DNA of 64,000 bases from Clostridiales bacterium (GTDB lineage: Bacteria; Bacillota; Clostridia; Saccharofermentanales; Saccharofermentanaceae), in NCBI GenBank assembly GCA_017428155.1, contig JAFRRJ010000025.1, forward strand, positions 1 to 64,000, given 5' to 3'. A program made the position numbers and the translations under genes. This document shows positions 1 to 64,000 of this stretch, one piece after another; position 1 is the stretch's first letter, and each line of letters begins with the position of its first letter. The notes below the pieces were generated by a model. The model did not search any database, had not been told where the DNA came from, and was given only the letters and a program-made list of their open reading frames with translations.

Positions 1-167
1 ACTTCTACATCATTGTTTCCGCAGTACTTGCAATAGACATCTTTAGTTTCCTGTTTACTATTGAAGTCCAGCCATAGCTCTTTACCGTTATTTTCAAATC
101 TGAAATTTCTACAAACATACTGTTGGAAAACGAGCTGAATCTTTGTATTATTAGTATCTAGGAGCAT
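1..167 (-). CDS. Partial transposase-like protein (5' end only)
   Basis: Reading the minus strand from an ATG at 167 gives an open frame of 55 codons that runs off the left edge. A purine-rich AAAGGA lies upstream of the start. The peptide has basic and aromatic residues followed by V-Y-C-K-Y-C-G-N, a CxxC half of a zinc ribbon. This resembles the N-terminal zinc finger of ISL3-type transposases (zf-ISL3), where a short leader of about 45 residues precedes such a motif. That assignment rests on family resemblance only. An 11-bp inverted repeat (160-170 and 213-223) flanks the start. Only the first part is present, so neither intactness nor function can be judged. It could also be another zinc-ribbon protein. 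Confidence 0.45.
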   Translation of the reverse strand, partial: MLLDTNNTKIQLVFQQYVCRNFRFENNGKELWLDFNSKQETKDVYCKYCGNNDVE

Positions 168-223
168 AAGTCTAATCCTTTGGTTTTGTTTTAGCAGATT
201 AAACTTTAAGGATCTTATGCTCC
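160..223. repeat. 11-bp perfect inverted repeat with 42-bp loop
   Basis: AGGAGCATAAG at 160-170 is exactly complemented by CTTATGCTCCT at 213-223, followed on the plus strand by TTTTT. On the minus strand the right arm contains an AGGAG. The left arm overlaps the start of the partial transposase-like gene. It could be a transposon end, a leader stem-loop or a terminator for plus-strand transcription. Confidence 0.6.
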
Positions 224-269
224 TTTTTCAATTACTTATTCCCACGATTTCCGTGAAGAACCTTTTTTC

Positions 270-354
270 GTCACAAGATTTGTCAAAACAAGCGATTTTG
301 ACTATTTTTGTGACGATTTGGGGCTTTTTCAGTCACAAGATTTGTCAAAACAAG
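270..354. repeat. 23-bp direct repeat, two copies 62 bp apart
   Basis: The same 23 bases (beginning GTCACAAGATTTGTC) occur at 270-292 and 332-354 in an AT-rich non-coding stretch between the left-edge transposase-like gene and the lipoprotein gene. Nothing else was recognised between about 224 and 450. The open frames here are low-complexity and look non-genic. Confidence 0.7.
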
Positions 355-452
355 TGGTTTTTTCAACTTTTCTTCCAACATTTTGGCAAAAAAAGCTGGA
401 AGAAAGTTGAGCGGTTTCCATATAACAGGGAATCCGCTCCTCTCCCAGGATC

Positions 453-484
453 AAAAAGGCTGTCCCACATACATGAGACAGCCC
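453..484 (-). terminator. Rho-independent terminator of the LppM-like lipoprotein gene
   Basis: Read on the minus strand, GGCTGTCTCA pairs with TGGGACAGCC across a short loop and is followed by TTTTT, just after the stop of the 511-1413 gene. The same stem core recurs elsewhere in the window (20892-20919, 20972-21001). Confidence 0.8.
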
Positions 485-510
485 GTAAGATTCATATACT
501 TTATTCAAAC

Positions 511-1413
511 TTATGCGTTCGGATCAGCAGGTGCAGCGGGGGTATATGGTGCTGCGGGCGCGGCTGGAGCAGCAGGAGCCACAGGTGCGGCAGGTGTCGG
601 AGCAACCGGCGCAACAGGAGCAGGAGCTGCCGGAACTGCCGGAGGAATAGGTGCTGCGAATGCGTCTGCAACTGAAGGTCCGTCAAAAGTAACTGCAGGC
701 GCTTCGGGTACGGGAGCTTCGGCAAGAGCTGCTTTGCGCTTCTTCTTTTTGGTAAGGATTATGATAAGAACGGCTGCGCCCGCGCCGAGTACGAGAAGGA
801 CAGCGGCAGGGATGCCGATGATAAGAGCGTAGTTGATCAGCGTGAATTCGATCTCGATCGTGTCTTCTTCCATAAGATCCCATGTATATGTCTTGCCGTC
901 TCTGGAGACGTCTGTCGCGTTATTGTCTTTTGCTTCGACAGGGAGCTGAATGACCACTTCCATGAATCCGTCATAATCATCGAGATCACCGGCTGACATG
1001 CCCGATGCTTCGAGTGTTGCATTTGTATCCCACTCGATGGTGTAGGTCATGCCCTTCTTCTCGATCGTGAACTCTTTGAATCCAAGATCGTCCAAAGCAT
1101 CCACGGCTAAAACATCCGGAAGATCAGTAAGCTTTACATTCTTTATGCTGAATGTATAGCCCTTATATTCGTCATCTTTATACTTCTCGCAAGTCCAGCC
1201 CTCATCTCCGAGATCTTTTGCGATCTCCTTCATCTCCTTTTTGAGATCATCATCGTAGAGTTCCTCGTGGTATGCATAGACAAGAGAGAGGTCGGTCCTT
1301 CCGCTGCGCTTTACGGTCATGGTCGTACGGTATCTGACGCAGCCTGTAAGGCAGAACATTGCCATCAGAACTGTGATCAATACAGATAGTGTTTTGGTAA
1401 GTGTTCTTCTCAT
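511..1413 (-). CDS. LppM-like lipoprotein with C-terminal membrane anchor and Pro/Ala-rich tail
   Basis: 300 aa. The start has a good AAGGAG site. Residues 1-25 form a lipoprotein signal ending in L-T-G-C (Cys25). Residues 26-190 form a charged extracytoplasmic domain resembling the LppM/DUF3153 type (an early V-x-R-x-G-x-x-D-x-x-x-x-Y pattern). A single transmembrane helix at about 195-220 is followed by a K/R stop-transfer cluster. Residues 229-300 are almost entirely Ala/Pro/Val, a low-complexity tail expected on the cytoplasmic side. It lies downstream of the zinc-ribbon membrane protein gene on the same strand with a gap of about 110 bp, so co-transcription is possible. Two membrane tethers on one protein are unusual. 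Function is unknown. Confidence 0.85.
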   Translation of the reverse strand: MRRTLTKTLSVLITVLMAMFCLTGCVRYRTTMTVKRSGRTDLSLVYAYHEELYDDDLKKEMKEIAKDLGDEGWTCEKYKDDEYKGYTFSIKNVKLTDLPDVLAVDALDDLGFKEFTIEKKGMTYTIEWDTNATLEASGMSAGDLDDYDGFMEVVIQLPVEAKDNNATDVSRDGKTYTWDLMEEDTIEIEFTLINYALIIGIPAAVLLVLGAGAAVLIIILTKKKKRKAALAEAPVPEAPAVTFDGPSVADAFAAPIPPAVPAAPAPVAPVAPTPAAPVAPAAPAAPAAPYTPAAPADPNA

Positions 1414-1521
1414 AGTGAACTCCTTCTGCGTAAATTGGAATGCTTCACATTACTATCTTAACAAATCAGCGGACTGCTCAGTTAAATGTATATATTCTTA
1501 TGTGCTCGAAAAATAACCTTG

Positions 1522-2196
1522 TCAGTTAAGCCTTGCTCCGCATGAATTGCAGAAATTACTGCCCGGAGTAACGGGGGTTCCGCAGTTGTAACAGTAATTA
1601 ACTTCTGTGGAAGGCTCCGGCTGTGCCTGTACTGTCTGGGGCGGAGCATATCGTGCCTCAGCTGCCTTCGCCCGTGCTTCGGGGGAAGGAACAAAAGCCT
1701 GTATGGGAGCACCTGTTACAGGATCCAGATAATCCTGGAGAGGAAGGCCTGTTACAGGGTCGACTTTTGTCTCTACCGGTTCTCCGGTAGCAGGATCGAT
1801 AACGACAGGAGCGCCTGTGGTAGGATCTATCGGGAACTGCTGCGGCTGACCGTATTGCGGGTATGAATTGTAAGTACCCGGTGGGTTGTATGCAGGTGCC
1901 CCGTTAAGTGTAGTGTTCATGGTGCTTTTGGGAATAGGTGCAACATAATCCCCTTGAGGGACGAACTTGGCGCAAAGCCATGAGATAAGACCACCGACTG
2001 CCGCAAAAGCAACACCTATGAGCATTGCCAGGAAAGACTCATAGCCTCTGACAATTCCGAAGATGAAACCTGCCAGTTCAAAATGAAACCACAAAATAAA
2101 GGTGAGAGCTATAAACCCTCCGGGTTTTCTGCCTTTTGCAAGAGCGTTTTCCCGGTTCTTTTTAACAAGATAGAATAAAGCTAAAAATTCTAACAT
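1522..2196 (-). CDS. Membrane protein with DPxTGxP repeats and C-terminal zinc ribbon
   Basis: 224 aa. The start at 2196 (M-L-E-F-L) is preferred over an upstream in-frame ATG at 2226 because AGGAG lies 8 nt before it. There are two hydrophobic helices in the first 90 residues. Next is a Pro/Tyr/Gln-rich linker with four tandem copies of a D-P-x-T-G-x-P unit. The C-terminal zinc ribbon has CxxC (Y-C-Y-N-C-G) and a second CxxC (F-C-N-S-C-G) 12 residues later. This architecture is common in uncharacterised Firmicutes membrane proteins whose ribbon is cytoplasmic. It is divergent from the LRR cluster and precedes the LppM-like gene. No enzymatic motif was recognised. Confidence 0.85.
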   Translation of the reverse strand: MLEFLALFYLVKKNRENALAKGRKPGGFIALTFILWFHFELAGFIFGIVRGYESFLAMLIGVAFAAVGGLISWLCAKFVPQGDYVAPIPKSTMNTTLNGAPAYNPPGTYNSYPQYGQPQQFPIDPTTGAPVVIDPATGEPVETKVDPVTGLPLQDYLDPVTGAPIQAFVPSPEARAKAAEARYAPPQTVQAQPEPSTEVNYCYNCGTPVTPGSNFCNSCGARLN

Positions 2197-2405
2197 TTCC
2201 CTTCTCCTTTTTATCCCGCGATGCACATTTTCGCGCTAATGACAAAAGTATGTGGTTTATGACATCACAAGTCAATAGTGTTGCAATTTCAAGACGTCAA
2301 GAGCAAATACTTTACACCGCTTACAAGTTGTTTTCCTTTTGAAGACAGATATTTACATTATCCTTACCGCTTGGTGACTTGTGGGTAATCAATAAAAAAC
2401 CTGTT

Positions 2406-2411
2406 TATAAT
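2406..2411 (+). promoter_or_regulatory. Candidate -10 box of the first LRR gene
   Basis: TATAAT preceded by TGTT lies 73 nt before the chosen start at 2484. No good -35 box was found at normal spacing (TTGTGG at 2379 is 21 bp away). Its position inside the longer open frame from 2379 argues against that upstream start. Confidence 0.45.
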
Positions 2412-2483
2412 CACGGCAAATGGCTGGGAATGGCTCTCAGCTACACGTGTTTTGCTAAAAATGCGAAGAGCGAGGAACAACAT

Positions 2484-5400
2484 ATGAACAGAAAATTTGT
2501 CTTAAGCGCACTGCTGTCCCTGACCGTCGTTTTCGCTGCTACAGCGATTATCGGAGGTATCAAAGTAAAAGCCGAAGGCGATGTTATTGATTCGGGAACC
2601 TGCGGAGAAGAAGTAACCTGGACACTGGACAGTGATTACCAACTTATCATCAGCGGCTCCGGAGTTATGGCCGATTACGAATGGTACGATGATACTCCCT
2701 GGGCAGATTACAGAACGCAAATTACAGGGATCGAGATCGGAGACGGCATCACCAGAATAGGCAATTATGCCTTCTCAGGCTGCACTTCCGTTACTGACGT
2801 TACTATTCCTTCAAGCATCACCTATATCGGTGAGGATGCATTCTATGAAAGCACCGGAATAGAGGATGTTTATCTCAGAGTAACAGATCCTTCCAACTTC
2901 ACATGGAATGAATCGGGAAGAGATGATTTTAAACCAAATAATGATACAACTCTCCACTATTACAGGGGACTCAATTTTGGTGATAAATTGAGCAAAGTCC
3001 GTGCAACATATGTTGATGACCTCTATTTTGAAGAGAATATGTACAATGGCATAATCTGGAAAATCACTTTGTCCGGAGAAATGGAGATAGAGTTCATTGG
3101 TGATATGGAGGATTTCACTCCAGGCGGTGCACCGTGGGCAGATTATGCAGACAGGATCACTTCGATCACGATCTACGACGGCCCGACTTATCTTGGTGCA
3201 TATTCATTTGAAGGCTTTTCTTTGATAACTGAGATCTCTCTTCCGTCCTCCCTGTTAAAAATAGGCGAAGGTGCTTTTAAGGATTGCTCAAATCTTGAAT
3301 ATGTCTATTTTTCTACTAATGTAAAAGAGATCGGAGACAGTGCTTTTGAAGGATGCACAGCACTCGGATCGGGCGACTATGCGAACGGCACTGTGGTCTT
3401 CCCTGAGACTCTTCAGAAGATCGGCAGCAATGCATTTAAGGGTTGCTCAAATCTCACATCATTAGCATTCCCGGCTAATCTGAATTATATCGGTGAAGAT
3501 GCATTCTATCTTTGCACAGGCATTACGACCATCGACTGCACGGTCAAACCCGGCAATCTCACATGGCTGGATTCCAACAGCAATGACTTTATGGATTCAA
3601 AAGGAACCATCTGTTATGTCGGCAGCATCATTGTTGACGACTTTGAAACCAAGTTCAGCGATGTCAACGTTACATTTGAAGGCAAATTCATAGCCGGAGA
3701 CGAAATACCGGGTACAGGTGTCAGTTGGATCCTTGACGGTGACGGAACCTTGTACATCAACGGAAACGGTGATATGCCTAACTACTACGAGCCAACACAG
3801 GTTCCCTGGTACAATTACAAAGACAATATATACAGCATCGTTATCGAAGACGGCATTACCTCTGTAGGCTGGAACGCTTTCAACAGCCATAATAAGGTAT
3901 CGTCAGTTGAGATTCCCGATACAATTACGAACATCGGTCAGCGTTCTTTCCTTGGATGCGGACATATCACATCAATTGATATTCCTGGAAGAGTTACACA
4001 GATTGGCGAGCGTGCTTTCTTCAGCTGCGGAGGACTCAAATCCGTAACAATGGGAAACGATGTAGATAATATCGGAACTGGTGCATTCTCCGGATGCGAG
4101 AGTCTCCAAAGCATCAATCTCTCGAACAACTTGTTTGAAATTTCTGACAGCACATTCTATGAGTGCAAAAGTCTCACATCTATCAATATTCCGAGAAGTG
4201 TTGTTTTTATCGGTCCCAATGCATTTGAACGATCCGGTCTGGTATCCGTATCTATACCTGAAGGAGTTGAGATCATTGACAGATTCGCTTTCCAGAACTG
4301 TTCAGGTCTTGCTTCTGTAACCATCTCATCGACAGTCCGGAATATCGGCTTTGATGCATTCTACGGATGTGATTCCTTAACTGATGTATATTGCTATGCT
4401 TCACCTGATTCTGAAGAATTTAATTGGACAGAAGGCAGCTGCGACGATTTTATCAATGACGGCTCTGACAAGACCAAGTGTCACGTATCCAGTGATGATG
4501 TTGACGCTTTCATAGCAATGTTCTCGACAGGCAATGAGGACACAGACGTCAACGTTGAATTTGTCGGCGATCTTGCTGAGGACATCGGCGAAAAGCTTAA
4601 GGGCTACTCATTAAGTCTTGAAGGCGACATCGGTGTCAACTTCTTCATGAAGCTTGACGAGGATCTCGCTTCAAGCAGCAGTGCCAAGATGGTGTTTACG
4701 ATCTCCAGCATCGACGGCTCCGAATCAAGAACGCAGGAAGTCTACGTTAATCCCCAGTCAAATTCCAAGCTTGCTTATGCAAAGACAGAGGGAGACAATT
4801 ATATCTTCAAGTGCAGAGTCTACGCCAAGGAAATGACATCCTTGATCTCTGCCCAAATAGTTGACGGTGACAGAAAGGGCAACGTCTATACCTACACTGT
4901 CCAGTCTTATGCAAAATATATTCTGAATCACTCCTCTGAATTCGAAGACGAGCAGGAAATAGTTAAGACAATGCTTCACTATGGAACATATACCCAGATG
5001 TACTTTGCCGATTACAACAGTTCTAACTATGCAGACTCAGTAATCGATTACTATGAAGAAGTTCCGATCATCACAGATTATTCAATGCTCAGAGCATATT
5101 CAGGCGACGGTTCTATAGCAGCCGGTGTAAGCTTAAGATTAACATCGGCAAACCTCGTTCTCGATTCTGAGACCATCATGAATCTTAAATTCGCAGGCGC
5201 ATCTGATTATTCAGGTCTTATCTTCAAGCTTAACGATCAGACCAAGCTCTCCTGCAAGATATCAGGTGATACGGCAACAGTAACAGTCCGCAACATCCCT
5301 GCACATAAAATCAATGACGACTATGTCATCTATGTCTACGACGGCAAGACTCTTTTGGGTACCGTTACCTACAGCCCTATGTTCTACTGCTACAACGCTA

Positions 5401-5501
5401 TCGTAAGACCTGAGTCAGAGGACAGAACTCCGATATTAAAGCAGAACGTCAGCGCTTATATCTACTTCTATGAAGCTGCCGTCAATTACATCAACAAATA
5501 A
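2484..5501 (+). CDS. Secreted BspA-like leucine-rich-repeat protein 1
   Basis: 1005 aa from the ATG at 2484, which has a GAGG site and opens directly into a signal peptide ending in K-V-K-A. The frame is open from 2379, but that would bury the signal peptide. The body is built of BspA-type LRR units (PF13306-like, about 23 aa, x-I-P-x-x-x-x-x-I-G-x-x-A-F-x-G-C). They are arranged in three solenoid blocks, each opened by a cap of the form C-G-x-x-V-T-W or similar and a D-Y-x-x-x-x-P-W motif. Residues from about 702 to the end form the domain shared by all five paralogues (G-Y-S-L-S-L-E-G-D). There is no LPxTG, SLH or dockerin motif. LRRs of this type usually bind host or matrix ligands; the ligand here is unknown. 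A 36-aa peptide gene follows 17 nt after the stop. Confidence 0.93.
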   Translation: MNRKFVLSALLSLTVVFAATAIIGGIKVKAEGDVIDSGTCGEEVTWTLDSDYQLIISGSGVMADYEWYDDTPWADYRTQITGIEIGDGITRIGNYAFSGCTSVTDVTIPSSITYIGEDAFYESTGIEDVYLRVTDPSNFTWNESGRDDFKPNNDTTLHYYRGLNFGDKLSKVRATYVDDLYFEENMYNGIIWKITLSGEMEIEFIGDMEDFTPGGAPWADYADRITSITIYDGPTYLGAYSFEGFSLITEISLPSSLLKIGEGAFKDCSNLEYVYFSTNVKEIGDSAFEGCTALGSGDYANGTVVFPETLQKIGSNAFKGCSNLTSLAFPANLNYIGEDAFYLCTGITTIDCTVKPGNLTWLDSNSNDFMDSKGTICYVGSIIVDDFETKFSDVNVTFEGKFIAGDEIPGTGVSWILDGDGTLYINGNGDMPNYYEPTQVPWYNYKDNIYSIVIEDGITSVGWNAFNSHNKVSSVEIPDTITNIGQRSFLGCGHITSIDIPGRVTQIGERAFFSCGGLKSVTMGNDVDNIGTGAFSGCESLQSINLSNNLFEISDSTFYECKSLTSINIPRSVVFIGPNAFERSGLVSVSIPEGVEIIDRFAFQNCSGLASVTISSTVRNIGFDAFYGCDSLTDVYCYASPDSEEFNWTEGSCDDFINDGSDKTKCHVSSDDVDAFIAMFSTGNEDTDVNVEFVGDLAEDIGEKLKGYSLSLEGDIGVNFFMKLDEDLASSSSAKMVFTISSIDGSESRTQEVYVNPQSNSKLAYAKTEGDNYIFKCRVYAKEMTSLISAQIVDGDRKGNVYTYTVQSYAKYILNHSSEFEDEQEIVKTMLHYGTYTQMYFADYNSSNYADSVIDYYEEVPIITDYSMLRAYSGDGSIAAGVSLRLTSANLVLDSETIMNLKFAGASDYSGLIFKLNDQTKLSCKISGDTATVTVRNIPAHKINDDYVIYVYDGKTLLGTVTYSPMFYCYNAIVRPESEDRTPILKQNVSAYIYFYEAAVNYINK

Positions 5502-5518
5502 TGAGCGAGGTGATAATT

Positions 5519-5629
5519 ATGGAACAAAAAGAAAGATATGAATCAGTTGAAATGAACATCATCGCGTTCGATATTCAGGATGTGATCGCGACTAGTTCAA
5601 ACGACGGATGGCCGGAAGAAGGAATCTGA
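5519..5629 (+). CDS. LRR-associated micro-peptide 1 (36 aa)
   Basis: Short reading frame with a GAGG site, starting 17 nt after the stop of LRR protein 1 and followed by a strong terminator. It begins M-E-Q-K-E-R-Y-E-S-V-E-M and contains D-V-I-A-T-S at residues 21-26, then a variable tail. The pattern K-E-x-Y-x-[SA]-V-E and the D-V-I-x-T-S core are shared with the peptides at 9587 and 13514. It has no signal peptide, cysteine or membrane helix. No maturation enzyme lies nearby. Conservation in three paralogous positions is the main evidence that it is real; the function is unknown. Confidence 0.85.
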   Translation: MEQKERYESVEMNIIAFDIQDVIATSSNDGWPEEGI

Positions 5630-5653
5630 CCGGCTAACAGATCTGATCATCAT

Positions 5654-5682
5654 GACGGTGCCTCAACGGCACCGTCTTTTTT
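5654..5682 (+). terminator. Terminator after LRR1/peptide 1
   Basis: GACGGTGCC pairs with GGCACCGTC across a 5-nt loop and is followed by six T residues. It ends the LRR1-peptide transcript. Confidence 0.92.
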
Positions 5683-5781
5683 GCATCAGAGAAATGACGG
5701 GTTTTTTTGGAAGCAATGTTTCTCGAGCTTTCAGAAATATAAAAAATCAGGTCGGTGCACATGGACCTTAAGCCCCTAATA

Positions 5782-5842
5782 TTACAAATAGGATAAATAT
5801 TACAGTTTAGTAGTGTGATTCTCAAGAAGAAGTTATAATATC
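5782..5842 (+). promoter_or_regulatory. Conserved 61-bp upstream element of LRR2
   Basis: A 61-bp block with the same spacing occurs before LRR2, LRR3 and LRR4. It starts TTACAnAnAGGATAAnTATTA and ends AAGAAG-(T/A)-TATAATA. It contains one TATAAT-like box at its right end (5834 here) and, in LRR3/LRR4, a second in the middle. The start codon lies 68-75 nt beyond. No classical TTGACA is present at 17 bp from the right-hand box, so the exact promoter is unclear. Confidence 0.7.
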
Positions 5843-5907
5843 ATCATGGGGTTGAGGGTTCTTCAGCCCGCGAGGTTAGGGTATTTTTTCATAACGGGGA
5901 GTTAACC

Positions 5908-8900
5908 ATGAATAAGAGAAGACTATGGAGCGTCCTGCTCACATTTGCAATTGTTGTTGCAATGGTTTTCGCTGTCGGCGGAATCTCAAGCGCAGACACC
6001 GAACCTGCTACTGTCACACTTAAATCCGGCATCGGATCAGGAGATGACATCGTATTTTCGACTGACAATCCGGATTGCGTAACAAACAGAACGTCTGAAT
6101 GGTTAAGATTTATGTTCCTCAAGACCGATGACGGCTGGTCTTTCAAGCTTGATAGCGTTCTGCCTTCCACTTTCAGCAGCCCGGAACGTTATCCATTTGT
6201 CGGATGGGACGTTGCTGAAAATTACTCCGACACGGTCCTCAATCTTAAGCCCGGCGATAACATAGTTGTTACTGCCGTATGGCAACCTTCCGGAGAGTGC
6301 GGAGCAAACGGCAGTTTTTTATTGTGGCGCCTTGAATCGAACGGAATGCTCAGGATCGTAGGATATGGAAATATGGCGAATTATACGTCATGGGATCCGG
6401 CTCCCTGGTATGACTTCAGAGATCAGATAACACAAGTCGGACTTGCTGATACTGTTACTTCCATCGGTGACTATGCTTTTTGCGGATTTACCGGTCTTAC
6501 AGACTTCATCATTCCCTCAAACATAACTTACATCGGAGAAGATGCGTTCTATGACTGCACTAATATTTCAGATGTATATTGCTATGCTAATCCGGCGAAC
6601 CTGACTTGGAACGACGGAGGCTATGATGATTTCAAGCAGGTGTATTCCTATGATGATATGACCCGCTTGCACATACTGGACGGTTTCTATGAAACCGGAA
6701 ATATTGATGCAAATGTTGTAATTAATTATGACCTTTACAGAGCGGAAGGTTCATGCGGCGATAATGTCACATGGGGAATAGACGGAAACTACAAGCTCTA
6801 TATTCGGGGTAAAGGCGATATGACCGATTACGCTTCTGCAGGAAGTACCCCCTGGTGCAAATATGCCGGTCAGATAAAAGAATTAGAAATTGAGTACAGT
6901 GTTACTTCGATCGGTGATTATGCGTTCGCTGATCTCACAAATTTGGAAAAAGTGGATTACCGGAGAAGCAAGCAGGACTTTACTATCGGTGCATATGCCT
7001 TTAAGGGCTGTTCTTCACTTAAGACGTTCAACAATAACAGCACTGATCCGACAGCTATACTTTACGCAACTTCCATAGGTGATGGCGCATTTGAAGGCTG
7101 CAGTTCGCTGCCGGAGATCCATTTGGCCGCCAAAACCACTTATATCGGCGCTGATGCATTTAAAAACTGCACCGGTTTTACTGAATTCTCGATTCCCGCA
7201 AATGTAACCTATATCGGCGAAGATGCATTTAAGGGATGCACGAACATTTCTCTCGTTAACTGCTATGCGAACCCCGACACGCTTGAGACCTGGGCAGATG
7301 AAGACTGTGATGACTTCATGCCCTCCGGCGCTACAAAGTGCTACGTTGCGTCAAAATACTACTATGATTTCTGCGATATTTTCTCTCATGTAAATATCAG
7401 TTTTGCTTCACACACGATCGATAACGGCGGATTCTGCGGAAACAATGCAACATATTTTATTGACGGTGACGGTACGCTCTATGTAAACGGCACCGGCCCC
7501 ATGGCTGACTATAATTCAAACAATGATACACCCTGGGACCAGTATAGAAAAATGGTCACCAAGATCGTAATTGCTGAAGGCATTACCACGATCGGCGAAA
7601 ATGCATTCTGCGAATTCAACAATCTCTTAACGGTTGAGATCCCCTCAACTGTAACCAGTATTGGAGACTGGGGATTCGGAAATGCTTTCGCTATGGAACC
7701 GCTTACCATTCCTTCCACAGTCAAATCAATCGGAGATCATGCTTTCAACTGCGTTAACTTTGATTCCATTATTATCTCGGAAGGTGTTGAGCGCATCGGA
7801 AAATATGCATTTGCCGAGACTTTCCTCAAATCGGTAACCGTACCTGCCTCCGTAACATATCTTGGAGAAGGTGCTTTCGAGGAATCCCAACTCGAATCCG
7901 TAACCATCCTCGCTAATATTTCGAAAATCGAGGAGGCGGCTTTTTATTGCTGCAGCAAGCTTTCGTCTGTCACTCTTCCCGAAAGTGTCAAAACAATCGG
8001 CACCGGTGCTTTCTATAATTCCGGTCTTACCACTGTTGATTTTCTTGACGGCGTGGAAACAATAGATATATTTGCATTCTCGTGTTGCGAGAATCTGTCA
8101 TCGGTCATAATTCCCGATACAGTAACCACTATAGATGATTCCGCTTTTTACGGGAACAAAAACCTTGTTTCAGTAACGCTTCCTTCCAGTTTGACCTTTT
8201 TAGGCGAAAGCGCTTTTCAGGATTCAGGTCTTAAATCGATCACCATCCCCGGCAATATCAAAACGATCAGCAAGTCTGCTTTTGCCGAAAGCAAAGATCT
8301 CATGAACGTCACTATACTTAACGGTGTTGAGAAGATTGATGACTATGCATTCTCCGGCTGCAAAAATCTTGTTACGGTAACGATTCCTGCCAGTGTTAAA
8401 TATATCGGAGACGATGCGTTCTGGAACTGTACCAGAGTAACCGACGTATACTGCTACGCAGTCCCTGATGATGATTTTGATTGGCCTGAGGGAAGATTCG
8501 ATGATTTCAGCAGAAACTCTTCAGCCAGAACAAAGTGCCATGTATGCAGTGAGTATCTGGATACATATCTTGACAGATTCTACTATAAGGTCAACGTAGA
8601 CTTCACGGGCGATCTCGTTCCGAGTATCGGAGAGACTCTCAAAGGTTATTCTCTGAGTCTTGAAGGCGACATCGCAGTTAACTTCTATATGGACCTTGAT
8701 GAAACCCTTGCTGCAAGCGATACCGCAAAGGTCGTATTCACCATCTCAAGTCTCGACGGCAGCAAGACAAAAACACAAACAGTCTATGTCAACCCTCAGT
8801 CCGACGCCAACAGGAACTCAGCATATATCGAAGACGGATATTATGTCTTCAAATGCAGAGTCGCAGCAAAGGAAATGACATCGATCATAACTGCCCAGAT

Positions 8901-9576
8901 GGTCGACGGCAACTCAAAGGGAAATAAATACGAGTATTCTGTTCAGAAATACGGACAATTCATATTGAATCATTATTATATTGCAAAATATGAAGACGCG
9001 AAGGAAATCGTAAAAGCCATGCTCAACTATGGTGCATACTCGCAGCTTTACTTCAATTACAATCTTGAAAATCTTGCCAACTCCGTCTTTGAATATGAAT
9101 ACGAGCGTGAAGTAGACATGATCGATGTATCTGAACTCAGAGCATTCTCCGGCAGCACTGTAGTCGGTCCATGCGGTCTCAGACTTAAGAGCGCCAACCT
9201 TGAGCTCGAGTCAGAGACAGTACTGAATCTCTATTTTACAGACGTCGAGGGCTGTGATCACCTGAACTTCAAGCTTGATGACGGAACTGAAGAAGGCAAG
9301 GTCCTCCCCTGCAAATTCTATGATGACGGCACGGGTAAGACGATCGCAAGAGTAACGATCAGGAATATCCCTGCTCAATCAATAAACAACGACTTCAAGA
9401 TCAATGTTTACGAAGGCACGGGTTATGCCGGTACCATTACCTACAGTCCGATGAACTACTGCTACAATGTAATAAGCAGACCGGTAACCGCAACCAGAAC
9501 AGAGGCATTGAAGTTAAATGTCAGTGCGTATATACTGTTCTATCAGAAGGCAGCAGAATATGTTAGCAATATATGA
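5908..9576 (+). CDS. Secreted BspA-like leucine-rich-repeat protein 2
   Basis: 1222 aa, the largest of the five. The start has GGGGAG 8-13 nt upstream. The signal peptide is about residues 1-30 (ending I-S-S-A). Residues 31-130 form an extra N-terminal module ending F-V-G-W-D-V...G-D-x-I-V-V-T-A-V-W, which resembles the InlB/Listeria-Bacteroides beta-repeat. Several BspA-type LRR blocks follow, each opened by a C-G...W cap and the D-Y..P-W motif and closed by a D-V-Y-C-Y-A segment. The family C-terminal domain runs from about 908 to the end. A peptide gene begins 10 nt after the stop, with the SD directly after the TGA, which suggests translational coupling. No cell-wall anchor motif was seen. 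Confidence 0.93.
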   Translation: MNKRRLWSVLLTFAIVVAMVFAVGGISSADTEPATVTLKSGIGSGDDIVFSTDNPDCVTNRTSEWLRFMFLKTDDGWSFKLDSVLPSTFSSPERYPFVGWDVAENYSDTVLNLKPGDNIVVTAVWQPSGECGANGSFLLWRLESNGMLRIVGYGNMANYTSWDPAPWYDFRDQITQVGLADTVTSIGDYAFCGFTGLTDFIIPSNITYIGEDAFYDCTNISDVYCYANPANLTWNDGGYDDFKQVYSYDDMTRLHILDGFYETGNIDANVVINYDLYRAEGSCGDNVTWGIDGNYKLYIRGKGDMTDYASAGSTPWCKYAGQIKELEIEYSVTSIGDYAFADLTNLEKVDYRRSKQDFTIGAYAFKGCSSLKTFNNNSTDPTAILYATSIGDGAFEGCSSLPEIHLAAKTTYIGADAFKNCTGFTEFSIPANVTYIGEDAFKGCTNISLVNCYANPDTLETWADEDCDDFMPSGATKCYVASKYYYDFCDIFSHVNISFASHTIDNGGFCGNNATYFIDGDGTLYVNGTGPMADYNSNNDTPWDQYRKMVTKIVIAEGITTIGENAFCEFNNLLTVEIPSTVTSIGDWGFGNAFAMEPLTIPSTVKSIGDHAFNCVNFDSIIISEGVERIGKYAFAETFLKSVTVPASVTYLGEGAFEESQLESVTILANISKIEEAAFYCCSKLSSVTLPESVKTIGTGAFYNSGLTTVDFLDGVETIDIFAFSCCENLSSVIIPDTVTTIDDSAFYGNKNLVSVTLPSSLTFLGESAFQDSGLKSITIPGNIKTISKSAFAESKDLMNVTILNGVEKIDDYAFSGCKNLVTVTIPASVKYIGDDAFWNCTRVTDVYCYAVPDDDFDWPEGRFDDFSRNSSARTKCHVCSEYLDTYLDRFYYKVNVDFTGDLVPSIGETLKGYSLSLEGDIAVNFYMDLDETLAASDTAKVVFTISSLDGSKTKTQTVYVNPQSDANRNSAYIEDGYYVFKCRVAAKEMTSIITAQMVDGNSKGNKYEYSVQKYGQFILNHYYIAKYEDAKEIVKAMLNYGAYSQLYFNYNLENLANSVFEYEYEREVDMIDVSELRAFSGSTVVGPCGLRLKSANLELESETVLNLYFTDVEGCDHLNFKLDDGTEEGKVLPCKFYDDGTGKTIARVTIRNIPAQSINNDFKINVYEGTGYAGTITYSPMNYCYNVISRPVTATRTEALKLNVSAYILFYQKAAEYVSNI

Positions 9577-9586
9577 GGAGATAAGC

Positions 9587-9703
9587 ATGAAACATAAGGA
9601 ACTTTACAGAGCAGTTGAGCTGGACGTGATCACATTCGCTTCTGAGGACGTTATCGTTACGAGCGACAGCGACAACACTACTCCGTTCGAAGATGAAAAC
9701 TAA
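9587..9703 (+). CDS. LRR-associated micro-peptide 2 (38 aa)
   Basis: Begins M-K-H-K-E-L-Y-R-A-V-E-L and contains D-V-I-V-T-S at residues 21-26, followed by an acidic tail. The GGAG of its ribosome site abuts the stop codon of LRR2. An in-frame ATG-free extension upstream exists but is explained by overlap with the LRR2 coding region. It aligns without gaps through residue 26 with the peptides after LRR1 and LRR3. Its function and fate (secreted, modified or regulatory) are not evident from sequence. Confidence 0.87.
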   Translation: MKHKELYRAVELDVITFASEDVIVTSDSDNTTPFEDEN

Positions 9704-9737
9704 TAGTCGCTTAAAGGATTCAGATCAACATTTCAGA

Positions 9738-9767
9738 GCCCTCTGCCGTTTGGCGGAGGGCTTTTTT
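9738..9767 (+). terminator. Terminator after LRR2/peptide 2
   Basis: GCCCTCTGCC pairs with GGCGGAGGGC (one G-U pair) over a short loop and is followed by T residues. The 46 bp from 9701 through the left arm are identical to 17271-17316 after LRR4. Confidence 0.93.
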
Positions 9768-9909
9768 GTGTTCCGTTTTCGGGTGCCGGCCTTAACAGCT
9801 GCTGTCACCGTGTGTAACATTCCCCGGCCAGGGTCTCACCGTTTTCGTGGCGCATGAAGTAACGTTTTCGAGCTTCTCAAAACAGTCATTCTTATCCATG
9901 TCCTTTATG
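9768..9909. other. Non-coding spacer between LRR2 and LRR3
   Basis: No credible gene was seen. The stretch carries one TTTTCGAG octamer (9865-9872) inside an imperfect palindrome-like context and ends at the conserved upstream element of LRR3. Confidence 0.7.
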
Positions 9910-9970
9910 TTACATATAGGATAATTATTATAATTTTATGGTGCATTTCTCAAAAAGAAGTTATAATATC
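9910..9970 (+). promoter_or_regulatory. Conserved 61-bp upstream element of LRR3
   Basis: Second copy of the LRR2-LRR4 upstream element. TATAAT-like boxes lie in the middle (about 9929-9934) and at 9962-9967. The ATG follows 75 nt later, and GGAG lies 9 nt before it. Confidence 0.72.
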
Positions 9971-10041
9971 GGCATGAGCCGAGGGTTACCCCGGTATGTT
10001 AGTTTTGGGATCATATAAAGGCGAAGCGCGGAGATTTTACC

Positions 10042-13000
10042 ATGAGAAAAAAGCATTTATGGAGCACCCTGCTCACTTTCGCTGCGGTAGTGACAACGGT
10101 CATTGCATTCAGCAGCATGACAGTATTGGCAGATGGAGACAACATAAGCCTTTCAATAGATGAATTTACTATTGAACACAGCGGCTATTCTTTTGTTGAT
10201 TACCAGATCACCAATATCGAATTCGAAGAATACTGGGACGAATATGACACGGGGCGTGTCTATAATCCCGATCAGGTCTACTTCAAATTCTTCGGCGATA
10301 CGCTTAAAGACGGGAGTAACAGCATTGATTTTGAAGTGACTGATAATGATTACTACCATAGTCAGATATGCTCAAGCGGTTACGGCTTAAACGGTGTAGG
10401 GCAATCATGCCCCTTATATCTTTATGTCGATCCTGACGCTTACAGGGCAGCAGAACCCGGCAGATATACCGGAAAGTTAAAGATTGTCCCTCAATGGTAT
10501 GAAAACTATGATTATGCTTATGAAGGTGACCCGATCTATATTGATATTTCAATGGTCATTAAAGAAAAGGCCGGCGAAAGTATCGAGTGGTATTTTGATG
10601 ACAGCATGAAGGTTCTGACCATAGACGGCACAGGAGCGATGAATGATTTCGACACCGCAGAACTTGCACCATGGTATGGTATAAAGGATGAGATCGACCG
10701 CGTTGCAGTCATTGGCGGCGTTACTTATGTCGGCAGCAATTCATTTGCCGGCTGTTCAGCTCTTAAGACTGTATATCTTTCAAAAACTGTTACTTCCATA
10801 GCTTCAAATGCGTTTGCAGGATGCACCGGTGTAAACAAGGTGACCATTTGCAGCAATCCCGGTGATCTTTCCTGGAATCTCAGCGGTTTTGGTTCCTCAA
10901 CAACATTCAAGGTTCCGAGAAGGTTTTTAACAGCATATCAGAACAAGTATTCCGGCAAGACTTTTGAAGAATATATTCTCAAAGAAAACAGTTCATGCGG
11001 TTCCAATGCAAGCTGGATGATCGATGGCGACAACGTACTGGTCTTCAGCGGAACAGGAAGCATAACCGACTACGGTTCTTATGACAATACACCCTGGTAC
11101 GACTATCGTAACAGCATTGATGAGATCGTTATTTGTGACGGGATCGAAAGCATCCCTTCTTATGCGTTCTACCAGTTTACAAAACTGACTTCAATCTCAA
11201 TTGCCGACAGCGTAACAAAAATCGGGAAATATGCTTTCAGCGGCTGTAATAAGCTGGGATCCATCACACTCCCCGCAGGTCTTTCTGAGATTGATTATGC
11301 AGCTTTCGAATTGTGTAATAACCTTAAGACCATAGTAATTCCGGAAGGCGCAACCACTATCGGTGACAGAGCATTCCTGAATTGTACCGGCATCGAATCC
11401 GTCGTCATTCCTGAAAGTGTTACCTCCATTGGCAACAGCGCTTTTTCCGGCTGCAGTAATCTTGTATCCGTAAATATACCAAGTGGAATTAAACGCATCG
11501 AAAATTACACGTTCGCAGAATGCGCTTCATTAACATTGATCGACATTCCCGCCGGCGTGAAAGAAATAGGCAGTTATGCTTTCTATGAGTGCTACAAACT
11601 CGAAAAAGCCGATCTTCCTCAAGGATTAGAAAAGCTGGGGTATGGAGTATTTGACGACTGCTATAGTCTCAAATCCATCTCAATTCCGTCAGCAATAACA
11701 GAGCTTGGCTACGAGTTGTTCCAGAATTGTGACAGCTTAACTGAGGTAACCATTCCTTCAACTGTTGCCAGCATAGGAACAAACACTTTTTATTCATGTG
11801 ATAATCTCAAAAAAGTAATTATAGAAGAAGGTATAATTAGTATCGGTCAGAATGCTTTTTTGGGATGCAGTAAACTCGAGACGGTATCGCTCCCTGACAG
11901 CCTTTGGAGTATTGGCGGCAGCGCATTCAGTGGATGCACGTCATTAACCGGTGTTGTTATTCCTGAAGGCGTGCAGAGTATAGGGAATTATTCATTCTAT
12001 GAATGCGATTCTCTTACATCAATAACCATCCCCTCTTCCGCAGAGGTCTCAATATATGCATTTGCATGTTGCGACGGATTAAAAACCGTTGTTTTCGCCG
12101 ACGGATGTACTACGATTCCGGAAGGCATATTCCAAAACTGTACTTCTCTTGAATCCGTAACGATCCCTGACAGTGTCACTTATATCGGATACTCCGCTTT
12201 CTATGGATGCAGCGCTCTTGAATCAATTACGATTCCCGGCAGTGTTACGGAGCTCGGTAACTTGGCATTCCAGTACTGCGACAATCTGAAACATGTTACT
12301 CTCGAAGACGGTATTAAGATCATAGGCTCCCAGTCATTCTACGGCTGCTCAGCTCTTGGGACTATTATCATTCCCAGCACAGTAAACACTATCGGATCAT
12401 ATGCATTCTCTTACTGCAGTTCTATGACTGATGTTTACAGCTTTGCTGATCCGGTCGTTCTGAACTGGTATAGCTGCAGCTCCTGTTTCAAAAATGAAGG
12501 ATCTACAAAATGCCATGTCCTTAATTACTATCTCCAGGATTATAGATCATATCACGGCGATCTCAATGCTATCTATGTCGGAGATCTAAACAGCATTAAC
12601 ATGGGCGCAGGAACACATCTTTACGGTTATTCCCTGAGCCTCGACGGCAGCATCGGCGTTAACTTCTACATGACACTTGATCCCAATTTAAGAGAACCCG
12701 GCAGCAATGCCTACATGCTGTTCACGGTGAACGGTTATACTCAGAAAGTTCCCGTTAAGGATATTACTCCCGACGACCAAGGATACTATGTCTTTAAGTG
12801 TAAGATCGCCGCAAAGGAAATGGCTGACGTCATCAATGCAAGGCTCTACATTGATGATTCCATCCCGACTGATGCCGAATACAATTTCTGTGTAAGGCAG
12901 TATGCAAGCTATATCCTGAAGCGCCCCGCTCTCTACAGCAACGAAACAGTAAACCTGGTCAAAGCTATGCTGAACTACGGTGCTTACTCACAGCTCTATT

Positions 13001-13503
13001 TCAACCACAACACATCTAACCTTGCAAACTCGATCCTGCCTTATAACGAGCAGACAGTCGAAATAATTCACGAAGGCATGCTCAGACCTTATACGGGTAA
13101 CGTATCGGTCAACGGAAGACTGACTTTTTACAGTGCGAGCCTCTCGACCGAATCGGAAACTGTCATGAACTTCTACTTCAAAGATTACGAAGGCTGCGAT
13201 CACCTGAACTTCAAACTCGATGACGGTACTTCGGAAGGCAAGGTACTCGAACATTCCTTCTCAAACGGCGCTCTAAAGGTAAGAGTTCCCAACATCCCTG
13301 CCCAGTGTGCCGGCGATGACTACAAGATCGATGTCTACGAAGGCAGTGTGCTCATTGGCTCTGTTACATACAGTCCTGTAAACTATTGCTACAATGTAAT
13401 ACACAGAGAGATCACGCCTACCAGAACAGAGGCATTGAAACTTGAAGTCAGTGCATATATACTGTTCTATCAGAGAGCATTAGATTATGTTAGAAGCTTA
13501 TAA
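10042..13503 (+). CDS. Secreted BspA-like leucine-rich-repeat protein 3
   Basis: 1153 aa. Signal peptide about 1-31 (ending T-V-L-A). Residues 32-175 form a paralogue-specific beta-rich module without LRR character, not recognised further. Two cap-plus-LRR blocks follow, the second a very long run of about 23-aa BspA-type repeats with consensus x-I-P-x-x-V-x-x-I-G-x-x-A-F-x-x-C. The shared C-terminal domain spans about 858-1153. The last 50 codons are nearly identical in DNA to LRR2, suggesting recent duplication or conversion. The stop codon TAA abuts the GGAG of the downstream peptide gene. The protein is likely exported and surface-exposed; the anchoring mode is unknown. Confidence 0.93.
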   Translation: MRKKHLWSTLLTFAAVVTTVIAFSSMTVLADGDNISLSIDEFTIEHSGYSFVDYQITNIEFEEYWDEYDTGRVYNPDQVYFKFFGDTLKDGSNSIDFEVTDNDYYHSQICSSGYGLNGVGQSCPLYLYVDPDAYRAAEPGRYTGKLKIVPQWYENYDYAYEGDPIYIDISMVIKEKAGESIEWYFDDSMKVLTIDGTGAMNDFDTAELAPWYGIKDEIDRVAVIGGVTYVGSNSFAGCSALKTVYLSKTVTSIASNAFAGCTGVNKVTICSNPGDLSWNLSGFGSSTTFKVPRRFLTAYQNKYSGKTFEEYILKENSSCGSNASWMIDGDNVLVFSGTGSITDYGSYDNTPWYDYRNSIDEIVICDGIESIPSYAFYQFTKLTSISIADSVTKIGKYAFSGCNKLGSITLPAGLSEIDYAAFELCNNLKTIVIPEGATTIGDRAFLNCTGIESVVIPESVTSIGNSAFSGCSNLVSVNIPSGIKRIENYTFAECASLTLIDIPAGVKEIGSYAFYECYKLEKADLPQGLEKLGYGVFDDCYSLKSISIPSAITELGYELFQNCDSLTEVTIPSTVASIGTNTFYSCDNLKKVIIEEGIISIGQNAFLGCSKLETVSLPDSLWSIGGSAFSGCTSLTGVVIPEGVQSIGNYSFYECDSLTSITIPSSAEVSIYAFACCDGLKTVVFADGCTTIPEGIFQNCTSLESVTIPDSVTYIGYSAFYGCSALESITIPGSVTELGNLAFQYCDNLKHVTLEDGIKIIGSQSFYGCSALGTIIIPSTVNTIGSYAFSYCSSMTDVYSFADPVVLNWYSCSSCFKNEGSTKCHVLNYYLQDYRSYHGDLNAIYVGDLNSINMGAGTHLYGYSLSLDGSIGVNFYMTLDPNLREPGSNAYMLFTVNGYTQKVPVKDITPDDQGYYVFKCKIAAKEMADVINARLYIDDSIPTDAEYNFCVRQYASYILKRPALYSNETVNLVKAMLNYGAYSQLYFNHNTSNLANSILPYNEQTVEIIHEGMLRPYTGNVSVNGRLTFYSASLSTESETVMNFYFKDYEGCDHLNFKLDDGTSEGKVLEHSFSNGALKVRVPNIPAQCAGDDYKIDVYEGSVLIGSVTYSPVNYCYNVIHREITPTRTEALKLEVSAYILFYQRALDYVRSL

Positions 13504-13513
13504 GGAGATTAAT

Positions 13514-13636
13514 ATGGAGTTCAAAGAATCATACAAGTCAGTCGAGATGGATGTGATCACATTCTCTTCCACGGATGTCATCGTAACAAGCTCTGGTGAC
13601 AACAACGAGTTGTATCCGGAGCAAAATGGCGGCTGA
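13514..13636 (+). CDS. LRR-associated micro-peptide 3 (40 aa)
   Basis: Starts 10 nt after the LRR3 stop with a GGAG site. It begins M-E-F-K-E-S-Y-K-S-V-E-M, has D-V-I-V-T-S at residues 21-26 and ends in a divergent tail with G-G at the C-terminus. The first 26 residues align without gaps with the two other peptides; the tails after T-S differ in length and sequence. This conserved-head/variable-tail layout recalls a leader and core, but no modifying enzyme or exporter is near, so that is only an analogy. Confidence 0.87.
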   Translation: MEFKESYKSVEMDVITFSSTDVIVTSSGDNNELYPEQNGG

Positions 13637-13655
13637 ACTTAAGTTTACTTTCCCA

Positions 13656-13684
13656 AGCCCTCTGCTTCAGCGGAGGGCTTTTTT
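13656..13684 (+). terminator. Terminator after LRR3/peptide 3
   Basis: AGCCCTCTG / CGGAGGGCT stem (one G-U pair) with a CTTCAG loop and a T tract. It is related to the terminators after LRR2 and LRR4. Confidence 0.92.
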
Positions 13685-13869
13685 ATTTGTGGTTTCCCGG
13701 ACAGAGCAGTTAACCCCTAAAAAGTCGGACGCAGAGTTGAGCATTGGAAAAGGTCCTTCCGGCAGCGTCCGCAATAGCAATACTTACAAGGGCTGTCTCA
13801 AAAAGCCGACGGATAGTATCGCATGCAGGCAAAATATATGCCGTTTATGACCTTCTCGCCGGCCTAATG
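13685..13869. other. Non-coding spacer between LRR3 and LRR4
   Basis: No gene was recognised. It holds an unpaired copy of the GGCTGTCTCA terminator-arm sequence (13791-13800), perhaps a degraded terminator, and ends at the conserved upstream element. Confidence 0.6.
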
Positions 13870-13930
13870 TTACAAACAGGATAAATATTATAATTTAATG
13901 GTGTATCAATTAAAAAGAAGATATAATACA
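13870..13930 (+). promoter_or_regulatory. Conserved 61-bp upstream element of LRR4
   Basis: Third copy of the element. TATAAT occurs in the middle and at 13922-13927. The start codon at 14001 lies 74 nt beyond the second box. Confidence 0.72.
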
Positions 13931-14000
13931 TTTAAAGCCGTGAGGGATCTCGGTCTGGTAGGTTTGTTTATTTTCACGCAAAGAATTGTGGGGTATCACC

Positions 14001-17000
14001 ATGAAAAAGAAAACTTGGAGCACTATGCTCACTCTTATGTTCGTCGTGGCGGCAATTATGGCCATAAGCGGGATTACAGTAAATGCTGATCCGATAGCTG
14101 AAGGACAGGCCGGCGATGATGTTCACTGGAGTATCGAAAACGGCATTCTGACGATAAGCGGTTCAGGACCGATGTACGATTATACGCCATGTGAACAGCC
14201 GTGGTATTACTTCGATGCTCAGGAACTCGTAATCGAAAACGGTATAACATACATTGGCAGCAACGCTTTCTTTGATTATAACCACTTTGATTCTGTCACC
14301 ATTCCTGACAGTGTAACCGCTATCGGAAATGACGCATTCAACGGATGTGGTAATCTTAAGACCGTAAACATCCCCGACAGCGTAACAGATATAGGTTCGG
14401 GAGTTTTTTCTCAGACAGGCATAGAATCGATCGTTATTCCTGATGGTGTGACGAGCATTAAGAAATCAACTTTCTATCAATGCACCTCTCTTGAAGATAT
14501 ATATATTCCTGACAGCATAACCGATATCGGTGATTATGCATTTTCCGGTTGCACTTCACTTAAATCTATCGTGATCCCCGAGGTTATCTCAAGCATTGGC
14601 ACATATGCATTCCAGCGCTGCTCATCTCTTGATGATGTATATTTCCTTCCTATCAACAGTTTCTCATGGGACACTTCCAAAGCGGGCTTTAAAGCAAACA
14701 AGGGCACAAAATTCCACGTCCGCGGTAACGCTATTTATTCGTTTTATGATAGTTATCTCGGAGATGCCAACCTGACACTGGTTGATGACCTTGCAGGCAG
14801 AAACGCCCTCTGGAGCTATGACCCTGATACCACTACTCTTACGATCAACGGCACAGGCGACATGCTCAATATTTTTATGGGACCTTATGGTCAGCCCTGG
14901 AATAAATACTCAAACGAACTCACCACTATAGTTATCAGCAATGGAATCACATCTATCGGGGATTACAGTTTTTCATATTTTGATGAAATCACATCTGTTA
15001 CTATTCCCGCAAGCGTGACTCATATCGGTATCAGTGCATTCCACGATTGCGATAATATCACGTCTGTTAATATGCCCGGTAACATAACCGGGATCTCTGA
15101 CTATGCTTTCTATAGCTGCAACGCTCTGGAAAGTGTTACTTTCGGCGGAAATCCTGAATACATTGGTGATTATGCTTTCTATTTCTGCGAAAAAATTGAA
15201 TCGATCGATCTTTCAGATGGTCTTCAAAGCATCGGCAGCAATGCATTTTGCAGTTGCAGCAGTCTCCAGTCAATAGATATTCCTGAAAGCGTTACCAGCA
15301 TCGGGGAGTCCGCATTTGCATACTGCAGATCCATGGAGATGGATGGTCTTCCTTCCGGATTGACGAGTTTGGGAAACAGTGCATTTTCGCACTGCGAAAA
15401 AATAACTTCTGTTGTTATACCTGAAGGTTTAACTGTCATCCCCAACTACGCATTTAATTATTCAGGATTAACTGAAGTCACCATTCCTGAGGGTGTGACT
15501 AGGATCGGCGAGGGCGCTTTCAGAAACTGCAAAATAGTATCACTGGTTATTCCGTCAACGGTACAGACATGGGGTGCTCAATCCTTCTACGAGAACGAAA
15601 GCCTTACCACATTAACACTTACTGACGGCCTCACATGCATTGGTGTTGATGCATTCGAAGCCTGTGATGCTCTTACCGGACTCAATATTCCGGGAAGTGT
15701 TAAGAGTGTCGGCGATCATGCATTCTCCAGATGCACCTCTCTCGGAACACTAACACTCAACGAGGGAATCGAAAGTATCGGCTACGGTTCATTCAGCATT
15801 TGCCAGGCACTTGAATATGTAAAACTTCCGTCCACTCTGGCAACAATGGGCAATTTCCCGTTTAATGGCTGTGATAATCTTAAGACTATCGTATTTTCCG
15901 ATGGCATAACGACCGTTCCGGATTATATGTTATCAGCCTGCTCAAGTCTTGAGACAGTAATACTCCCCGGCAGCATAACAAGCATCGGCGAAGGTGCTTT
16001 CTCCGGATGCGAATCACTTACATACGTAAATATTCCTAACGGTATTAAGCAAATTAAGAATTCCACTTTTGAATCCTGCAGTTCACTTACTACCATCACC
16101 ATACCGGAAAGTGTGGAGTTGATCTGTGATAACGCTTTCCACGGCTGCATAAGCATGACTGACGTATACTGCTATGCTTATCCTTATTCCAACCTGTGGA
16201 ATGACAGTAACAGCGATGAATTCAAATACCCTGTCAGTTCAGAAGATGAAAAGACAGTGTGCCATGTTCCCACTGACTATCTCATGGGTTACACATCTTA
16301 CTGCAACTCCGTTAATGTTAAGTTCGTCGGCGGCGCAGAAGAGATCAACATGGGCAACGGCAACTCACATCTCTACGGTTACTCGCTGAGCCTCGATGGC
16401 AACATCGGAGTCAACTTCTACATGTCCCTTGACGAAGCAGTCACAGGAAAAAACAGCACAGCATTTATGCTCTTTACCGTTGACGGCAGAACACAGAAGG
16501 TACAGGTCAAGAAGCTTACCGCAAATGATGACGGCTATTACATTTTCCGCTGTAATGTAGCTGCCAAGGAAATGTGTGATCAGATCATTGCCCAGTTCTA
16601 TCTCGCTGATGGCATTGAATCAGGTCCTTCTTACTCCTTCACAGTAAGAGATTATGCAGCTTATATCCTTAACCACAGAGCCAGCGGCGAGATCGGTCAC
16701 GATCCTAAGGTCGTAGCTCTTGTAGAGGCAATGTTAAATTATGGTGCATATTCTCAGATCTACTTCGGATACAACACCGGCAATCTTGCTAACTCCATCC
16801 TTGATGAACCTGACCGTACAGTTTCTGCCGTACCTGTAGATAAGATCGATCAGTACGTCTACACAGGTGTCACACAATTCAACGCAGGCAACAGGTTCAT
16901 CTCCTTTATCAGCGCATCGCTTTCAACTGAATCCGAACTCGTCTTGAACTTCTATTTCAAGGGTCTGCCTGTTGATACAGTTGTTACGTGCAACGGCAAG

Positions 17001-17261
17001 AAACTGAAGACCAGACTGTCAACTGACGGCTCTTATACCAAAGTTTCCATTACCGGCATTAAGATTCAGGACATCGATGAATACTTCACGATATCTTTCA
17101 CTTATGGCGGTGTTGACTGCAGCCTCACATACAGCCCGATGAACTACTGCTACAACGTTGTAACAAGACCTTTGTCAGCTACACGTACGCAGGAACTGAA
17201 GGATGAGGTCGCAGCACTCTACTGGTTCTACAAGGCAGCAGAAAACTATATTGCTAATTAA
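14001..17261 (+). CDS. Secreted BspA-like leucine-rich-repeat protein 4
   Basis: 1086 aa from ATG 14001, chosen over 13986 because GGGG lies 8 nt upstream and the signal peptide (M-K-K-K-T-W..., ending T-V-N-A) begins there. The LRR region starts almost immediately, with cap segments near the N-terminus and near residue 260 and long runs of about 23-aa BspA-type repeats. The shared C-terminal domain spans about 789-1086. It is more divergent in its last 100 residues than LRR2/3. No peptide gene follows; instead, 9 nt after the stop begins a 46-bp sequence identical to the end of the LRR2-peptide transcript, as if a peptide gene had been deleted. Confidence 0.93.
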   Translation: MKKKTWSTMLTLMFVVAAIMAISGITVNADPIAEGQAGDDVHWSIENGILTISGSGPMYDYTPCEQPWYYFDAQELVIENGITYIGSNAFFDYNHFDSVTIPDSVTAIGNDAFNGCGNLKTVNIPDSVTDIGSGVFSQTGIESIVIPDGVTSIKKSTFYQCTSLEDIYIPDSITDIGDYAFSGCTSLKSIVIPEVISSIGTYAFQRCSSLDDVYFLPINSFSWDTSKAGFKANKGTKFHVRGNAIYSFYDSYLGDANLTLVDDLAGRNALWSYDPDTTTLTINGTGDMLNIFMGPYGQPWNKYSNELTTIVISNGITSIGDYSFSYFDEITSVTIPASVTHIGISAFHDCDNITSVNMPGNITGISDYAFYSCNALESVTFGGNPEYIGDYAFYFCEKIESIDLSDGLQSIGSNAFCSCSSLQSIDIPESVTSIGESAFAYCRSMEMDGLPSGLTSLGNSAFSHCEKITSVVIPEGLTVIPNYAFNYSGLTEVTIPEGVTRIGEGAFRNCKIVSLVIPSTVQTWGAQSFYENESLTTLTLTDGLTCIGVDAFEACDALTGLNIPGSVKSVGDHAFSRCTSLGTLTLNEGIESIGYGSFSICQALEYVKLPSTLATMGNFPFNGCDNLKTIVFSDGITTVPDYMLSACSSLETVILPGSITSIGEGAFSGCESLTYVNIPNGIKQIKNSTFESCSSLTTITIPESVELICDNAFHGCISMTDVYCYAYPYSNLWNDSNSDEFKYPVSSEDEKTVCHVPTDYLMGYTSYCNSVNVKFVGGAEEINMGNGNSHLYGYSLSLDGNIGVNFYMSLDEAVTGKNSTAFMLFTVDGRTQKVQVKKLTANDDGYYIFRCNVAAKEMCDQIIAQFYLADGIESGPSYSFTVRDYAAYILNHRASGEIGHDPKVVALVEAMLNYGAYSQIYFGYNTGNLANSILDEPDRTVSAVPVDKIDQYVYTGVTQFNAGNRFISFISASLSTESELVLNFYFKGLPVDTVVTCNGKKLKTRLSTDGSYTKVSITGIKIQDIDEYFTISFTYGGVDCSLTYSPMNYCYNVVTRPLSATRTQELKDEVAALYWFYKAAENYIAN

Positions 17262-17307
17262 GATTTGATGTAATAGTCGCTTAAAGGATTCAGATCAACA
17301 TTTCAGA

Positions 17308-17333
17308 GCCCTCTGCTTTGGCGGAGGGCTTTT
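17308..17333 (+). terminator. Terminator after LRR4
   Basis: GCCCTCTGC/GCGGAGGGC stem followed by TTTTA. It is almost the same as the terminator after peptide 2, but with a loop two bases shorter and a weaker T tract. Confidence 0.88.
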
Positions 17334-17472
17334 ATATTGAAGTGCGACCGAATGCTTCATAAGGCAAGGATTTCTTCCCGCCCGGTTTTCGAGAAGGGCG
17401 CGAAAACAATGCACGCGGTATGAATATTTGATTACAAAACCAATGTTTACAAATCAATTTTACATTCTCTGT

Positions 17473-17478
17473 TATAAT
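17473..17478 (+). promoter_or_regulatory. Candidate -10 box of LRR5
   Basis: TATAAT lies 56 nt before the chosen start. TTTACA occurs 21 bp upstream, too far for a standard -35. The region differs from the element preceding LRR2-4. Confidence 0.45.
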
Positions 17479-17533
17479 TCTATTGTTAATAGGTCATTTG
17501 TCTATGCTTTTGCACAAAATAAGGGGTTTCATT

Positions 17534-20500
17534 ATGAAAAAGAACAAACTGTTGATCGCACTTCTATCTTTATCATTCGTTACCGCAACAGCTTTTGCTG
17601 CAGGCGGAATCGCGGTTTCCGCTGAAGATGCCGATTTGATCGACAGCGGTGTATGCGGAGAGAATCTGACCTGGACACTTGATAAGGATTATAAGCTGAC
17701 AATAAACGGAACAGGTGCCATGACTGATTTCGTAGAGATAGACGCACCGTGGTTAATCTACGCCCATGATATAACGGCAATCGACATCGGAGAAGATGTA
17801 ACAACTATCGGAGATTACGCTTTTGATGACTGTTGCAATTTCTCTACGATTACTATCCCTGAAGGAATAACTTATATTGGCAGAGATGCATTTTATTGTT
17901 GTTTTTGTGTAACCGATGTGTGGTGCTATGCTGACACCGATTCCCTTATCTGGGATGAAGCCGATTACGATGATTTCAAAGATGACGGCTCAACAGTTTG
18001 CCATGTCCGCTCCGGTGATTATCCGTCGTGTTTGTATGGAGTCAACGTAACTGTTGTACAGGACATACACATTGCAGGCGGAACATGCGGTGATGATGTG
18101 ACATGGTATCTGGACTACAATAATTATCTCCATATTTCCGGCACCGGTGCTATGTATAACTATAGCTACGGAACAGCTCCCTGGTATGATTACAGAGACA
18201 GCATAACCGCCTTAGGCCTGGATTACGGCGTTACTTCCGTTGGCGATTACGCGTTTGCAGGTATTTCCACGCTCGGATCTTTTAACCTTTCGGACAGTGT
18301 TAAAAACATTGGTGATGGAGCATTTAAAGACTGCACAGGTATTACACAGGTTTATTCTCCGTCCGGTCTTCTTACGATCGGCAACAGCGCTTTCGAGGGC
18401 TGCACCGGAATCACGGGAGTAAATATCAGTAACAGTCTGACAAGTATCGGAGAAAACGCATTCAAAAACTGCTCAAGCATCACCTCCACTATAGTGATCC
18501 CTAGAAATGTGACTTATATAGGTGAGGATGCTTTCTATGGCTGTACACAGGTTTACAATGTCTCCTGCTATGCCAATCCGCGTGGTTTACTCTGGTGTGA
18601 CACTGATCATAATGATTTTAAGGAAGACGGATCGGTAATATGTGATGTATCTTACTTCTACTATGATGATTTCGTTTCTATGCTTAGTCATGTTAACGTC
18701 ACCTTTGCACAGGCCTCGCTTGAGGAGGGTTTGTGCGGCGATGGTGTTACCTGGCAATACGACGGTGCCGGCCAGCTGCACATAAGCGGAAACGGAGCTA
18801 TGTATGATTTAGTCACCTTTAGTGATGCCACCTATAGCAGGTTCAGAGATGATATAACTTCCGTAACTATTGAAGATGGCGTAACCAACATTGGTGACTG
18901 CTCATTCTATGGTTGTAAAAATCTTAATTCTCTGGTAATTCCGGGAAGTGTCAGCAGCATTGGAAATGCTGCATTTTATGGATGCAGCGGATTAACGGAA
19001 CTTGTAATCACGGGCAACATAAAGACTATTGGAAAATCTGCTTTTTGCAGCGACAACTTCACATCTCTTGTTATTTGTGATGGTGTAGAGAACATTGGTG
19101 ATGGTGCTTTCTCTTACTGCAGAAACCTTAAGACTGTATCTATGGCCAACAGCGTGGAAGCACTTGGAACTGACGCATTCCATGGATGTTCAAAACTGGA
19201 GACAATAACATTGTCATACAAACTGACCACGATAGAAGAAGGTACCTTCGCCGAATGTACTTCTCTGAAAACAATAACGCTTCCTTCAGGTATTAAAGAG
19301 ATCGGTCCTTATGCCTTCTCCAATTCAGGCATCACTTCTATTAATCTTCCTGACGGCCTGGAAACCATCGAAAAATTCGCATTCTCCAGCGCTGAAAATC
19401 TGACATCCGTTACGATTCCCGGCAACGTCACTACTGTGGGGGAAAATGCTTTCGCCTGGTGTTCCGCCCTTAATACGGTTTTCATACCAAATAGCGTAGA
19501 AGAATTAGAATTAGGTGAAGCCGTTTTTATGGAGAGCGGAATCCAACGCATTGTTATCCCGGGCTGCGTCTCCGAGATCCCATACTGTGCATTTGTTTCA
19601 TGCAAAGATCTTGTTAACGTTATCATATTAAATGGAGTTAAAGAGATAGCCACCTACGCTTTTGCAGACTGCGAGAATCTGACCACTGTTACCATTCCTG
19701 CCAGCATGGAATATATATCGTCTGATTCATTCATTGAATGCCCAAATGTGAGTGATGTATATTGCTACGCGGAACCGAACAAGAATTTTGATTGGTATGA
19801 CGGTAACCATGACGACTTCCGCACGGGATCTGAGAGGACCATTTGCCACGTCTATCCCGGTTACTATAATGAGTACGTAAGAAGATTCGAATATGATGAT
19901 GAGTCTGGAGTTAATGTTGTCTTCGCCAGTGATCTTACTGACAGCATCGGTGAACAGCTGGAGGGTTATTCGCTTAGCCTTGAAGGCGATATCGGCGTCA
20001 ACTTCTACATGAGGGTCTCTCCTGCTCTTACATTAAGCAGCACGGCAAAGGTCGTATTCACTATATCAAGCATCGACGGCAATGAGACGAGGACACAGAC
20101 AGTCTACGTAAATCCTCAGGATGATCCCAACCTTGCATATGCTGTTTTCGAGGACGACTATTACATCTTCAAGTGCAAAGTTGCAGCCAAGGAAATGACG
20201 TCTATCATTACGGCTCAAATGACAGACGGTGACCTCAGCGGCAATTGCTACACTTATTCCGTCCAGCAATATGCCCAGTACATTCTTGAACACCCCGCCC
20301 TCTACCCCGATGAACAGGACCTCGTGAAGGCTATGCTGAACTACGGAACATGGGCTCAGGAGTACTTTATATACAACTTTGATAACATAGCCAACAATAT
20401 CATACAGGGCAATTCCGATACCTTCATCCGCGGAGTACGCTCATTTATCGACGACTATCAATTCAACGGCAACACCTACATCGGTGACACCGGAATCCGT

Positions 20501-20860
20501 CTTAAGAGCGCTAACCTCGAACTTGAGTCAGAGCTTGTAATGAATATCTGTTTTGACGGAACCATTCCTTCGGGCGCTGTCTTCAAGTATGGCGATAAAG
20601 TCCTGCGCACCCGTAAAGTCAACGGATTTACAATGGTAAGCATCAAGGGCATCACAGCCAGTCAGATAGATAACGATTTCACGATCACGCTCTATGACCG
20701 CAACGGAAATTCTTTGGGCAGTGTCACCTACAGTCCGTACAACTACTTCTATAACGTCATAACCAGACCTGAAACAGAAACCCGTACCTACGAACTGAAA
20801 ATGACCATTCAGGCACTGATCTGGTACAACCGTGCCGCAAAGGAATACGCAGCCAACTAA
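17534..20860 (+). CDS. Secreted BspA-like leucine-rich-repeat protein 5
   Basis: 1108 aa from ATG 17534, preceded by AAGGGG and opening into a clear signal peptide (M-K-K-N-K-L-L..., ending A-V-S-A). The upstream in-frame ATG at 17483 is rejected because it lies close to a TATAAT at 17473 and would mask the signal. There are three cap-plus-LRR blocks, each capped by C-G-x-x-V/L-T-W and closed by W-C-Y-A/S-C-Y-A/Y-C-Y-A segments, then the family C-terminal domain at about 806-1108. The upstream region lacks the 61-bp element of LRR2-4, and no peptide gene follows. LRR5 and LRR1 thus differ in regulation from the central three. Confidence 0.93.
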   Translation: MKKNKLLIALLSLSFVTATAFAAGGIAVSAEDADLIDSGVCGENLTWTLDKDYKLTINGTGAMTDFVEIDAPWLIYAHDITAIDIGEDVTTIGDYAFDDCCNFSTITIPEGITYIGRDAFYCCFCVTDVWCYADTDSLIWDEADYDDFKDDGSTVCHVRSGDYPSCLYGVNVTVVQDIHIAGGTCGDDVTWYLDYNNYLHISGTGAMYNYSYGTAPWYDYRDSITALGLDYGVTSVGDYAFAGISTLGSFNLSDSVKNIGDGAFKDCTGITQVYSPSGLLTIGNSAFEGCTGITGVNISNSLTSIGENAFKNCSSITSTIVIPRNVTYIGEDAFYGCTQVYNVSCYANPRGLLWCDTDHNDFKEDGSVICDVSYFYYDDFVSMLSHVNVTFAQASLEEGLCGDGVTWQYDGAGQLHISGNGAMYDLVTFSDATYSRFRDDITSVTIEDGVTNIGDCSFYGCKNLNSLVIPGSVSSIGNAAFYGCSGLTELVITGNIKTIGKSAFCSDNFTSLVICDGVENIGDGAFSYCRNLKTVSMANSVEALGTDAFHGCSKLETITLSYKLTTIEEGTFAECTSLKTITLPSGIKEIGPYAFSNSGITSINLPDGLETIEKFAFSSAENLTSVTIPGNVTTVGENAFAWCSALNTVFIPNSVEELELGEAVFMESGIQRIVIPGCVSEIPYCAFVSCKDLVNVIILNGVKEIATYAFADCENLTTVTIPASMEYISSDSFIECPNVSDVYCYAEPNKNFDWYDGNHDDFRTGSERTICHVYPGYYNEYVRRFEYDDESGVNVVFASDLTDSIGEQLEGYSLSLEGDIGVNFYMRVSPALTLSSTAKVVFTISSIDGNETRTQTVYVNPQDDPNLAYAVFEDDYYIFKCKVAAKEMTSIITAQMTDGDLSGNCYTYSVQQYAQYILEHPALYPDEQDLVKAMLNYGTWAQEYFIYNFDNIANNIIQGNSDTFIRGVRSFIDDYQFNGNTYIGDTGIRLKSANLELESELVMNICFDGTIPSGAVFKYGDKVLRTRKVNGFTMVSIKGITASQIDNDFTITLYDRNGNSLGSVTYSPYNYFYNVITRPETETRTYELKMTIQALIWYNRAAKEYAAN

Positions 20861-20891
20861 GCTTGGTTTCAGATTCAAAATTTCTTACTGG

Positions 20892-20927
20892 GGCTGCCTC
20901 ATTTTGTTTTGAGACAGCCTCTTTTTT
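20892..20927 (+). terminator. Terminator after LRR5
   Basis: GGCTGCCTCA pairs with TGAGACAGCC (one G-U pair) and is followed by a T-rich tract. It has the same stem core as the terminator at 453-484. Confidence 0.9.
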
Positions 20928-20971
20928 GGGAGTGCGGATCCTTTGAATTACATTTTCGCGCACGCATAAAC

Positions 20972-21004
20972 AGGCTGTCCATATTCATTCGTTTGGGACA
21001 GCCT
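20972..21004 (-). terminator. Inverted repeat, likely terminator of the small lipoprotein gene
   Basis: AGGCTGTCC / GGGACAGCCT stem between convergent genes. On the minus strand it is followed by TTTATG, a weak tail. It may work in both directions. Confidence 0.55.
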
Positions 21005-21037
21005 GATTCTTTTGGGTTTGCTTATATATAACGTGGA

Positions 21038-21454
21038 TTAGCCTGCTCTGTAATATGTGTGGTCAGAATGCTTATCTTTGACGGTCATCTGCCCGCTGCC
21101 GAGAATGAATGTGTATTCCCAGCCGCCGTTGGAATCCGCATCGCCGGTCTGTGAGGCAATGGTCTGCTCAGCATTATCAAACTCCATGTCGTATTCGTAC
21201 AGCTCGATATTGCCTTCCATCTCGTGGTAGAAATACACCTTGAACCCGGACGCGGATATCTCGTAAATCTCCATGTGCTCACCGGTTTCCGGATCTTCCC
21301 ACTTGCCTTCCCAGGTTTCTTTCTCCGGCCCGTTTACTTCGGTCTCAGTGATCACGGCGGGCGCTTCTGTGGTCTGCTCCTCCTCTTTGCTGCAGGAAGC
21401 AACAGACAGGACGATCCCTGCTGCCAAAAGTGTAGCAATAAGTTTTTTGTTCAT
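21038..21454 (-). CDS. Small lipoprotein, unknown function
   Basis: 138 aa. M-N-K-K-L signal with a lipobox V-A-S-C (Cys21), then a Glu/Thr-rich linker and a beta-rich domain of about 90 aa with alternating aromatic and acidic residues (W-E-G-K-W, Y-E-Y-D-M). The preceding AGGAGA gives a good ribosome site. It is divergent from the ACT-domain gene and convergent with LRR5. No specific family was recognised; the fold may be a small calycin-like or DUF-type beta-barrel, which is a guess. Confidence 0.82.
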   Translation of the reverse strand: MNKKLIATLLAAGIVLSVASCSKEEEQTTEAPAVITETEVNGPEKETWEGKWEDPETGEHMEIYEISASGFKVYFYHEMEGNIELYEYDMEFDNAEQTIASQTGDADSNGGWEYTFILGSGQMTVKDKHSDHTYYRAG

Positions 21455-21526
21455 AATCTCTCCTGTCGGTTTCTTGTTCGCTCAGTGATTATTATACCCG
21501 ACCCCGGTGTTACTTTTGAGCGAAGT

Positions 21527-21556
21527 TTGAGTGAAAGCCCTGTTATGTCGTACAAT
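21527..21556 (+). promoter_or_regulatory. Promoter of the ACT-domain gene
   Basis: TTGAGT, an 18-bp spacer, then TACAAT. Transcription would start about 30 nt before the ATG at 21593. Confidence 0.6.
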
Positions 21557-21592
21557 ATGGAAAACACGAAAAATTCACTTCAGGAGCGCCAC

Positions 21593-21958
21593 ATGACACT
21601 GCAATCTCTCCCCTTCCCGTTCACGGTATGCAAACTTAACAATGTTACACAGCTTGAAACAGACAAGAAATTCTATTTCACCGGCATAACCGATGAGGAG
21701 ATCTCGCTCCTTTGCAAGACGACAGACGTTCCCTCCGATACCCTCGAAAGGGACGACGGCTGGAGGGGATTCAGGATAGTCGGAACGCTCGACTTCTCGC
21801 TTATCGGCATACTCTCGAAGATATCGACGATCCTCGCAGAGAATAAGATCGGAATTTTCGCGGTGTCCACATACAATACTGATTATGTATTTGTTAAAGA
21901 GGAGAACTTCGGAAAAGCACTGGACGTTCTCGCCGCCAACGGATATGAGGTAAAGTGA
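21593..21958 (+). CDS. ACT domain-containing protein (COG3603-like)
   Basis: 121 aa from ATG 21593, which has AGGAG 7 nt upstream. The open frame extends far upstream, but that part is antisense to the lipoprotein gene. It has two ACT-like halves. The second contains G-T-L-D-F-S-L-I-G-I-L-S-K-I-S, then I-G-I-F-A-V-S-T-Y-N-T-D-Y-V-F-V, the hallmark of the CASTOR/ACT_7 subgroup. Such proteins bind amino acids and are found as stand-alone small cytosolic proteins; the ligand is not known. It has its own promoter and stands alone between two minus-strand genes. Confidence 0.88.
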   Translation: MTLQSLPFPFTVCKLNNVTQLETDKKFYFTGITDEEISLLCKTTDVPSDTLERDDGWRGFRIVGTLDFSLIGILSKISTILAENKIGIFAVSTYNTDYVFVKEENFGKALDVLAANGYEVK

Positions 21959-21979
21959 ACCGCAGCTCTTAAGCGCAGA

Positions 21980-23125
21980 TCATCTCTTGCGCTCGTTGTC
22001 CTTGTAGAAGTCATTCTTGTCTTTGTACATCAATGTGTCGATAACTACAACAAGATCCTGTGTGTCTTCATTCTTAAAGTCGAAAACCTTGCCTCCGACA
22101 GCCGCCGAAAGCTTATATGGCTTGCCTGAAGACTCGTTATATCTGTCCACGGCATCCGTGGTCTTCTGTTTATAGATTTCGATGTTGGACTCGTTGGCTT
22201 TGCGGACGAGAACGACGAACTCATCTCCTGCGAACCTTATTACCGTTCCCACGGACCCGAAAACATCGACCAGGATATTTGCGAATGCTATAAGCGCCTG
22301 GTCACCTTCCTCGTGTGAATAGTTATCGTTGATCGATTTAAATCCGTTAAGATCGAGCATATAAGCAACGATCTTCTCTTTCCGGCCGCTCTGAAGCCTC
22401 TTAAGTTCCTTGTCGAGTTCGAACCTGTTATATACGCCGGTGAGCTTGTCGATGTAAATGCATTCATTCTGGAAGGCTATGACGATACCTGCAAACGCCA
22501 CGGTAAAGGTGACCGGCAGGAGCGACAGACCATACACGCACATCTGAACGATGGTACCGAGAAGTATCGGCATAAGGAACTCTATTACGGGGAAATACCG
22601 CAAGGACGGGTTCTTGATCTTTGAGATGAAATAATAGATATAGCCGTAAAGAATAAGAGTGAATCCGATGATGACGAACAGATAGTAGAAAATGCCTCTG
22701 TGATAGAGATTGCTCTGATCGACCTCGTAGACTACAGGAATAAAGAAATTGATGATGAGGAGCGAAGCCTCAACAATGCAGAGCACCCAGAAGAACACCA
22801 TGTGCATCACGGAAGTCTTCCGGTCGATATGCTTGACGATCATGTTGATCAGGCAGATACCGACTATCATGTTATAGATATAAAGATAACAGTTGCCTGC
22901 CACGAGCAGCGCATGATTAAATCCGCCGGGTCTTCCGTCCGCATAGGCGACAACAATATCCACAACACAATTCAGGATCGAAGCGAGGAGCATGAGCAGC
23001 ATTATACGGCTTTCCCCTTTGCGTCCGGGCAAGTTCCAACCCCTTGTGACCAGTATGATCGCAAGGACCGCGACGCCGACAAGATCGGCTACTAACACTG
23101 CTGGTAAATTAATGACCGACTCCAT
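21980..23125 (-). CDS. Membrane-bound GGDEF diguanylate cyclase
   Basis: 381 aa. About seven hydrophobic helices between residues 8 and 218 form an integral N-terminal sensor, followed by a GGDEF domain. The metal/substrate segment is D-L-N-G-F-K-S-I-N-D (Asp258), and the signature reads A-G-D-E-F (299-303) rather than GGDEF, a variant tolerated in many active cyclases. No R-x-x-D inhibitory site or EAL domain was seen. It should make cyclic di-GMP at the membrane if active. A TATAAT (23132-23137 on the minus strand) lies only 7 nt before the ATG and there is no ribosome site, so the transcript may be leaderless. Confidence 0.88.
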   Translation of the reverse strand: MESVINLPAVLVADLVGVAVLAIILVTRGWNLPGRKGESRIMLLMLLASILNCVVDIVVAYADGRPGGFNHALLVAGNCYLYIYNMIVGICLINMIVKHIDRKTSVMHMVFFWVLCIVEASLLIINFFIPVVYEVDQSNLYHRGIFYYLFVIIGFTLILYGYIYYFISKIKNPSLRYFPVIEFLMPILLGTIVQMCVYGLSLLPVTFTVAFAGIVIAFQNECIYIDKLTGVYNRFELDKELKRLQSGRKEKIVAYMLDLNGFKSINDNYSHEEGDQALIAFANILVDVFGSVGTVIRFAGDEFVVLVRKANESNIEIYKQKTTDAVDRYNESSGKPYKLSAAVGGKVFDFKNEDTQDLVVVIDTLMYKDKNDFYKDNERKR

Positions 23126-23186
23126 GTATAGATTATACTACCCGGACACGAAAATGGAATTGCACCGATGAGGGCTCAGTTAAACA

Positions 23187-23252
23187 TAAAAAAGCCCGGC
23201 TGCGAAATGGCTGTGAAAAACGGTATTCCCGTCACCATTTCATCACCGGGCT
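23187..23252 (-). terminator. Long-stem terminator of alanine dehydrogenase gene
   Basis: On the minus strand AGCCCGG...GAAATGG pairs with CCATTTC...CCGGGCT around a loop of roughly 20 nt and is followed by TTTTTT. Confidence 0.9.
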
Positions 23253-23290
23253 GATTATAAGCTTACCGGAATCGGCTCTGATATAAAGGA

Positions 23291-24403
23291 TCAGATAAGT
23301 CCGTTCAGATCGACATACTCGTAATCAAGTGCTGCCGCAACGTTCTTATTTACGATCTTTCCGTCGTAGCAGTTAACGCCTAAAGCGATAGCATTGTTAG
23401 CCTTGACTGCATCTTCAAGACCTGATGCTGCGATCTGGAGACCGTAGCGGAGTGTTGCATTTGTAAGAGCGATAGTAGATGTTCTCGGAACTGAACCGGG
23501 CATATTGCCTACGCAGTAGTGAACGACACCGTCTTCAACGAAGATCGGATCGTCGTGTGTTGTGACACGTGAAGATTCGCCGCATCCGCCCTGGTCAATT
23601 GCAACGTCTACAAATACTGCGCCGTTCTTCATTTCAGGAAGATACTTACGCTTGAAAAGCTTCGGTGTGGAGCCGCCCGGGATAAGTACTGAACCGATAA
23701 CAAGGTCAGCATCCTTTACTGCTCTCTCAACATTTGAGTCGTTGGAGACAAGTGTCTGGATGTGTGAACCGAATCTGTTGTCGAGTTCTTCCAATCTCTT
23801 GAGATTGACGTCAAGGATGGTAACGTTGGCGCCCATGCCGACTGCGATCTTGCATGCATTCATGCCGACCGTACCGCCGCCTAAGATGACTACATTTGCC
23901 TTGGGAGTACCGGGAACGCCTGCTAAGAGGATTCCTTCGCCTCCGAACTTCTTCTCGAGATATTTAGCGCCTTCCTGAATGGAAAGACGGCCGGCGATCT
24001 GGGACATCGGAGCAAGACACGGAAGCGAGCCGTCCTTCTCCTGGATGGTCTCATAAGCTACTGCCTTTACCTTGCCGTTAAGAAGAGCATCTGTCTGCTC
24101 CTTGTCAGCTGCAAGGTGAAGATATGTGTATAGAATAAGACCTTCCCTGAAGAGCGGATACTCTTCCGGCAGCGGCTCTTTTACCTTGACCATCATGTCA
24201 ACAAGTGCCCAGATATCTGCTGCATTGTCGATGAGTGATGCACCGGCATCGATGTATTCGTTATCAGTAAAGCCTGATCCTACGCCTGCGCCTTTTTCCA
24301 TGTAAACGTGGTGGCCTGCTGCAACGTAGGCTTTAACGTTGTCGGGTGTAAGTCCTACACGGAATTCATTGTTCTTGATTTCTTTTACGCATCCGATCTT
24401 CAT
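23291..24403 (-). CDS. ald: Alanine dehydrogenase
   Basis: 370 aa from ATG 24403 (M-K-I-G-C-V-K-E-I-K), which has GGAGG upstream. An in-frame extension to 24466 lacks support. Catalyses reversible NAD-dependent deamination of L-alanine to pyruvate and ammonia in the cytosol. Visible key residues match the family: Arg15, Lys75 and His96 in the substrate pocket, Asp270 in V-F-V-D-V-A-I-D, and the NAD-binding G-G-G-T-V-G at 175-180 with Asp198 after the second strand. The length equals that of the Bacillus enzyme. It is monocistronic: TATAAT sits at 24455-24460 (minus), an 18-nt palindromic sequence lies in the leader and a strong terminator follows. Confidence 0.96.
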   Translation of the reverse strand: MKIGCVKEIKNNEFRVGLTPDNVKAYVAAGHHVYMEKGAGVGSGFTDNEYIDAGASLIDNAADIWALVDMMVKVKEPLPEEYPLFREGLILYTYLHLAADKEQTDALLNGKVKAVAYETIQEKDGSLPCLAPMSQIAGRLSIQEGAKYLEKKFGGEGILLAGVPGTPKANVVILGGGTVGMNACKIAVGMGANVTILDVNLKRLEELDNRFGSHIQTLVSNDSNVERAVKDADLVIGSVLIPGGSTPKLFKRKYLPEMKNGAVFVDVAIDQGGCGESSRVTTHDDPIFVEDGVVHYCVGNMPGSVPRTSTIALTNATLRYGLQIAASGLEDAVKANNAIALGVNCYDGKIVNKNVAAALDYEYVDLNGLI

Positions 24404-24432
24404 GTTATGGATTCCTCCCACTTTTATTGTCG

Positions 24433-24450
24433 CTGTTTTCGCGCGAACAG
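24433..24450. promoter_or_regulatory. Palindrome in the ald leader
   Basis: CTGTTTTCGCGCGAACAG is nearly self-complementary, with inner TTCGCGCGAA perfect. It lies just downstream of the TATAAT at 24455-24460 (minus strand), so it could be an operator or a transcript hairpin. It also contains the recurrent TTTTCGCG octamer. Confidence 0.5.
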
Positions 24451-24613
24451 TAACATTATAAAGCATGGGACGGGTGTAAGAATCAATAAAATAGGACTTG
24501 CCCGACTGTGCAAAAGCAATAAATATTTGAGGGAGCGCTTACCGGTCGGCGTATCATACCAATACTAATATTTTAGTACATTATTTTTTGCAGCAACTTC
24601 CGTTTTTACTCAC

Positions 24614-24652
24614 ATAAAAAAATAAATCCGGCGAAGCCGCAACTTCGCCGGA
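24614..24652 (-). terminator. Terminator of the solute-binding lipoprotein cluster
   Basis: TCCGGCGAAG / CTTCGCCGGA perfect 10-bp stem, then TTTATTTTTTTA on the minus strand. Confidence 0.93.
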
Positions 24653-24676
24653 ACTCATAAAGGATTTTAACTGTGG

Positions 24677-27106
24677 TTATCCCCGTTCGTTCAAGAACGT
24701 CTTCACCCTGTTCTCGACGATGCCGGTAACATCTTCAAAAGACTTCTGGCCGGCAAAATACGCGGGCATTTCCTCTTTGATTATTATCGCAACTGACGGA
24801 TCTAAGGATCCTGTCCGGGTACACCTGGCTATAAGATCCTTATAATGTCCGATAACAGCCATGTCGATCGGTTTCTCTGGCACATCATTCGGAGGTATAA
24901 AACCCATTTCCACATCTTTTCTTGCTTTATCTATCCATTTATTGAGACTGTTTACCTTTATTTCGGCTACAGAGTCAAAAGCAGCTGTATTGACAGGAGA
25001 AGCGAAGGCAGTTTTGCCGTATTCGGTCTGGTACTCTTCGGAAAGCAGTGTCTTAACAAAGTCTATGCAGGCTTTCTTCTCGCTTGTTTTCGATGAGATG
25101 GCAACAGATTCGTTGATAGCAATTTCAGGTCCTCGTCCGTCGAATGACGGCAGACCCATTGCGGTAACTTCCCCGGCTCCGTCACACTTGAATTCATCAA
25201 TAAAACTGCTGAAAGAGACATTTATATAATAAACGCCGCCCGTATATTTGAGACCATCACCGATATAAGTGACATGCTCTTCCGGATCTTCCACGGGCTC
25301 GAAAACATTCTCCTTCGCATAATCGGCCAGCCCCTTGATCCCGTCGGAACTGAAATTGACGTCCTTGCCTGATACACAGTCATCATACATCGATTCAAGA
25401 CAGGTTATAAAGAAATCCGTCTGGTCATTATCAACAGGATCATTGCCGTTGCAGGCATTTGTAACAAAGGCTTTGTATTGATCGTAGGTAAATCCTACAG
25501 CATCACCTGCATCGGCTTCCCTGGTAAAGATACCTTTAATACCGAAGGAAAGGGGTATCTGATATAGTTTTCCGTCAGTCTTTGAAGCTTCGATTATATT
25601 TCCGAACAGACCGGAAGGATCGATCTCTTTGCTGAGATCCAAAAGATAATCGTCATTATTAAGCTGGCTTAAGCTTCCTGCATCGAAAAGGATATCCGGG
25701 CCTTCACCGGCCATTATGTCTATCAGGATCTGATTTGAAATACCTGCATATGCATTGAGACTTCTCGTATCATAAGCGCTGGAAACATCATTAAACACTC
25801 CCTGATAATACAGGCTGTTCGAGGAATAATTGTTTATAAGTTTTATGAAATAGTCCGGATTTGTCTCATTATATTTGCATATGGCATTACACAGACTACT
25901 GTCGAATCCGCTGTATGATGCGGCAGTTATGACCGTCTTTCCGGCATTAGGATTCTTATCTTCTTTTGTCAGCACATAAACCACATTAGTCTCATCATAT
26001 TCTCCGTAATTCTCACTGCTGGTAAGCATATTTTGTAGAACGATCCGGTCTTCAGTATATGATAAGACACCGGCACCCGATAACTCTCCTCTGTCTATGC
26101 TGCAGTCCTCAAAGGAGAATGCGTCCGTAATCTCTTTTTTGTCGAAATCAAATTTCTTGATCGTATCCCCGTCTGTTGTAATATAGCCTGTTCCTTCCAT
26201 GTAAGATGGATTCAGATATAAAAAGTAGTTCCCAAACCAGGATGTGTCGTCTGTATAAAAGCTGAATTTTCCTGTCTTCAGGTCAAGGCTATAGTAGTCG
26301 AAATCATATCCGAATGATTTGGCAAAACAAAATAAAGCCCGGTCATTTCCCGTGTAGATCACGCTGGCAGCATAAATAGCTTTAAGTGAAGGTATATCTT
26401 TCTCTGTGTTGTATTCCGTTTCCGTGCCGTCAGGGGCGGTAACTTTAATATTTATCGGATTGCCGAGATTATACCCGCTGGTACACTCAACCATATATCC
26501 GTCAAAAGAATATCTGCTGGTATCACCTGAACTGTACACATTCCGCTGATCGTTTTGAACATCAACCGAGGTCAGAGACTCGATGCTTCCGGCTTCTATG
26601 TCATAAACCAGATTATATTTGACTAACTGGTAGCCGGGATCCGCAGTCGCCGTAACCGTAGTATAGAGTTTCCCATCCTTAACAGAGACACCGGCATTAT
26701 CAATGGCAGTGGTTCCTTCGAGAATGTCTTTGTCTTCGACCACATTGGAAATATCTATGCAGTCATTCATATCTATGCTTTTCACAAGCGTGCCGTCAAG
26801 ATCGTAAACATCCAGATTTGAAATATAGATCAGGTCCTCCAGATCCGATATATCATTAAATTCAGATTGTCCCGAAGTATGATAGTAGAGTTTTTCCCCG
26901 TCAAATCCGGCGAATTCCATATCTAAATATTCCATCGGAATGCCATTCTTATACTGCTCTCCGACCTCGAATCTTTTTACCGAATACCACGGATCGTCTT
27001 CCGATATCTTTTGTGAAGCTTTCTTGCTGCAGCCTGATACGGCGATGCATGAAAGGCAGATCGATCCTGTCAGTAAAACTGCTGTGACTTTTGTTGTTGT
27101 GTGCAT
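24677..27106 (-). CDS. Solute-binding-like lipoprotein A (~810-aa family)
   Basis: 809 aa with a lipoprotein signal ending V-S-G-C (Cys26) and an AGGAG site. The N-terminal half (about 30-390) is beta-rich with repeated D-L-D-G/Y-x-L-D/G-K-L motifs, perhaps a propeller-like sensor. The C-terminal half resembles an extracellular solute-binding protein family 1 domain: start of domain near N-P-N-A-G-K-T-V-I, M-A-G-E-G-P-D-I-L, D-G-K-L-Y-Q-I-P, and a C-terminal E-E-M-P-A-Y-F-A-G-Q-K-S-F. It is last in a run of four paralogues. No ABC permease or ATPase is adjacent, so transport is unproven; ligand sensing is equally possible. Confidence 0.9.
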   Translation of the reverse strand: MHTTTKVTAVLLTGSICLSCIAVSGCSKKASQKISEDDPWYSVKRFEVGEQYKNGIPMEYLDMEFAGFDGEKLYYHTSGQSEFNDISDLEDLIYISNLDVYDLDGTLVKSIDMNDCIDISNVVEDKDILEGTTAIDNAGVSVKDGKLYTTVTATADPGYQLVKYNLVYDIEAGSIESLTSVDVQNDQRNVYSSGDTSRYSFDGYMVECTSGYNLGNPINIKVTAPDGTETEYNTEKDIPSLKAIYAASVIYTGNDRALFCFAKSFGYDFDYYSLDLKTGKFSFYTDDTSWFGNYFLYLNPSYMEGTGYITTDGDTIKKFDFDKKEITDAFSFEDCSIDRGELSGAGVLSYTEDRIVLQNMLTSSENYGEYDETNVVYVLTKEDKNPNAGKTVITAASYSGFDSSLCNAICKYNETNPDYFIKLINNYSSNSLYYQGVFNDVSSAYDTRSLNAYAGISNQILIDIMAGEGPDILFDAGSLSQLNNDDYLLDLSKEIDPSGLFGNIIEASKTDGKLYQIPLSFGIKGIFTREADAGDAVGFTYDQYKAFVTNACNGNDPVDNDQTDFFITCLESMYDDCVSGKDVNFSSDGIKGLADYAKENVFEPVEDPEEHVTYIGDGLKYTGGVYYINVSFSSFIDEFKCDGAGEVTAMGLPSFDGRGPEIAINESVAISSKTSEKKACIDFVKTLLSEEYQTEYGKTAFASPVNTAAFDSVAEIKVNSLNKWIDKARKDVEMGFIPPNDVPEKPIDMAVIGHYKDLIARCTRTGSLDPSVAIIIKEEMPAYFAGQKSFEDVTGIVENRVKTFLNERG

Positions 27107-27128
27107 ATTTTGTCTCCTGTATTAGTGC

Positions 27129-27152
27129 TTTTCCGCTTTACAGGGCGGAAAA
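27129..27152 (-). terminator. Hairpin between lipoprotein genes A and B
   Basis: TTTTCCGC / GCGGAAAA arms with a short loop. It has no long T tract, so it may be an attenuating or mRNA-stabilising hairpin rather than a full terminator. Confidence 0.45.
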
Positions 27153-27196
27153 CCGGTTGCGAACTGTTCGGGCTGCTGTTTTAGTTTCCGTCCTGT

Positions 27197-29629
27197 TTAC
27201 TTCCCTCTCTCGTTTATATATGTGGTCACTCTGTTGTTTATGATCTTGATGACATCATCGAAGGATTTCTGGCCGGTAAAATATGCCGGCATCTCTTCCC
27301 TGATTATGATCGACACTGCTGAATCTATTGAAGGAATACAGGAACAGGCATTGACTGCATCCTTGTAATTTTGAATAACAACAGGATCGATCTCTTCTAA
27401 ACGCATATCGGGACTAAATGTGCGTCCCGCCTCATATTCCTTTCTGTATTCCCTTATGCGTTCATTGTTGATGTCGATCACTTCTTCTGCCCATATGTCA
27501 AATGCAGATTCAGTAGCAGGCGACCCGCCATTATATCCGGCTTCAATAAGCTGTATTTCATCCGTGAGCAGACTCTTAACTAACTCGATGCATTTATCCT
27601 TTGCCTTTGTTTTCGCGGAAACAGCAACAGATACCGTGATATAAAGCTCCGGCCCGCAGCCGTTATGAGAAGGAAGTCCCAGGAATGTGAGATCCTCCAG
27701 ACCGCTGATCATGTAATCATAGATAAACGAATCGAACGCCGAACCGGGATAGTATTGTCCTCCTTCAAAATCCCCCCCTGATGTGTATACCATTTCCGTC
27801 TCATCCAGGTGTTCCGTAACATTGTCTTTAACATAATCAGCAAGGGCTTTAACTTCCGGGGTTCCGAAATCGACTTTATCTCCGGAGATGCAGCTGTCGT
27901 AGACAGCAGGAAGACAGTCAATGAAGTATTGACCCTGTTCGGATAAGATCGAATCGTAACCGTTGCATTTATTCTTTACGAAATCAATATACTGGTCATA
28001 TGTAAAACCGGTCCTGTCATCACCGATCTCGGATCTTCTTGCAACTATTCCTCCGATTGCAAAACATAAAGGCAACTGATAAAGTTTGCCGTCTTTTTCC
28101 GATAATTCTTCGATCTTATCGAAAAGACATGATGAGTCGATCTCCTTGCTTAAGTCGATAAGATAATCGACATTATTAAGCTGGGAAAAACCGTGAGAAT
28201 CCAATATGATGTCCGGTCCGTCTCCGGTGATAAGATCCATTGCAAGCTGGGACGAAAGATTGCTTTCCTTCTCCAGATAATTGATCATATTACCGTATCC
28301 GGGTTCAACCTCGCCGCGGCGCCAGAGTTCGGAGATCGAATAACTGTAGTCCAGCATGATGTAATATTCCGGATCCGATTCATTAAACCTGCTTACAGCC
28401 TCGCAAAAAGAGCGGGGAAAATTATCAATAGTAGCAGCCTTCAATATCGTCTTTCCGACATTCGGATTTACCTTTTCCTTAGTCAGTACATAAACCGTCG
28501 TCTCATACATTTCTTCGTTTCCGGCAAATGGCAGGAGCCCTGTCAGAATGATCTCTTTGTCCGTTACCGATACAACAGTAAGTCCCTCAGTATCACTTCT
28601 GTTAATGTTGCAGGAATCGAAAGAGAATATATCCTTTATCTCCTTTTTCGAGAAATCTACCGTCTTTATACTGCCGCCGCTCGAAAAGATATAGCCGGTT
28701 CCGTCAATATATTCAGCCAGGTGCTGGTTAAGATAATTCTCGAACCAGGAAGTGTCCTCCTTATAAGATGACAGCTTGCCGGTCTTCAGATCGAGCATGT
28801 AATATTCCGTGTTGAATCCATTGCTTATATCCACAAGAGCTTTGTCTTTTCCTGAATAGATCACATTCCATATCGCCTGTGAATCAGAAACCGGGATCTG
28901 TTCATCCAGATCGATTATGGTCGATTCACCATCCGGTTTTTCAACGTACAGAAACTTTTTATTGCCTAACCCGGTGTTGTCGTAACTCTCATACGGAACT
29001 ACGGAATAACCTTCGAAATCGTACGCGGTCGAATAAGAAAAACCTGCTCCTGTATCAGCATCGTATTCTCCCGGTGCTGCCTTGAGAGATACGACCTGTT
29101 CGTTCCTTACATCGTAGACCAGATCGAAATCCTTGGAGATCTCTAACGGCAGCATAAAGACACTTGTCTTCAATTTCAGTTTTCCGTCTTTTACCGGATT
29201 AACATAAAAGGGATCAAAGTAGTACTCGGAAACCTCCTGTCCTGTATACACAGCAGAAGAAAAATCAACACTGTTATTCAGGTCAATAGTCTTGACCAGT
29301 TCACCGTACTTATCATAAACATCCAGATTTGCAAAACGGTAATCCGCGTAATCCACGGTTTCCCAGTCAGCATCATCCGGGACATCATATTCCCCGCTCG
29401 TGTAAAAGTAGAGATTGTCGCCGTCAATGCCCGCGAAAACCGTGAAATAAGTGTTCATGGGCCTGCCTTTTCTGTACTGGTCACAAACTTCAAATTTGCG
29501 GTACGAATACCAAGGTGATTCTTTAACAAACAGTTCCTTGATATTCTTATTGCATCCTGATAACGCGGCAGGAAGTATGCCGGTCACAAATGCCAGTACC
29601 ACTGACACCAGCTTCTTTAGCTTATTCAT
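27197..29629 (-). CDS. Solute-binding-like lipoprotein B (~810-aa family)
   Basis: 810 aa with lipobox L-S-G-C (Cys26) and the same two-part layout as its neighbours. The N-terminal part is a beta-rich module with D-K-Y-G-E-L-V-K-T-I-D-L. The C-terminal part is a solute-binding-like domain with I-T-G-D-G-P-D-I-I, E-K-D-G-K-L-Y-Q-L-P and the family ending E-E-M-P-A-Y-F-T-G-Q-K-S-F-D-D-V-I. A GGGGATAA precedes the ATG. Its start is only 27 nt from the stop of paralogue C, so the two are surely co-transcribed. The ligand is unknown. Confidence 0.9.
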   Translation of the reverse strand: MNKLKKLVSVVLAFVTGILPAALSGCNKNIKELFVKESPWYSYRKFEVCDQYRKGRPMNTYFTVFAGIDGDNLYFYTSGEYDVPDDADWETVDYADYRFANLDVYDKYGELVKTIDLNNSVDFSSAVYTGQEVSEYYFDPFYVNPVKDGKLKLKTSVFMLPLEISKDFDLVYDVRNEQVVSLKAAPGEYDADTGAGFSYSTAYDFEGYSVVPYESYDNTGLGNKKFLYVEKPDGESTIIDLDEQIPVSDSQAIWNVIYSGKDKALVDISNGFNTEYYMLDLKTGKLSSYKEDTSWFENYLNQHLAEYIDGTGYIFSSGGSIKTVDFSKKEIKDIFSFDSCNINRSDTEGLTVVSVTDKEIILTGLLPFAGNEEMYETTVYVLTKEKVNPNVGKTILKAATIDNFPRSFCEAVSRFNESDPEYYIMLDYSYSISELWRRGEVEPGYGNMINYLEKESNLSSQLAMDLITGDGPDIILDSHGFSQLNNVDYLIDLSKEIDSSCLFDKIEELSEKDGKLYQLPLCFAIGGIVARRSEIGDDRTGFTYDQYIDFVKNKCNGYDSILSEQGQYFIDCLPAVYDSCISGDKVDFGTPEVKALADYVKDNVTEHLDETEMVYTSGGDFEGGQYYPGSAFDSFIYDYMISGLEDLTFLGLPSHNGCGPELYITVSVAVSAKTKAKDKCIELVKSLLTDEIQLIEAGYNGGSPATESAFDIWAEEVIDINNERIREYRKEYEAGRTFSPDMRLEEIDPVVIQNYKDAVNACSCIPSIDSAVSIIIREEMPAYFTGQKSFDDVIKIINNRVTTYINERGK

Positions 29630-29656
29630 TTCATTATCCCCGCTTTTGCTTATGCT

Positions 29657-32098
29657 TTATCCCTGCTCGTTCAGAACAGTGGTCACCCGGTTGTTGATCA
29701 GTTTAATGACATCATCGAAAGACTTCTGGCCGGTGAAGTATGCCGGCATCTCTTCGTTGATTATGATGACTATTGCAGGATCTATCAACTGGCTGACCGC
29801 ACATGAGTTGATCATATCTTTGAAGTTCTGAATAGCAATCTTATCTATCTCAGTTCTCGGAATGTCTTCAGCATAATATATTCCGGCATCATTCATCTTC
29901 ACATATGCTCTTATTTTCTCGTTGGCTTTATTAAGGTCGTTCTCAGCCACCTTTTCAAATGCCGCCATATTGACCGGGGTTACGGAATCTTTTTCGCCGA
30001 AAATGGTCTGGATCTCGTCTGAAAGAAGGTTTTTTATGAATTCCACGAGAACATCTTTTGCCTTTGTTTTCGCTGAGATGGCAATGGAAGCATTGATATC
30101 CAGCAACGGACCTTGTCCGTCAGATGACGGAACACCCAGGAAAGCAATATCTTCAACACCTGCCCCCATATATTTTTCCACCATTTGGTCGAAGGATCCG
30201 ATATACTCGAAATAGCCTCCAGGAATTTCACTGGTAACGTATGATATGTCCTCTCCGTCCACAGGATCCGTTACATTATCCCTCACAAAGTCAGCCAGCT
30301 TTTTGACATCCGCGTTTCCAAAGTCCACACCGGAAGCGGTTATGCAATCCTTATACAGGTATCTGAGACACAAAGTGAAGTAATCTCTCTGATTGTAATA
30401 AATCGGGTCTTCGCCGTTGCAGATGGTGTTTACAAAGTCTAAATACTGATCATATGTAAAACCGTTCATGCCGTCTCCGACTCTGGATCTTTTTGTAATT
30501 ATGCCTGTATAACTTGCAGTTAACGGCATCCGGTATAATTTCCCGCCGGTCTTGGCAGATTCTATAATATTTGCGAAAAGACCGTCCGTGCTGATCTCTT
30601 TACTCAGGTCGATAAGATACTCGTCGCGGTTAATCTGATAGAACGAGTCAGCTCCGAGGATAAGATCCGGGCCTTCTCCTGCCATAAGGTCCATTGCAAG
30701 CTCATTGTATAAAGATGACTCGAACTTATAATATCCGATATCGTCATTAATATTTTCCATTGATCCGTCTATGGACTTTTCATAATATGAGTATCTGTTA
30801 TCCAGCATTATGAAGTAATCCGGATTGGTGTCATTGAACCTGCATAAGGCTTCACAAAAGGCATAATCGTATCCTTCAAATGATGCTGCAGTCAGGACAG
30901 TCTTGCCTGCATGCGGATTCTCTTTCTCTTTTGTAAGAACATATACCAGTGTCTCGATCTTCATCTGACCGAAATTCCAATCCAGCGTATTTGAACCGGT
31001 CAGCACAATTCTGTCATCGGATATCGCTGCAACTTTAAGCCAGCCTGCAACATTTCTGTTAATGTTGCAGGAATCAAACGAAAGGATCTCTTCGATCTCC
31101 TTCTTATCAAAATTGACCTTGTTTATACTGTTCTCAGTAACAACGATATAACCTGTTCCGTCAACGTAACTCGGATTAAAGAATTCCATGTAATTCTTAA
31201 ACCAGGAAGTGTCTTCTTTATAAGGCGATAACTTCAATGTATTGAGATCCAGCTCGTAATAAACCGGCTCGTAGTTATTGTCATAGGTCTTTATCAGGGC
31301 TTTATTCCTGCCGGTATATATAATCTGATTTATGTTGAGAATGCCTGTGTTAGAAAGCTTCTTACTGACGTTGACCATCTCGGAACTTCCATCAGGTTTA
31401 GTAACTTTTAAGAACATCTCTGTCTCTTCATTAAATGTTGTATAAGAGTCTATGGTGTATCCGTCAAAACTGAAACTTCCGTCAAAGAACATGTCATTCG
31501 AGCCCGAGTCTTCTGACAGATCAAGGACTGATTCAATCTTGCCTGAATCAACATCGTAGATTACGGAATATGTTCTGGTCTCGTTCATAGGATGGAGAAA
31601 TACAGATGCATTTATGCGCAGTTTTCCGTCCGTAAAAGAAGTAGTTTCTGCATCGAAATGACAATTCTCTGCCGTCTGGTCCGCAGGTACATAAGGCGTC
31701 ATATCAATTCCGTCATGAATATCTATCGTCTTTAAAAGCGTTCCGTCCAGATCATATATATCCAGATCAGCGAAAATATAATCGTCATAATTTATGGAAG
31801 AATAATCTGCATCTAAAGGCAACCTGTATTCACCGGTCGTAATAAAGCAGAGTTTGTCACTGTCCATACCGACAAATCTTGTATCATAATAATCTATCGG
31901 ATCGCCGGTCCTGTATCTCTCGCCCGCTTCAAATTTCCGGTTGGAAAACCAGGGCATTTCCTTAGTGATCTCAGCAGGTTTTCTTTCCTTTTCATTTTCC
32001 TTTTCCTTTTTTTCTTTCTTTCCGCATCCTGCAGCCGCCAAAGACGACAGTGCGATAGAAAGAGCCAATACCGCTGCCATTAGTCTTTTCCTGTTCAT
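29657..32098 (-). CDS. Solute-binding-like lipoprotein C (~810-aa family)
   Basis: 813 aa. Lipobox A-A-G-C (Cys25) followed by a highly charged Lys/Glu spacer (about 26-45) that would hold the domain off the membrane. The N-terminal module contains D-L-D-G-T-L-L-K-T-I-D-I. The solute-binding-like part has M-A-G-E-G-P-D-L-I-L, G-G-K-L-Y-R-M-P and T-Y-D-Q-Y-L-D-F-V. The GGGGATAA ribosome site is the same as that of paralogue B. It is second in the run of four; the gap to gene D is 67 nt. Confidence 0.9.
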   Translation of the reverse strand: MNRKRLMAAVLALSIALSSLAAAGCGKKEKKEKENEKERKPAEITKEMPWFSNRKFEAGERYRTGDPIDYYDTRFVGMDSDKLCFITTGEYRLPLDADYSSINYDDYIFADLDIYDLDGTLLKTIDIHDGIDMTPYVPADQTAENCHFDAETTSFTDGKLRINASVFLHPMNETRTYSVIYDVDSGKIESVLDLSEDSGSNDMFFDGSFSFDGYTIDSYTTFNEETEMFLKVTKPDGSSEMVNVSKKLSNTGILNINQIIYTGRNKALIKTYDNNYEPVYYELDLNTLKLSPYKEDTSWFKNYMEFFNPSYVDGTGYIVVTENSINKVNFDKKEIEEILSFDSCNINRNVAGWLKVAAISDDRIVLTGSNTLDWNFGQMKIETLVYVLTKEKENPHAGKTVLTAASFEGYDYAFCEALCRFNDTNPDYFIMLDNRYSYYEKSIDGSMENINDDIGYYKFESSLYNELAMDLMAGEGPDLILGADSFYQINRDEYLIDLSKEISTDGLFANIIESAKTGGKLYRMPLTASYTGIITKRSRVGDGMNGFTYDQYLDFVNTICNGEDPIYYNQRDYFTLCLRYLYKDCITASGVDFGNADVKKLADFVRDNVTDPVDGEDISYVTSEIPGGYFEYIGSFDQMVEKYMGAGVEDIAFLGVPSSDGQGPLLDINASIAISAKTKAKDVLVEFIKNLLSDEIQTIFGEKDSVTPVNMAAFEKVAENDLNKANEKIRAYVKMNDAGIYYAEDIPRTEIDKIAIQNFKDMINSCAVSQLIDPAIVIIINEEMPAYFTGQKSFDDVIKLINNRVTTVLNEQG

Positions 32099-32165
32099 TT
32101 TTATTATCCCCGTTTTTATTATTCCGGCCTGCCTTAAGAAGACATCCGGTCTTTTCTTAAGCGGT

Positions 32166-34586
32166 TTATCCCCGCTCGTTTACATATGTATTTGCCCTGT
32201 TGTTGATTATCCCGATAACATCATCAAATGATTTTTGATCCGCAAAATATGCCGGCATCTCTTCATAGACTATGACCTTGACCGCAGAATCCATGGTTCT
32301 TACTGTTGTACAGGACAGGACCATGTCCTTATATGCATTAACGACCGACGGATCGATCAGATCAGGCGTCGCCTCCCGGTCAATACCGTTTATCTTTATC
32401 ATTTTGACAGCCCGGAGCTCATCTTTATTGAACTCATCAACCCTTTCCGCTGCCGTCTTCTCAAATGCGGAAACATTGACCGGAGTATAAAACTCCTTCC
32501 CGGCGGACAAACTCTGGATCTCTTCCGAGAGGAGCAGGTTTATGAATTCAACGCATGCATCCTTTGCTTTTGTTTTCGCTGAAACGGCAATGGAAGAAGT
32601 GAAGCGGATCTCCGGACCCCTTCCGTCATAAGAGGGCAGGCCCATTAAGGTAAGATCATCAAGGCCCGCCATGTTGTATCTTTCGATCAGCAGATGGAAG
32701 GTCAGTGCTTCGTCATACGTGCCTCCTTCAATGCTATCCTGATAGAAGTCAACAAATCTATCCGTATCGGAACTGCCGGATATATTGTTTTTGGTGTAGT
32801 CGGCAAGCTCTTTGACCCTGTCATTATTCAGATCAGCCTTATTCCCGGAGATAAAGTCTGCATACATCGGATCAAGGCAGGTGATAAAGAAATTACTTTG
32901 TGTCTGCTGTATGGGATCTCTCCCGTTGCACGGACCTTTTACAAAATCCCCGTATGTATCGTAAGTAAAGCCTGCACCGCAGCCTTCAACATATGAACTT
33001 CTGGTAAGGATCCCGCTAAGTGAGATTGAAAGAGGAACATGATAGAGCTTGCCGTTTACCGTGGATAATCCGACCACATTCTCAAAGAGTCCTGAAGCAT
33101 CGATCTCATTGCTCAGATCAAGCAGATATTCACCGTTTCTAAGCTCAGGATAATTCGCGGAATTCAATAAGATGTCAGGACCTTCCCCGGCCATGTAATC
33201 GATTATGATCTGGTTTGTCAGTTTGGCATCGAGATCAAGGTAGCTGGCATCGTATGCCGACGCAACGTCTATCTTGCCTTCATTGATCATTTCCTTTAAT
33301 GAATAGCCGGTATCGAGCTCAATAAAATATTTGCGCTCCGTACTGTTAAACCTGTACACGGCATCGCAGAAAGCATAATCAAACTCGCCTGTCGTTGCAG
33401 CAGTGATCACCTGCTTTCCGGCATTGGGATTCTTATCCTCCCTTGTCAGAATGTAAATGCCCGGCTGGGAATTATAAACGTCATATGAATAACTGATATA
33501 AGGCGAACCCGATAAAACGATTCGGTCATCTGTTAGCGATACTACTGAAAAGTTTGCAATATCCCTTCTGTTGATATTGCATGAATTAAAGGAAAACATC
33601 TCAGTCAATTCCTTCTTTTCAAAATCCAGTTTCTTAAGACTCATTCCGACCGGCACGATATAACCGGCTCCCTCGACATAATTCATTACGGCCGATTGAT
33701 AAAGGATGTTGATCATCCACGATATGTCCTCATCATAGGGTTTTATCGTGCCCGCATCCATGTCCAACACGAAATACAGCTCATTATAGGAGTACCGGGA
33801 CAAAGAACGGATAAATACTTTCCCGTTCCCCATATAAAGTATCTGCTGGATAAATGCCGGATCCATATCCTCTGCCTGCTCTCCAAGATCGATCAGACTC
33901 GAGCTCCCGTCAGGCCTTTCTATCCGGAAATACTCATTGCTTTGTGAATAATACTCTTCCAGCACATAATCTTCGTACCGGTATCTGCAGGTCCTTCCTA
34001 TGATATGTTTGCCTGTTCCTTCCAATTTCTTTGACATGGGTTCATACGATATAACGGCTTCATTCTCAACATCATAGATCACGTCGAAAACTAAAAACTC
34101 ATATGACGGCTCAAGATGGTAACTTACCTCAAGGCTGATCTTTCCGCCGTTCACGTTTTTGTCATTTGCCGAAAAATAACAGCCGGCAATTCTCTCGTTG
34201 CGCGGATTATCAACAGGAATATCAATCTCATTCGCGAGATCGACTGTTTTCAAAAGATTTCCCTCCAGATCAAAAACATCCAGAAAGGTAAACTCATAAT
34301 CCTCAGTCCTGACCTTCATAACATCCACATCATCCGGTATCTCATACATGCCTTCGCACACGAAGTAGATCTTATCTTCATCTATTCCGGCATATGAAGC
34401 CTGTATACTGTCAACCGGTTTGTCACCTGTTTTGTAGTGATCAGTTGCGTCAAATCTCACTGTGGAATACCACTCCGAATCCTTTGCAACCGTGTTCTTG
34501 TCGTCTTTTGCACATCCTGTTACTGCAAAAGGTGACATCCCCATGCAGACAGTCAAAGTAACAGCTATGAGTTTTCTGCTCTTCAT
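32166..34586 (-). CDS. Solute-binding-like lipoprotein D (~810-aa family), first gene of the run
   Basis: 806 aa, with lipobox V-T-G-C (Cys25) and a strong AGGAAGG site. It has the same architecture as A-C: D-L-E-G-N-L-L-K-T-V in the N-terminal module, M-A-G-E-G-P-D-I-L-L, N-G-K-L-Y-H-V-P and a C-terminal M-P-A-Y-F-A-D-Q-K-S-F-D-D-V-I. It is the promoter-proximal member of the presumed D-C-B-A operon. The four are clearly paralogues of each other and of the gene at 42696. Tandem duplication followed by divergence of the ligand site is the simplest history. Confidence 0.9.
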   Translation of the reverse strand: MKSRKLIAVTLTVCMGMSPFAVTGCAKDDKNTVAKDSEWYSTVRFDATDHYKTGDKPVDSIQASYAGIDEDKIYFVCEGMYEIPDDVDVMKVRTEDYEFTFLDVFDLEGNLLKTVDLANEIDIPVDNPRNERIAGCYFSANDKNVNGGKISLEVSYHLEPSYEFLVFDVIYDVENEAVISYEPMSKKLEGTGKHIIGRTCRYRYEDYVLEEYYSQSNEYFRIERPDGSSSLIDLGEQAEDMDPAFIQQILYMGNGKVFIRSLSRYSYNELYFVLDMDAGTIKPYDEDISWMINILYQSAVMNYVEGAGYIVPVGMSLKKLDFEKKELTEMFSFNSCNINRRDIANFSVVSLTDDRIVLSGSPYISYSYDVYNSQPGIYILTREDKNPNAGKQVITAATTGEFDYAFCDAVYRFNSTERKYFIELDTGYSLKEMINEGKIDVASAYDASYLDLDAKLTNQIIIDYMAGEGPDILLNSANYPELRNGEYLLDLSNEIDASGLFENVVGLSTVNGKLYHVPLSISLSGILTRSSYVEGCGAGFTYDTYGDFVKGPCNGRDPIQQTQSNFFITCLDPMYADFISGNKADLNNDRVKELADYTKNNISGSSDTDRFVDFYQDSIEGGTYDEALTFHLLIERYNMAGLDDLTLMGLPSYDGRGPEIRFTSSIAVSAKTKAKDACVEFINLLLSEEIQSLSAGKEFYTPVNVSAFEKTAAERVDEFNKDELRAVKMIKINGIDREATPDLIDPSVVNAYKDMVLSCTTVRTMDSAVKVIVYEEMPAYFADQKSFDDVIGIINNRANTYVNERG

Positions 34587-34889
34587 AAAGATCCTTCCTG
34601 TTATCTCCCCGTTCTTTTAATCTCCATGAAGTCCTGAACTTATACCGGATACTCCATGTTCCCAGTTAATGTAATAAGGGCGCGTAATACCGCCCTCACA
34701 GCCTGTTACTTAAGTTAATCTTATTTGGCGTTTTAATCAATCCTATATCAAAGTTGAGTGAAAACTGCGGCAAGGCCTGTATTTTACAATGCAATTACGT
34801 TTATAGATTATTTTAAAAAAGATGTATAACATATTGCGTAGAACAGTTGATAATTCTAAATCCGGTCCGTAAAAAGGAGCAGTTTTCTG
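34587..34889. other. Divergent intergenic region between lipoprotein D and the DUF6020-like gene
   Basis: No gene was seen. It contains a small hairpin AGGGCG/CGCCCT (34677-34696), which on the minus strand precedes TTATTACATT, and AT-rich promoter-like DNA near 34800-34840. It should hold promoters for both flanking genes; clear -35/-10 pairs could not be assigned. Confidence 0.55.
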
Positions 34890-36845
34890 ATGTTGCTAAA
34901 AGAACTGAACAGGTCAAGAGGGGCACTTTGCTCCTTCATTCTTCTTGTGTATTTTATGTGTTTTTTCGGCCAGCCCGAAAAGCAGTCTTCCAAGACTGCA
35001 TATCTCATAGTATCCGTGCTGGCTGTTTTCGCGTTCTTCATAAACCAGGTCGCCTATCACAAGAATCCCAGAGCCCTTGAAAGACTTACAGACAAGCACA
35101 GGCAGATAACGGTCTTCGCGTTTGCGGCTCTGTTCGGACTCATCGTCGTCTATGCAAACTACGAGCTCTTCTTTACTCTGCCCATGATGCAGAGGATCTT
35201 TACGATCATTCTCCTGTTCTTATCCTCAGGAGTCGTATTCATCAACATATTCCTCTTCTGCGTATGGCTTTTCGCGATGTTCGAGATAAGGAGCGCGGCG
35301 TCTACCCTCAGTGCGCGAAAATGGTTCTTCGGCTGCTTTGCAGCTCTTGCGATCTTCTATCTTATAGTCTTCTACCTTTGTTCATATCCTGGCCAGATCT
35401 GCTCAGACAGCCTGAACCAGATAAAGCAGGTCATCTACGGCAACTACTCGAATCACCATCCCGTATATCAGACATGGCTCATCGGCCTGTTCTTCAGGAT
35501 TGGTCTTTATATATTCAATGACATCAACGATGCCATCGCAGTATATTCAGTCTTCCAGGTGCTGGCTATTTCCGCTTCATTCGCTTTCCTGATCTCCACC
35601 ATGATCGAGGCAGGCTGCCGCAAGGCATTTGCAGTCCTGTGGCTTATATGGTTCATGCTTATGCCGTGCCATATAATCTTCAGTTTTACGCTCTGGAAAG
35701 ACAGCCTCTACGGCGCTGTGGTGCTCCTGTTTACACTTGCTCTGTTCAGGATATTCAAGAATATCGGCAAAAAACAGGTCTTCAACTTCATTCTGCTTAC
35801 GTTATCCGGCATCGGCTTCAACCTCTTAAGAAGCAACGGTCTTCCTGCATATCTGCTTTTGTTTGTGATCTTCCTTGTATGCTATTTCATAGACAAAAGG
35901 AAGGAGAAGAAAGATCCTTCAAGAAAGACCGCGCCTTATAAAAAGACCGTCATCCTCTGCCTCATCGTGGCACTTCTCGCTTCGCTCATAATGAAGTTCC
36001 CCATCCTCAAGGCAATGAATATCCCTCAGGCTGACACGGTCGAGATGCTCTCGATCCCCGTCCAGCAGATAACAAGGATCGCAAGGGAGAAGGATGACTT
36101 CACCGAGAAAGAAAGAGAGATCATGTCTCACGTCGCATCACTTGAGACGATGAAAGAAAGATATAACCCCAGGATCTACGACTACGCAAGAGACGTTATC
36201 CGTTATGAGGGCGACCAGCAGTATATCAAGGACCACCCTATAGAGCTCTTCGGCGTGTGGCTCGCTTCAGTAATCAGACATCCTTTCATCGCCGCCGAGG
36301 CATGGGTCGACCAGACATCAGGATACTGGAATCCGGGTTCATATTACTGGATGAAGTGGTGGGACGGTGTCTGCGAGGAAGAAGGTCTTCACCTGATCAT
36401 CCATTCCGACAAGGCAAACACACTTTTCCATTCATACGTAAGAGCTTTCACTGATGAGAATTCCGTTCTGGGTCTTTCATACAACGTAGGCTGGCATGTA
36501 TGGATAATGCTCCTGTTCATCGCTTACTCGATATATCAGAAGAGGAAGGACGTCATATTTGCACTTCCTGTTATATGCCTCATAGGAACGCTTCTTATCG
36601 CTACACTGATGCACGATGAGTTCCGCTTCGGATATAACATCTACACCTGTCTGCCTCTGATAATCTTCTGCTGCATGGGATATAAAGAGAATCCTGCCAA
36701 AGCAGCGGCAGTAAGTGTTCCTTCCGACGCTTCCGCCACGTTGTCTTTCTCTTTCAAGGAATTCTTCAGATCATTAAGAGAACCGGAGGTTCCCGGTTCG
36801 AATGCGGATCCTGATATCGACCCTTCAGAGAACGCTTCGGAATAA
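34890..36845 (+). CDS. Polytopic membrane protein, DUF6020 / GT-C glycosyltransferase-like
   Basis: 651 aa with AAGGAG 10 nt before the start. There are about a dozen hydrophobic helices. Characteristic segments are Y-P-G-Q-I-C-S-D-S-L-N-Q followed by N-H-H-P-V-Y-Q-T-W in an early extracytoplasmic loop, F-T-L-W-K-D-S-L-Y-G, and R-S-N-G-L-P-A-Y. These match my recollection of the clostridial DUF6020 group, thought to be GT-C-fold glycosyltransferases acting on lipid-linked sugars; that function is inference. A soluble loop lies at about 380-520 and the C-terminus is acidic. It starts a plus-strand run with two hypotheticals. Confidence 0.82.
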   Translation: MLLKELNRSRGALCSFILLVYFMCFFGQPEKQSSKTAYLIVSVLAVFAFFINQVAYHKNPRALERLTDKHRQITVFAFAALFGLIVVYANYELFFTLPMMQRIFTIILLFLSSGVVFINIFLFCVWLFAMFEIRSAASTLSARKWFFGCFAALAIFYLIVFYLCSYPGQICSDSLNQIKQVIYGNYSNHHPVYQTWLIGLFFRIGLYIFNDINDAIAVYSVFQVLAISASFAFLISTMIEAGCRKAFAVLWLIWFMLMPCHIIFSFTLWKDSLYGAVVLLFTLALFRIFKNIGKKQVFNFILLTLSGIGFNLLRSNGLPAYLLLFVIFLVCYFIDKRKEKKDPSRKTAPYKKTVILCLIVALLASLIMKFPILKAMNIPQADTVEMLSIPVQQITRIAREKDDFTEKEREIMSHVASLETMKERYNPRIYDYARDVIRYEGDQQYIKDHPIELFGVWLASVIRHPFIAAEAWVDQTSGYWNPGSYYWMKWWDGVCEEEGLHLIIHSDKANTLFHSYVRAFTDENSVLGLSYNVGWHVWIMLLFIAYSIYQKRKDVIFALPVICLIGTLLIATLMHDEFRFGYNIYTCLPLIIFCCMGYKENPAKAAAVSVPSDASATLSFSFKEFFRSLREPEVPGSNADPDIDPSENASE

Positions 36846-36968
36846 CTTAAAGAGCTTAAGGTAAGCACGGTATCCGGCAGCGCTCAAAGAGTGCCGTTCT
36901 TTGGTGTATAATAGTCTTCGGAACGCCCATGGCGGGCAAAGGGTTAGATTATTATTTGGAGAGATCTT

Positions 36969-37595
36969 ATGAGATTCATGAAGAACAAAACTGCTATGGC
37001 AATAGCGCTTTTGGGCCTGTTGCCGATCATCGTCATCATCGTGGTATTCTCGCTTGGCGGCGGCAAAGCGGCAATGGCACCTTTTTCACCCGATGCACAG
37101 CGGAAGATAATGGAAGACTATACCGACAAGTTAAATAACAGGAATGCCGACATCATCTTCTATAAAAGAGACCCCGAGGGGCCTTCCAATCTCAAGGCCA
37201 GAAGGATCAATGCGTTGAACGATCAGGGTCTTGATCTTGCCCGTTACGGAAGCTATGACTATCACGTCCTGATCATTAATGAACTGGACGGCTCACTCCG
37301 GTTATCCATAGAAGAGCTTCAGACCGTAAACAAGCTTCTAAAAGAAAAGAATTTCCGAATCGTTTATCTCGGATCGAACTTCAGGCAGCTCGTGGATAAC
37401 AGCATTATCAGCGATCTTCCGTCTGAGGGCACTAAGAGCATCCTCACTTTCTACGACAAACACGGCGCAAAGTTCAGCGACAGCAAATTCGCGGACGATC
37501 CGATAGCTATGCCGATCGTCGGGCTCGACAGGAATCAGGAGATCTTATACACCGCGATAGAAGAACTCGCTAACAAGGATCTGTTCTGGAACTGA
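36969..37595 (+). CDS. Hypothetical membrane-anchored protein
   Basis: 208 aa with GGAGA 8 nt upstream. One N-terminal transmembrane helix (about 9-28), then an exported or cytosolic alpha/beta domain of about 170 aa. It contains V-L-I-I-N-E-L-D-G-S and a repeated strand-helix pattern (F-R-I-V-Y-L-G-S-N-F). No catalytic signature was recognised. A TATAAT at 36907-36912 may be its own -10 box, 57 nt ahead. Confidence 0.75.
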   Translation: MRFMKNKTAMAIALLGLLPIIVIIVVFSLGGGKAAMAPFSPDAQRKIMEDYTDKLNNRNADIIFYKRDPEGPSNLKARRINALNDQGLDLARYGSYDYHVLIINELDGSLRLSIEELQTVNKLLKEKNFRIVYLGSNFRQLVDNSIISDLPSEGTKSILTFYDKHGAKFSDSKFADDPIAMPIVGLDRNQEILYTAIEELANKDLFWN

Positions 37596-37707
37596 GCCTT
37601 TATTCCGCATCTGCAACATTTTCGAGCTCTTAAATGTATTGATAGTATAAGGGGCTGCTGCAAGATGGCAGGCAGACCCCGGGAATTCAAAAGCAGAGGG
37701 TAGAATA

Positions 37708-38370
37708 ATGGGACAGAAGAGCAGGAAAAAAGTTTGCATATTGCTGGTCATAGGGATCGTAATAAGCGCTGCGGCTATGATTTGGGGAACACTTACGGTA
37801 TTGACTTTTCTCGCTTACAAAGCGGAAAAATCTCAGACCGGATATAAATATGCTTCCAAATACGATCTTCCGATAGGCGGCGACGGCTATACCGAAGGCC
37901 GTAAATGGCATGTATACAAGAGAGACGCACACGGCGTTATTTATCTTTATGTCTATTCCCCGGGCGTAAAGGAAACCGAGACCGATTACATGAATTTCGA
38001 GATCTTTGATTCTTCCAAAGACGCCAAGAAAAACTATGAGAAAAAGTATAAGCAATACAGGGAAAGTATAATCGATGAGGGCATGAACTGGTTCAGATAC
38101 GATGTTCCCGGCGTATGCGATGCATTCATAGAGGACATGGTATATCTCGAGGGAAACGTCATTATCAGTGCCGACGTCTCGATAACGAGTGCCTGGAGCG
38201 GTTATTACTATGAAGATGAAACCGATACCACAACAACCATACCGACTGAAACCGTTGACACGACTGATCCTGCCGGCGGACATTATAATAGAAATAATCT
38301 GGCTCCCTATATCTTTGCCCACGCACCCGAGATAAGAGAATTCATCCTTGAGGAGATCTGCGGCAACTAA
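37708..38370 (+). CDS. Hypothetical membrane-anchored protein
   Basis: 220 aa. A basic start and one transmembrane helix (about 9-37) are followed by an extracytoplasmic domain rich in Tyr, Lys and Asp, a Thr-rich linker (about 170-195, D-T-T-T-T-I-P-T) and a short terminal helix. AGAGGG precedes the ATG. No family was recognised. It lies 112 nt after the previous hypothetical on the same strand and is closed by a terminator. Confidence 0.75.
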   Translation: MGQKSRKKVCILLVIGIVISAAAMIWGTLTVLTFLAYKAEKSQTGYKYASKYDLPIGGDGYTEGRKWHVYKRDAHGVIYLYVYSPGVKETETDYMNFEIFDSSKDAKKNYEKKYKQYRESIIDEGMNWFRYDVPGVCDAFIEDMVYLEGNVIISADVSITSAWSGYYYEDETDTTTTIPTETVDTTDPAGGHYNRNNLAPYIFAHAPEIREFILEEICGN

Positions 38371-38379
38371 GTGACAACC

Positions 38380-38423
38380 AAGGAGCGCCTTTGAAAGCAA
38401 AGGCTTTACGCCGCTCCTTTTAA
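38380..38423 (+). terminator. Terminator after the 37708 gene
   Basis: AAGGAGCG / CGCTCCTT stem with a structured loop (inner AAAGC...), followed by TTTTAAG. Confidence 0.75.
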
Positions 38424-38494
38424 GTAATATCAGAACGGTCCTTTATTCGAATACTGATATAATATGCATCAGTAATCACGTAAAGGACCTTTTT

Positions 38495-38983
38495 ATGGAA
38501 ACAGTTTTCGAGTCCGCAAACATAATATACGTAAAGCCGACATTAGAACTCGTCCCGGCCTATCTTGAGATGGTCAACGATATCGAGAACGTGGCGCGCT
38601 ACATCGGCGACAGGCGCGAGCCCTTCACATATGAGGAAGAGTGCAAATATATCCAGGAGAGGATCGACAATCACGCCCTCCTGTTTTCCATGCTCGAAAA
38701 GTCCACCGGCAGCTTTATCGGCAACATCGAATTCTTCAACCATAAGGGCTACGAATCCGAATGGGGCATCGTCATCACCACCTCCATGCAGAACAAGGGC
38801 TACGGCAAAGAAGCCCTGCTCCGCTCCGTCGAATACGGCTTTAACGAGGTCGGCCTCGAACGCATCTACCTTATCGTCTACGCCGACAACCCGCGCGCGA
38901 TACACGTCTACGAGGAATGCGGTTTCACCGAATATGACCGCACGGACGTTGATATATTCATGCACAGACTGAAGAACGGCTGA
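38495..38983 (+). CDS. GNAT-family N-acetyltransferase (RimJ/RimL-like)
   Basis: 162 aa. It transfers an acetyl group from acetyl-CoA to an unidentified amine. The acetyl-CoA loop is visible as Q-N-K-G-Y-G-K-E-A-L (motif A), with the following helix and the motif-B region N-P-R-A-I-H-V-Y-E-E-C-G-F. Its length is typical of Acetyltransf_3. A TATAAT at 38458-38463 lies 32 nt before the ATG. The middle of the gene is GC-rich and leaves long open frames in two other frames, which I treat as shadows. Confidence 0.9.
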   Translation: METVFESANIIYVKPTLELVPAYLEMVNDIENVARYIGDRREPFTYEEECKYIQERIDNHALLFSMLEKSTGSFIGNIEFFNHKGYESEWGIVITTSMQNKGYGKEALLRSVEYGFNEVGLERIYLIVYADNPRAIHVYEECGFTEYDRTDVDIFMHRLKNG

Positions 38984-39115
38984 GGGGCTTCACCCTCACT
39001 GCGGTCATCTCAGGCTGTCTGTTCGTCTGGTTCATCCGGAGGCCTTGATGGTTGATGGTCTTGAGGGGTGGCCGTGCTCAAAGACATGTGGTGTGATGTG
39101 GGGTTGTTTTTTCGC

Positions 39116-39303
39116 GTACCTATAAATCACTCGAAAAATCCATTCTTATGGGTACACACCCACTCAAAATCCTTATTTTCGCATCCCGCGTACCTATAAA
39201 TCGCACGAAAAATACATTCTTATGGGTACGTTTCTGCTTCAGAACCGTGTTTTCACGGGTTGCGTACCTATAAATTGCGCGAAAAATCCATTCTTATGGG
39301 TAC
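39116..39303. repeat. Array A: three 40-bp palindromic-end repeats with 74-bp period
   Basis: Copies at 39116-39155, 39190-39229 and 39264-39303 begin GTACCTATAAAT and end ATTCTTATGGGTAC, so the ends can pair (GTACCTATAA with TTATGGGTAC). The copies differ only at a few central bases (positions 13-16 and 25). The two 34-bp spacers have the same length but agree at only about half of their positions. The array lies between the convergent GNAT and ABC-F genes. No cas genes are present. Confidence 0.9.
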
Positions 39304-39360
39304 GTGGGGATTTTTACCCTAACCCGCAAAAAGACCCGGTCTTACCCCACCACGCTTAAT

Positions 39361-40821
39361 TCACATCTTCACTTCCCTGTCAGCTACAGCCTCCGAGAAG
39401 GTCCTGTCGTGCTCAACAAAGAGCATTGTAACATTGTTATCTTTGACCAGACGCTCGATTTCCTGACGCATATAGACGTCAATATAGTTCAGGGGCTCGT
39501 CCCAAAGATAGAGATCGGCCTGCTCGCACAGCGAGAGCGCGATCATGACGAATTTCTTCTGGCCGAGCGAGAGTGCCTGTACGTCGCGGTAGAGCATCTC
39601 CTTGGTAAATCCCATCTTGATCAGGACCGTGCTGAACCGGGTCTTATCAACCCCGCGGTCATCGGCAATGTCATAAAGTGAGCCCACGAGAGAAGATGTA
39701 TCCTGACCCACATATGAGATCTTAAGGCCGGGCGCAATATATACATCTCCTGAAGCAGTGATGCCCTCAGCTTCACCCAGTCCTGCAAGATACTTGATAA
39801 GCGTGCTCTTGCCGCAGCCGTTTTTGCCCTGCAAAGAGATCTTCGCGCCGCGTTCGACCGTGAGATCAAAGCCATTCACGACCGGCTCGCCGTAACGCAT
39901 CAGCGTCACGTTCTTAAGGATCACAGGGGTCTTATTGTGGTGCTCGGTGCCCGTTATCTTGAGCTTCTCGGAGCGTTCGAGGTCTTTGAGAAGTCCCTGC
40001 TTCTCCTCCATCTTGCGCTCGTTCCTGCGCTCTAAGTTCTTGGCGGCAGACATCAGTTTGCGCGCTTTCTCAGCCTCGTACGCCCTCCTGAAATGATCCT
40101 CGGCGACTTTGGAGGGAGCCTTGCTCCTGTTCTTATACCCTTCGGCTTTTGAAGACCACCTGGCATTCTTCTTCATGGCGGCATCGATAGAACTCATCTC
40201 TTTTCTGAGCTGGTCGTTCCTTGCGCGCTCGCTTTCCATGCGCTGCTCGTTGTTCTCCCACCATACGGAATAAGATGCGGCGACGAGCTCAAGACCTGTC
40301 TTTGTTATTACAAGCGTGTGGTCGGTACAGCGGTCTAAAAAGGCGCGGTCGTGCGATATCAGGATGAAGCCGTCCTTTGATGCGAGATAGTCAGCAACGG
40401 CCTCTCGTCCGACCCGGTCGAGGTGATTCGTGGGTTCGTCGATCAGGGGGTAGATGCCGTCTGAAGCAAAGAGATTTGCGAGCATGAGCTTGGTGCGCTC
40501 GCCGCCTGACAGGGTTTCCATCGGACGCCACATGATGTCGGGGTCTGCACCCATGAGGCTTAATTCCTTGCGGACCCTCCAGTCCTCATTTTCGGGCAGG
40601 TCAGACATAGGAAAAAGGATGGTCTCAGGCACGCCCGTGATGGTGCCGCCGTAGGGGAGCTCGCCCCTTAAGAGCTTGAAAAACGTGGTCTTGCCCCTGC
40701 CGTTGCGGCCCGCCAGAGCGAGCTTCCATGAGGTGTCGAGAGTTATGGTGACGTCATCGAAAAGGGTCTTCTCGGACCCGTCGTAACCGAATGACAGATT
40801 GTTGATACTAATTACTGGCAC
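39361..40821 (-). CDS. ABC-F ATPase, Lsa-type ribosomal protection protein
   Basis: 486 aa, GTG start with AAGGAG 7 nt upstream. Two ABC domains without membrane segments: Walker A G-R-N-G-R-G-K-T-T (38-46), signature L-S-G-G-E (104-108) and Walker B before D-E-P-T-N-H-L-D in the first; G-K-N-G-C-G-K-S-T (332-340), L-S-L-G-Q (417-421) and L-W-D-E-P-L-N-Y-I-D in the second. The long charged linker (about 185-295) is the part that reaches the ribosomal centre in ARE ABC-F proteins. The L-S-L-G-Q and W-D-E-P-L-N-Y forms point to the Lsa/Vga side of the family (lincosamide, streptogramin A, pleuromutilin protection). A leader-peptide attenuator lies upstream. Confidence 0.9.
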   Translation of the reverse strand: MPVISINNLSFGYDGSEKTLFDDVTITLDTSWKLALAGRNGRGKTTFFKLLRGELPYGGTITGVPETILFPMSDLPENEDWRVRKELSLMGADPDIMWRPMETLSGGERTKLMLANLFASDGIYPLIDEPTNHLDRVGREAVADYLASKDGFILISHDRAFLDRCTDHTLVITKTGLELVAASYSVWWENNEQRMESERARNDQLRKEMSSIDAAMKKNARWSSKAEGYKNRSKAPSKVAEDHFRRAYEAEKARKLMSAAKNLERRNERKMEEKQGLLKDLERSEKLKITGTEHHNKTPVILKNVTLMRYGEPVVNGFDLTVERGAKISLQGKNGCGKSTLIKYLAGLGEAEGITASGDVYIAPGLKISYVGQDTSSLVGSLYDIADDRGVDKTRFSTVLIKMGFTKEMLYRDVQALSLGQKKFVMIALSLCEQADLYLWDEPLNYIDVYMRQEIERLVKDNNVTMLFVEHDRTFSEAVADREVKM

Positions 40822-40906
40822 AATGATTCTCCTTGTTGAGGGGAATACTGACGTATCATGACGTGCGTCAGGATTTATCAGTGTTTCCTTATTCCTCTGC
40901 CGGATA

Positions 40907-40943
40907 AATCAAAAGCCGCGACTTATAGTAGCGGCCGCGGCTT
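40907..40943 (-). terminator. Leader terminator of the ABC-F gene (attenuator)
   Basis: On the minus strand AAGCCGCG pairs with CGCGGCTT around a 15-nt loop, followed by TTTTGATTT. It lies between the short leader reading frame and the GTG start, so it would end transcription prematurely unless disrupted. Confidence 0.8.
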
Positions 40944-41006
40944 ATAAAAATGCAATATAAATGAACACACAAAAACAGACTTATCCGCGAGGCAGTTATT
41001 AAACTA

Positions 41007-41027
41007 TCAGCAGATGGTCTTTCTCAT
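41007..41027 (-). CDS. Six-residue leader peptide (M-R-K-T-I-C) upstream of ABC-F
   Basis: ATG at 41027 with GGAGG 7 nt upstream, reading M-R-K-T-I-C then TGA followed at once by TAG. It sits between a consensus promoter and the leader terminator. ABC-F resistance genes are often controlled by antibiotic-stalled ribosomes on such short leader frames, so this is a probable sensor. The stop and SD quality support translation; the peptide itself is too short for any homology argument. Confidence 0.7.
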   Translation of the reverse strand: MRKTIC

Positions 41028-41060
41028 TGGTGTTCCTCCGTTTGTAAGATTTCAGCCGTG

Positions 41061-41089
41061 ATAATACCGCACGGACCTTCCCTAGTCAA
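41061..41089 (-). promoter_or_regulatory. Promoter of the ABC-F leader transcript
   Basis: TTGACT, 17-bp spacer, TATTAT on the minus strand. Transcription should begin about 30 nt before the leader-peptide start. Confidence 0.8.
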
Positions 41090-41178
41090 GCACGGGTGTA
41101 AAACGATTGACACAGTTCTCACGCATGTTTCACACATCCTTCACTCATCAATCCCGCAATTGGGTCTGAGGTCAGGTT

Positions 41179-41184
41179 TATAAT
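41179..41184 (+). promoter_or_regulatory. Candidate -10 box of the transglutaminase-like gene
   Basis: TATAAT about 14 nt before a long leader hairpin. No matching -35 at 17 bp was evident. Confidence 0.45.
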
Positions 41185-41197
41185 CCTCGTGGCATAA

Positions 41198-41249
41198 GGA
41201 AGCGCTGATCGTTTCAGGTTGTGTGCGCTGAACCAGCATCAGCGCTTCC
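41198..41249 (+). promoter_or_regulatory. 12-bp perfect inverted repeat in the 5' leader
   Basis: GGAAGCGCTGAT (41198-41209) and ATCAGCGCTTCC (41238-41249) are exact complements. The 28-nt loop contains a second partial stem (GTTTCAG / CTGAAC). No T tract follows, so it is not a typical terminator. It ends 35 nt before the TTG start of the transglutaminase-like gene. Confidence 0.75.
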
Positions 41250-41284
41250 CAAGGTGCCGGTAAAAGGGAAAGCAGGAATTTAAG

Positions 41285-42415
41285 TTGAAATATACGAACA
41301 TCAGAATTGTGTCTTTGTCACTGACTGCGGTTTTAACCCTGTCAGGTTGTTCCGGTATCAAAACACCGGGTGTTGTTGACACAGATGTTATTGTCTCCTC
41401 GAAGGCTCCCTCCGAGATCAGCAGCCTTGAAGATATAAGTATCACAAGTCTGTCCTCTGAGGATACTTCTGCGCCTTCTTATAAGGAGGTATCGCTTGAA
41501 TTCGAACCTCATGTATTCCCTTCCATACTTTACGATGTCTACGGTGATGAATACCGCGATTCTTTCTTCAATCTCTGCGATGCGCTTCAGGAAGGCAAAG
41601 ATACCTTCGAATGCGCAAGCGAGGAGGCCTACAACTGGTGCATGGAGGGCGTAACGCTCAATCAGCTCTATCCTGTAGCCTGCCTTCAGATAACGAAGAA
41701 CGGCGGTAACGGATCCCCCTCCTATGAGAACGGGACAGGCCATATCTATTACACCAATTCAGCCGATGATTTTCTCCAAAGACAGGAGTCATTCATAGAG
41801 CAGATCGAAGAGATCAAGCAAAACAACATCAAGCCGGATTACAGCGATTTTGATGTATGTCTTGCTCTCTACGATTACATCGCTTCCAATTACACATATG
41901 ACCACGACGGCACACTTGAACGCAGTGATAACGGTTCATGCTGTGCCTGCCTCAAGTACAAGAAGGGCGTCTGCGCGGATTTCGGCGCATGGTATGCATA
42001 TCTTCTTATGCAGTGCGGAGTAACTGCCGTTGAGGTCCAGAATTTTGGTACAGGCCAGGGCCTCGGCTATCACGCATGGACTTATGTCGAACTTGACGGC
42101 AAAGGCTATCACATCGATGCCACATGGGCTTTAAAGTCAGAAAGAACAGATGATTTCCTGACTCTCGATTATTTTCTTATGACCGATGAGGACCGTGCAA
42201 AAGCTGATTATCCTCCTGAACTGACGGAAGTTCCACTCATAATCGGAACCTATTTCTATGCCAAGGATTGTCCGGAACACGACTTCACGGCAGATGATCC
42301 CACATACCGCTTCCCTGACTTTACGAACTGCAAGCGTTATGACACCGAAAAGAATGTGATCGTCTACTACAATCTGACAGTCGATAACGAGGAACACGAA
42401 TTCACATACGAATAA
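41285..42415 (+). CDS. Transglutaminase-like lipoprotein (cysteine protease fold)
   Basis: 376 aa, TTG start with AGGAA 8 nt upstream. The lipobox L-S-G-C gives Cys22 as the lipid site. A Ser/Thr-rich spacer (23-60) is followed by a helical part and the transglutaminase-like core. The catalytic triad is visible as Cys230 (K-K-G-V-C-A-D-F), His263 (G-Y-H-A-W) and Asp278 (H-I-D-A-T-W). Such secreted proteins cleave or crosslink proteins or peptidoglycan-linked peptides; the substrate is unknown. A long inverted repeat lies in the leader and a terminator follows. Confidence 0.9.
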   Translation: MKYTNIRIVSLSLTAVLTLSGCSGIKTPGVVDTDVIVSSKAPSEISSLEDISITSLSSEDTSAPSYKEVSLEFEPHVFPSILYDVYGDEYRDSFFNLCDALQEGKDTFECASEEAYNWCMEGVTLNQLYPVACLQITKNGGNGSPSYENGTGHIYYTNSADDFLQRQESFIEQIEEIKQNNIKPDYSDFDVCLALYDYIASNYTYDHDGTLERSDNGSCCACLKYKKGVCADFGAWYAYLLMQCGVTAVEVQNFGTGQGLGYHAWTYVELDGKGYHIDATWALKSERTDDFLTLDYFLMTDEDRAKADYPPELTEVPLIIGTYFYAKDCPEHDFTADDPTYRFPDFTNCKRYDTEKNVIVYYNLTVDNEEHEFTYE

Positions 42416-42504
42416 GCCAACCCCGCAGCATGATTCTTTGTGATCTTGCTGTGCCCCTCTAATATACCGGCCAGACTGCGCTAAAGCAGTCCGGACCGGA
42501 AATA

Positions 42505-42580
42505 AAAACAGCCAACCTTCATACACTCTCTCCAATTGCCGACTCAAGCTGATTCATACCAGCTTGGGCCGGCTGTTTTA
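42505..42580 (+). terminator. Terminator after the transglutaminase-like gene
   Basis: Outer stem AAAACAGCC / GGCTGTTTT with a nested CAAGCTG/CAGCTTG hairpin (42545-42566). The right arm itself supplies the T run. Confidence 0.75.
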
Positions 42581-42695
42581 TCAGGGGCAAAAACCTCATT
42601 CCTGCCAAACTCACTGATTGTATGATCAACGGCTGAATCCTATGATAAAGTTGTGTGCAAAGGGTTCACCGGAAAAACTTAGGGGTTTAAATCTT

Positions 42696-45068
42696 ATGAG
42701 AAAAATATACATGAAGACTGCCTCCGCTTTGCTGGCGGCAGCAATTCTTGGAACTATTTTCGCGTGCGGGTGCGCCGGGAAAAACAATAAAGGCACCACG
42801 GCAACTGACGGCGCAGGCCTGGAATTGAACGGAAAGATGCCGGAAAAGCTTCCGGACGGTCTGTCTTGGTATGACTTCAAAGAGGATAAAGAGATCTTCG
42901 CTTATCTGGACGACCAGTTCGAAGACTGCTTCGTATCGGACGTCACGGTATGTGACGGGCGCACATGGGTCTATGTCTATGATTCAGGCTCAGATATATT
43001 CGAATCGCACGTCATGTCTTTTGACAAGGACGGCAACGTGGTAACGGATTTCACCTGCCAAGATGTGTTCAGTGACGATATCAGCCTTGACAGAATGACC
43101 GGCGGAAGCGGCATATATCTTTATGCATACGATTTCAGCAAGGACCGCGAACTGCTCTACCCCATAGACACAAAGACCGGGCGTGCGGATCCGTCAAACA
43201 GCATCGATATGACGGCAATGCTCCCTTCCGGCAAGTCAGTCACCGGATGTGCATTTGCAGGCAGCGACCTGTTATTGCTGGCTTCAGACCGGAACTCATC
43301 CGTAATGGTGGCTGACCCTGCAACCGGAAGCGTTAAGAAGGATCTGGAGCTTAAGGATTTCTCCAAAACCTACCAGATCACATTCCTCGAAGGCATTATG
43401 GCGGCAGGCTCTGATAAGGCCGTGGTCTGGGGAAATACATCTTCAAATATGTATTTCGGACGGATAAGATATGTCGTTGTTGATCTTGAGACCGGAGAGG
43501 AGAAAGCTCTTGACGAGCTGACCGGTCTTCCCCTGCATAATCTTTCTTCATGCGGAGATGATCTCGTGACCGTAACTGACGAAGGCGTTTACCGGATCGA
43601 TCCTGACAGTGGCGAAACTGAACTGGCCATGCCCTTCAACTGTTCCAACTGCAACCGATTCCTGGTCAATAATTCAGACCTCTGCTACGCTGACGATGAC
43701 ACGATGGTGTTCTATTACTCATCCAGAAATGCGGGCCCCGGGCAGATCAGTAATGCTGTCTGTTACTTCACGAAGACAGATACATATCCCGCTTCAGGCA
43801 AGGATATCCTGACAGTTGCATCGACTGAAGACCTGGATTACAGCATCTCCGAAGCGATAATGCTCTTTAATTCACAGAGCAGCACATCTTACATGATGTA
43901 CGACGGAAGATACAAAGCAAATACGAATATCGATTATTCGAACACAGATAATGCCGACAAGGCTGCACTTGATGCGCTCACCTCTTACGGTTCGGTATCA
44001 GACCGCCTCGCAATGGACTTAATGTCCGGAACAGGTCCTGACATCATAATAACGGGCGGCGCTAATGAGCAGCTGTCGCGCGGCGAATACTTCCTTGACC
44101 TTAGTGATTACATCAAAAGCAACAGCAGCATCAATGAAGAAACTTACTTCGTAAACGCCTTCGAAGCTATGAAATATAACGGTGCGCTCTACCAGCTCCC
44201 GATAGGTTTTTATGTCGACGGATTTATTTCCTCGTCCGAAAATTTCGGCGGCAGGAACGGCATGACCTTTGATGAATATACGGCGATGGTAAAGGATGTC
44301 TGCAACGGTAACGACCCTCTGTTCGATCACCAGCTTTCTTATTCAAGAACGGAAGTGGCAACCAAACTCTTCGCAAACACGAGCGAAATGTTCATAGCAG
44401 ACGGCCGGATCGATGTGAATAATGAAGCTTTCAAAGCGATCCTCGATTACTGCAAAGACCTGCCCGCAAAAGCATATTACGACGGCAAGGATCTGGACAT
44501 GGAATTCGAGGATTATATATCAGCAAAGGATAATATGCCCGTTCAGCCCGACCGTTTCCGCGACTTCCAGCGCTTTGAGGAATTCTCAATGAGATTCGAA
44601 AATGTGTCTTTCTGCGGATACCCCTCAATCGACGGAAGGTCTGCTTCAGTGGGCTCAGATCTTGCCGTATCGGTCTCCGCTCAGAGCAGCGATCCTGATT
44701 CATGCAAAGAGTTCATAGGAATACTTTTATCTGACGACATACAGCACTCTCTCACGGAAAACATTCCTGTAAACAAGAAGTGTGCCCGCGAACTTTTTAC
44801 AGAAGAGATTGAAGACCACAACCGCTGGCATGAAAAAGGCTATGGCAGTTCTTTTTTCGCCGGCACAGGAAAACAGATCGATCCTGCAGTTGCTGACCGG
44901 TATATCGGGCAGCTCTCGGAAGCAACTACATCAAGCTTCGTCTACCACAATATCTCGCTCATAATTTACGAGGAAGTTCCGGCATATTTTGAAGGACAAA
45001 AGTCATTTGACGATGTTTGTGCGGCCATCAACAACAGGGCACAGACAGTGCTGGATGAGAGAAAATAA
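42696..45068 (+). CDS. Solute-binding-like lipoprotein E (~800-aa family)
   Basis: 790 aa from ATG 42696, chosen because AGGGG lies just upstream and the lipoprotein signal begins there; the open frame from 42618 would bury it. The signal ends at a Cys-rich A-C-G-C segment, so the lipidated Cys is ambiguous. It has the same two-part architecture as the four minus-strand paralogues at 24.7-34.6 kb: M-S-G-T-G-P-D-I-I, N-G-A-L-Y-Q-L-P, F-D-E-Y-T-A-M-V and the C-terminal Y-F-E-G-Q-K-S-F-D-D-V. It differs most in the N-terminal module. It stands alone, with no transport partners, and is convergent with luxC. Confidence 0.88.
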   Translation: MRKIYMKTASALLAAAILGTIFACGCAGKNNKGTTATDGAGLELNGKMPEKLPDGLSWYDFKEDKEIFAYLDDQFEDCFVSDVTVCDGRTWVYVYDSGSDIFESHVMSFDKDGNVVTDFTCQDVFSDDISLDRMTGGSGIYLYAYDFSKDRELLYPIDTKTGRADPSNSIDMTAMLPSGKSVTGCAFAGSDLLLLASDRNSSVMVADPATGSVKKDLELKDFSKTYQITFLEGIMAAGSDKAVVWGNTSSNMYFGRIRYVVVDLETGEEKALDELTGLPLHNLSSCGDDLVTVTDEGVYRIDPDSGETELAMPFNCSNCNRFLVNNSDLCYADDDTMVFYYSSRNAGPGQISNAVCYFTKTDTYPASGKDILTVASTEDLDYSISEAIMLFNSQSSTSYMMYDGRYKANTNIDYSNTDNADKAALDALTSYGSVSDRLAMDLMSGTGPDIIITGGANEQLSRGEYFLDLSDYIKSNSSINEETYFVNAFEAMKYNGALYQLPIGFYVDGFISSSENFGGRNGMTFDEYTAMVKDVCNGNDPLFDHQLSYSRTEVATKLFANTSEMFIADGRIDVNNEAFKAILDYCKDLPAKAYYDGKDLDMEFEDYISAKDNMPVQPDRFRDFQRFEEFSMRFENVSFCGYPSIDGRSASVGSDLAVSVSAQSSDPDSCKEFIGILLSDDIQHSLTENIPVNKKCARELFTEEIEDHNRWHEKGYGSSFFAGTGKQIDPAVADRYIGQLSEATTSSFVYHNISLIIYEEVPAYFEGQKSFDDVCAAINNRAQTVLDERK

Positions 45069-45109
45069 AACAGGATATTCCTTTAAGTTTCAGCTGTGAC
45101 CTGAACCCG

Positions 45110-46405
45110 TCACATCTCGATATTTACGGTGCGCATATACCTGCTGAGCGCATATTCGCCGTCGTGACATTCGCCGGGGAAATAAGCACTCATGTTTGTG
45201 GCTTTTGTAACGCGGATAAGCCCGCCCTTCAGAAGTATTTCAGTAATAACGGCGCGGTCTTCAGCGGGGCAGATAAGACCTGCTGTCTGAAGATAATATC
45301 TAGATCTGTAAAGCATCCCTGCCATCTCATCCCTGGGCAGAGGCTTAACTAATACGTTGCACATCATAGGAGATAATTCCAGATTGCTGTCAGATGAAGG
45401 GATAACGCTTACACCTCTTCCGCGGAGAACACCTGTGTTTATCTCTTCCTCACCTAAGTAGGCCTTTATGCGCTGTGTATATGAGATCAGGGTATCTCTT
45501 GCGCGGATACCGATCTCAGTTGATGCATTGGCATTTGCCGCTTTCTCAAGAACAGGAAGGAATCTTTCCGCAAAGGATCGAACCTCGTCCATATCGGTTG
45601 TGTCGATAAAGATGACCTGGCAGCTGCTGCAAAGAAGCTGCTTCGTAGCTGCAATGTGCTTGGCAAGACCCTCAAGTTCAGCGTCAGCATCTCTGACTTC
45701 AGAAAGTTTTGAGACGTAGCAGAATCCGAGCTTTTGACCCCACTCGATGATCTTGACTCCCGTGGGCGCGAGTCCTCTTACTGCTTCGATCGCCATGTCG
45801 CTGCCCCAGACACTTATGGCATTGCAAAGCTCGGCCATCTGGCGCATTCCCTGGATATCCGTTGATGGTGTATCGAAGACATAGATAAAATCCTTGAGTT
45901 CCGGACGGTATTCGATGAGCTTTAAAATGAGCTTTAGTGACAGCCCCTCATCGGCAGAAGGAAGCTTAACAATATTGATATTTCCGGTCATGAGACCTTC
46001 GGCAAGAGAATATGCGGGAAGGAAATCCATGTTGCCTGCCGAGATATGGAAAAGAACGCCCAGCGGCATCTTCCTGACTTTTATCCTGGAGAAGCCCTCT
46101 ACCGGATCCGTAATATATTCTTCGGTATTTCCGAGCTCTGTCTCAAGCTTCATGTTCAGATGTTCTTCCGAGAGCAAAGCAACTGCCTGCTTCTTATATG
46201 TGCTGACCATTTCCTCAGGCAGTGAGGATAAAAGGTCATCGAACTTCCCCTCCAGAAGATCTGCTCTCAGATGTACCACGGCATCGATGACAACATCAGG
46301 AGTTAAAGTCTTTTCCGAGAGGATCTGCGGTATCTTTTCCTTAAGCTCAGAAAGAAGCCTGTTCTGCTCGGAGCTCTCATATGTCTTGCCGCCGTAGAGG
46401 ATCAT
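45110..46405 (-). CDS. luxC: LuxC-family acyl-CoA/acyl-protein reductase
   Basis: 431 aa. Aldehyde-dehydrogenase-like enzymes of this family reduce an activated fatty acyl group to the aldehyde with NAD(P)H. Visible motifs are H-I-S-A-G-N (120-125) at the start of the nucleotide-binding region, the W-G-S-D segment near 200-203, and the catalytic-cysteine region L-L-C-S-S-C-Q (Cys259 is the likely nucleophile). It overlaps luxE by 4 bp (ATGA), so the pair is translationally coupled. No luciferase (luxAB) or luxD is nearby, as in other non-luminous Clostridia; the product pathway is unknown. Confidence 0.88.
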   Translation of the reverse strand: MILYGGKTYESSEQNRLLSELKEKIPQILSEKTLTPDVVIDAVVHLRADLLEGKFDDLLSSLPEEMVSTYKKQAVALLSEEHLNMKLETELGNTEEYITDPVEGFSRIKVRKMPLGVLFHISAGNMDFLPAYSLAEGLMTGNINIVKLPSADEGLSLKLILKLIEYRPELKDFIYVFDTPSTDIQGMRQMAELCNAISVWGSDMAIEAVRGLAPTGVKIIEWGQKLGFCYVSKLSEVRDADAELEGLAKHIAATKQLLCSSCQVIFIDTTDMDEVRSFAERFLPVLEKAANANASTEIGIRARDTLISYTQRIKAYLGEEEINTGVLRGRGVSVIPSSDSNLELSPMMCNVLVKPLPRDEMAGMLYRSRYYLQTAGLICPAEDRAVITEILLKGGLIRVTKATNMSAYFPGECHDGEYALSRYMRTVNIEM

Positions 46406-47505
46406 ACCTTCACCCCCTTAAGAATGTCCGCAGCGCCTGCAGCACAAGTCTTGATGTTCTCGGGTGCGACGCGTCCGATGATCTCAAGGAAAGGCGCATC
46501 AAGACCGCATGTGCATTCCGAACCGTCGTGAAGGATACCCAGATCGTCGGTCATTACCGAAAGGATCGGTGCGGCTTTGCAAAGCGGCGAGATGAGGTTC
46601 ACAAGTCCGGTCTTTCCGTGTTCCAAGGGCTCTAATGTATCCGGATCTCTTATGATGATATTGCTGTATACGGGCACATGGAAATGATGACCCGGGCATG
46701 ATGTGTAAAGTATCGGGTGCTCGACCGCGCCGAAAAATTCCACGATGTTTTCCTCATCGACACCGAGCGTTTTCTTTGCCATCCTGTAAAACGTTTCCTT
46801 ATCGGCGGCCTCGCGGTAAAACTGCTTCCATCCGCCTCCGAGCATTATCTTCGAACCCTTAGGAAGCTTAAAATAGAGGCCCCTCTCATCCAGGATCTGA
46901 AACAGGAAAAACGTATATGAGGGGAATCCCATAAAACGTACCGGAGCCTTTTTCTTCTCGTATTTTCTGAGAGCCTCGATTATGCCGTCAAAGTCCGGAA
47001 CATAACCGTCTTTTGTATGCTTAAGGATATATTTGCGGCTTATCGCGGGTGTCAGCATTGTCGTCAGATAAGCTGTCTTTGTCACTGCAGTAGTGTTTGA
47101 ATGATGCGGCTTATAACCCATAACGATATAGCGGCACGGCTTAGGTGAGATAAGGCCGTAGAACTTCGTTATCCTTATGCACATCTTAAGTCCGGACCAT
47201 AGTGAACTGAGCTCAAACGGAATATGGCTTGCATGACCGCTCGTGCCCGAAGATGATGCGATGATAATGTACGGACCCGCGCGGAAATCGTGCTGCTTCA
47301 TCAGCATCGTCGTAAGAACCGGAATATCCGCAGTACTCTTTATGTCATCAGAAGAATGAACACCCAGACCTTCGGAGATCTTTTTGTAGTCATCACAATG
47401 CGTGATAAGGTGATCGTAATTCTCTTTGCATGCATTGAGAAAAAGCTCCTGTCTGGAGCAGTCGTAAGGATCCTTGCTTGAGAACAGTTTTCTCCGGAGC
47501 TTCAT
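46402..47505 (-). CDS. luxE: LuxE-family acyl-protein synthetase
   Basis: 367 aa from ATG 47505 (M-K-L-R-R-K), preceded by GGGTTAGG. An upstream in-frame ATG at 47544 lies right after a TATAAT (47551-47556, minus strand), so it is near the transcription start and unlikely. The adenylate-forming signature S-S-S-G-T-S-G lies about 100 residues in. F-F-G-A-V-E-H-P and a cysteine-rich E-C-T-C-G near the C-terminus match the LuxE family (PF04443). It should activate a fatty acid with ATP and hand it to LuxC. Confidence 0.88.
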   Translation of the reverse strand: MKLRRKLFSSKDPYDCSRQELFLNACKENYDHLITHCDDYKKISEGLGVHSSDDIKSTADIPVLTTMLMKQHDFRAGPYIIIASSSGTSGHASHIPFELSSLWSGLKMCIRITKFYGLISPKPCRYIVMGYKPHHSNTTAVTKTAYLTTMLTPAISRKYILKHTKDGYVPDFDGIIEALRKYEKKKAPVRFMGFPSYTFFLFQILDERGLYFKLPKGSKIMLGGGWKQFYREAADKETFYRMAKKTLGVDEENIVEFFGAVEHPILYTSCPGHHFHVPVYSNIIIRDPDTLEPLEHGKTGLVNLISPLCKAAPILSVMTDDLGILHDGSECTCGLDAPFLEIIGRVAPENIKTCAAGAADILKGVKV

Positions 47506-47550
47506 GTTCCTAACCCCCGTGCCTTCATAACCAAAACCCTGCATAATAAT

Positions 47551-47556
47551 TATATC
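47551..47556 (-). promoter_or_regulatory. -10 box of the luxE-luxC operon
   Basis: TATAAT on the minus strand 46 nt before luxE. A TTTTCGCG octamer (47574-47581) sits near the -35 position in place of a TTGACA. Confidence 0.55.
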
Positions 47557-47606
47557 AGATTGTCTTTTGGGTGCGCGAAAAGTTAGCCTTCAGGATCATC
47601 TGTATA

Positions 47607-48245
47607 TCAGCATTTATATTCCCAGACCGAATACCTCTGCGGAACTTTATGAATATAGTAGCCCTTCACCCGGTAGATATCCCGGCGTTCTATCAGGTTC
47701 CAGCCGGGTCTTTCATTGAGAATATATCCGCTCTGGCCGTCAGCATAGTAGTAGAGTTTTATGTTGTGGGTCAGGGAGTTTTCGAGCTGCTCGATAAAAC
47801 CGATAAAAGTATCAGTTTCCATCGGGCGGTACATTATCATTATCGTGTAATCGTCAAAATCAAGGCCGTAAGCATCGCCTTCGATCACCTCAATATCCGG
47901 AAAGCATCTTGAGGTCCATTCCTTTGCAACTTCGCAGACTTCGGGATTGATCTCTATACCCGATATCCTGCACGGCAGATCAAGACTTGCAAGATAGGCA
48001 AGGATCCGTCCTTTGCCGCAGCCGATGTCGATAATCGAATCCTGAGGTGTGACTTTAAGATCTCCAAGCACTACTTCAAGACCTGAATAGGGCGCCGACT
48101 GGCTTCCGGTGGCGCCGTGGCTCTCGGCAAAAGGTGTCGGAACAAATTCACCCAGCTCAACGCCGCAGATCTTCCTGTCGATGCGTGCGTCGCGTCTGCA
48201 GGATAATCTGTTGGAGATCAATACAAAAGGATTTACGTTATTCAT
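47607..48245 (-). CDS. Class I SAM-dependent methyltransferase
   Basis: 212 aa. The SAM-binding core is clear: I-I-D-I-G-C-G-K-G-R (motif I), G-I-E-I-N-P-E-V (acidic residue for ribose), and E-G-D-A-Y in motif III position. An N-terminal region of about 50 residues carries a lone Cys-Arg-Arg segment. The substrate is not predictable. The ribosome site is weak (AGGAC about 20 nt upstream), so the exact start is less certain. It follows the deleted dehydrogenase remnant on the same strand. Confidence 0.82.
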   Translation of the reverse strand: MNNVNPFVLISNRLSCRRDARIDRKICGVELGEFVPTPFAESHGATGSQSAPYSGLEVVLGDLKVTPQDSIIDIGCGKGRILAYLASLDLPCRISGIEINPEVCEVAKEWTSRCFPDIEVIEGDAYGLDFDDYTIMIMYRPMETDTFIGFIEQLENSLTHNIKLYYYADGQSGYILNERPGWNLIERRDIYRVKGYYIHKVPQRYSVWEYKC

Positions 48246-48316
48246 GGGTGTGCGGCTTATCTGTCCTTCAGTCCTTTATGCTGCTCATGACGGGAATCTC
48301 CCGTGAGGATCTTATC

Positions 48317-48514
48317 TTAGATCATCGCCTTATAGATCTTCGTGCAATCGTCTTCATTGAGCGTGACAAAGCCCGAGATAGTGCCGTTACGGCCGTCGCC
48401 GTAATGGATAAGGACCTTAGTTCCTCCGAAAGACTTGATGAGCTTTCCTGCCTCATTCTCCGTTCCTTTGCCGAAAACGAATTTTGTGGGTGAGTAGAAC
48501 GTAAAGTTATCCAT
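48317..48514 (-). pseudogene. Internally deleted iron-containing alcohol dehydrogenase
   Basis: 65 codons from ATG 48514 with a perfect AGGAGG. Residues 1-41 (F-Y-S-P-T-K-F-V-F-G-K-G, ending V-L-I-H-Y-G-D-G) are the N-terminus of the butanol-dehydrogenase-type Fe-ADH family. Residues about 45-65 (G-F-V-T-L-N-E-D-D-C-T-K-I-Y) match the last 20 residues of such enzymes. About 300 residues, including the NAD-binding G-G-G-S and all metal ligands, are missing, with the reading frame intact. The product cannot be an active dehydrogenase. Confidence 0.8.
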
Positions 48515-48612
48515 ATTATCCTCCTGTTTATCCTGATAAGAATATAATATCAGTAACATTGATCTGTTGATGCAATAAATGCATGTTATTTCACATATTC
48601 CGTTGGCTGGTT

Positions 48613-48786
48613 TTACATCTGGTGACGGACGGTCTTATATTCGTCGCCGTCCTTGTAGAAAGGACATTCTTTGGTGGGATGTTCGGCAAGCCTTATGAGC
48701 TCATCCTCATCAAGATCGAGGTCACATAAGGCCTCTCCCGTGATCTCGTCTAAATATGCATACTGGCATGTCTCACAACCGGGCAT
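48613..48786 (-). CDS. DUF6472-like cysteine micro-protein (57 aa)
   Basis: 57 aa with AAGGAG 6-7 nt before ATG 48786. Cysteines at 4, 7, 21 and 41 (C-E-T-C start; later E-C-P-F-Y), an acidic L-D-E-D-E-L segment and a basic C-terminus (Y-K-T-V-R-H-Q-M). This is the pattern of the small clostridial DUF6472 family, probably a metal-binding protein; the role is unknown. It lies 27 nt downstream of the hybrid histidine kinase gene on the same strand, so it could be translated from the same message. Confidence 0.8.
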   Translation of the reverse strand: MPGCETCQYAYLDEITGEALCDLDLDEDELIRLAEHPTKECPFYKDGDEYKTVRHQM

Positions 48787-48813
48787 TTTGTTCTCCTTAA
48801 AGACCTTATGAGA

Positions 48814-51189
48814 TCATTCCTCATCTTCCGGAAGGAATTCCAGGATCTCACTTTCCTCATCGATCGGTTCGATATCAGATGTGACCGTGCCGATCGCCTT
48901 GACGACACTGCTAAACTTATCCATCAGAGTATTGTGCTCAGCACGGATGGTTACGTCATCTTCGGAATTAGCGGCAGCCTCAAGCCTGGCCGCAAGCTCG
49001 GAAAGAGAGACCGCTCCGATCATTCTGGAAGTACTCTTCAGTGCGTGTACACGGATAGCATATCCGTTCCAGTCTTCCGAAGCAAAATCCTTCTGGAGGA
49101 TCTCGGCATTCTCCGCTTCGCTCTGTGCATATTCGGCAAGTATCGAACGGTAGAAATCCGTATCGTTCTGGCAGTACCGGAGACCTGTTTCAGGATCGAT
49201 CCCGGCATCTCTTAATGTTGAGTATTCATCCTTGTCTTCCGGTACGGCCGCCTCTGAAGATCCGTTCTTGATCTCTACATGTTCGATCTTCGATTCGGGA
49301 AGATATTTAATCAGCATCTTCTCAAGCGCGTTGCTGTCGACAGGCTTTGTAAGATAATCAGTAAAACCGTCTGCCATGTAGCGCTCTTTCGCACCGAGAA
49401 CGGCGTCCGCCGTAAGACAGATAACCGGCTTGTCGCAGCTTGCACCGCCTGTGGTATTTCTTATCCTCCTCAATACTTCCGTACCTGTAAGCTTCGGCAT
49501 GCGCTGATCCATCAGGATCATGTCATAAGCTGTCTTCTCAGCCATGACTATGGCTTCCGCCCCGCTGGTGGTCGTATCGATACGGATCATTGTGTTCTTC
49601 AGAAGGTTCCTTACAACATTGAGATTTATCTTCGTATCATCAACTATAAGTATTCTTGCATCAGGCGCACGGAATGCTTCGCGGTAGGGCTTGCTGTCCA
49701 GAGAGTTGGTCTCGAAGCGCGTCTGGAAATCACCGATCGGAACGTCTGAGAGGACCTTTTGCGGGAATATAACAGTGAATGCAGAACCCTTGCCGTATTC
49801 ACTCTCCACATTTATAGTACCGCCCATCATATCCAGCAGGCGCTTGGATAAAGTAAGGCCGAGACCGGTTCCTGCGAGGGTGCTGTTGACTTCCATCTCG
49901 AGGCGCTCAAACTTTGTAAAGAGCTTATCGATATCTTCCTTGCGGATACCGATGCCTGTATCCTTTACTATTGCCTTAAGAAGTATCGTTCCGTCATCCT
50001 GTCTCTTCCCTCTCAGAGTGAACTTAACAGATCCCTTGTCCGTATACTTTACGGCATTGTTGAGAAGATTTGTGAGGATCTGTCTTACGCGGACTTCATC
50101 ACCGCAGAGTTCATCAGGCAGTGTCTCATCGATGTCGATCGAGAAATCGAGTTTCTTATCCTGAGCCTTGAACAGTATCATGTGATTCAGGTCGTTAAGA
50201 AGTGAACTGAGCTGATATGATGCTTCAACTATATCAAGATGACCGGATTCGATCTTGGAGAAATCAAGAATATCATTGACCAGAGCAAGCAGGTTATGGC
50301 CAGCCTTATTAACGTCATCGGCATATACGCCGATCGTATTAAGGGATTCTCTCATGGACTTTGCATCGTCCCCGGCATAATCCCTGGTCTTGTGTTCTTC
50401 TCTTATTATCATCTCATTCATTCCGAGCACCGCATTGATAGGCGTGCGGATCTCATGGGACATATTGGCAAGGAAATCGCTCTTTGCATTATTGGCGCTC
50501 TCGGCACGCACCTTCTCTTCAAGAAGCTCGCCCTGAGCCTTAACGAACGGCCTTACGGTAAGTAACACAAGAAGCGCCGCAACGAGCTGGGATACAACGA
50601 GGATTATCACATAACCTACGACAGTGGATTTGGTCTGTGCGGAAAGCTGGTCTTTAAACCAGTCGACCGAAAAGTCCACTGCCACGATGCCTGCTACTTT
50701 GCCGTCCGAATCAAAGACCGGACTGTATGCACTGTAGAATTCGCCCCACCGGTCTGTATAAGGAACCTCATCGACAGCAGCCGTGCCGTCGCCCGCGCGT
50801 TTAAGCGCTTCGGTGAATTCAACTCTGTCGCCGTAGCTTGCGGGACTGACCTGATCCAGATCCATCGTGAAGATGAAATTATCGTTGCCGTCTTCTTTTA
50901 TGGTGTAAACATATTCAAGTTCGACATTATCCCTGAAGACAGCAAGAGTGTTATAGACATCGTTATATTCGTCGCTTCCTATCTTGTCTTTGGTAAGCCC
51001 TCTCATGACATCGCCGTTAACCGAACCGGCGGCACAGTTGGCGATATCGAGCATACGCTGCTGGATAGCCTTACGGATTCCGATCCTGGTTCTGTATATT
51101 GAGACTGAGCAGAAAAGAATACTGGAGATGAGTAAAATCCCCTCTACCATCAGCAGGATCTTCGTGGATATGCTTCTTCCGGATACCAT
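48814..51189 (-). CDS. Hybrid sensor histidine kinase with REC and Hpt domains
   Basis: 791 aa from ATG 51189. A TTG start 6 codons upstream is less likely because the AGGGG site lies between. Two helices (about 10-31 and 190-212) flank a Cache-like extracytoplasmic sensor. The kinase core follows: H-box N-M-S-H-E-I-R-T-P with His245, N-box L-L-N-N-A-V-K-Y-T, G-boxes D-T-G-I-G-I and G-T-G-L-G-L. A receiver domain (about 510-630) has phosphoacceptor Asp561 and K-P near 615. A C-terminal Hpt domain has His715 (V-H-A-L-K-S-T-S). It can run a complete internal phosphorelay; no output regulator is adjacent. Confidence 0.93.
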   Translation of the reverse strand: MVSGRSISTKILLMVEGILLISSILFCSVSIYRTRIGIRKAIQQRMLDIANCAAGSVNGDVMRGLTKDKIGSDEYNDVYNTLAVFRDNVELEYVYTIKEDGNDNFIFTMDLDQVSPASYGDRVEFTEALKRAGDGTAAVDEVPYTDRWGEFYSAYSPVFDSDGKVAGIVAVDFSVDWFKDQLSAQTKSTVVGYVIILVVSQLVAALLVLLTVRPFVKAQGELLEEKVRAESANNAKSDFLANMSHEIRTPINAVLGMNEMIIREEHKTRDYAGDDAKSMRESLNTIGVYADDVNKAGHNLLALVNDILDFSKIESGHLDIVEASYQLSSLLNDLNHMILFKAQDKKLDFSIDIDETLPDELCGDEVRVRQILTNLLNNAVKYTDKGSVKFTLRGKRQDDGTILLKAIVKDTGIGIRKEDIDKLFTKFERLEMEVNSTLAGTGLGLTLSKRLLDMMGGTINVESEYGKGSAFTVIFPQKVLSDVPIGDFQTRFETNSLDSKPYREAFRAPDARILIVDDTKINLNVVRNLLKNTMIRIDTTTSGAEAIVMAEKTAYDMILMDQRMPKLTGTEVLRRIRNTTGGASCDKPVICLTADAVLGAKERYMADGFTDYLTKPVDSNALEKMLIKYLPESKIEHVEIKNGSSEAAVPEDKDEYSTLRDAGIDPETGLRYCQNDTDFYRSILAEYAQSEAENAEILQKDFASEDWNGYAIRVHALKSTSRMIGAVSLSELAARLEAAANSEDDVTIRAEHNTLMDKFSSVVKAIGTVTSDIEPIDEESEILEFLPEDEE

Positions 51190-51317
51190 TAAGCTGTCCC
51201 CTCTCAATAGCTGGTCTTTACTCTTTCGGGAAAAATTATAAAAGAATAAACGCGCGCTTGTCTATAAAAAATAAGCGCCCGTGACTCCGTTGTTTTTATG
51301 CAATCTCGAGAATGTCC

Positions 51318-52727
51318 CTAAACCGGCTTATACCACTTAAATCTTCCGTAGGAACCGATAACTTCACAGTGCGAGGTGACATATTCATATATGCCTTCAG
51401 GATTCTGCCAGCCCTCTGTGGGATAATCGTCAGGCATGAGGATAAGGGCATCCTGCCTGCTTAAGACTTCCTCAACATACTCCATGGGCTCCTTACGGCC
51501 GAAGTTTCCTTTGTTGAACATATCGAAAACAGGGTCAATATCACCTTCTGCTACAGATACCAGAACAGCAGAATTAGAAAGCGTAGTCACTCTGTAGCCC
51601 ATCTCTTCATACTCTTTATTCTTCATGGCAAGGGTCGCATAATCCGTTATCAAAGCAGTATCTGCAGCAATCCCCTTCAATTCGGAAGAGCCTTTGACGA
51701 CAGCGCAACCGGCCGTCCCGGCAACCGTCATTGCGGAAACGGCGACCGCGAGAATCGCAGAAAGAAGTACAGATATCTTTCTGCTAAGCTGCCCCCCGAA
51801 GCGCTTTCTGATAAACAGGACTACAGGGATCGAGAACCATATGGCTGAATAAGCTGTATGCATGCTCTCGACGATCGGAACACTTATAAGAAGCACCGTG
51901 ACGCCGGTAAGCAGATGCAGTAGAGAAGCCTTAAAGTCAGTCTTCATGAGCACGACATCACAGGCAATCCCTGCAAGCGCGACAAGAAGATAAGGTACTG
52001 CGGAAATCTCGAAGAGCCCGTTGCCGCTTCCGAACGCAAAAAGCCCGAAGAAGCAGTATTCCCAGAACGAACTGAAAGAGCCCGTGGCAAGGAGATATAT
52101 AAGGAAAAGGACACACGGGACTGCTCCCCCGGCCAGATACATAAGGATATTTCCGGCCCTTTGCTTCGCGCCTGATGCTCCGCTTAAAGGACTTAAAAGG
52201 ATAATGAACACCAGAATAATCAGAACGCCGCCTGATGTCTGCCTTGAGAGGGCAGCACAGGCGGCGGATATTCCAATAAGAAAATTCCCTGAAGACTTGT
52301 TTTCGCGCGCTAAGAGCATATAAACCGATAACGCGAATATCATAAAGAGTGTGTTATATGTGACAACGCCCGAGAACATCAGGCAGATAAGCGCCGAAGG
52401 CATTGCATAGTATTCGTTCGTCCTGTCATATACTGCTTTGAAGACCAGCAGCATAAGAACAGTAAGGATCAGAGAACAGGAGATCCTGTAAGCGATCAGG
52501 GATCTGCTCAAAAGGAGCGCAAAAGAATTAACGAAAGCAAACAGCGGAGTCAGGACCATGTTGAAATCACGGTAAGGCACCATCCCCATTACGATCCCTC
52601 TGCTCAGATTATAGTTCCAGAGCTCGTCAAGATCGCCGAAGTTCCAGAGCATGACCTTTAGGAAGGTCATAACCGTAATGATCAGACAGAAGATCAGTAT
52701 CCGTTTTGTCTTATCCGCTTTTGCCAT
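51318..52727 (-). CDS. Polytopic membrane glycosyltransferase-like protein (GT-C type)
   Basis: 469 aa with about ten hydrophobic helices. The first extracytoplasmic loop has F-G-D-L-D-E-L-W-N-Y followed by G-M-V-P-Y-R-D-F, the acidic pair and P-Y-R-D motif typical of GT39/ArnT-like lipid-linked sugar transferases. A soluble domain of about 120 residues ends the protein. It starts 7 nt after the stop of the XRE-regulator gene with a GGAGA site, so the two form an operon. The acceptor and donor are unknown. Confidence 0.82.
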   Translation of the reverse strand: MAKADKTKRILIFCLIITVMTFLKVMLWNFGDLDELWNYNLSRGIVMGMVPYRDFNMVLTPLFAFVNSFALLLSRSLIAYRISCSLILTVLMLLVFKAVYDRTNEYYAMPSALICLMFSGVVTYNTLFMIFALSVYMLLARENKSSGNFLIGISAACAALSRQTSGGVLIILVFIILLSPLSGASGAKQRAGNILMYLAGGAVPCVLFLIYLLATGSFSSFWEYCFFGLFAFGSGNGLFEISAVPYLLVALAGIACDVVLMKTDFKASLLHLLTGVTVLLISVPIVESMHTAYSAIWFSIPVVLFIRKRFGGQLSRKISVLLSAILAVAVSAMTVAGTAGCAVVKGSSELKGIAADTALITDYATLAMKNKEYEEMGYRVTTLSNSAVLVSVAEGDIDPVFDMFNKGNFGRKEPMEYVEEVLSRQDALILMPDDYPTEGWQNPEGIYEYVTSHCEVIGSYGRFKWYKPV

Positions 52728-52734
52728 CTTCTCC

Positions 52735-53850
52735 TCATTTGCCCATCATCTGTTTCTTATACGGATTATTTTTACCCGCATCGAATCCCGGAAGCAAGTA
52801 CTGCTCCTTCATGTATCCGTGAACGTCGACATCCAGGAAATAATTACAGAACACGACCGCGCAGTATGTGATCTTAGTGTTGTCCTTTGCATCTTCCGGT
52901 ACCATGGCATAGACAAACCCGTAGTATTCATCGGAATCCATCGCGACGATATCGTATCCTTCCGGCTCGCCCGTAACTGTGTAGATGCCTTCATAATCCT
53001 CGACACCGATCGATTCAAGTCTTGCGATCTCGGTCTCATAGTCATCGCCGTAATCCAAAGTCATATAAACAATATACTGTGGATCCCAGGGGTTATAGTA
53101 CGTGATCTGGAATTCGCCGGCCGGAACATCGATCGTTTCAGGGAAGATGTCGAAAATCGGCTGTTTTCCCATGCTGTATTCAGTATCGATCTCCTTACAG
53201 TGGATATATGTGTTGTAATCAGCAGTATCGTTCGTGACCTTGACCTTCGCGCTGTAAAAGCTCACTGCAAACAGGCCTACCACCAGAAAACCTCCGAGCA
53301 CAAAATGCGTTACCGCAACCAGAAGGATAATTGTCAATATCCTTATCAGTATTACGATCTTTCTGTGCTTGCTTATCTTTTTAAGGATTCCCGTCACATA
53401 CAATGTGAGAAATGACATTGCGGCAAAGGCCAGAAATGTCAGGAATATTCCCAATGATCTGTGCACATTAGGGTTGTAAACGTCATATCCCTTTATCTGC
53501 ATTATAATAGCGGTCAATGTGATCATTACTCCCGCTATTCCCGCTATCTGAACACCTCTTAACGTGCGGTCCTTCTCATTGCCCGCATAGGTCGCCATCT
53601 TCTCGGCAACCTCTCTTGTCTCTTTATCCATCATCTCGCTTTTCCTTTCTCCGTCTATGATCTCTCTTACGTCAACATCATAGAAATCGGCTATCTCGAC
53701 CAGCAATGAGATATCAGGAAGATTTGATCCGGTCTCCCATCTTGAGACGGATCTGTTGCTGACATTAAACTGTTTTGCCAGCTGTTCCTGCGTGAGATTC
53801 TTCTCATTGCGCAAGACCTTTAGAAATTGTCCGGTCTTTTTCTGATCCAA
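52735..53850 (-). CDS. XRE-family HTH regulator fused to membrane segments
   Basis: 371 aa from TTG 53850 (M-D-Q-K-K-T-G-Q-F-L), the usual opening of this family. AAGGAGG lies 11 nt upstream, whereas the frame open to 53943 has no site. The HTH spans about 6-60 (L-T-Q-E-Q-L-A-K-Q...S-V-S-R-W-E-T-G). Three to four hydrophobic segments lie at about 105-225. A C-terminal domain of about 145 residues contains Y-D-I-V-A-M-D-S-D. Membrane-tethered XRE proteins of this sort are thought to link envelope state to transcription. It is in an operon with the GT-C-like gene. Confidence 0.87.
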   Translation of the reverse strand: MDQKKTGQFLKVLRNEKNLTQEQLAKQFNVSNRSVSRWETGSNLPDISLLVEIADFYDVDVREIIDGERKSEMMDKETREVAEKMATYAGNEKDRTLRGVQIAGIAGVMITLTAIIMQIKGYDVYNPNVHRSLGIFLTFLAFAAMSFLTLYVTGILKKISKHRKIVILIRILTIILLVAVTHFVLGGFLVVGLFAVSFYSAKVKVTNDTADYNTYIHCKEIDTEYSMGKQPIFDIFPETIDVPAGEFQITYYNPWDPQYIVYMTLDYGDDYETEIARLESIGVEDYEGIYTVTGEPEGYDIVAMDSDEYYGFVYAMVPEDAKDNTKITYCAVVFCNYFLDVDVHGYMKEQYLLPGFDAGKNNPYKKQMMGK

Positions 53851-54091
53851 AGTCCTTTTTACCTCCTTCCGGTCAGCGTCAGGATAAGACTGCCGTTCGG
53901 AAAAATACACGACACAAAGCGAGAAATGTCGTTTTTTCAACATATAGACACGGTATGTCTAATCGATTCTGTCAGAATCCGCTAGTATTATATAATAAAC
54001 GGCTATTCTTGCGTTGTGTGTGGGGCATATAAGATGAACGTACGGAAAGAGCTGCAAATCAGCACGCACGTCAACAACGGAGGCATCACTT

Positions 54092-56764
54092 ATGAAAGGT
54101 TATGAATTCACCGACAGCAAAGGCACGTTCAAATTAGAAGATCCTGATCTTTACAGCTATCTGTATTTCCCCGACGGATCACCAAGCGGCATGATGGGAT
54201 CCCTTACACCGGAATTCGGAGGAGACCTCAAGACATCCCAGAATACGTTTGTCTTAGAACCCGTATCATCTGACAACCTTCATAACAACCGTTCGACCAG
54301 GAACTTCTGGATCTGCTTTGATAACGGGACACCGGTCTCAGCCACAGGCGCTTCCGCTTCTTCCAACGCTCGAAAATTCACCGCCTCCAAAGACAAAGTC
54401 ACCCTCTTTGGCGGCCTTCTCTGGCAGAAAGTGGTCCGTGAGATAACCGGAACTTCCGTGAAGACCGAAGTCACTACTTTTGTACCCGTCCTGACCTCCG
54501 ACCGCGTGGAACTGACACTGGTGAAGATCACTAACACGGGATCATCCCCCGTCACTTTTACTCCCACTGCGGCAACACCGGTCTACGGCCGTTCGGCTGA
54601 CAACATAAGAGATCACAGAAATGTCACTTCCATGCTTAACCGCATGTCGGTAACAGAATACGGTGTTGTAAATAATCCCACCCTCACCTTTGACGAGAGA
54701 GGCCACAGAAGGAACAAGGCCGTATATGGCTTCTTTGCTTCTGAAGGAAACGGTGCAAAGCCCGTATCCTTTTGCCCTGTCGCTGAGGACTTCATCGGCG
54801 AGGGCGGTGCCTTTGATAATCCGGTCTTCCCCGTAACCGGCACGCCCGCATCCTTGCCGGGTACGAGAGTTGACGGATTTGAAGCCATGGGTGCTGCGAT
54901 GTTCGATAAGAAGACACTGGAGCCGGGCGGGTCTTTGGAGTATATTTTCGCGCTCGCGGAAGATGATATAGACAAGCCCTCGGATACTGAAGAAGATATC
55001 CTTTCCGCCGCAAAGGCGCTTCAGGATAAGGTCTTGCGGTATCTTTCAAGTGAGGTTTTCGAGGCCGAGCTCGCGAAAAACAAGGAATACTGGGAAAAGA
55101 AGAACAACGTACGCTTCCACACGGGCGATCAGGCATTCGATAACTGGATGTACTGGGTCGGCGTGCAGCCGATGCTCAGAAGGATCTACGGCTGCTCGTT
55201 CCTGCCGCACCACGATTACGGCAAGGGCGGCAGAGGCTGGAGAGATCTCTGGCAGGACTGTCTGGCGCTCATCATTATGGATCCTTCTGACGTCAGAGGA
55301 ATGCTCGTCGACAACTTCGGCGGCGTAAGATGCGACGGCACGAATGCCACCATAATAGGCAGCGGAAGCGGTGAATTCATCGCTGACCGGAACGGCATCA
55401 CAAGAGTCTGGATGGACCACGCTATGTGGCCTTTCATGACCATGGACCTCTACATAAAACAGACAGGTGATCTTAAGATCTTAGACGAGAAGGCGCCCTA
55501 CTTCATCGACCGCCAGGTCATGCGTGGCGAGGAGCTTCTGGATAAGAATACAGATCTTTCCGGCGTCCGTTCTGAAGGCACGGTGCTGGAGCACCTCCTG
55601 CTTCAGAACTTTGCCTCTTTCTTCGATGTAGGTGAGCACGGCCACATGAAGCTTCGTGGCGCCGACTGGAACGATGCTCTCGACATGGGCAAGGATAAGG
55701 GTGAGAGTGTGGCCTTCACGGCAGCTTATGCAGGCAACTATAAAAAGCTCGCTTCGATCCTCAGAGAGTACAAAAAGGCTTACGGTGTCGGCTCAGTCGA
55801 GACCTGCGAAGAACTTGAAGGGCTCCTTGGAGTATTTGACGCAGATAAGCTTCAGGGCGTGCTGCTGAGCTATTGTAACAGTGTTAAAACAGGTTTCTCA
55901 GGCGTTAAGAAGGTCTTTGACATCGACCTGCTCGCTTCTGACCTCGATAAGAAGGCTGACTGGATAATCTCCCATATCAGGGCAACCGAATGGTTCACTG
56001 ATCCTGAAGGGTTTTCCCGCTATAACGGCTACTACGATAACGACGGCAACCCCCTCGAAAAGAACGGCGAGAGGCATGGCCGCGCAGCCATGATGCTCAC
56101 AGGCGAAGTCTTCACCATAATGTCCGGCGTCGCAACCGACGATCAGGTCGCTGAGATAGTTAAGTCCGCCGACAGATACATATATGACGCCTCCATAGGC
56201 GGCTATAAGCTCAACACCGACTTCCATGAGGTCAAGACCAACATGGGCCGCATGTTCGGCTTCTCCTACGGCCAGAAGGAAAACGGCGCGGTCTTCTCCC
56301 ACATGACTGTCATGTTCGGCAACGCCCTCTATACCAGAGGCTTTAAGGAAGAGGGCTGGAAGGTATTGGGCACACTTTACCGCCACGCCACAGACTTCGG
56401 TTCGAGCAGGATATACCCCGGCGTTCCTGAATATTTTGACCCTAAGGGTCGCGGTGTTTACCACTATCTCACGGGCGCGGCAAGCTGGCTCATGCTCACC
56501 GTCCTGACTGAGATGTTCGGAATCAAGGGTTCATTTGGAGATATGGTTTTCGAGCCCGGGTTATTACCGTCACAGTTTGATCCCGACGGCATAGCTTCGG
56601 TCGATTTTGAATTCAATGGAAAACCCGTGAAGGTCGTATATAAGAATACAGGCGCCGCTTCTTCAGTCAGAAAGATCACGGTCGACGGCATCCTTGTAAG
56701 CGAAGGCGTGAATGTGCTTCCCAAGGACAAGATCGGTGATGTGATCGAGGTGGAACTGGCGTAA
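54092..56764 (+). CDS. GH94-type glycoside phosphorylase (cellobiose-phosphorylase-like)
   Basis: 890 aa with GGAGG 8 nt upstream. Three parts are typical: an N-terminal beta-sandwich (1-290) with G-M-M-G-S-L-T-P-E-F, a helical linker, and an (alpha/alpha)6 barrel. The barrel has G-R-G-W-R-D-L-W-Q-D near residue 380, D-W-N-D near 525 (the Asp is the expected general acid), and G-Y-Y-D-N-D-G near 650. These enzymes split a beta-glucoside with phosphate, releasing a sugar 1-phosphate in the cytosol. It is longer than classic cellobiose phosphorylase and its G-R-G-W-R differs, so specificity is open. It has no signal peptide and is followed by a repeat array. Confidence 0.87.
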   Translation: MKGYEFTDSKGTFKLEDPDLYSYLYFPDGSPSGMMGSLTPEFGGDLKTSQNTFVLEPVSSDNLHNNRSTRNFWICFDNGTPVSATGASASSNARKFTASKDKVTLFGGLLWQKVVREITGTSVKTEVTTFVPVLTSDRVELTLVKITNTGSSPVTFTPTAATPVYGRSADNIRDHRNVTSMLNRMSVTEYGVVNNPTLTFDERGHRRNKAVYGFFASEGNGAKPVSFCPVAEDFIGEGGAFDNPVFPVTGTPASLPGTRVDGFEAMGAAMFDKKTLEPGGSLEYIFALAEDDIDKPSDTEEDILSAAKALQDKVLRYLSSEVFEAELAKNKEYWEKKNNVRFHTGDQAFDNWMYWVGVQPMLRRIYGCSFLPHHDYGKGGRGWRDLWQDCLALIIMDPSDVRGMLVDNFGGVRCDGTNATIIGSGSGEFIADRNGITRVWMDHAMWPFMTMDLYIKQTGDLKILDEKAPYFIDRQVMRGEELLDKNTDLSGVRSEGTVLEHLLLQNFASFFDVGEHGHMKLRGADWNDALDMGKDKGESVAFTAAYAGNYKKLASILREYKKAYGVGSVETCEELEGLLGVFDADKLQGVLLSYCNSVKTGFSGVKKVFDIDLLASDLDKKADWIISHIRATEWFTDPEGFSRYNGYYDNDGNPLEKNGERHGRAAMMLTGEVFTIMSGVATDDQVAEIVKSADRYIYDASIGGYKLNTDFHEVKTNMGRMFGFSYGQKENGAVFSHMTVMFGNALYTRGFKEEGWKVLGTLYRHATDFGSSRIYPGVPEYFDPKGRGVYHYLTGAASWLMLTVLTEMFGIKGSFGDMVFEPGLLPSQFDPDGIASVDFEFNGKPVKVVYKNTGAASSVRKITVDGILVSEGVNVLPKDKIGDVIEVELA

Positions 56765-56828
56765 AGCGCGGAATTCCGGGGCAAGGACGGCAGCGTGCGG
56801 TGGTGTTAGCGGCTCGCGGTGGTTCGAT

Positions 56829-57186
56829 TACCCACTAAAGGCGTTGTTCGTTGAGTTTAGTGGGTATTGCTGGCGGCTAACGTTGATGTGATTACCCACT
56901 AAATACGTTGTTCGTCGAGTTTAGTGGGTATTGCTGGCGGCTAGCGTTGATGTGATTACCCACTAAATGCGTTGTTCGTCGGGTTTAGTGGGTATTGCTG
57001 GCGGCTAGCGTTGGTGTGATTACCCACTAAATGCGTTGTTCGTCGAGTTTAGTGGGTATTGCTGGCGGCTAGCATTGATGTAATTACCCACTAAATGCGT
57101 TGTTCGTCGAGTTTAGTGGGTATTGCTGGCGGCTAGCGTTGATGTGATTACCCACTAAATGCGTTGTTCGTCGAGTTTAGTGGGTA
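56829..57186. repeat. Array B: six 38-bp palindromic repeats with 64-bp period
   Basis: Cores at 56829, 56893, 56957, 57021, 57085 and 57149, each 38 bp, starting TACCCACTAAA and ending TTTAGTGGGTA, an 11-bp perfect inverted repeat around a 16-nt loop with GTTGTTCGTC. The 26-bp spacers (TTGCTGGCGGCTAGCGTTGA...) are nearly identical, so the whole 64-bp unit is in tandem. The array fills most of the intergenic space between convergent genes; nothing else was seen between 56765 and 57320. Confidence 0.95.
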
Positions 57187-57320
57187 ATACCGTATCAAAC
57201 CTCGAAAACACCCTCTGATACATTATTCCCTTCAATTCCGGAGTTCTCTTCACTCAAGCATATCCGTTAAATCCCCTGACACACTGAGCCGCCTCGCCCC
57301 TTCCGGACTCACAACCGCAA

Positions 57321-57356
57321 ATAAACAACCCCGCGGAGCACTTAACTTCCGCGGGG
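57321..57356 (-). terminator. Terminator of the proline symporter gene
   Basis: CCCCGCGGA / TCCGCGGGG perfect 9-bp stem, followed by TTGTTTATTT on the minus strand. Confidence 0.9.
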
Positions 57357-57384
57357 CTTTAGCATAATCAACTAAAACAAAAGA

Positions 57385-58935
57385 TCAATCGTCGATCGAT
57401 TTGTCTGTGGCTTTTTGGTAGATAGCTTCGACTTCTGCGCCGGGAGCCTTTGTTATAAGGGTTACGACGACTGCAACGATGAGACCGCAGATGAAGCCGG
57501 GGACAATCTCGTAAACGCCTGTGCCGGATACGATAGCAGGTATGATCGTATTTGTGAAGAAGAGAAGCCAACAGATGTCGGCAACTGCTCCTGCGATGAT
57601 GCCTGCGACGGCGCCCTTGTAGTTAAAGCGCTTCCAGAACAGTGAGAGGATGACGACGGGACCGAAGGATGAACCGAAGAGTCCCCATGCGTTCTCAACC
57701 ATTTTCATGATGTTGGAAGCCCATGACTTATCGTCGTCAAGACCGATGCGTGCAATGAAGAATGCAACGACTGCAACAACGAGAACAACGATACGGCCGA
57801 GCCAGAGCATTTCCTTGTCGGAAGCTTTATTCTTGCGGATAAGGGGCTTATAGATGTCGCTCGTGAATGCGGAAGAAGCAACGAGGAGCTGGGAGTCAGC
57901 AGTAGACATTGCGGCAGCAATGATCGCTGAAAGCAGGATACCGGCGATGAAGCCCGGGAAAATGTCGCTGACGATTTCGATGAAGATCCTCTTTTCGTGA
58001 CTTTCGGGGAGAAGGAATCCGGCAAGAGACTCGCCGTTGCTCATAATGTAAGTTCTTCCGAGGTAAGCGATAACTGCAGCTGCGCCCAGTGTGAGAACGA
58101 CCCAGATGATAGCAACTGTAGCGGATTTCTTGATCTGCGAAGGCTTCTCGATGGACATGAAGCGGACAAGGATGTGAGGCATACCGAAGTAGCCTAAGCC
58201 CCAGCCCAGACCAGTCACGATCTCCTGCCAGGGAGCTGTGAAAGGATTCGTGCCGAATGCAGTAACGCCATCTTCGAATGCGCTGTAATATGCCGTATCA
58301 AAGTGACCTACCGCGCTCATGACAATCGGTACTGCGAGGAGCGCGATGAGCATCATGAGGCCCTGGAAGAAGTCTGTCCAGCAAACGGCCTTATAACCGC
58401 CTAAGAATGTGTAGATGAGGATCAATACTGCAAAGATGATCATGGCGAGATGCTGGTGTGCATCGAACCAGGGCAGTACTGATGCGAAAACCGTTGTGCC
58501 TGCAACGAAAGCAGAAGCAACATAGATAGTAAAGCTGATGAGGAAGATGATGGCGCAGATGACCTTCAAAACAGAACTCTTGCTTGCGAATCTGTTTGTG
58601 AGGTACTGCGGCAGCGTGATCGAGTCACCGGAAGCTTTTGAAAAGCGGCGGAGCCTTGTAGCTACAAAGATCCAGTTGGCAGCTGTTCCTAATGCCAAAC
58701 CGATACCGATCCAAACCTGTCCCATGCCTAACGCGAAAAGCGAACCAGGGAAACCCATCAGGAGCCAGCCGCTCATGTCCGATGCCTGCGCACTCATCGC
58801 AGTAACAAAAGGACCCATGTGACGACCGCCTAAGAAATACTCTTTCTCGTCACCGCCCTTACTCTTAATGAAAAAATAAATTCCGATAGCAAGGACAACC
58901 ACGAAATAGAGTATGAAAGCAATGATCTTGTCCAT
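57385..58935 (-). CDS. putP: Sodium/proline symporter (SSS family)
   Basis: 516 aa with AAAGGAG before the ATG. About 13 transmembrane helices. The family marks are visible: Y-F-L-G-G-R near residue 33-38, A-Q-A-S-D-M-S-G-W-L-L-M-G-F-P-G in helix 2, G-G-Y-K-A-V-C-W-T-D-F-F-Q-G, and S-A-I-I-A-A-A-M-S-T-A-D-S-Q-L-L (sodium-site helix). It imports proline with Na+. It stands alone with TATAAT at 58974-58979 (minus strand) and a strong terminator. A proline role is likely, but other solutes of the SSS family cannot be excluded. Confidence 0.92.
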   Translation of the reverse strand: MDKIIAFILYFVVVLAIGIYFFIKSKGGDEKEYFLGGRHMGPFVTAMSAQASDMSGWLLMGFPGSLFALGMGQVWIGIGLALGTAANWIFVATRLRRFSKASGDSITLPQYLTNRFASKSSVLKVICAIIFLISFTIYVASAFVAGTTVFASVLPWFDAHQHLAMIIFAVLILIYTFLGGYKAVCWTDFFQGLMMLIALLAVPIVMSAVGHFDTAYYSAFEDGVTAFGTNPFTAPWQEIVTGLGWGLGYFGMPHILVRFMSIEKPSQIKKSATVAIIWVVLTLGAAAVIAYLGRTYIMSNGESLAGFLLPESHEKRIFIEIVSDIFPGFIAGILLSAIIAAAMSTADSQLLVASSAFTSDIYKPLIRKNKASDKEMLWLGRIVVLVVAVVAFFIARIGLDDDKSWASNIMKMVENAWGLFGSSFGPVVILSLFWKRFNYKGAVAGIIAGAVADICWLLFFTNTIIPAIVSGTGVYEIVPGFICGLIVAVVVTLITKAPGAEVEAIYQKATDKSIDD

Positions 58936-59030
58936 AACATACTCCTTTGGAAATCGTGTTTTAAAACTCTTGCATTATAACAGAAAAATACTGTAATGCG
59001 CTAAAGTATCCTTGATATCAGACGTATTTA

Positions 59031-59729
59031 TCACTGGTTCTTTTCGCGTTTTCTTATGATCCTGGAGACCTCAAGAGCGCTCTCAAAATCTTCTTCAGAA
59101 ACGCCGGAAGCCCACATGCCGGGGAGCACTTTCTGCTTGTATATCTCAAGTGCCTCTTTAGAGAATTCCTCGAAAATTACATATGTCCTCGCGTAGTCGA
59201 AGACCGGCGGCGCGAGCCTTGCGTTCATCCAGTCGATGAGGGTAAAAGAGCTTAAGTCTTCAGGGACCATTATGTTCAGAAAGTGCATGTCGAGGTGGCA
59301 TACCCTGCTATCCGTTTTCGAGCAAAGATCCTCAATAACAGGCAGGACAAAGGCCTTTGCTTCGTCCGTAAGACCCATGCCGGCGGTCACAATAAAGGGC
59401 GGCATATCTATGCCTTCGATACTCTTGCCGTGCACAAAGCGGAACGCGTCAGCCATGATGTCAAAACTTGTGAGATCCCCTGTAATGGCGATCTTCTCGA
59501 GCTGGCAGCCTTCAACATAATCCATCTTGATAATGTGGTCATCATCCGTATCGTAATAGCGCACCGGAGATAAGCCCGCCTTGTTTACAGCCTGCTGCTG
59601 GCGCTTCTCGAAAGCGATCCACTCAGAAGGATACGATGATTTATATATTTTATAGGCATAGCCCTGATAAAGGACTACTTCCGCCTGTGCGCCGGTGCCT
59701 ATTAACTTTTGCGTTCCGTCGAAGATCAT
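59031..59729 (-). CDS. Phosphotransferase of the APH/protein-kinase-like superfamily
   Basis: 232 aa from ATG 59729 (M-I-F-D-G-T), with a run of six G just upstream; an extension to 59768 lacks a site. It has a glycine-rich G-T-G-A-Q-A-E-V loop (11-18), Lys27 in Y-A-Y-K-I-Y-K, a catalytic loop H-L-D-M-H-F-L-N (145-152, Asp147) and a metal-binding I-D-W (Asp166). It should phosphorylate a small molecule with ATP. It is shorter than typical aminoglycoside or choline kinases. The substrate is unknown and no resistance role should be assumed. Confidence 0.87.
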   Translation of the reverse strand: MIFDGTQKLIGTGAQAEVVLYQGYAYKIYKSSYPSEWIAFEKRQQQAVNKAGLSPVRYYDTDDDHIIKMDYVEGCQLEKIAITGDLTSFDIMADAFRFVHGKSIEGIDMPPFIVTAGMGLTDEAKAFVLPVIEDLCSKTDSRVCHLDMHFLNIMVPEDLSSFTLIDWMNARLAPPVFDYARTYVIFEEFSKEALEIYKQKVLPGMWASGVSEEDFESALEVSRIIRKREKNQ

Positions 59730-59895
59730 TTTATCTGCCCCCCCATTTATCTTCGACAATAATACCACGCCATTAACATGCCGGAATCAATGTTTCGGCG
59801 ATTTAAGAGTTATTTAAGGGTTACATAAGAATAATCTCAAGTATTAACCGCCCGCCCGGAATAAAGTATTGTCAGAAATGAGCATAAAGGCGGTT

Positions 59896-61143
59896 ATGAT
59901 AATGGATATGACGATGACAAAGACAAAGAACAATTACGGCAGATTCCTTCTCCTTTGGGCAGGTGAATTCGTATCTTCGATAGGCGGAGGCTTAACGAGC
60001 TTCGGTCTTGGACTTTACATCTACAATCTGACAGGAAGCGCAACACATATGTCGCTCCTGACACTCCTGGGATTCCTTCCGGGGCTCCTGCTCAAGGTGC
60101 CTGCGGGCGTTCTTGCAGACCGCTATGACAGAAGGCTCCTCATGATGATCGGCGACGGTCTGTCCGGCCTGGGCGTCCTCTTCATCCTGATCTGCATGCT
60201 TCAGGGCAACTGCGCACTCTGGCAGGTATATCTCGGCACCACGATAAGCTCGGTTTTCTCGGCACTTTTAGAACCCGCCTACACAGCAACGATCACTGAT
60301 CTTCTTACCAAGGAACAGTATTCAAAGGCCAACGGACTTGTATCGATGGCAGGATCATCCAGATATATCTTCTCGCCCATAATCGCAGGATTCCTGCTTG
60401 CTGTAAGCGGCATCAAACTGATCCTTGTAATCGACATCTGCACATTCTTCCTCACTGTCATTGCCGCAGCGATCGTAAGACGCGGCATAAAGAACAACGC
60501 ACCTGTCGAGAAAGAACCTTTCTTCAAGAGCATGAAGGAAGGCTGGGCAGCGGTCACTGCCAAGAAAGGCCTCGTTGTTCTGGTCATAGCATCCTCCCTG
60601 ATCTGCCTGTTCATGGGCGTGTTCCAGGTCCTGGGTGAACCTTTTGTAATGTCATTTTCAGATTCCAAGACACTTGGAATCGTTGAGACTTCTGCAGCTT
60701 CAGGCATGCTCGTAACAAGCATCCTGCTCGGAATAAAAGGGATCAGGAAGAATTTCGTAACTGCTCTCTGGGCAGGCCTTGCAGTGTCGGGAATCGGAAT
60801 GGCGATGTTCGGTGTTTTCGAGAACCCGGTAATCATATGCGCATTCGGATTCCTCTTTTTCGCGGCACTGCCGTTTGCGAACAACAGTCTTGATTACCTT
60901 GTAAGGACCAACATTCCTGACGAACTTCAGGGCAGAGCATGGGGCTTCCTGGGATTCATCTCGCAGCTCGGATATGTCGCAGCATACAGCCTTTGCGGCG
61001 TCACGGCGGATACCGTTGGAAAAGCAACCGGCGGCGGTGTCGGTATGGGCTCATCAATAACGATCTTTGTCTCAGGAATCTGCCTCGTGATCGTCTCGCT
61101 CATAATGAGCAGGATAAAGAAGATCAGAGAACTCGAGAACTGA
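59896..61143 (+). CDS. MFS efflux transporter (EntS/MefA-like)
   Basis: 415 aa from ATG 59896, chosen because AAAGGCGG lies just before it; several in-frame Met codons and a TTG at 59869 precede or follow, so the start is uncertain by up to 10 residues. About 12 hydrophobic helices. The helix 2-3 loop reads G-V-L-A-D-R-Y-D-R-R, the MFS signature. E-F-V-S-S-I-G in helix 1 is typical of the MFS_3 drug/siderophore exporters. The substrate is unknown. It lies 97 nt ahead of the nitroreductase gene. Confidence 0.88.
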   Translation: MIMDMTMTKTKNNYGRFLLLWAGEFVSSIGGGLTSFGLGLYIYNLTGSATHMSLLTLLGFLPGLLLKVPAGVLADRYDRRLLMMIGDGLSGLGVLFILICMLQGNCALWQVYLGTTISSVFSALLEPAYTATITDLLTKEQYSKANGLVSMAGSSRYIFSPIIAGFLLAVSGIKLILVIDICTFFLTVIAAAIVRRGIKNNAPVEKEPFFKSMKEGWAAVTAKKGLVVLVIASSLICLFMGVFQVLGEPFVMSFSDSKTLGIVETSAASGMLVTSILLGIKGIRKNFVTALWAGLAVSGIGMAMFGVFENPVIICAFGFLFFAALPFANNSLDYLVRTNIPDELQGRAWGFLGFISQLGYVAAYSLCGVTADTVGKATGGGVGMGSSITIFVSGICLVIVSLIMSRIKKIRELEN

Positions 61144-61239
61144 CAGTAAACAAGGCGTTTACGCATCTTTTGCCCCGCTCTCGAAAACAGACATCATAAC
61201 CACTATAATATTTGCAGAAAATTCGAAGGAGGCAAACTC

Positions 61240-61752
61240 ATGGATTTTAAAGATGTCGTAAAGAACCGCTATTCATGCAAGAAATACAGTTCGCGCAAGG
61301 TCGAGCCGGAGAAGATAGAGGCCATCCTTGAAGCCGGCCGTCTTGCCCCCACCGCAAAGAACCTCCAGGAGCAGCACATCTATGTCGTTCAGTCTGAAGA
61401 GGCTCTGGCAAAGATCGACAAAGTAACTCCCTGCAGATACAATGCGCCCGTCTGCCTGATCGTCGCTTTCGATAAGAACAATGTCTACACATATCCTGAT
61501 TCCGCAAGGGAATCCGGCGTTGAGGATGCTGCGATCGTCGCAACGCATCTGATGCTCGCGGCAGCAAATGAGGGCGTCGACAGCTGCTGGCTCAACTGCA
61601 TCTACCTTGATAAGATCGCTGAAGAATTCGGCCTTCCGGACAACGAGGAAGTCCTCATGATCTTAGATCTGGGCTATGCGGAAGAAGGCGCAGGTCCTCT
61701 TGCAAATCACGGCAGCAGAAAGCCTTTATCGGAGACCGTAACCTTCCTCTGA
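61240..61752 (+). CDS. Nitroreductase-family flavoprotein
   Basis: 170 aa with AAGGAGG 7 nt upstream. FMN-dependent oxidoreductase of the short nitroreductase type. N-terminal R-Y-S-C-K-K-Y (the FMN-phosphate Arg segment), L-A-P-T-A-K-N in the next helix, and C-terminal D-L-G-Y-A-E-E. The length fits the compact clostridial subgroup. The physiological substrate is not predictable. Confidence 0.92.
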   Translation: MDFKDVVKNRYSCKKYSSRKVEPEKIEAILEAGRLAPTAKNLQEQHIYVVQSEEALAKIDKVTPCRYNAPVCLIVAFDKNNVYTYPDSARESGVEDAAIVATHLMLAAANEGVDSCWLNCIYLDKIAEEFGLPDNEEVLMILDLGYAEEGAGPLANHGSRKPLSETVTFL

Positions 61753-61779
61753 TCCCATCCGGATCTTTGCTCTAAATAT

Positions 61780-61823
61780 AAAGATTTTACTATCAGTCTA
61801 AAGATTCTTACAAAGACTGTCAG
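61780..61823 (+). promoter_or_regulatory. Direct repeats upstream of the yesN-like gene
   Basis: AAAGATT-TTAC...TATCAG (61780-61796) is repeated as AAAGATTCTTAC...TGTCAG (61800-61823). The 20-bp offset is close to two helical turns, as in AraC-type operators. It lies 43-86 nt before the ATG at 61866. Confidence 0.5.
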
Positions 61824-61865
61824 GTTCACGCGTGTTACAATTAGACTATATTCGGAGGGCATCTG

Positions 61866-63479
61866 ATGGATCTTTTTAAGGTTTTTATTTGTGAAGACGA
61901 GAGTATCGTGCGCGAAGGTCTGCGTGATATGATCCCGTGGGAAAAATACGGATTCGAGTTTGCCGGTGACGCACCCGACGGCGAGATGGCCCTGCCCATG
62001 ATAAGGAAGCTCAAGCCCGATGTCCTTATCACCGATATCACAATGCCCTTCATGGACGGACTATCCTTAAGCAAGACCGTCACGAAGGAACTTCCCAACA
62101 TAAAGATCATCGTCATCTCAGGCTACAGCGACTTCGAGTATGCACGCAAAGCCATTGAGATCGGCGTTGAACAATATCTCTTAAAGCCCGTCACAAAGAC
62201 GGACATGATAAACGCCTTGGAAGGCGTAAGAAAGAAGATCACCGAGGAGAACGAGCAGAAGGACTACGTAAAACTCTACGAGCAGGAATTCAAGAAGTTC
62301 GAGAGACTTACGCACAGGGTGTTTTTCGAGAAGCTCGTGGAAGGCTCGTTATCGGTACAGGAGATCTACGAGGAAGCAGACAAGCTCCACCTGAACCTCT
62401 CGGCTGACGCATATAATATCGTAATATTCTCGATCAGGGACTTAGACCAGCTCGCTTATTCAGACGACGCATCCAAGGTCACTGAAAGCCTTCTTAACCA
62501 GTTCCTTCAGTATCCTGACTACATAATCTTCAGATGCAATCTGTTCTCGTATGCCGTCCTTATCAAGGGCGACGAAGAGAGCGTCAAGCGTATGGAAACA
62601 AGACTCGTCAAGATGATAAGGGAGAACTGCGAGCAGAGATCCAATGCTCTGGACTGGCACGTTGCCGTCGGCGTCGCGACTAACAGACTGAGCGGACTGT
62701 CCTCATGCTATCAGGATGCCAACAGGGCATTCGCATACAGACACATCTTCCCTAACCGTCATATCTTTACATCAGAACAGCTCAACACCGAACAGTATGT
62801 TCCTGATGAGAACCAGATGAGCGAGATAGATGCCGGCAAGTTCGATCCCATGATCATCCGCTATTTTGTACAGACGGGTACAGCAGGAGAAGTCCAGACT
62901 TTTGCAGACGATTATCTCCAGAGCCTTGAATCGAGCGTTCACTCGATCCTCTTCCGCTACTATCTTCTGGTAAGCATAAGAGTCAATGTCGAGCTTGCTT
63001 TGAAAGAGGCCGGCGTTGATTCGGAGCAGGTCGCAAACAACCTTCCTTCTTTTGACACGAATATCTCGGCCGAAGAGGTAAAGCCTTATCTTACTGACGC
63101 TCTGACCGTCGCGATCAAGATGAGGGACGCCGAAGCTCAGAAGCGCGGCAACGACATCATCAACAACGCCGTTGATTACATTAATGAACACTACGCCGAC
63201 GAAGATATCTCGCTCGATTCCGTTGCGGAAGAGATCAACATCAGTGCCAATTATCTGAGCGCGGTCTTCTCCAACAAAGTAGGCTTATCCTTCGTCGAAT
63301 ATATCACCAAGAAGAGAATGGCCAGAGCCAAGATCCTCCTGCGCAACACGAGCAAGAGATCCGGCGAGATCGCCAACGAGATAGGCTACAAGGACCCCAG
63401 ATATTTCTCATTCGTATTCAAGAAGAATCAGGGGTGCACGCCAAGCCAGTACCGCAACGGGGAAGTTGAGGAAGAATGA
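61866..63479 (+). CDS. YesN-like AraC-family response regulator
   Basis: 537 aa with GGAGGG 5 nt upstream. Receiver domain 1-125 with acidic pocket E10-D11, phosphoacceptor Asp57 (L-I-T-D-I-T-M-P) and Lys107. A long central region (about 135-420) with a divergent cyclase-like fold (D-W-H-V-A-V-G-V). A C-terminal AraC double HTH (about 430-535) ends I-G-Y-K-D-P-R-Y-F-S-F-V-F-K-K. In this family such regulators turn on nearby sugar ABC transporters. It overlaps the next gene by 4 bp. Confidence 0.93.
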   Translation: MDLFKVFICEDESIVREGLRDMIPWEKYGFEFAGDAPDGEMALPMIRKLKPDVLITDITMPFMDGLSLSKTVTKELPNIKIIVISGYSDFEYARKAIEIGVEQYLLKPVTKTDMINALEGVRKKITEENEQKDYVKLYEQEFKKFERLTHRVFFEKLVEGSLSVQEIYEEADKLHLNLSADAYNIVIFSIRDLDQLAYSDDASKVTESLLNQFLQYPDYIIFRCNLFSYAVLIKGDEESVKRMETRLVKMIRENCEQRSNALDWHVAVGVATNRLSGLSSCYQDANRAFAYRHIFPNRHIFTSEQLNTEQYVPDENQMSEIDAGKFDPMIIRYFVQTGTAGEVQTFADDYLQSLESSVHSILFRYYLLVSIRVNVELALKEAGVDSEQVANNLPSFDTNISAEEVKPYLTDALTVAIKMRDAEAQKRGNDIINNAVDYINEHYADEDISLDSVAEEINISANYLSAVFSNKVGLSFVEYITKKRMARAKILLRNTSKRSGEIANEIGYKDPRYFSFVFKKNQGCTPSQYRNGEVEEE

Positions 63480-64000
63480 GGTCTCCTTCTGACAGGAGGA
63501 AAAGTTCCAACACGGTACAGAAAAAGATGTACCGCCTTTTGCTTCAGATGTTTATCCCAATAGGCGGCATCCTGATCGCTATTTTCGCGATGCTCATAAC
63601 ACGTAACGTAATGTACGCCTCAGTGTCGGGCAACATCGTAAAAGCGTCCAGCTTCAACCAGAACTTCAAAGACGAGATCGACCTTCAGATGTATCTTTAC
63701 GTTGCCGGAAGCAGCGATGAGATCCCGTGGGACGATATTGCCTCAGCAAGGAACCTCGCTGAGGACCTTCTGAAGAACACATCCAATCCCGAGGGCCGCA
63801 AAGCGATGGTCAGCGTCCTCTCGCTCTGCGACAAGTTCAGCACGTATATCGAGAGGATCGAGCGGACCAAAAGCTACGAGGAGCGCATGGATCAGCTCGA
63901 GAAAAATATCTACGGCAACACCGAGCTCATCGAAGAGTACATGTATTCATACCTGTACTATGAAGCCGGCGAGATGGCAAGCATCCAGAAGCAGCTCGAC
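63476..64000 (+). CDS. YesM-like sensor histidine kinase, N-terminal part
   Basis: Starts at ATG 63476 overlapping the yesN-like stop (ATGA) and stays open for 175 codons to the window edge. A basic start (R-S-P-S-D-R-R-K) is followed by a transmembrane helix at about 25-45 and the beginning of an extracytoplasmic domain with charged helices. The kinase core is outside the window. Gene order, the overlap and the N-terminal layout match YesM-type kinases that pair with YesN-like regulators; the kinase identity is inferred from this context. Confidence 0.75.
   Translation, partial: MRSPSDRRKSSNTVQKKMYRLLLQMFIPIGGILIAIFAMLITRNVMYASVSGNIVKASSFNQNFKDEIDLQMYLYVAGSSDEIPWDDIASARNLAEDLLKNTSNPEGRKAMVSVLSLCDKFSTYIERIERTKSYEERMDQLEKNIYGNTELIEEYMYSYLYYEAGEMASIQKQLD

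Follow-up and report, generated by a model that had tools for sequence, protein, structure and literature searches.

Short genes lying directly behind large exported proteins in a rumen Clostridiales bacterium very probably encode precursors resembling those of the linear polyphosphorylated peptide (LPP) RiPPs, a class that has been described without a known role (Popov et al., Nat Commun May 2026, PMC13381572). The fuller reading, which we consider likely, is that these LPP-like precursors are matured in trans, exported, and act as companions of a surface protein marked by a shared C-terminal domain (CTD). As to whether the peptide is a functional partner of the surface protein encoded with it, we lean modestly in favor, judging only from gene order and co-occurrence.

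The stretch of DNA analyzed here, hereafter the window, spans 64 kb and contains five tandem genes for secreted proteins with PF13306 repeats (LRR_5, BspA-type; Table 1). As the initial annotation had recognized, three of the five are followed by a gene of 36–40 aa, with distances from LRR stop to peptide start of 17 nt (P1), 10 nt (P2), and 10 nt (P3); the 26-residue N-terminal heads of P1, P2, and P3 align without gaps, and none of the three peptides has a Cys, a signal sequence, or a membrane helix. The two reported cases of a Shine-Dalgarno (SD) sequence abutting the LRR stop codon were recovered as well (GGAG touches TGA at P2 and TAA at P3), and the spacing suggests that the micro-peptide genes are probably translationally coupled to the large exported protein upstream. 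Each unit had been said to end in a terminator, and the hairpins at 5654, 9735, and 13655 are the top three terminator-like sites in a regional scan. An Rfam search of the window gave no structured RNA match. LRR4 is a probable former member of this group whose peptide gene has since been lost: in the probable remnant behind it, an ATG (17268-17270) stands before 46 nt that repeat, without a mismatch, the stop codon and 3′ flank of P2 (9701-9746), and the same terminator as in the P2 unit comes next.

Table 1. Features of the window; signal sequences of the window proteins were judged by eye.
Feature	Position	Strand	Remarks
LRR1	2484-5501	+	Sec-type signal sequence (by eye); PF13306 LRR; CTD 4602-5489
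P1 micro-peptide, 36 aa	5519-5629	+	MEQKERYESVEMNIIAFDIQDVIATSSNDGWPEEGI; head = residues 1-26; motif Tyr7, Ser26
Terminator-like hairpin 3′ of P1	5654-5676	+	regional hairpin scan
LRR2	5908-9576	+	PF13306; CTD 8644-9561
P2 micro-peptide, 38 aa	9587-9703	+	MKHKELYRAVELDVITFASEDVIVTSDSDNTTPFEDEN
Terminator-like hairpin 3′ of P2	9735-9764	+	regional hairpin scan
LRR3	10042-13503	+	PF13306; CTD 12625-13488
P3 micro-peptide, 40 aa	13514-13636	+	MEFKESYKSVEMDVITFSSTDVIVTSSGDNNELYPEQNGG
Terminator-like hairpin 3′ of P3	13655-13680	+	regional hairpin scan
LRR4	14001-17261	+	PF13306; CTD 16377-17249; without peptide gene
Probable remnant of lost peptide gene	17268-17333	+	identity to P2 3′ flank
LRR5	17534-20860	+	PF13306; CTD 19964-20848; without peptide gene

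Searches of Pfam and NCBIfam returned no known family for the micro-peptides. A profile built from P1–P3 gave only two more good matches over the 2.96 Mb of the bacterium's own genome; relatives yielded dozens, in comparable positions. Two matches of the first profile search were discarded as non-members, namely a 156-aa frame (G005) and an unrelated 479-aa frame that resembles a replicative DNA helicase (G047). The initial annotation had made its proposal depend on purifying selection, and such selection acts on the head: dN/dS is ~0.20 when pooled over 31 pairs, which were chosen beforehand at 70% identity or more and are hence somewhat biased, and comparison of the P1–P3 heads gives dN values of 0.20–0.32 with dS above 1.8 or saturated. 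Tyr7, Asp21, and Ser26 are unchanged in 30 of 30 family peptides. The tails are 5–22 residues long, acidic (mean net charge −3.4), and unlike each other among paralogues. The apparent loss of the LRR4 copy would fit the notion that these ORFs arose by chance or are decaying, but a head that is conserved across several families under purifying selection, together with the SD sequences and terminators, makes this explanation extremely improbable.

On the sequence evidence, the true upstream partner is the CTD, and the LRR is incidental. Two of the five peptides in the own genome are encoded outside the window, one 11–14 nt 3′ of a beta-helix protein gene and the other 65–80 nt 3′ of a gene whose product we take, from its sequence, to be of the DUF4838 type. 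A CTD of ~290 aa, for which Pfam has no model, is common to all five upstream proteins (LRR, beta-helix, and DUF4838 types); in the DUF4838-type protein, the shared domain lies N-terminal to the enzyme part. The upstream proteins of the window belong to the BspA-type LRR surface proteins (PF13306), and the part common to the cassettes is the CTD. The LRR-peptide cassette proposed from the window was drawn too narrowly, since the CTD is also carried by beta-helix and DUF4838 proteins. Heads without an LRR neighbor at random positions had been named as evidence against the cassette; heads without such a neighbor do exist, but their neighbors are not random and carry the CTD, which contradicts the proposal in letter and not in spirit.

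In relatives, the gene directly upstream of the peptide encodes a CTD protein in 54 of 68 occurrences, which are partly redundant loci, and the adjacency tests partly reuse loci that were reached via the peptide or the kinase described below. Out of 60 genomes, the ten with the CTD are also the ten with genuine peptides. Searching class-wide for the CTD by itself, with no peptide criterion built in, yielded four additional genomes, and in three of these (three other families) CTD genes are followed by new members of the peptide family, such as MKELYEEPVIEIVHFQPEDIITNDSVPGGDDIETGGDEW (G138) and MEKYEPAELEIIFYVEDVVTASEGGDTDTPWL (G170). Approximately 40% of CTD genes, LRR4 and LRR5 among them, have no adjoining peptide gene, indicating that the CTD does not strictly need a peptide of its own, and some Ruminococcus peptides sit behind large proteins without a CTD. 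The predicted structure of the CTD, a confident model (pLDDT 91), comprises two units, each a beta-sandwich with a helix pair; comparison of the model with known structures gave only uninformative immunoglobulin matches (TM ~0.2), and a sequence search of the PDB gave no convincing relative.

A candidate set of maturation enzymes was discovered through a search for PqqD-type domains. In two relatives (G033, locus L048, and G020, locus L049), the gene order is CTD protein, peptide, RRE, HprK-like kinase, SpI-like peptidase, and ABC exporter; the peptide stop and RRE start overlap in the former (TAATG) and are separated by ~2 nt in the latter. The initial annotation's suggestion of a RiPP-like partner thus pointed in the right direction, with the enzyme operon lying directly downstream of the peptide in these relatives. 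The products are an RRE of 85 aa, an HprK-like protein of ~235 aa, an SpI-like peptidase of ~141 aa, and the ABC exporter. The own genome has the same operon on contig C47 (L047), unlinked to the window, and its RRE matches PF05402 above the cut-off (37.6 bits). Searched against the PDB, the RRE profile matched the lasso RREs TbiB1 (E 0.001) and TfuB1, and 9x8z was not among the matches. N33 (40 of 40) and D70 (39 of 40) of the RRE are conserved and can be equated, by matching numbers only, with the leader-kink and Tyr-holding residues of LppB. The kinase model has the PEPCK/HPr-kinase fold, matching structures of PEPCK and HPr kinase, and its Walker A motif SGTGKST is conserved at 95% or more; against Pfam Hpr_kinase_C, it reaches only E 0.077. 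The SpI-like protein, a predicted peptidase, matches the archaeal-type signal peptidase at E 1.7e-8, under the curated cut-off; Ser22, His61, and Asp76 are conserved at 95% or more, and the Ser22-His61 distance of 39 equals that of Ser29-His68 in LppS. The exporter matches MsbA_rel at E 1.8e-64.

The operon recurs well beyond these loci. A kinase scan of named genomes gave 450 relatives, of which 80 were kept; these are mostly rumen Saccharofermentans-like bacteria and Ruminococcus (including R. flavefaciens), with some Lachnospiraceae. In these 80 loci, many of which end at contig edges, we counted the kinase in 74, the ABC exporter in 51, the SpI-like peptidase in 44, the RRE in 40, and an NTP transferase in 28. 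A motif-bearing ORF is present in 29 of the 80, several with a canonical YxxP and a few of the 29 being weak matches, and a CTD protein with its peptide again lies next to operon enzymes at several named-genome loci.

In LPP biosynthesis, the RRE LppB binds a YxxP leader, and a P-13A change lowers this binding; the kinase LppK acts on the precursor core, placing several phosphates on one Ser and not accepting Thr or Tyr; and an SpI-like enzyme cuts the precursor presented by the RRE, cleaving the leader after position −1 (PMC13381572). The system described here shares with LPPs a discrete RRE, an HprK-like kinase, an SpI/SipW-like leader peptidase, and an MsbA-like exporter, as well as precursors that are short, carry a Tyr motif conserved near the N-terminus, and have a variable tail; the distance from the Tyr to the conserved Ser is 18 residues in LppA and 19 here. 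Relative to the LPP leader YxxPxVLxHQxIxFETxxS, the head motif (Tyr7-x-x-[V/A/C/L/E or P]-x-[I/L/M/V]) retains the Tyr, hydrophobic, and Ser positions, but not FET and, in this genus, usually not the Pro, which is mostly swapped for V, A, C, E, or L; YxxP is retained in several Ruminococcus loci adjoining the kinase. The two systems also differ in setting. LPP clusters carry an NTP transferase (PF14907), of which none was found in the own genome; LPP precursors lie inside capsule loci, whereas those described here are scattered behind CTD surface proteins; and the hosts here, unlike those of LPPs, are rumen Clostridia. The LPP study sought precursors at most 5 kb from the cluster and makes no mention of Clostridia or surface proteins in its main text; it was the only paper found in our literature search on a link between Clostridial surface proteins and RiPPs (PMC13381572).

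By analogy with LPP biochemistry, the micro-peptides are probably bound by the RRE, phosphorylated, cleaved, and exported. The head would serve as the leader, its Tyr7 motif docking on the stand-alone PqqD-type RRE; the HprK-like kinase would phosphorylate the invariant Ser26; the SipW-like (SpI) serine peptidase would cleave near D-V-I; and the MsbA-like ABC exporter would let out the short, acidic, phosphorylated tail. One enzyme set, encoded on contig C47 in this genome, would mature precursors scattered genome-wide. Since the precursor gene lies directly behind that of the Sec-exported CTD protein and is probably coupled to it, the two would be co-produced and most likely also function jointly at the cell surface, where the phosphopeptide would serve the CTD protein as a ligand, as a tether, or in its maturation. 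A dedicated surface ligand or tether is the likeliest reading. In a different arrangement, the peptide would act as bait, recruiting the RRE and kinase to the CTD protein while it is being made, and the CTD protein itself would be modified rather than the peptide. The probable coupling and the 1:1 gene order could be read this way, but LppK acts on the precursor core, the CTD proteins appear to be Sec-exported, and the invariant Ser of the peptide would be left unexplained, so that we regard the bait as very improbable.

The distribution of the parts across genomes bears on the remaining alternatives. Among 147 genomes sampled class-wide, 24 have the kinase and five the CTD, and all five CTD genomes fall within the 24 (p 8e-5); this nesting suggests that the CTD proteins depend on the enzyme set, and not the enzyme set on the CTD. 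Of the genomes tested with the peptide profile, 7 of the 15 that have the kinase gave matches and none of the 17 that lack it (Fisher p ~0.002, calculated by hand). In G019 (97% complete), neither the kinase nor the RRE was detected, though CTDs and peptides are present. The initial annotation had also suggested a chaperone, and an unmodified cytoplasmic chaperone, or a translation-coupled assembly factor for the secreted protein, would agree with the coupled placement and with peptides that have no signal sequence. A plain chaperone role found no support of its own, and it would leave unexplained the leader-like motif resembling LPP and lasso RRE ligands, the abutment of peptide and RRE genes, and the nesting of CTD genomes within kinase genomes; LRR4 and LRR5, moreover, persist without a peptide, and we judge this role improbable.

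A more serious, if still unlikely, alternative is that the product is an LPP-like RiPP that acts as an independent secreted signal or antimicrobial, with co-transcription with surface proteins setting only its timing. It would use the same enzyme set and motif, the function of LPPs is not known, and the kinase is found in 24 of 147 genomes versus five for the CTD, such that a product could exist without a CTD protein. Yet timing alone hardly accounts for peptide genes that sit again and again close behind members of a single domain family, at many loci without linkage to one another. Neither a receptor nor an immunity gene was seen next to the peptides, and the tails differ among paralogues.

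The companion reading might extend to a general bacterial mode of RiPP-assisted display, in which a CTD protein is made together with a precursor, one shared set of enzymes matures and exports all precursors, and the phosphopeptide, as dedicated partner, attaches to the CTD or tethers it at the surface; we advance this generalization tentatively, at somewhat less than an even chance. If true, it would provide the first concrete role for the LPP class. The link by gene order between likely LPP relatives and CTD proteins, at many loci in several Clostridial families, makes the function of these peptides directly testable. The system would also add many precursors overlooked by searches confined to biosynthetic clusters, delimit a previously undescribed domain of secreted proteins, and point to rumen bacteria handling their surface proteins by means of a modified peptide.

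Other known systems share parts of this arrangement. SynChlorMet (ScmC) and HPr-rel-A (TIGR04352/TIGR04353) likewise combine an HprK-like kinase with a PqqD-like protein, but the operon proteins match their profiles weakly, far under the curated cut-offs, and no radical SAM gene was seen in the four-gene operon. Membership in the lasso peptides was rejected: the own genome has no B2 leader peptidase (PF13471), none of nine genomes tested has this family above the cut-off, no gene family that recurs near the kinase in the 80 loci is an evident lasso enzyme, and no macrolactam cyclase (PF00733) is apparent in the operon. The likeness to phosphorylated lasso peptides of the paeninodin type consists in an RRE-binding leader motif, an HprK-like kinase, and an exporter.

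The upstream regions of LRR2, LRR3, and LRR4, three of the five tandem BspA-type LRR genes, have a similar block in common (GTTACA-A-AGGATAA-TATTA..., then AAGAAG-TATAATA). This similarity suggests that the three genes share a promoter type and a regulator, neither of which was evident at LRR1 and LRR5.

Among the compared genomes, G019 (97% complete; loci L018, L027, and L035) carries both the micro-peptides and proteins with the ~290-aa C-terminal domain (CTD), and neither the HprK-like kinase nor the PqqD-type RRE was detected in it, which may reflect an assembly gap, a loss, or another enzyme set. At L019 (genome G005) and L142, ORFs of 124–156 aa (stop to stop) carry a sequence similar to the 26-residue peptide head (for example, MKFRPEMEVVRFSSEDVIAASGG), and precursors with long cores may therefore exist. 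In Ruminococcus (L102, L105, L117, and L126), kinase-adjacent peptides are placed behind large proteins; these proteins have in common a C-terminal segment, KYTWTK..YYIRSYV.Y..., that differs from the CTD and perhaps represents a second class of partner domain.

Elsewhere in the window, a solute-binding-protein domain (PF13416) was matched in one of two tested members of a four-gene tandem array, the second having no Pfam match, and the LppM-domain protein has at its C-terminus a stretch highly enriched in Ala, Pro, and Gly, as judged directly from its sequence.

Coordinates of upstream regions and additional genes
Feature	Position	Strand
Upstream region, LRR2	5750-5908	
Upstream region, LRR3	9895-10042	
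Upstream region, LRR4	13855-14001	
Four tandem genes, 806-813 aa	24677-34586	minus
LppM-domain protein (PF21946)	511-1413	minus
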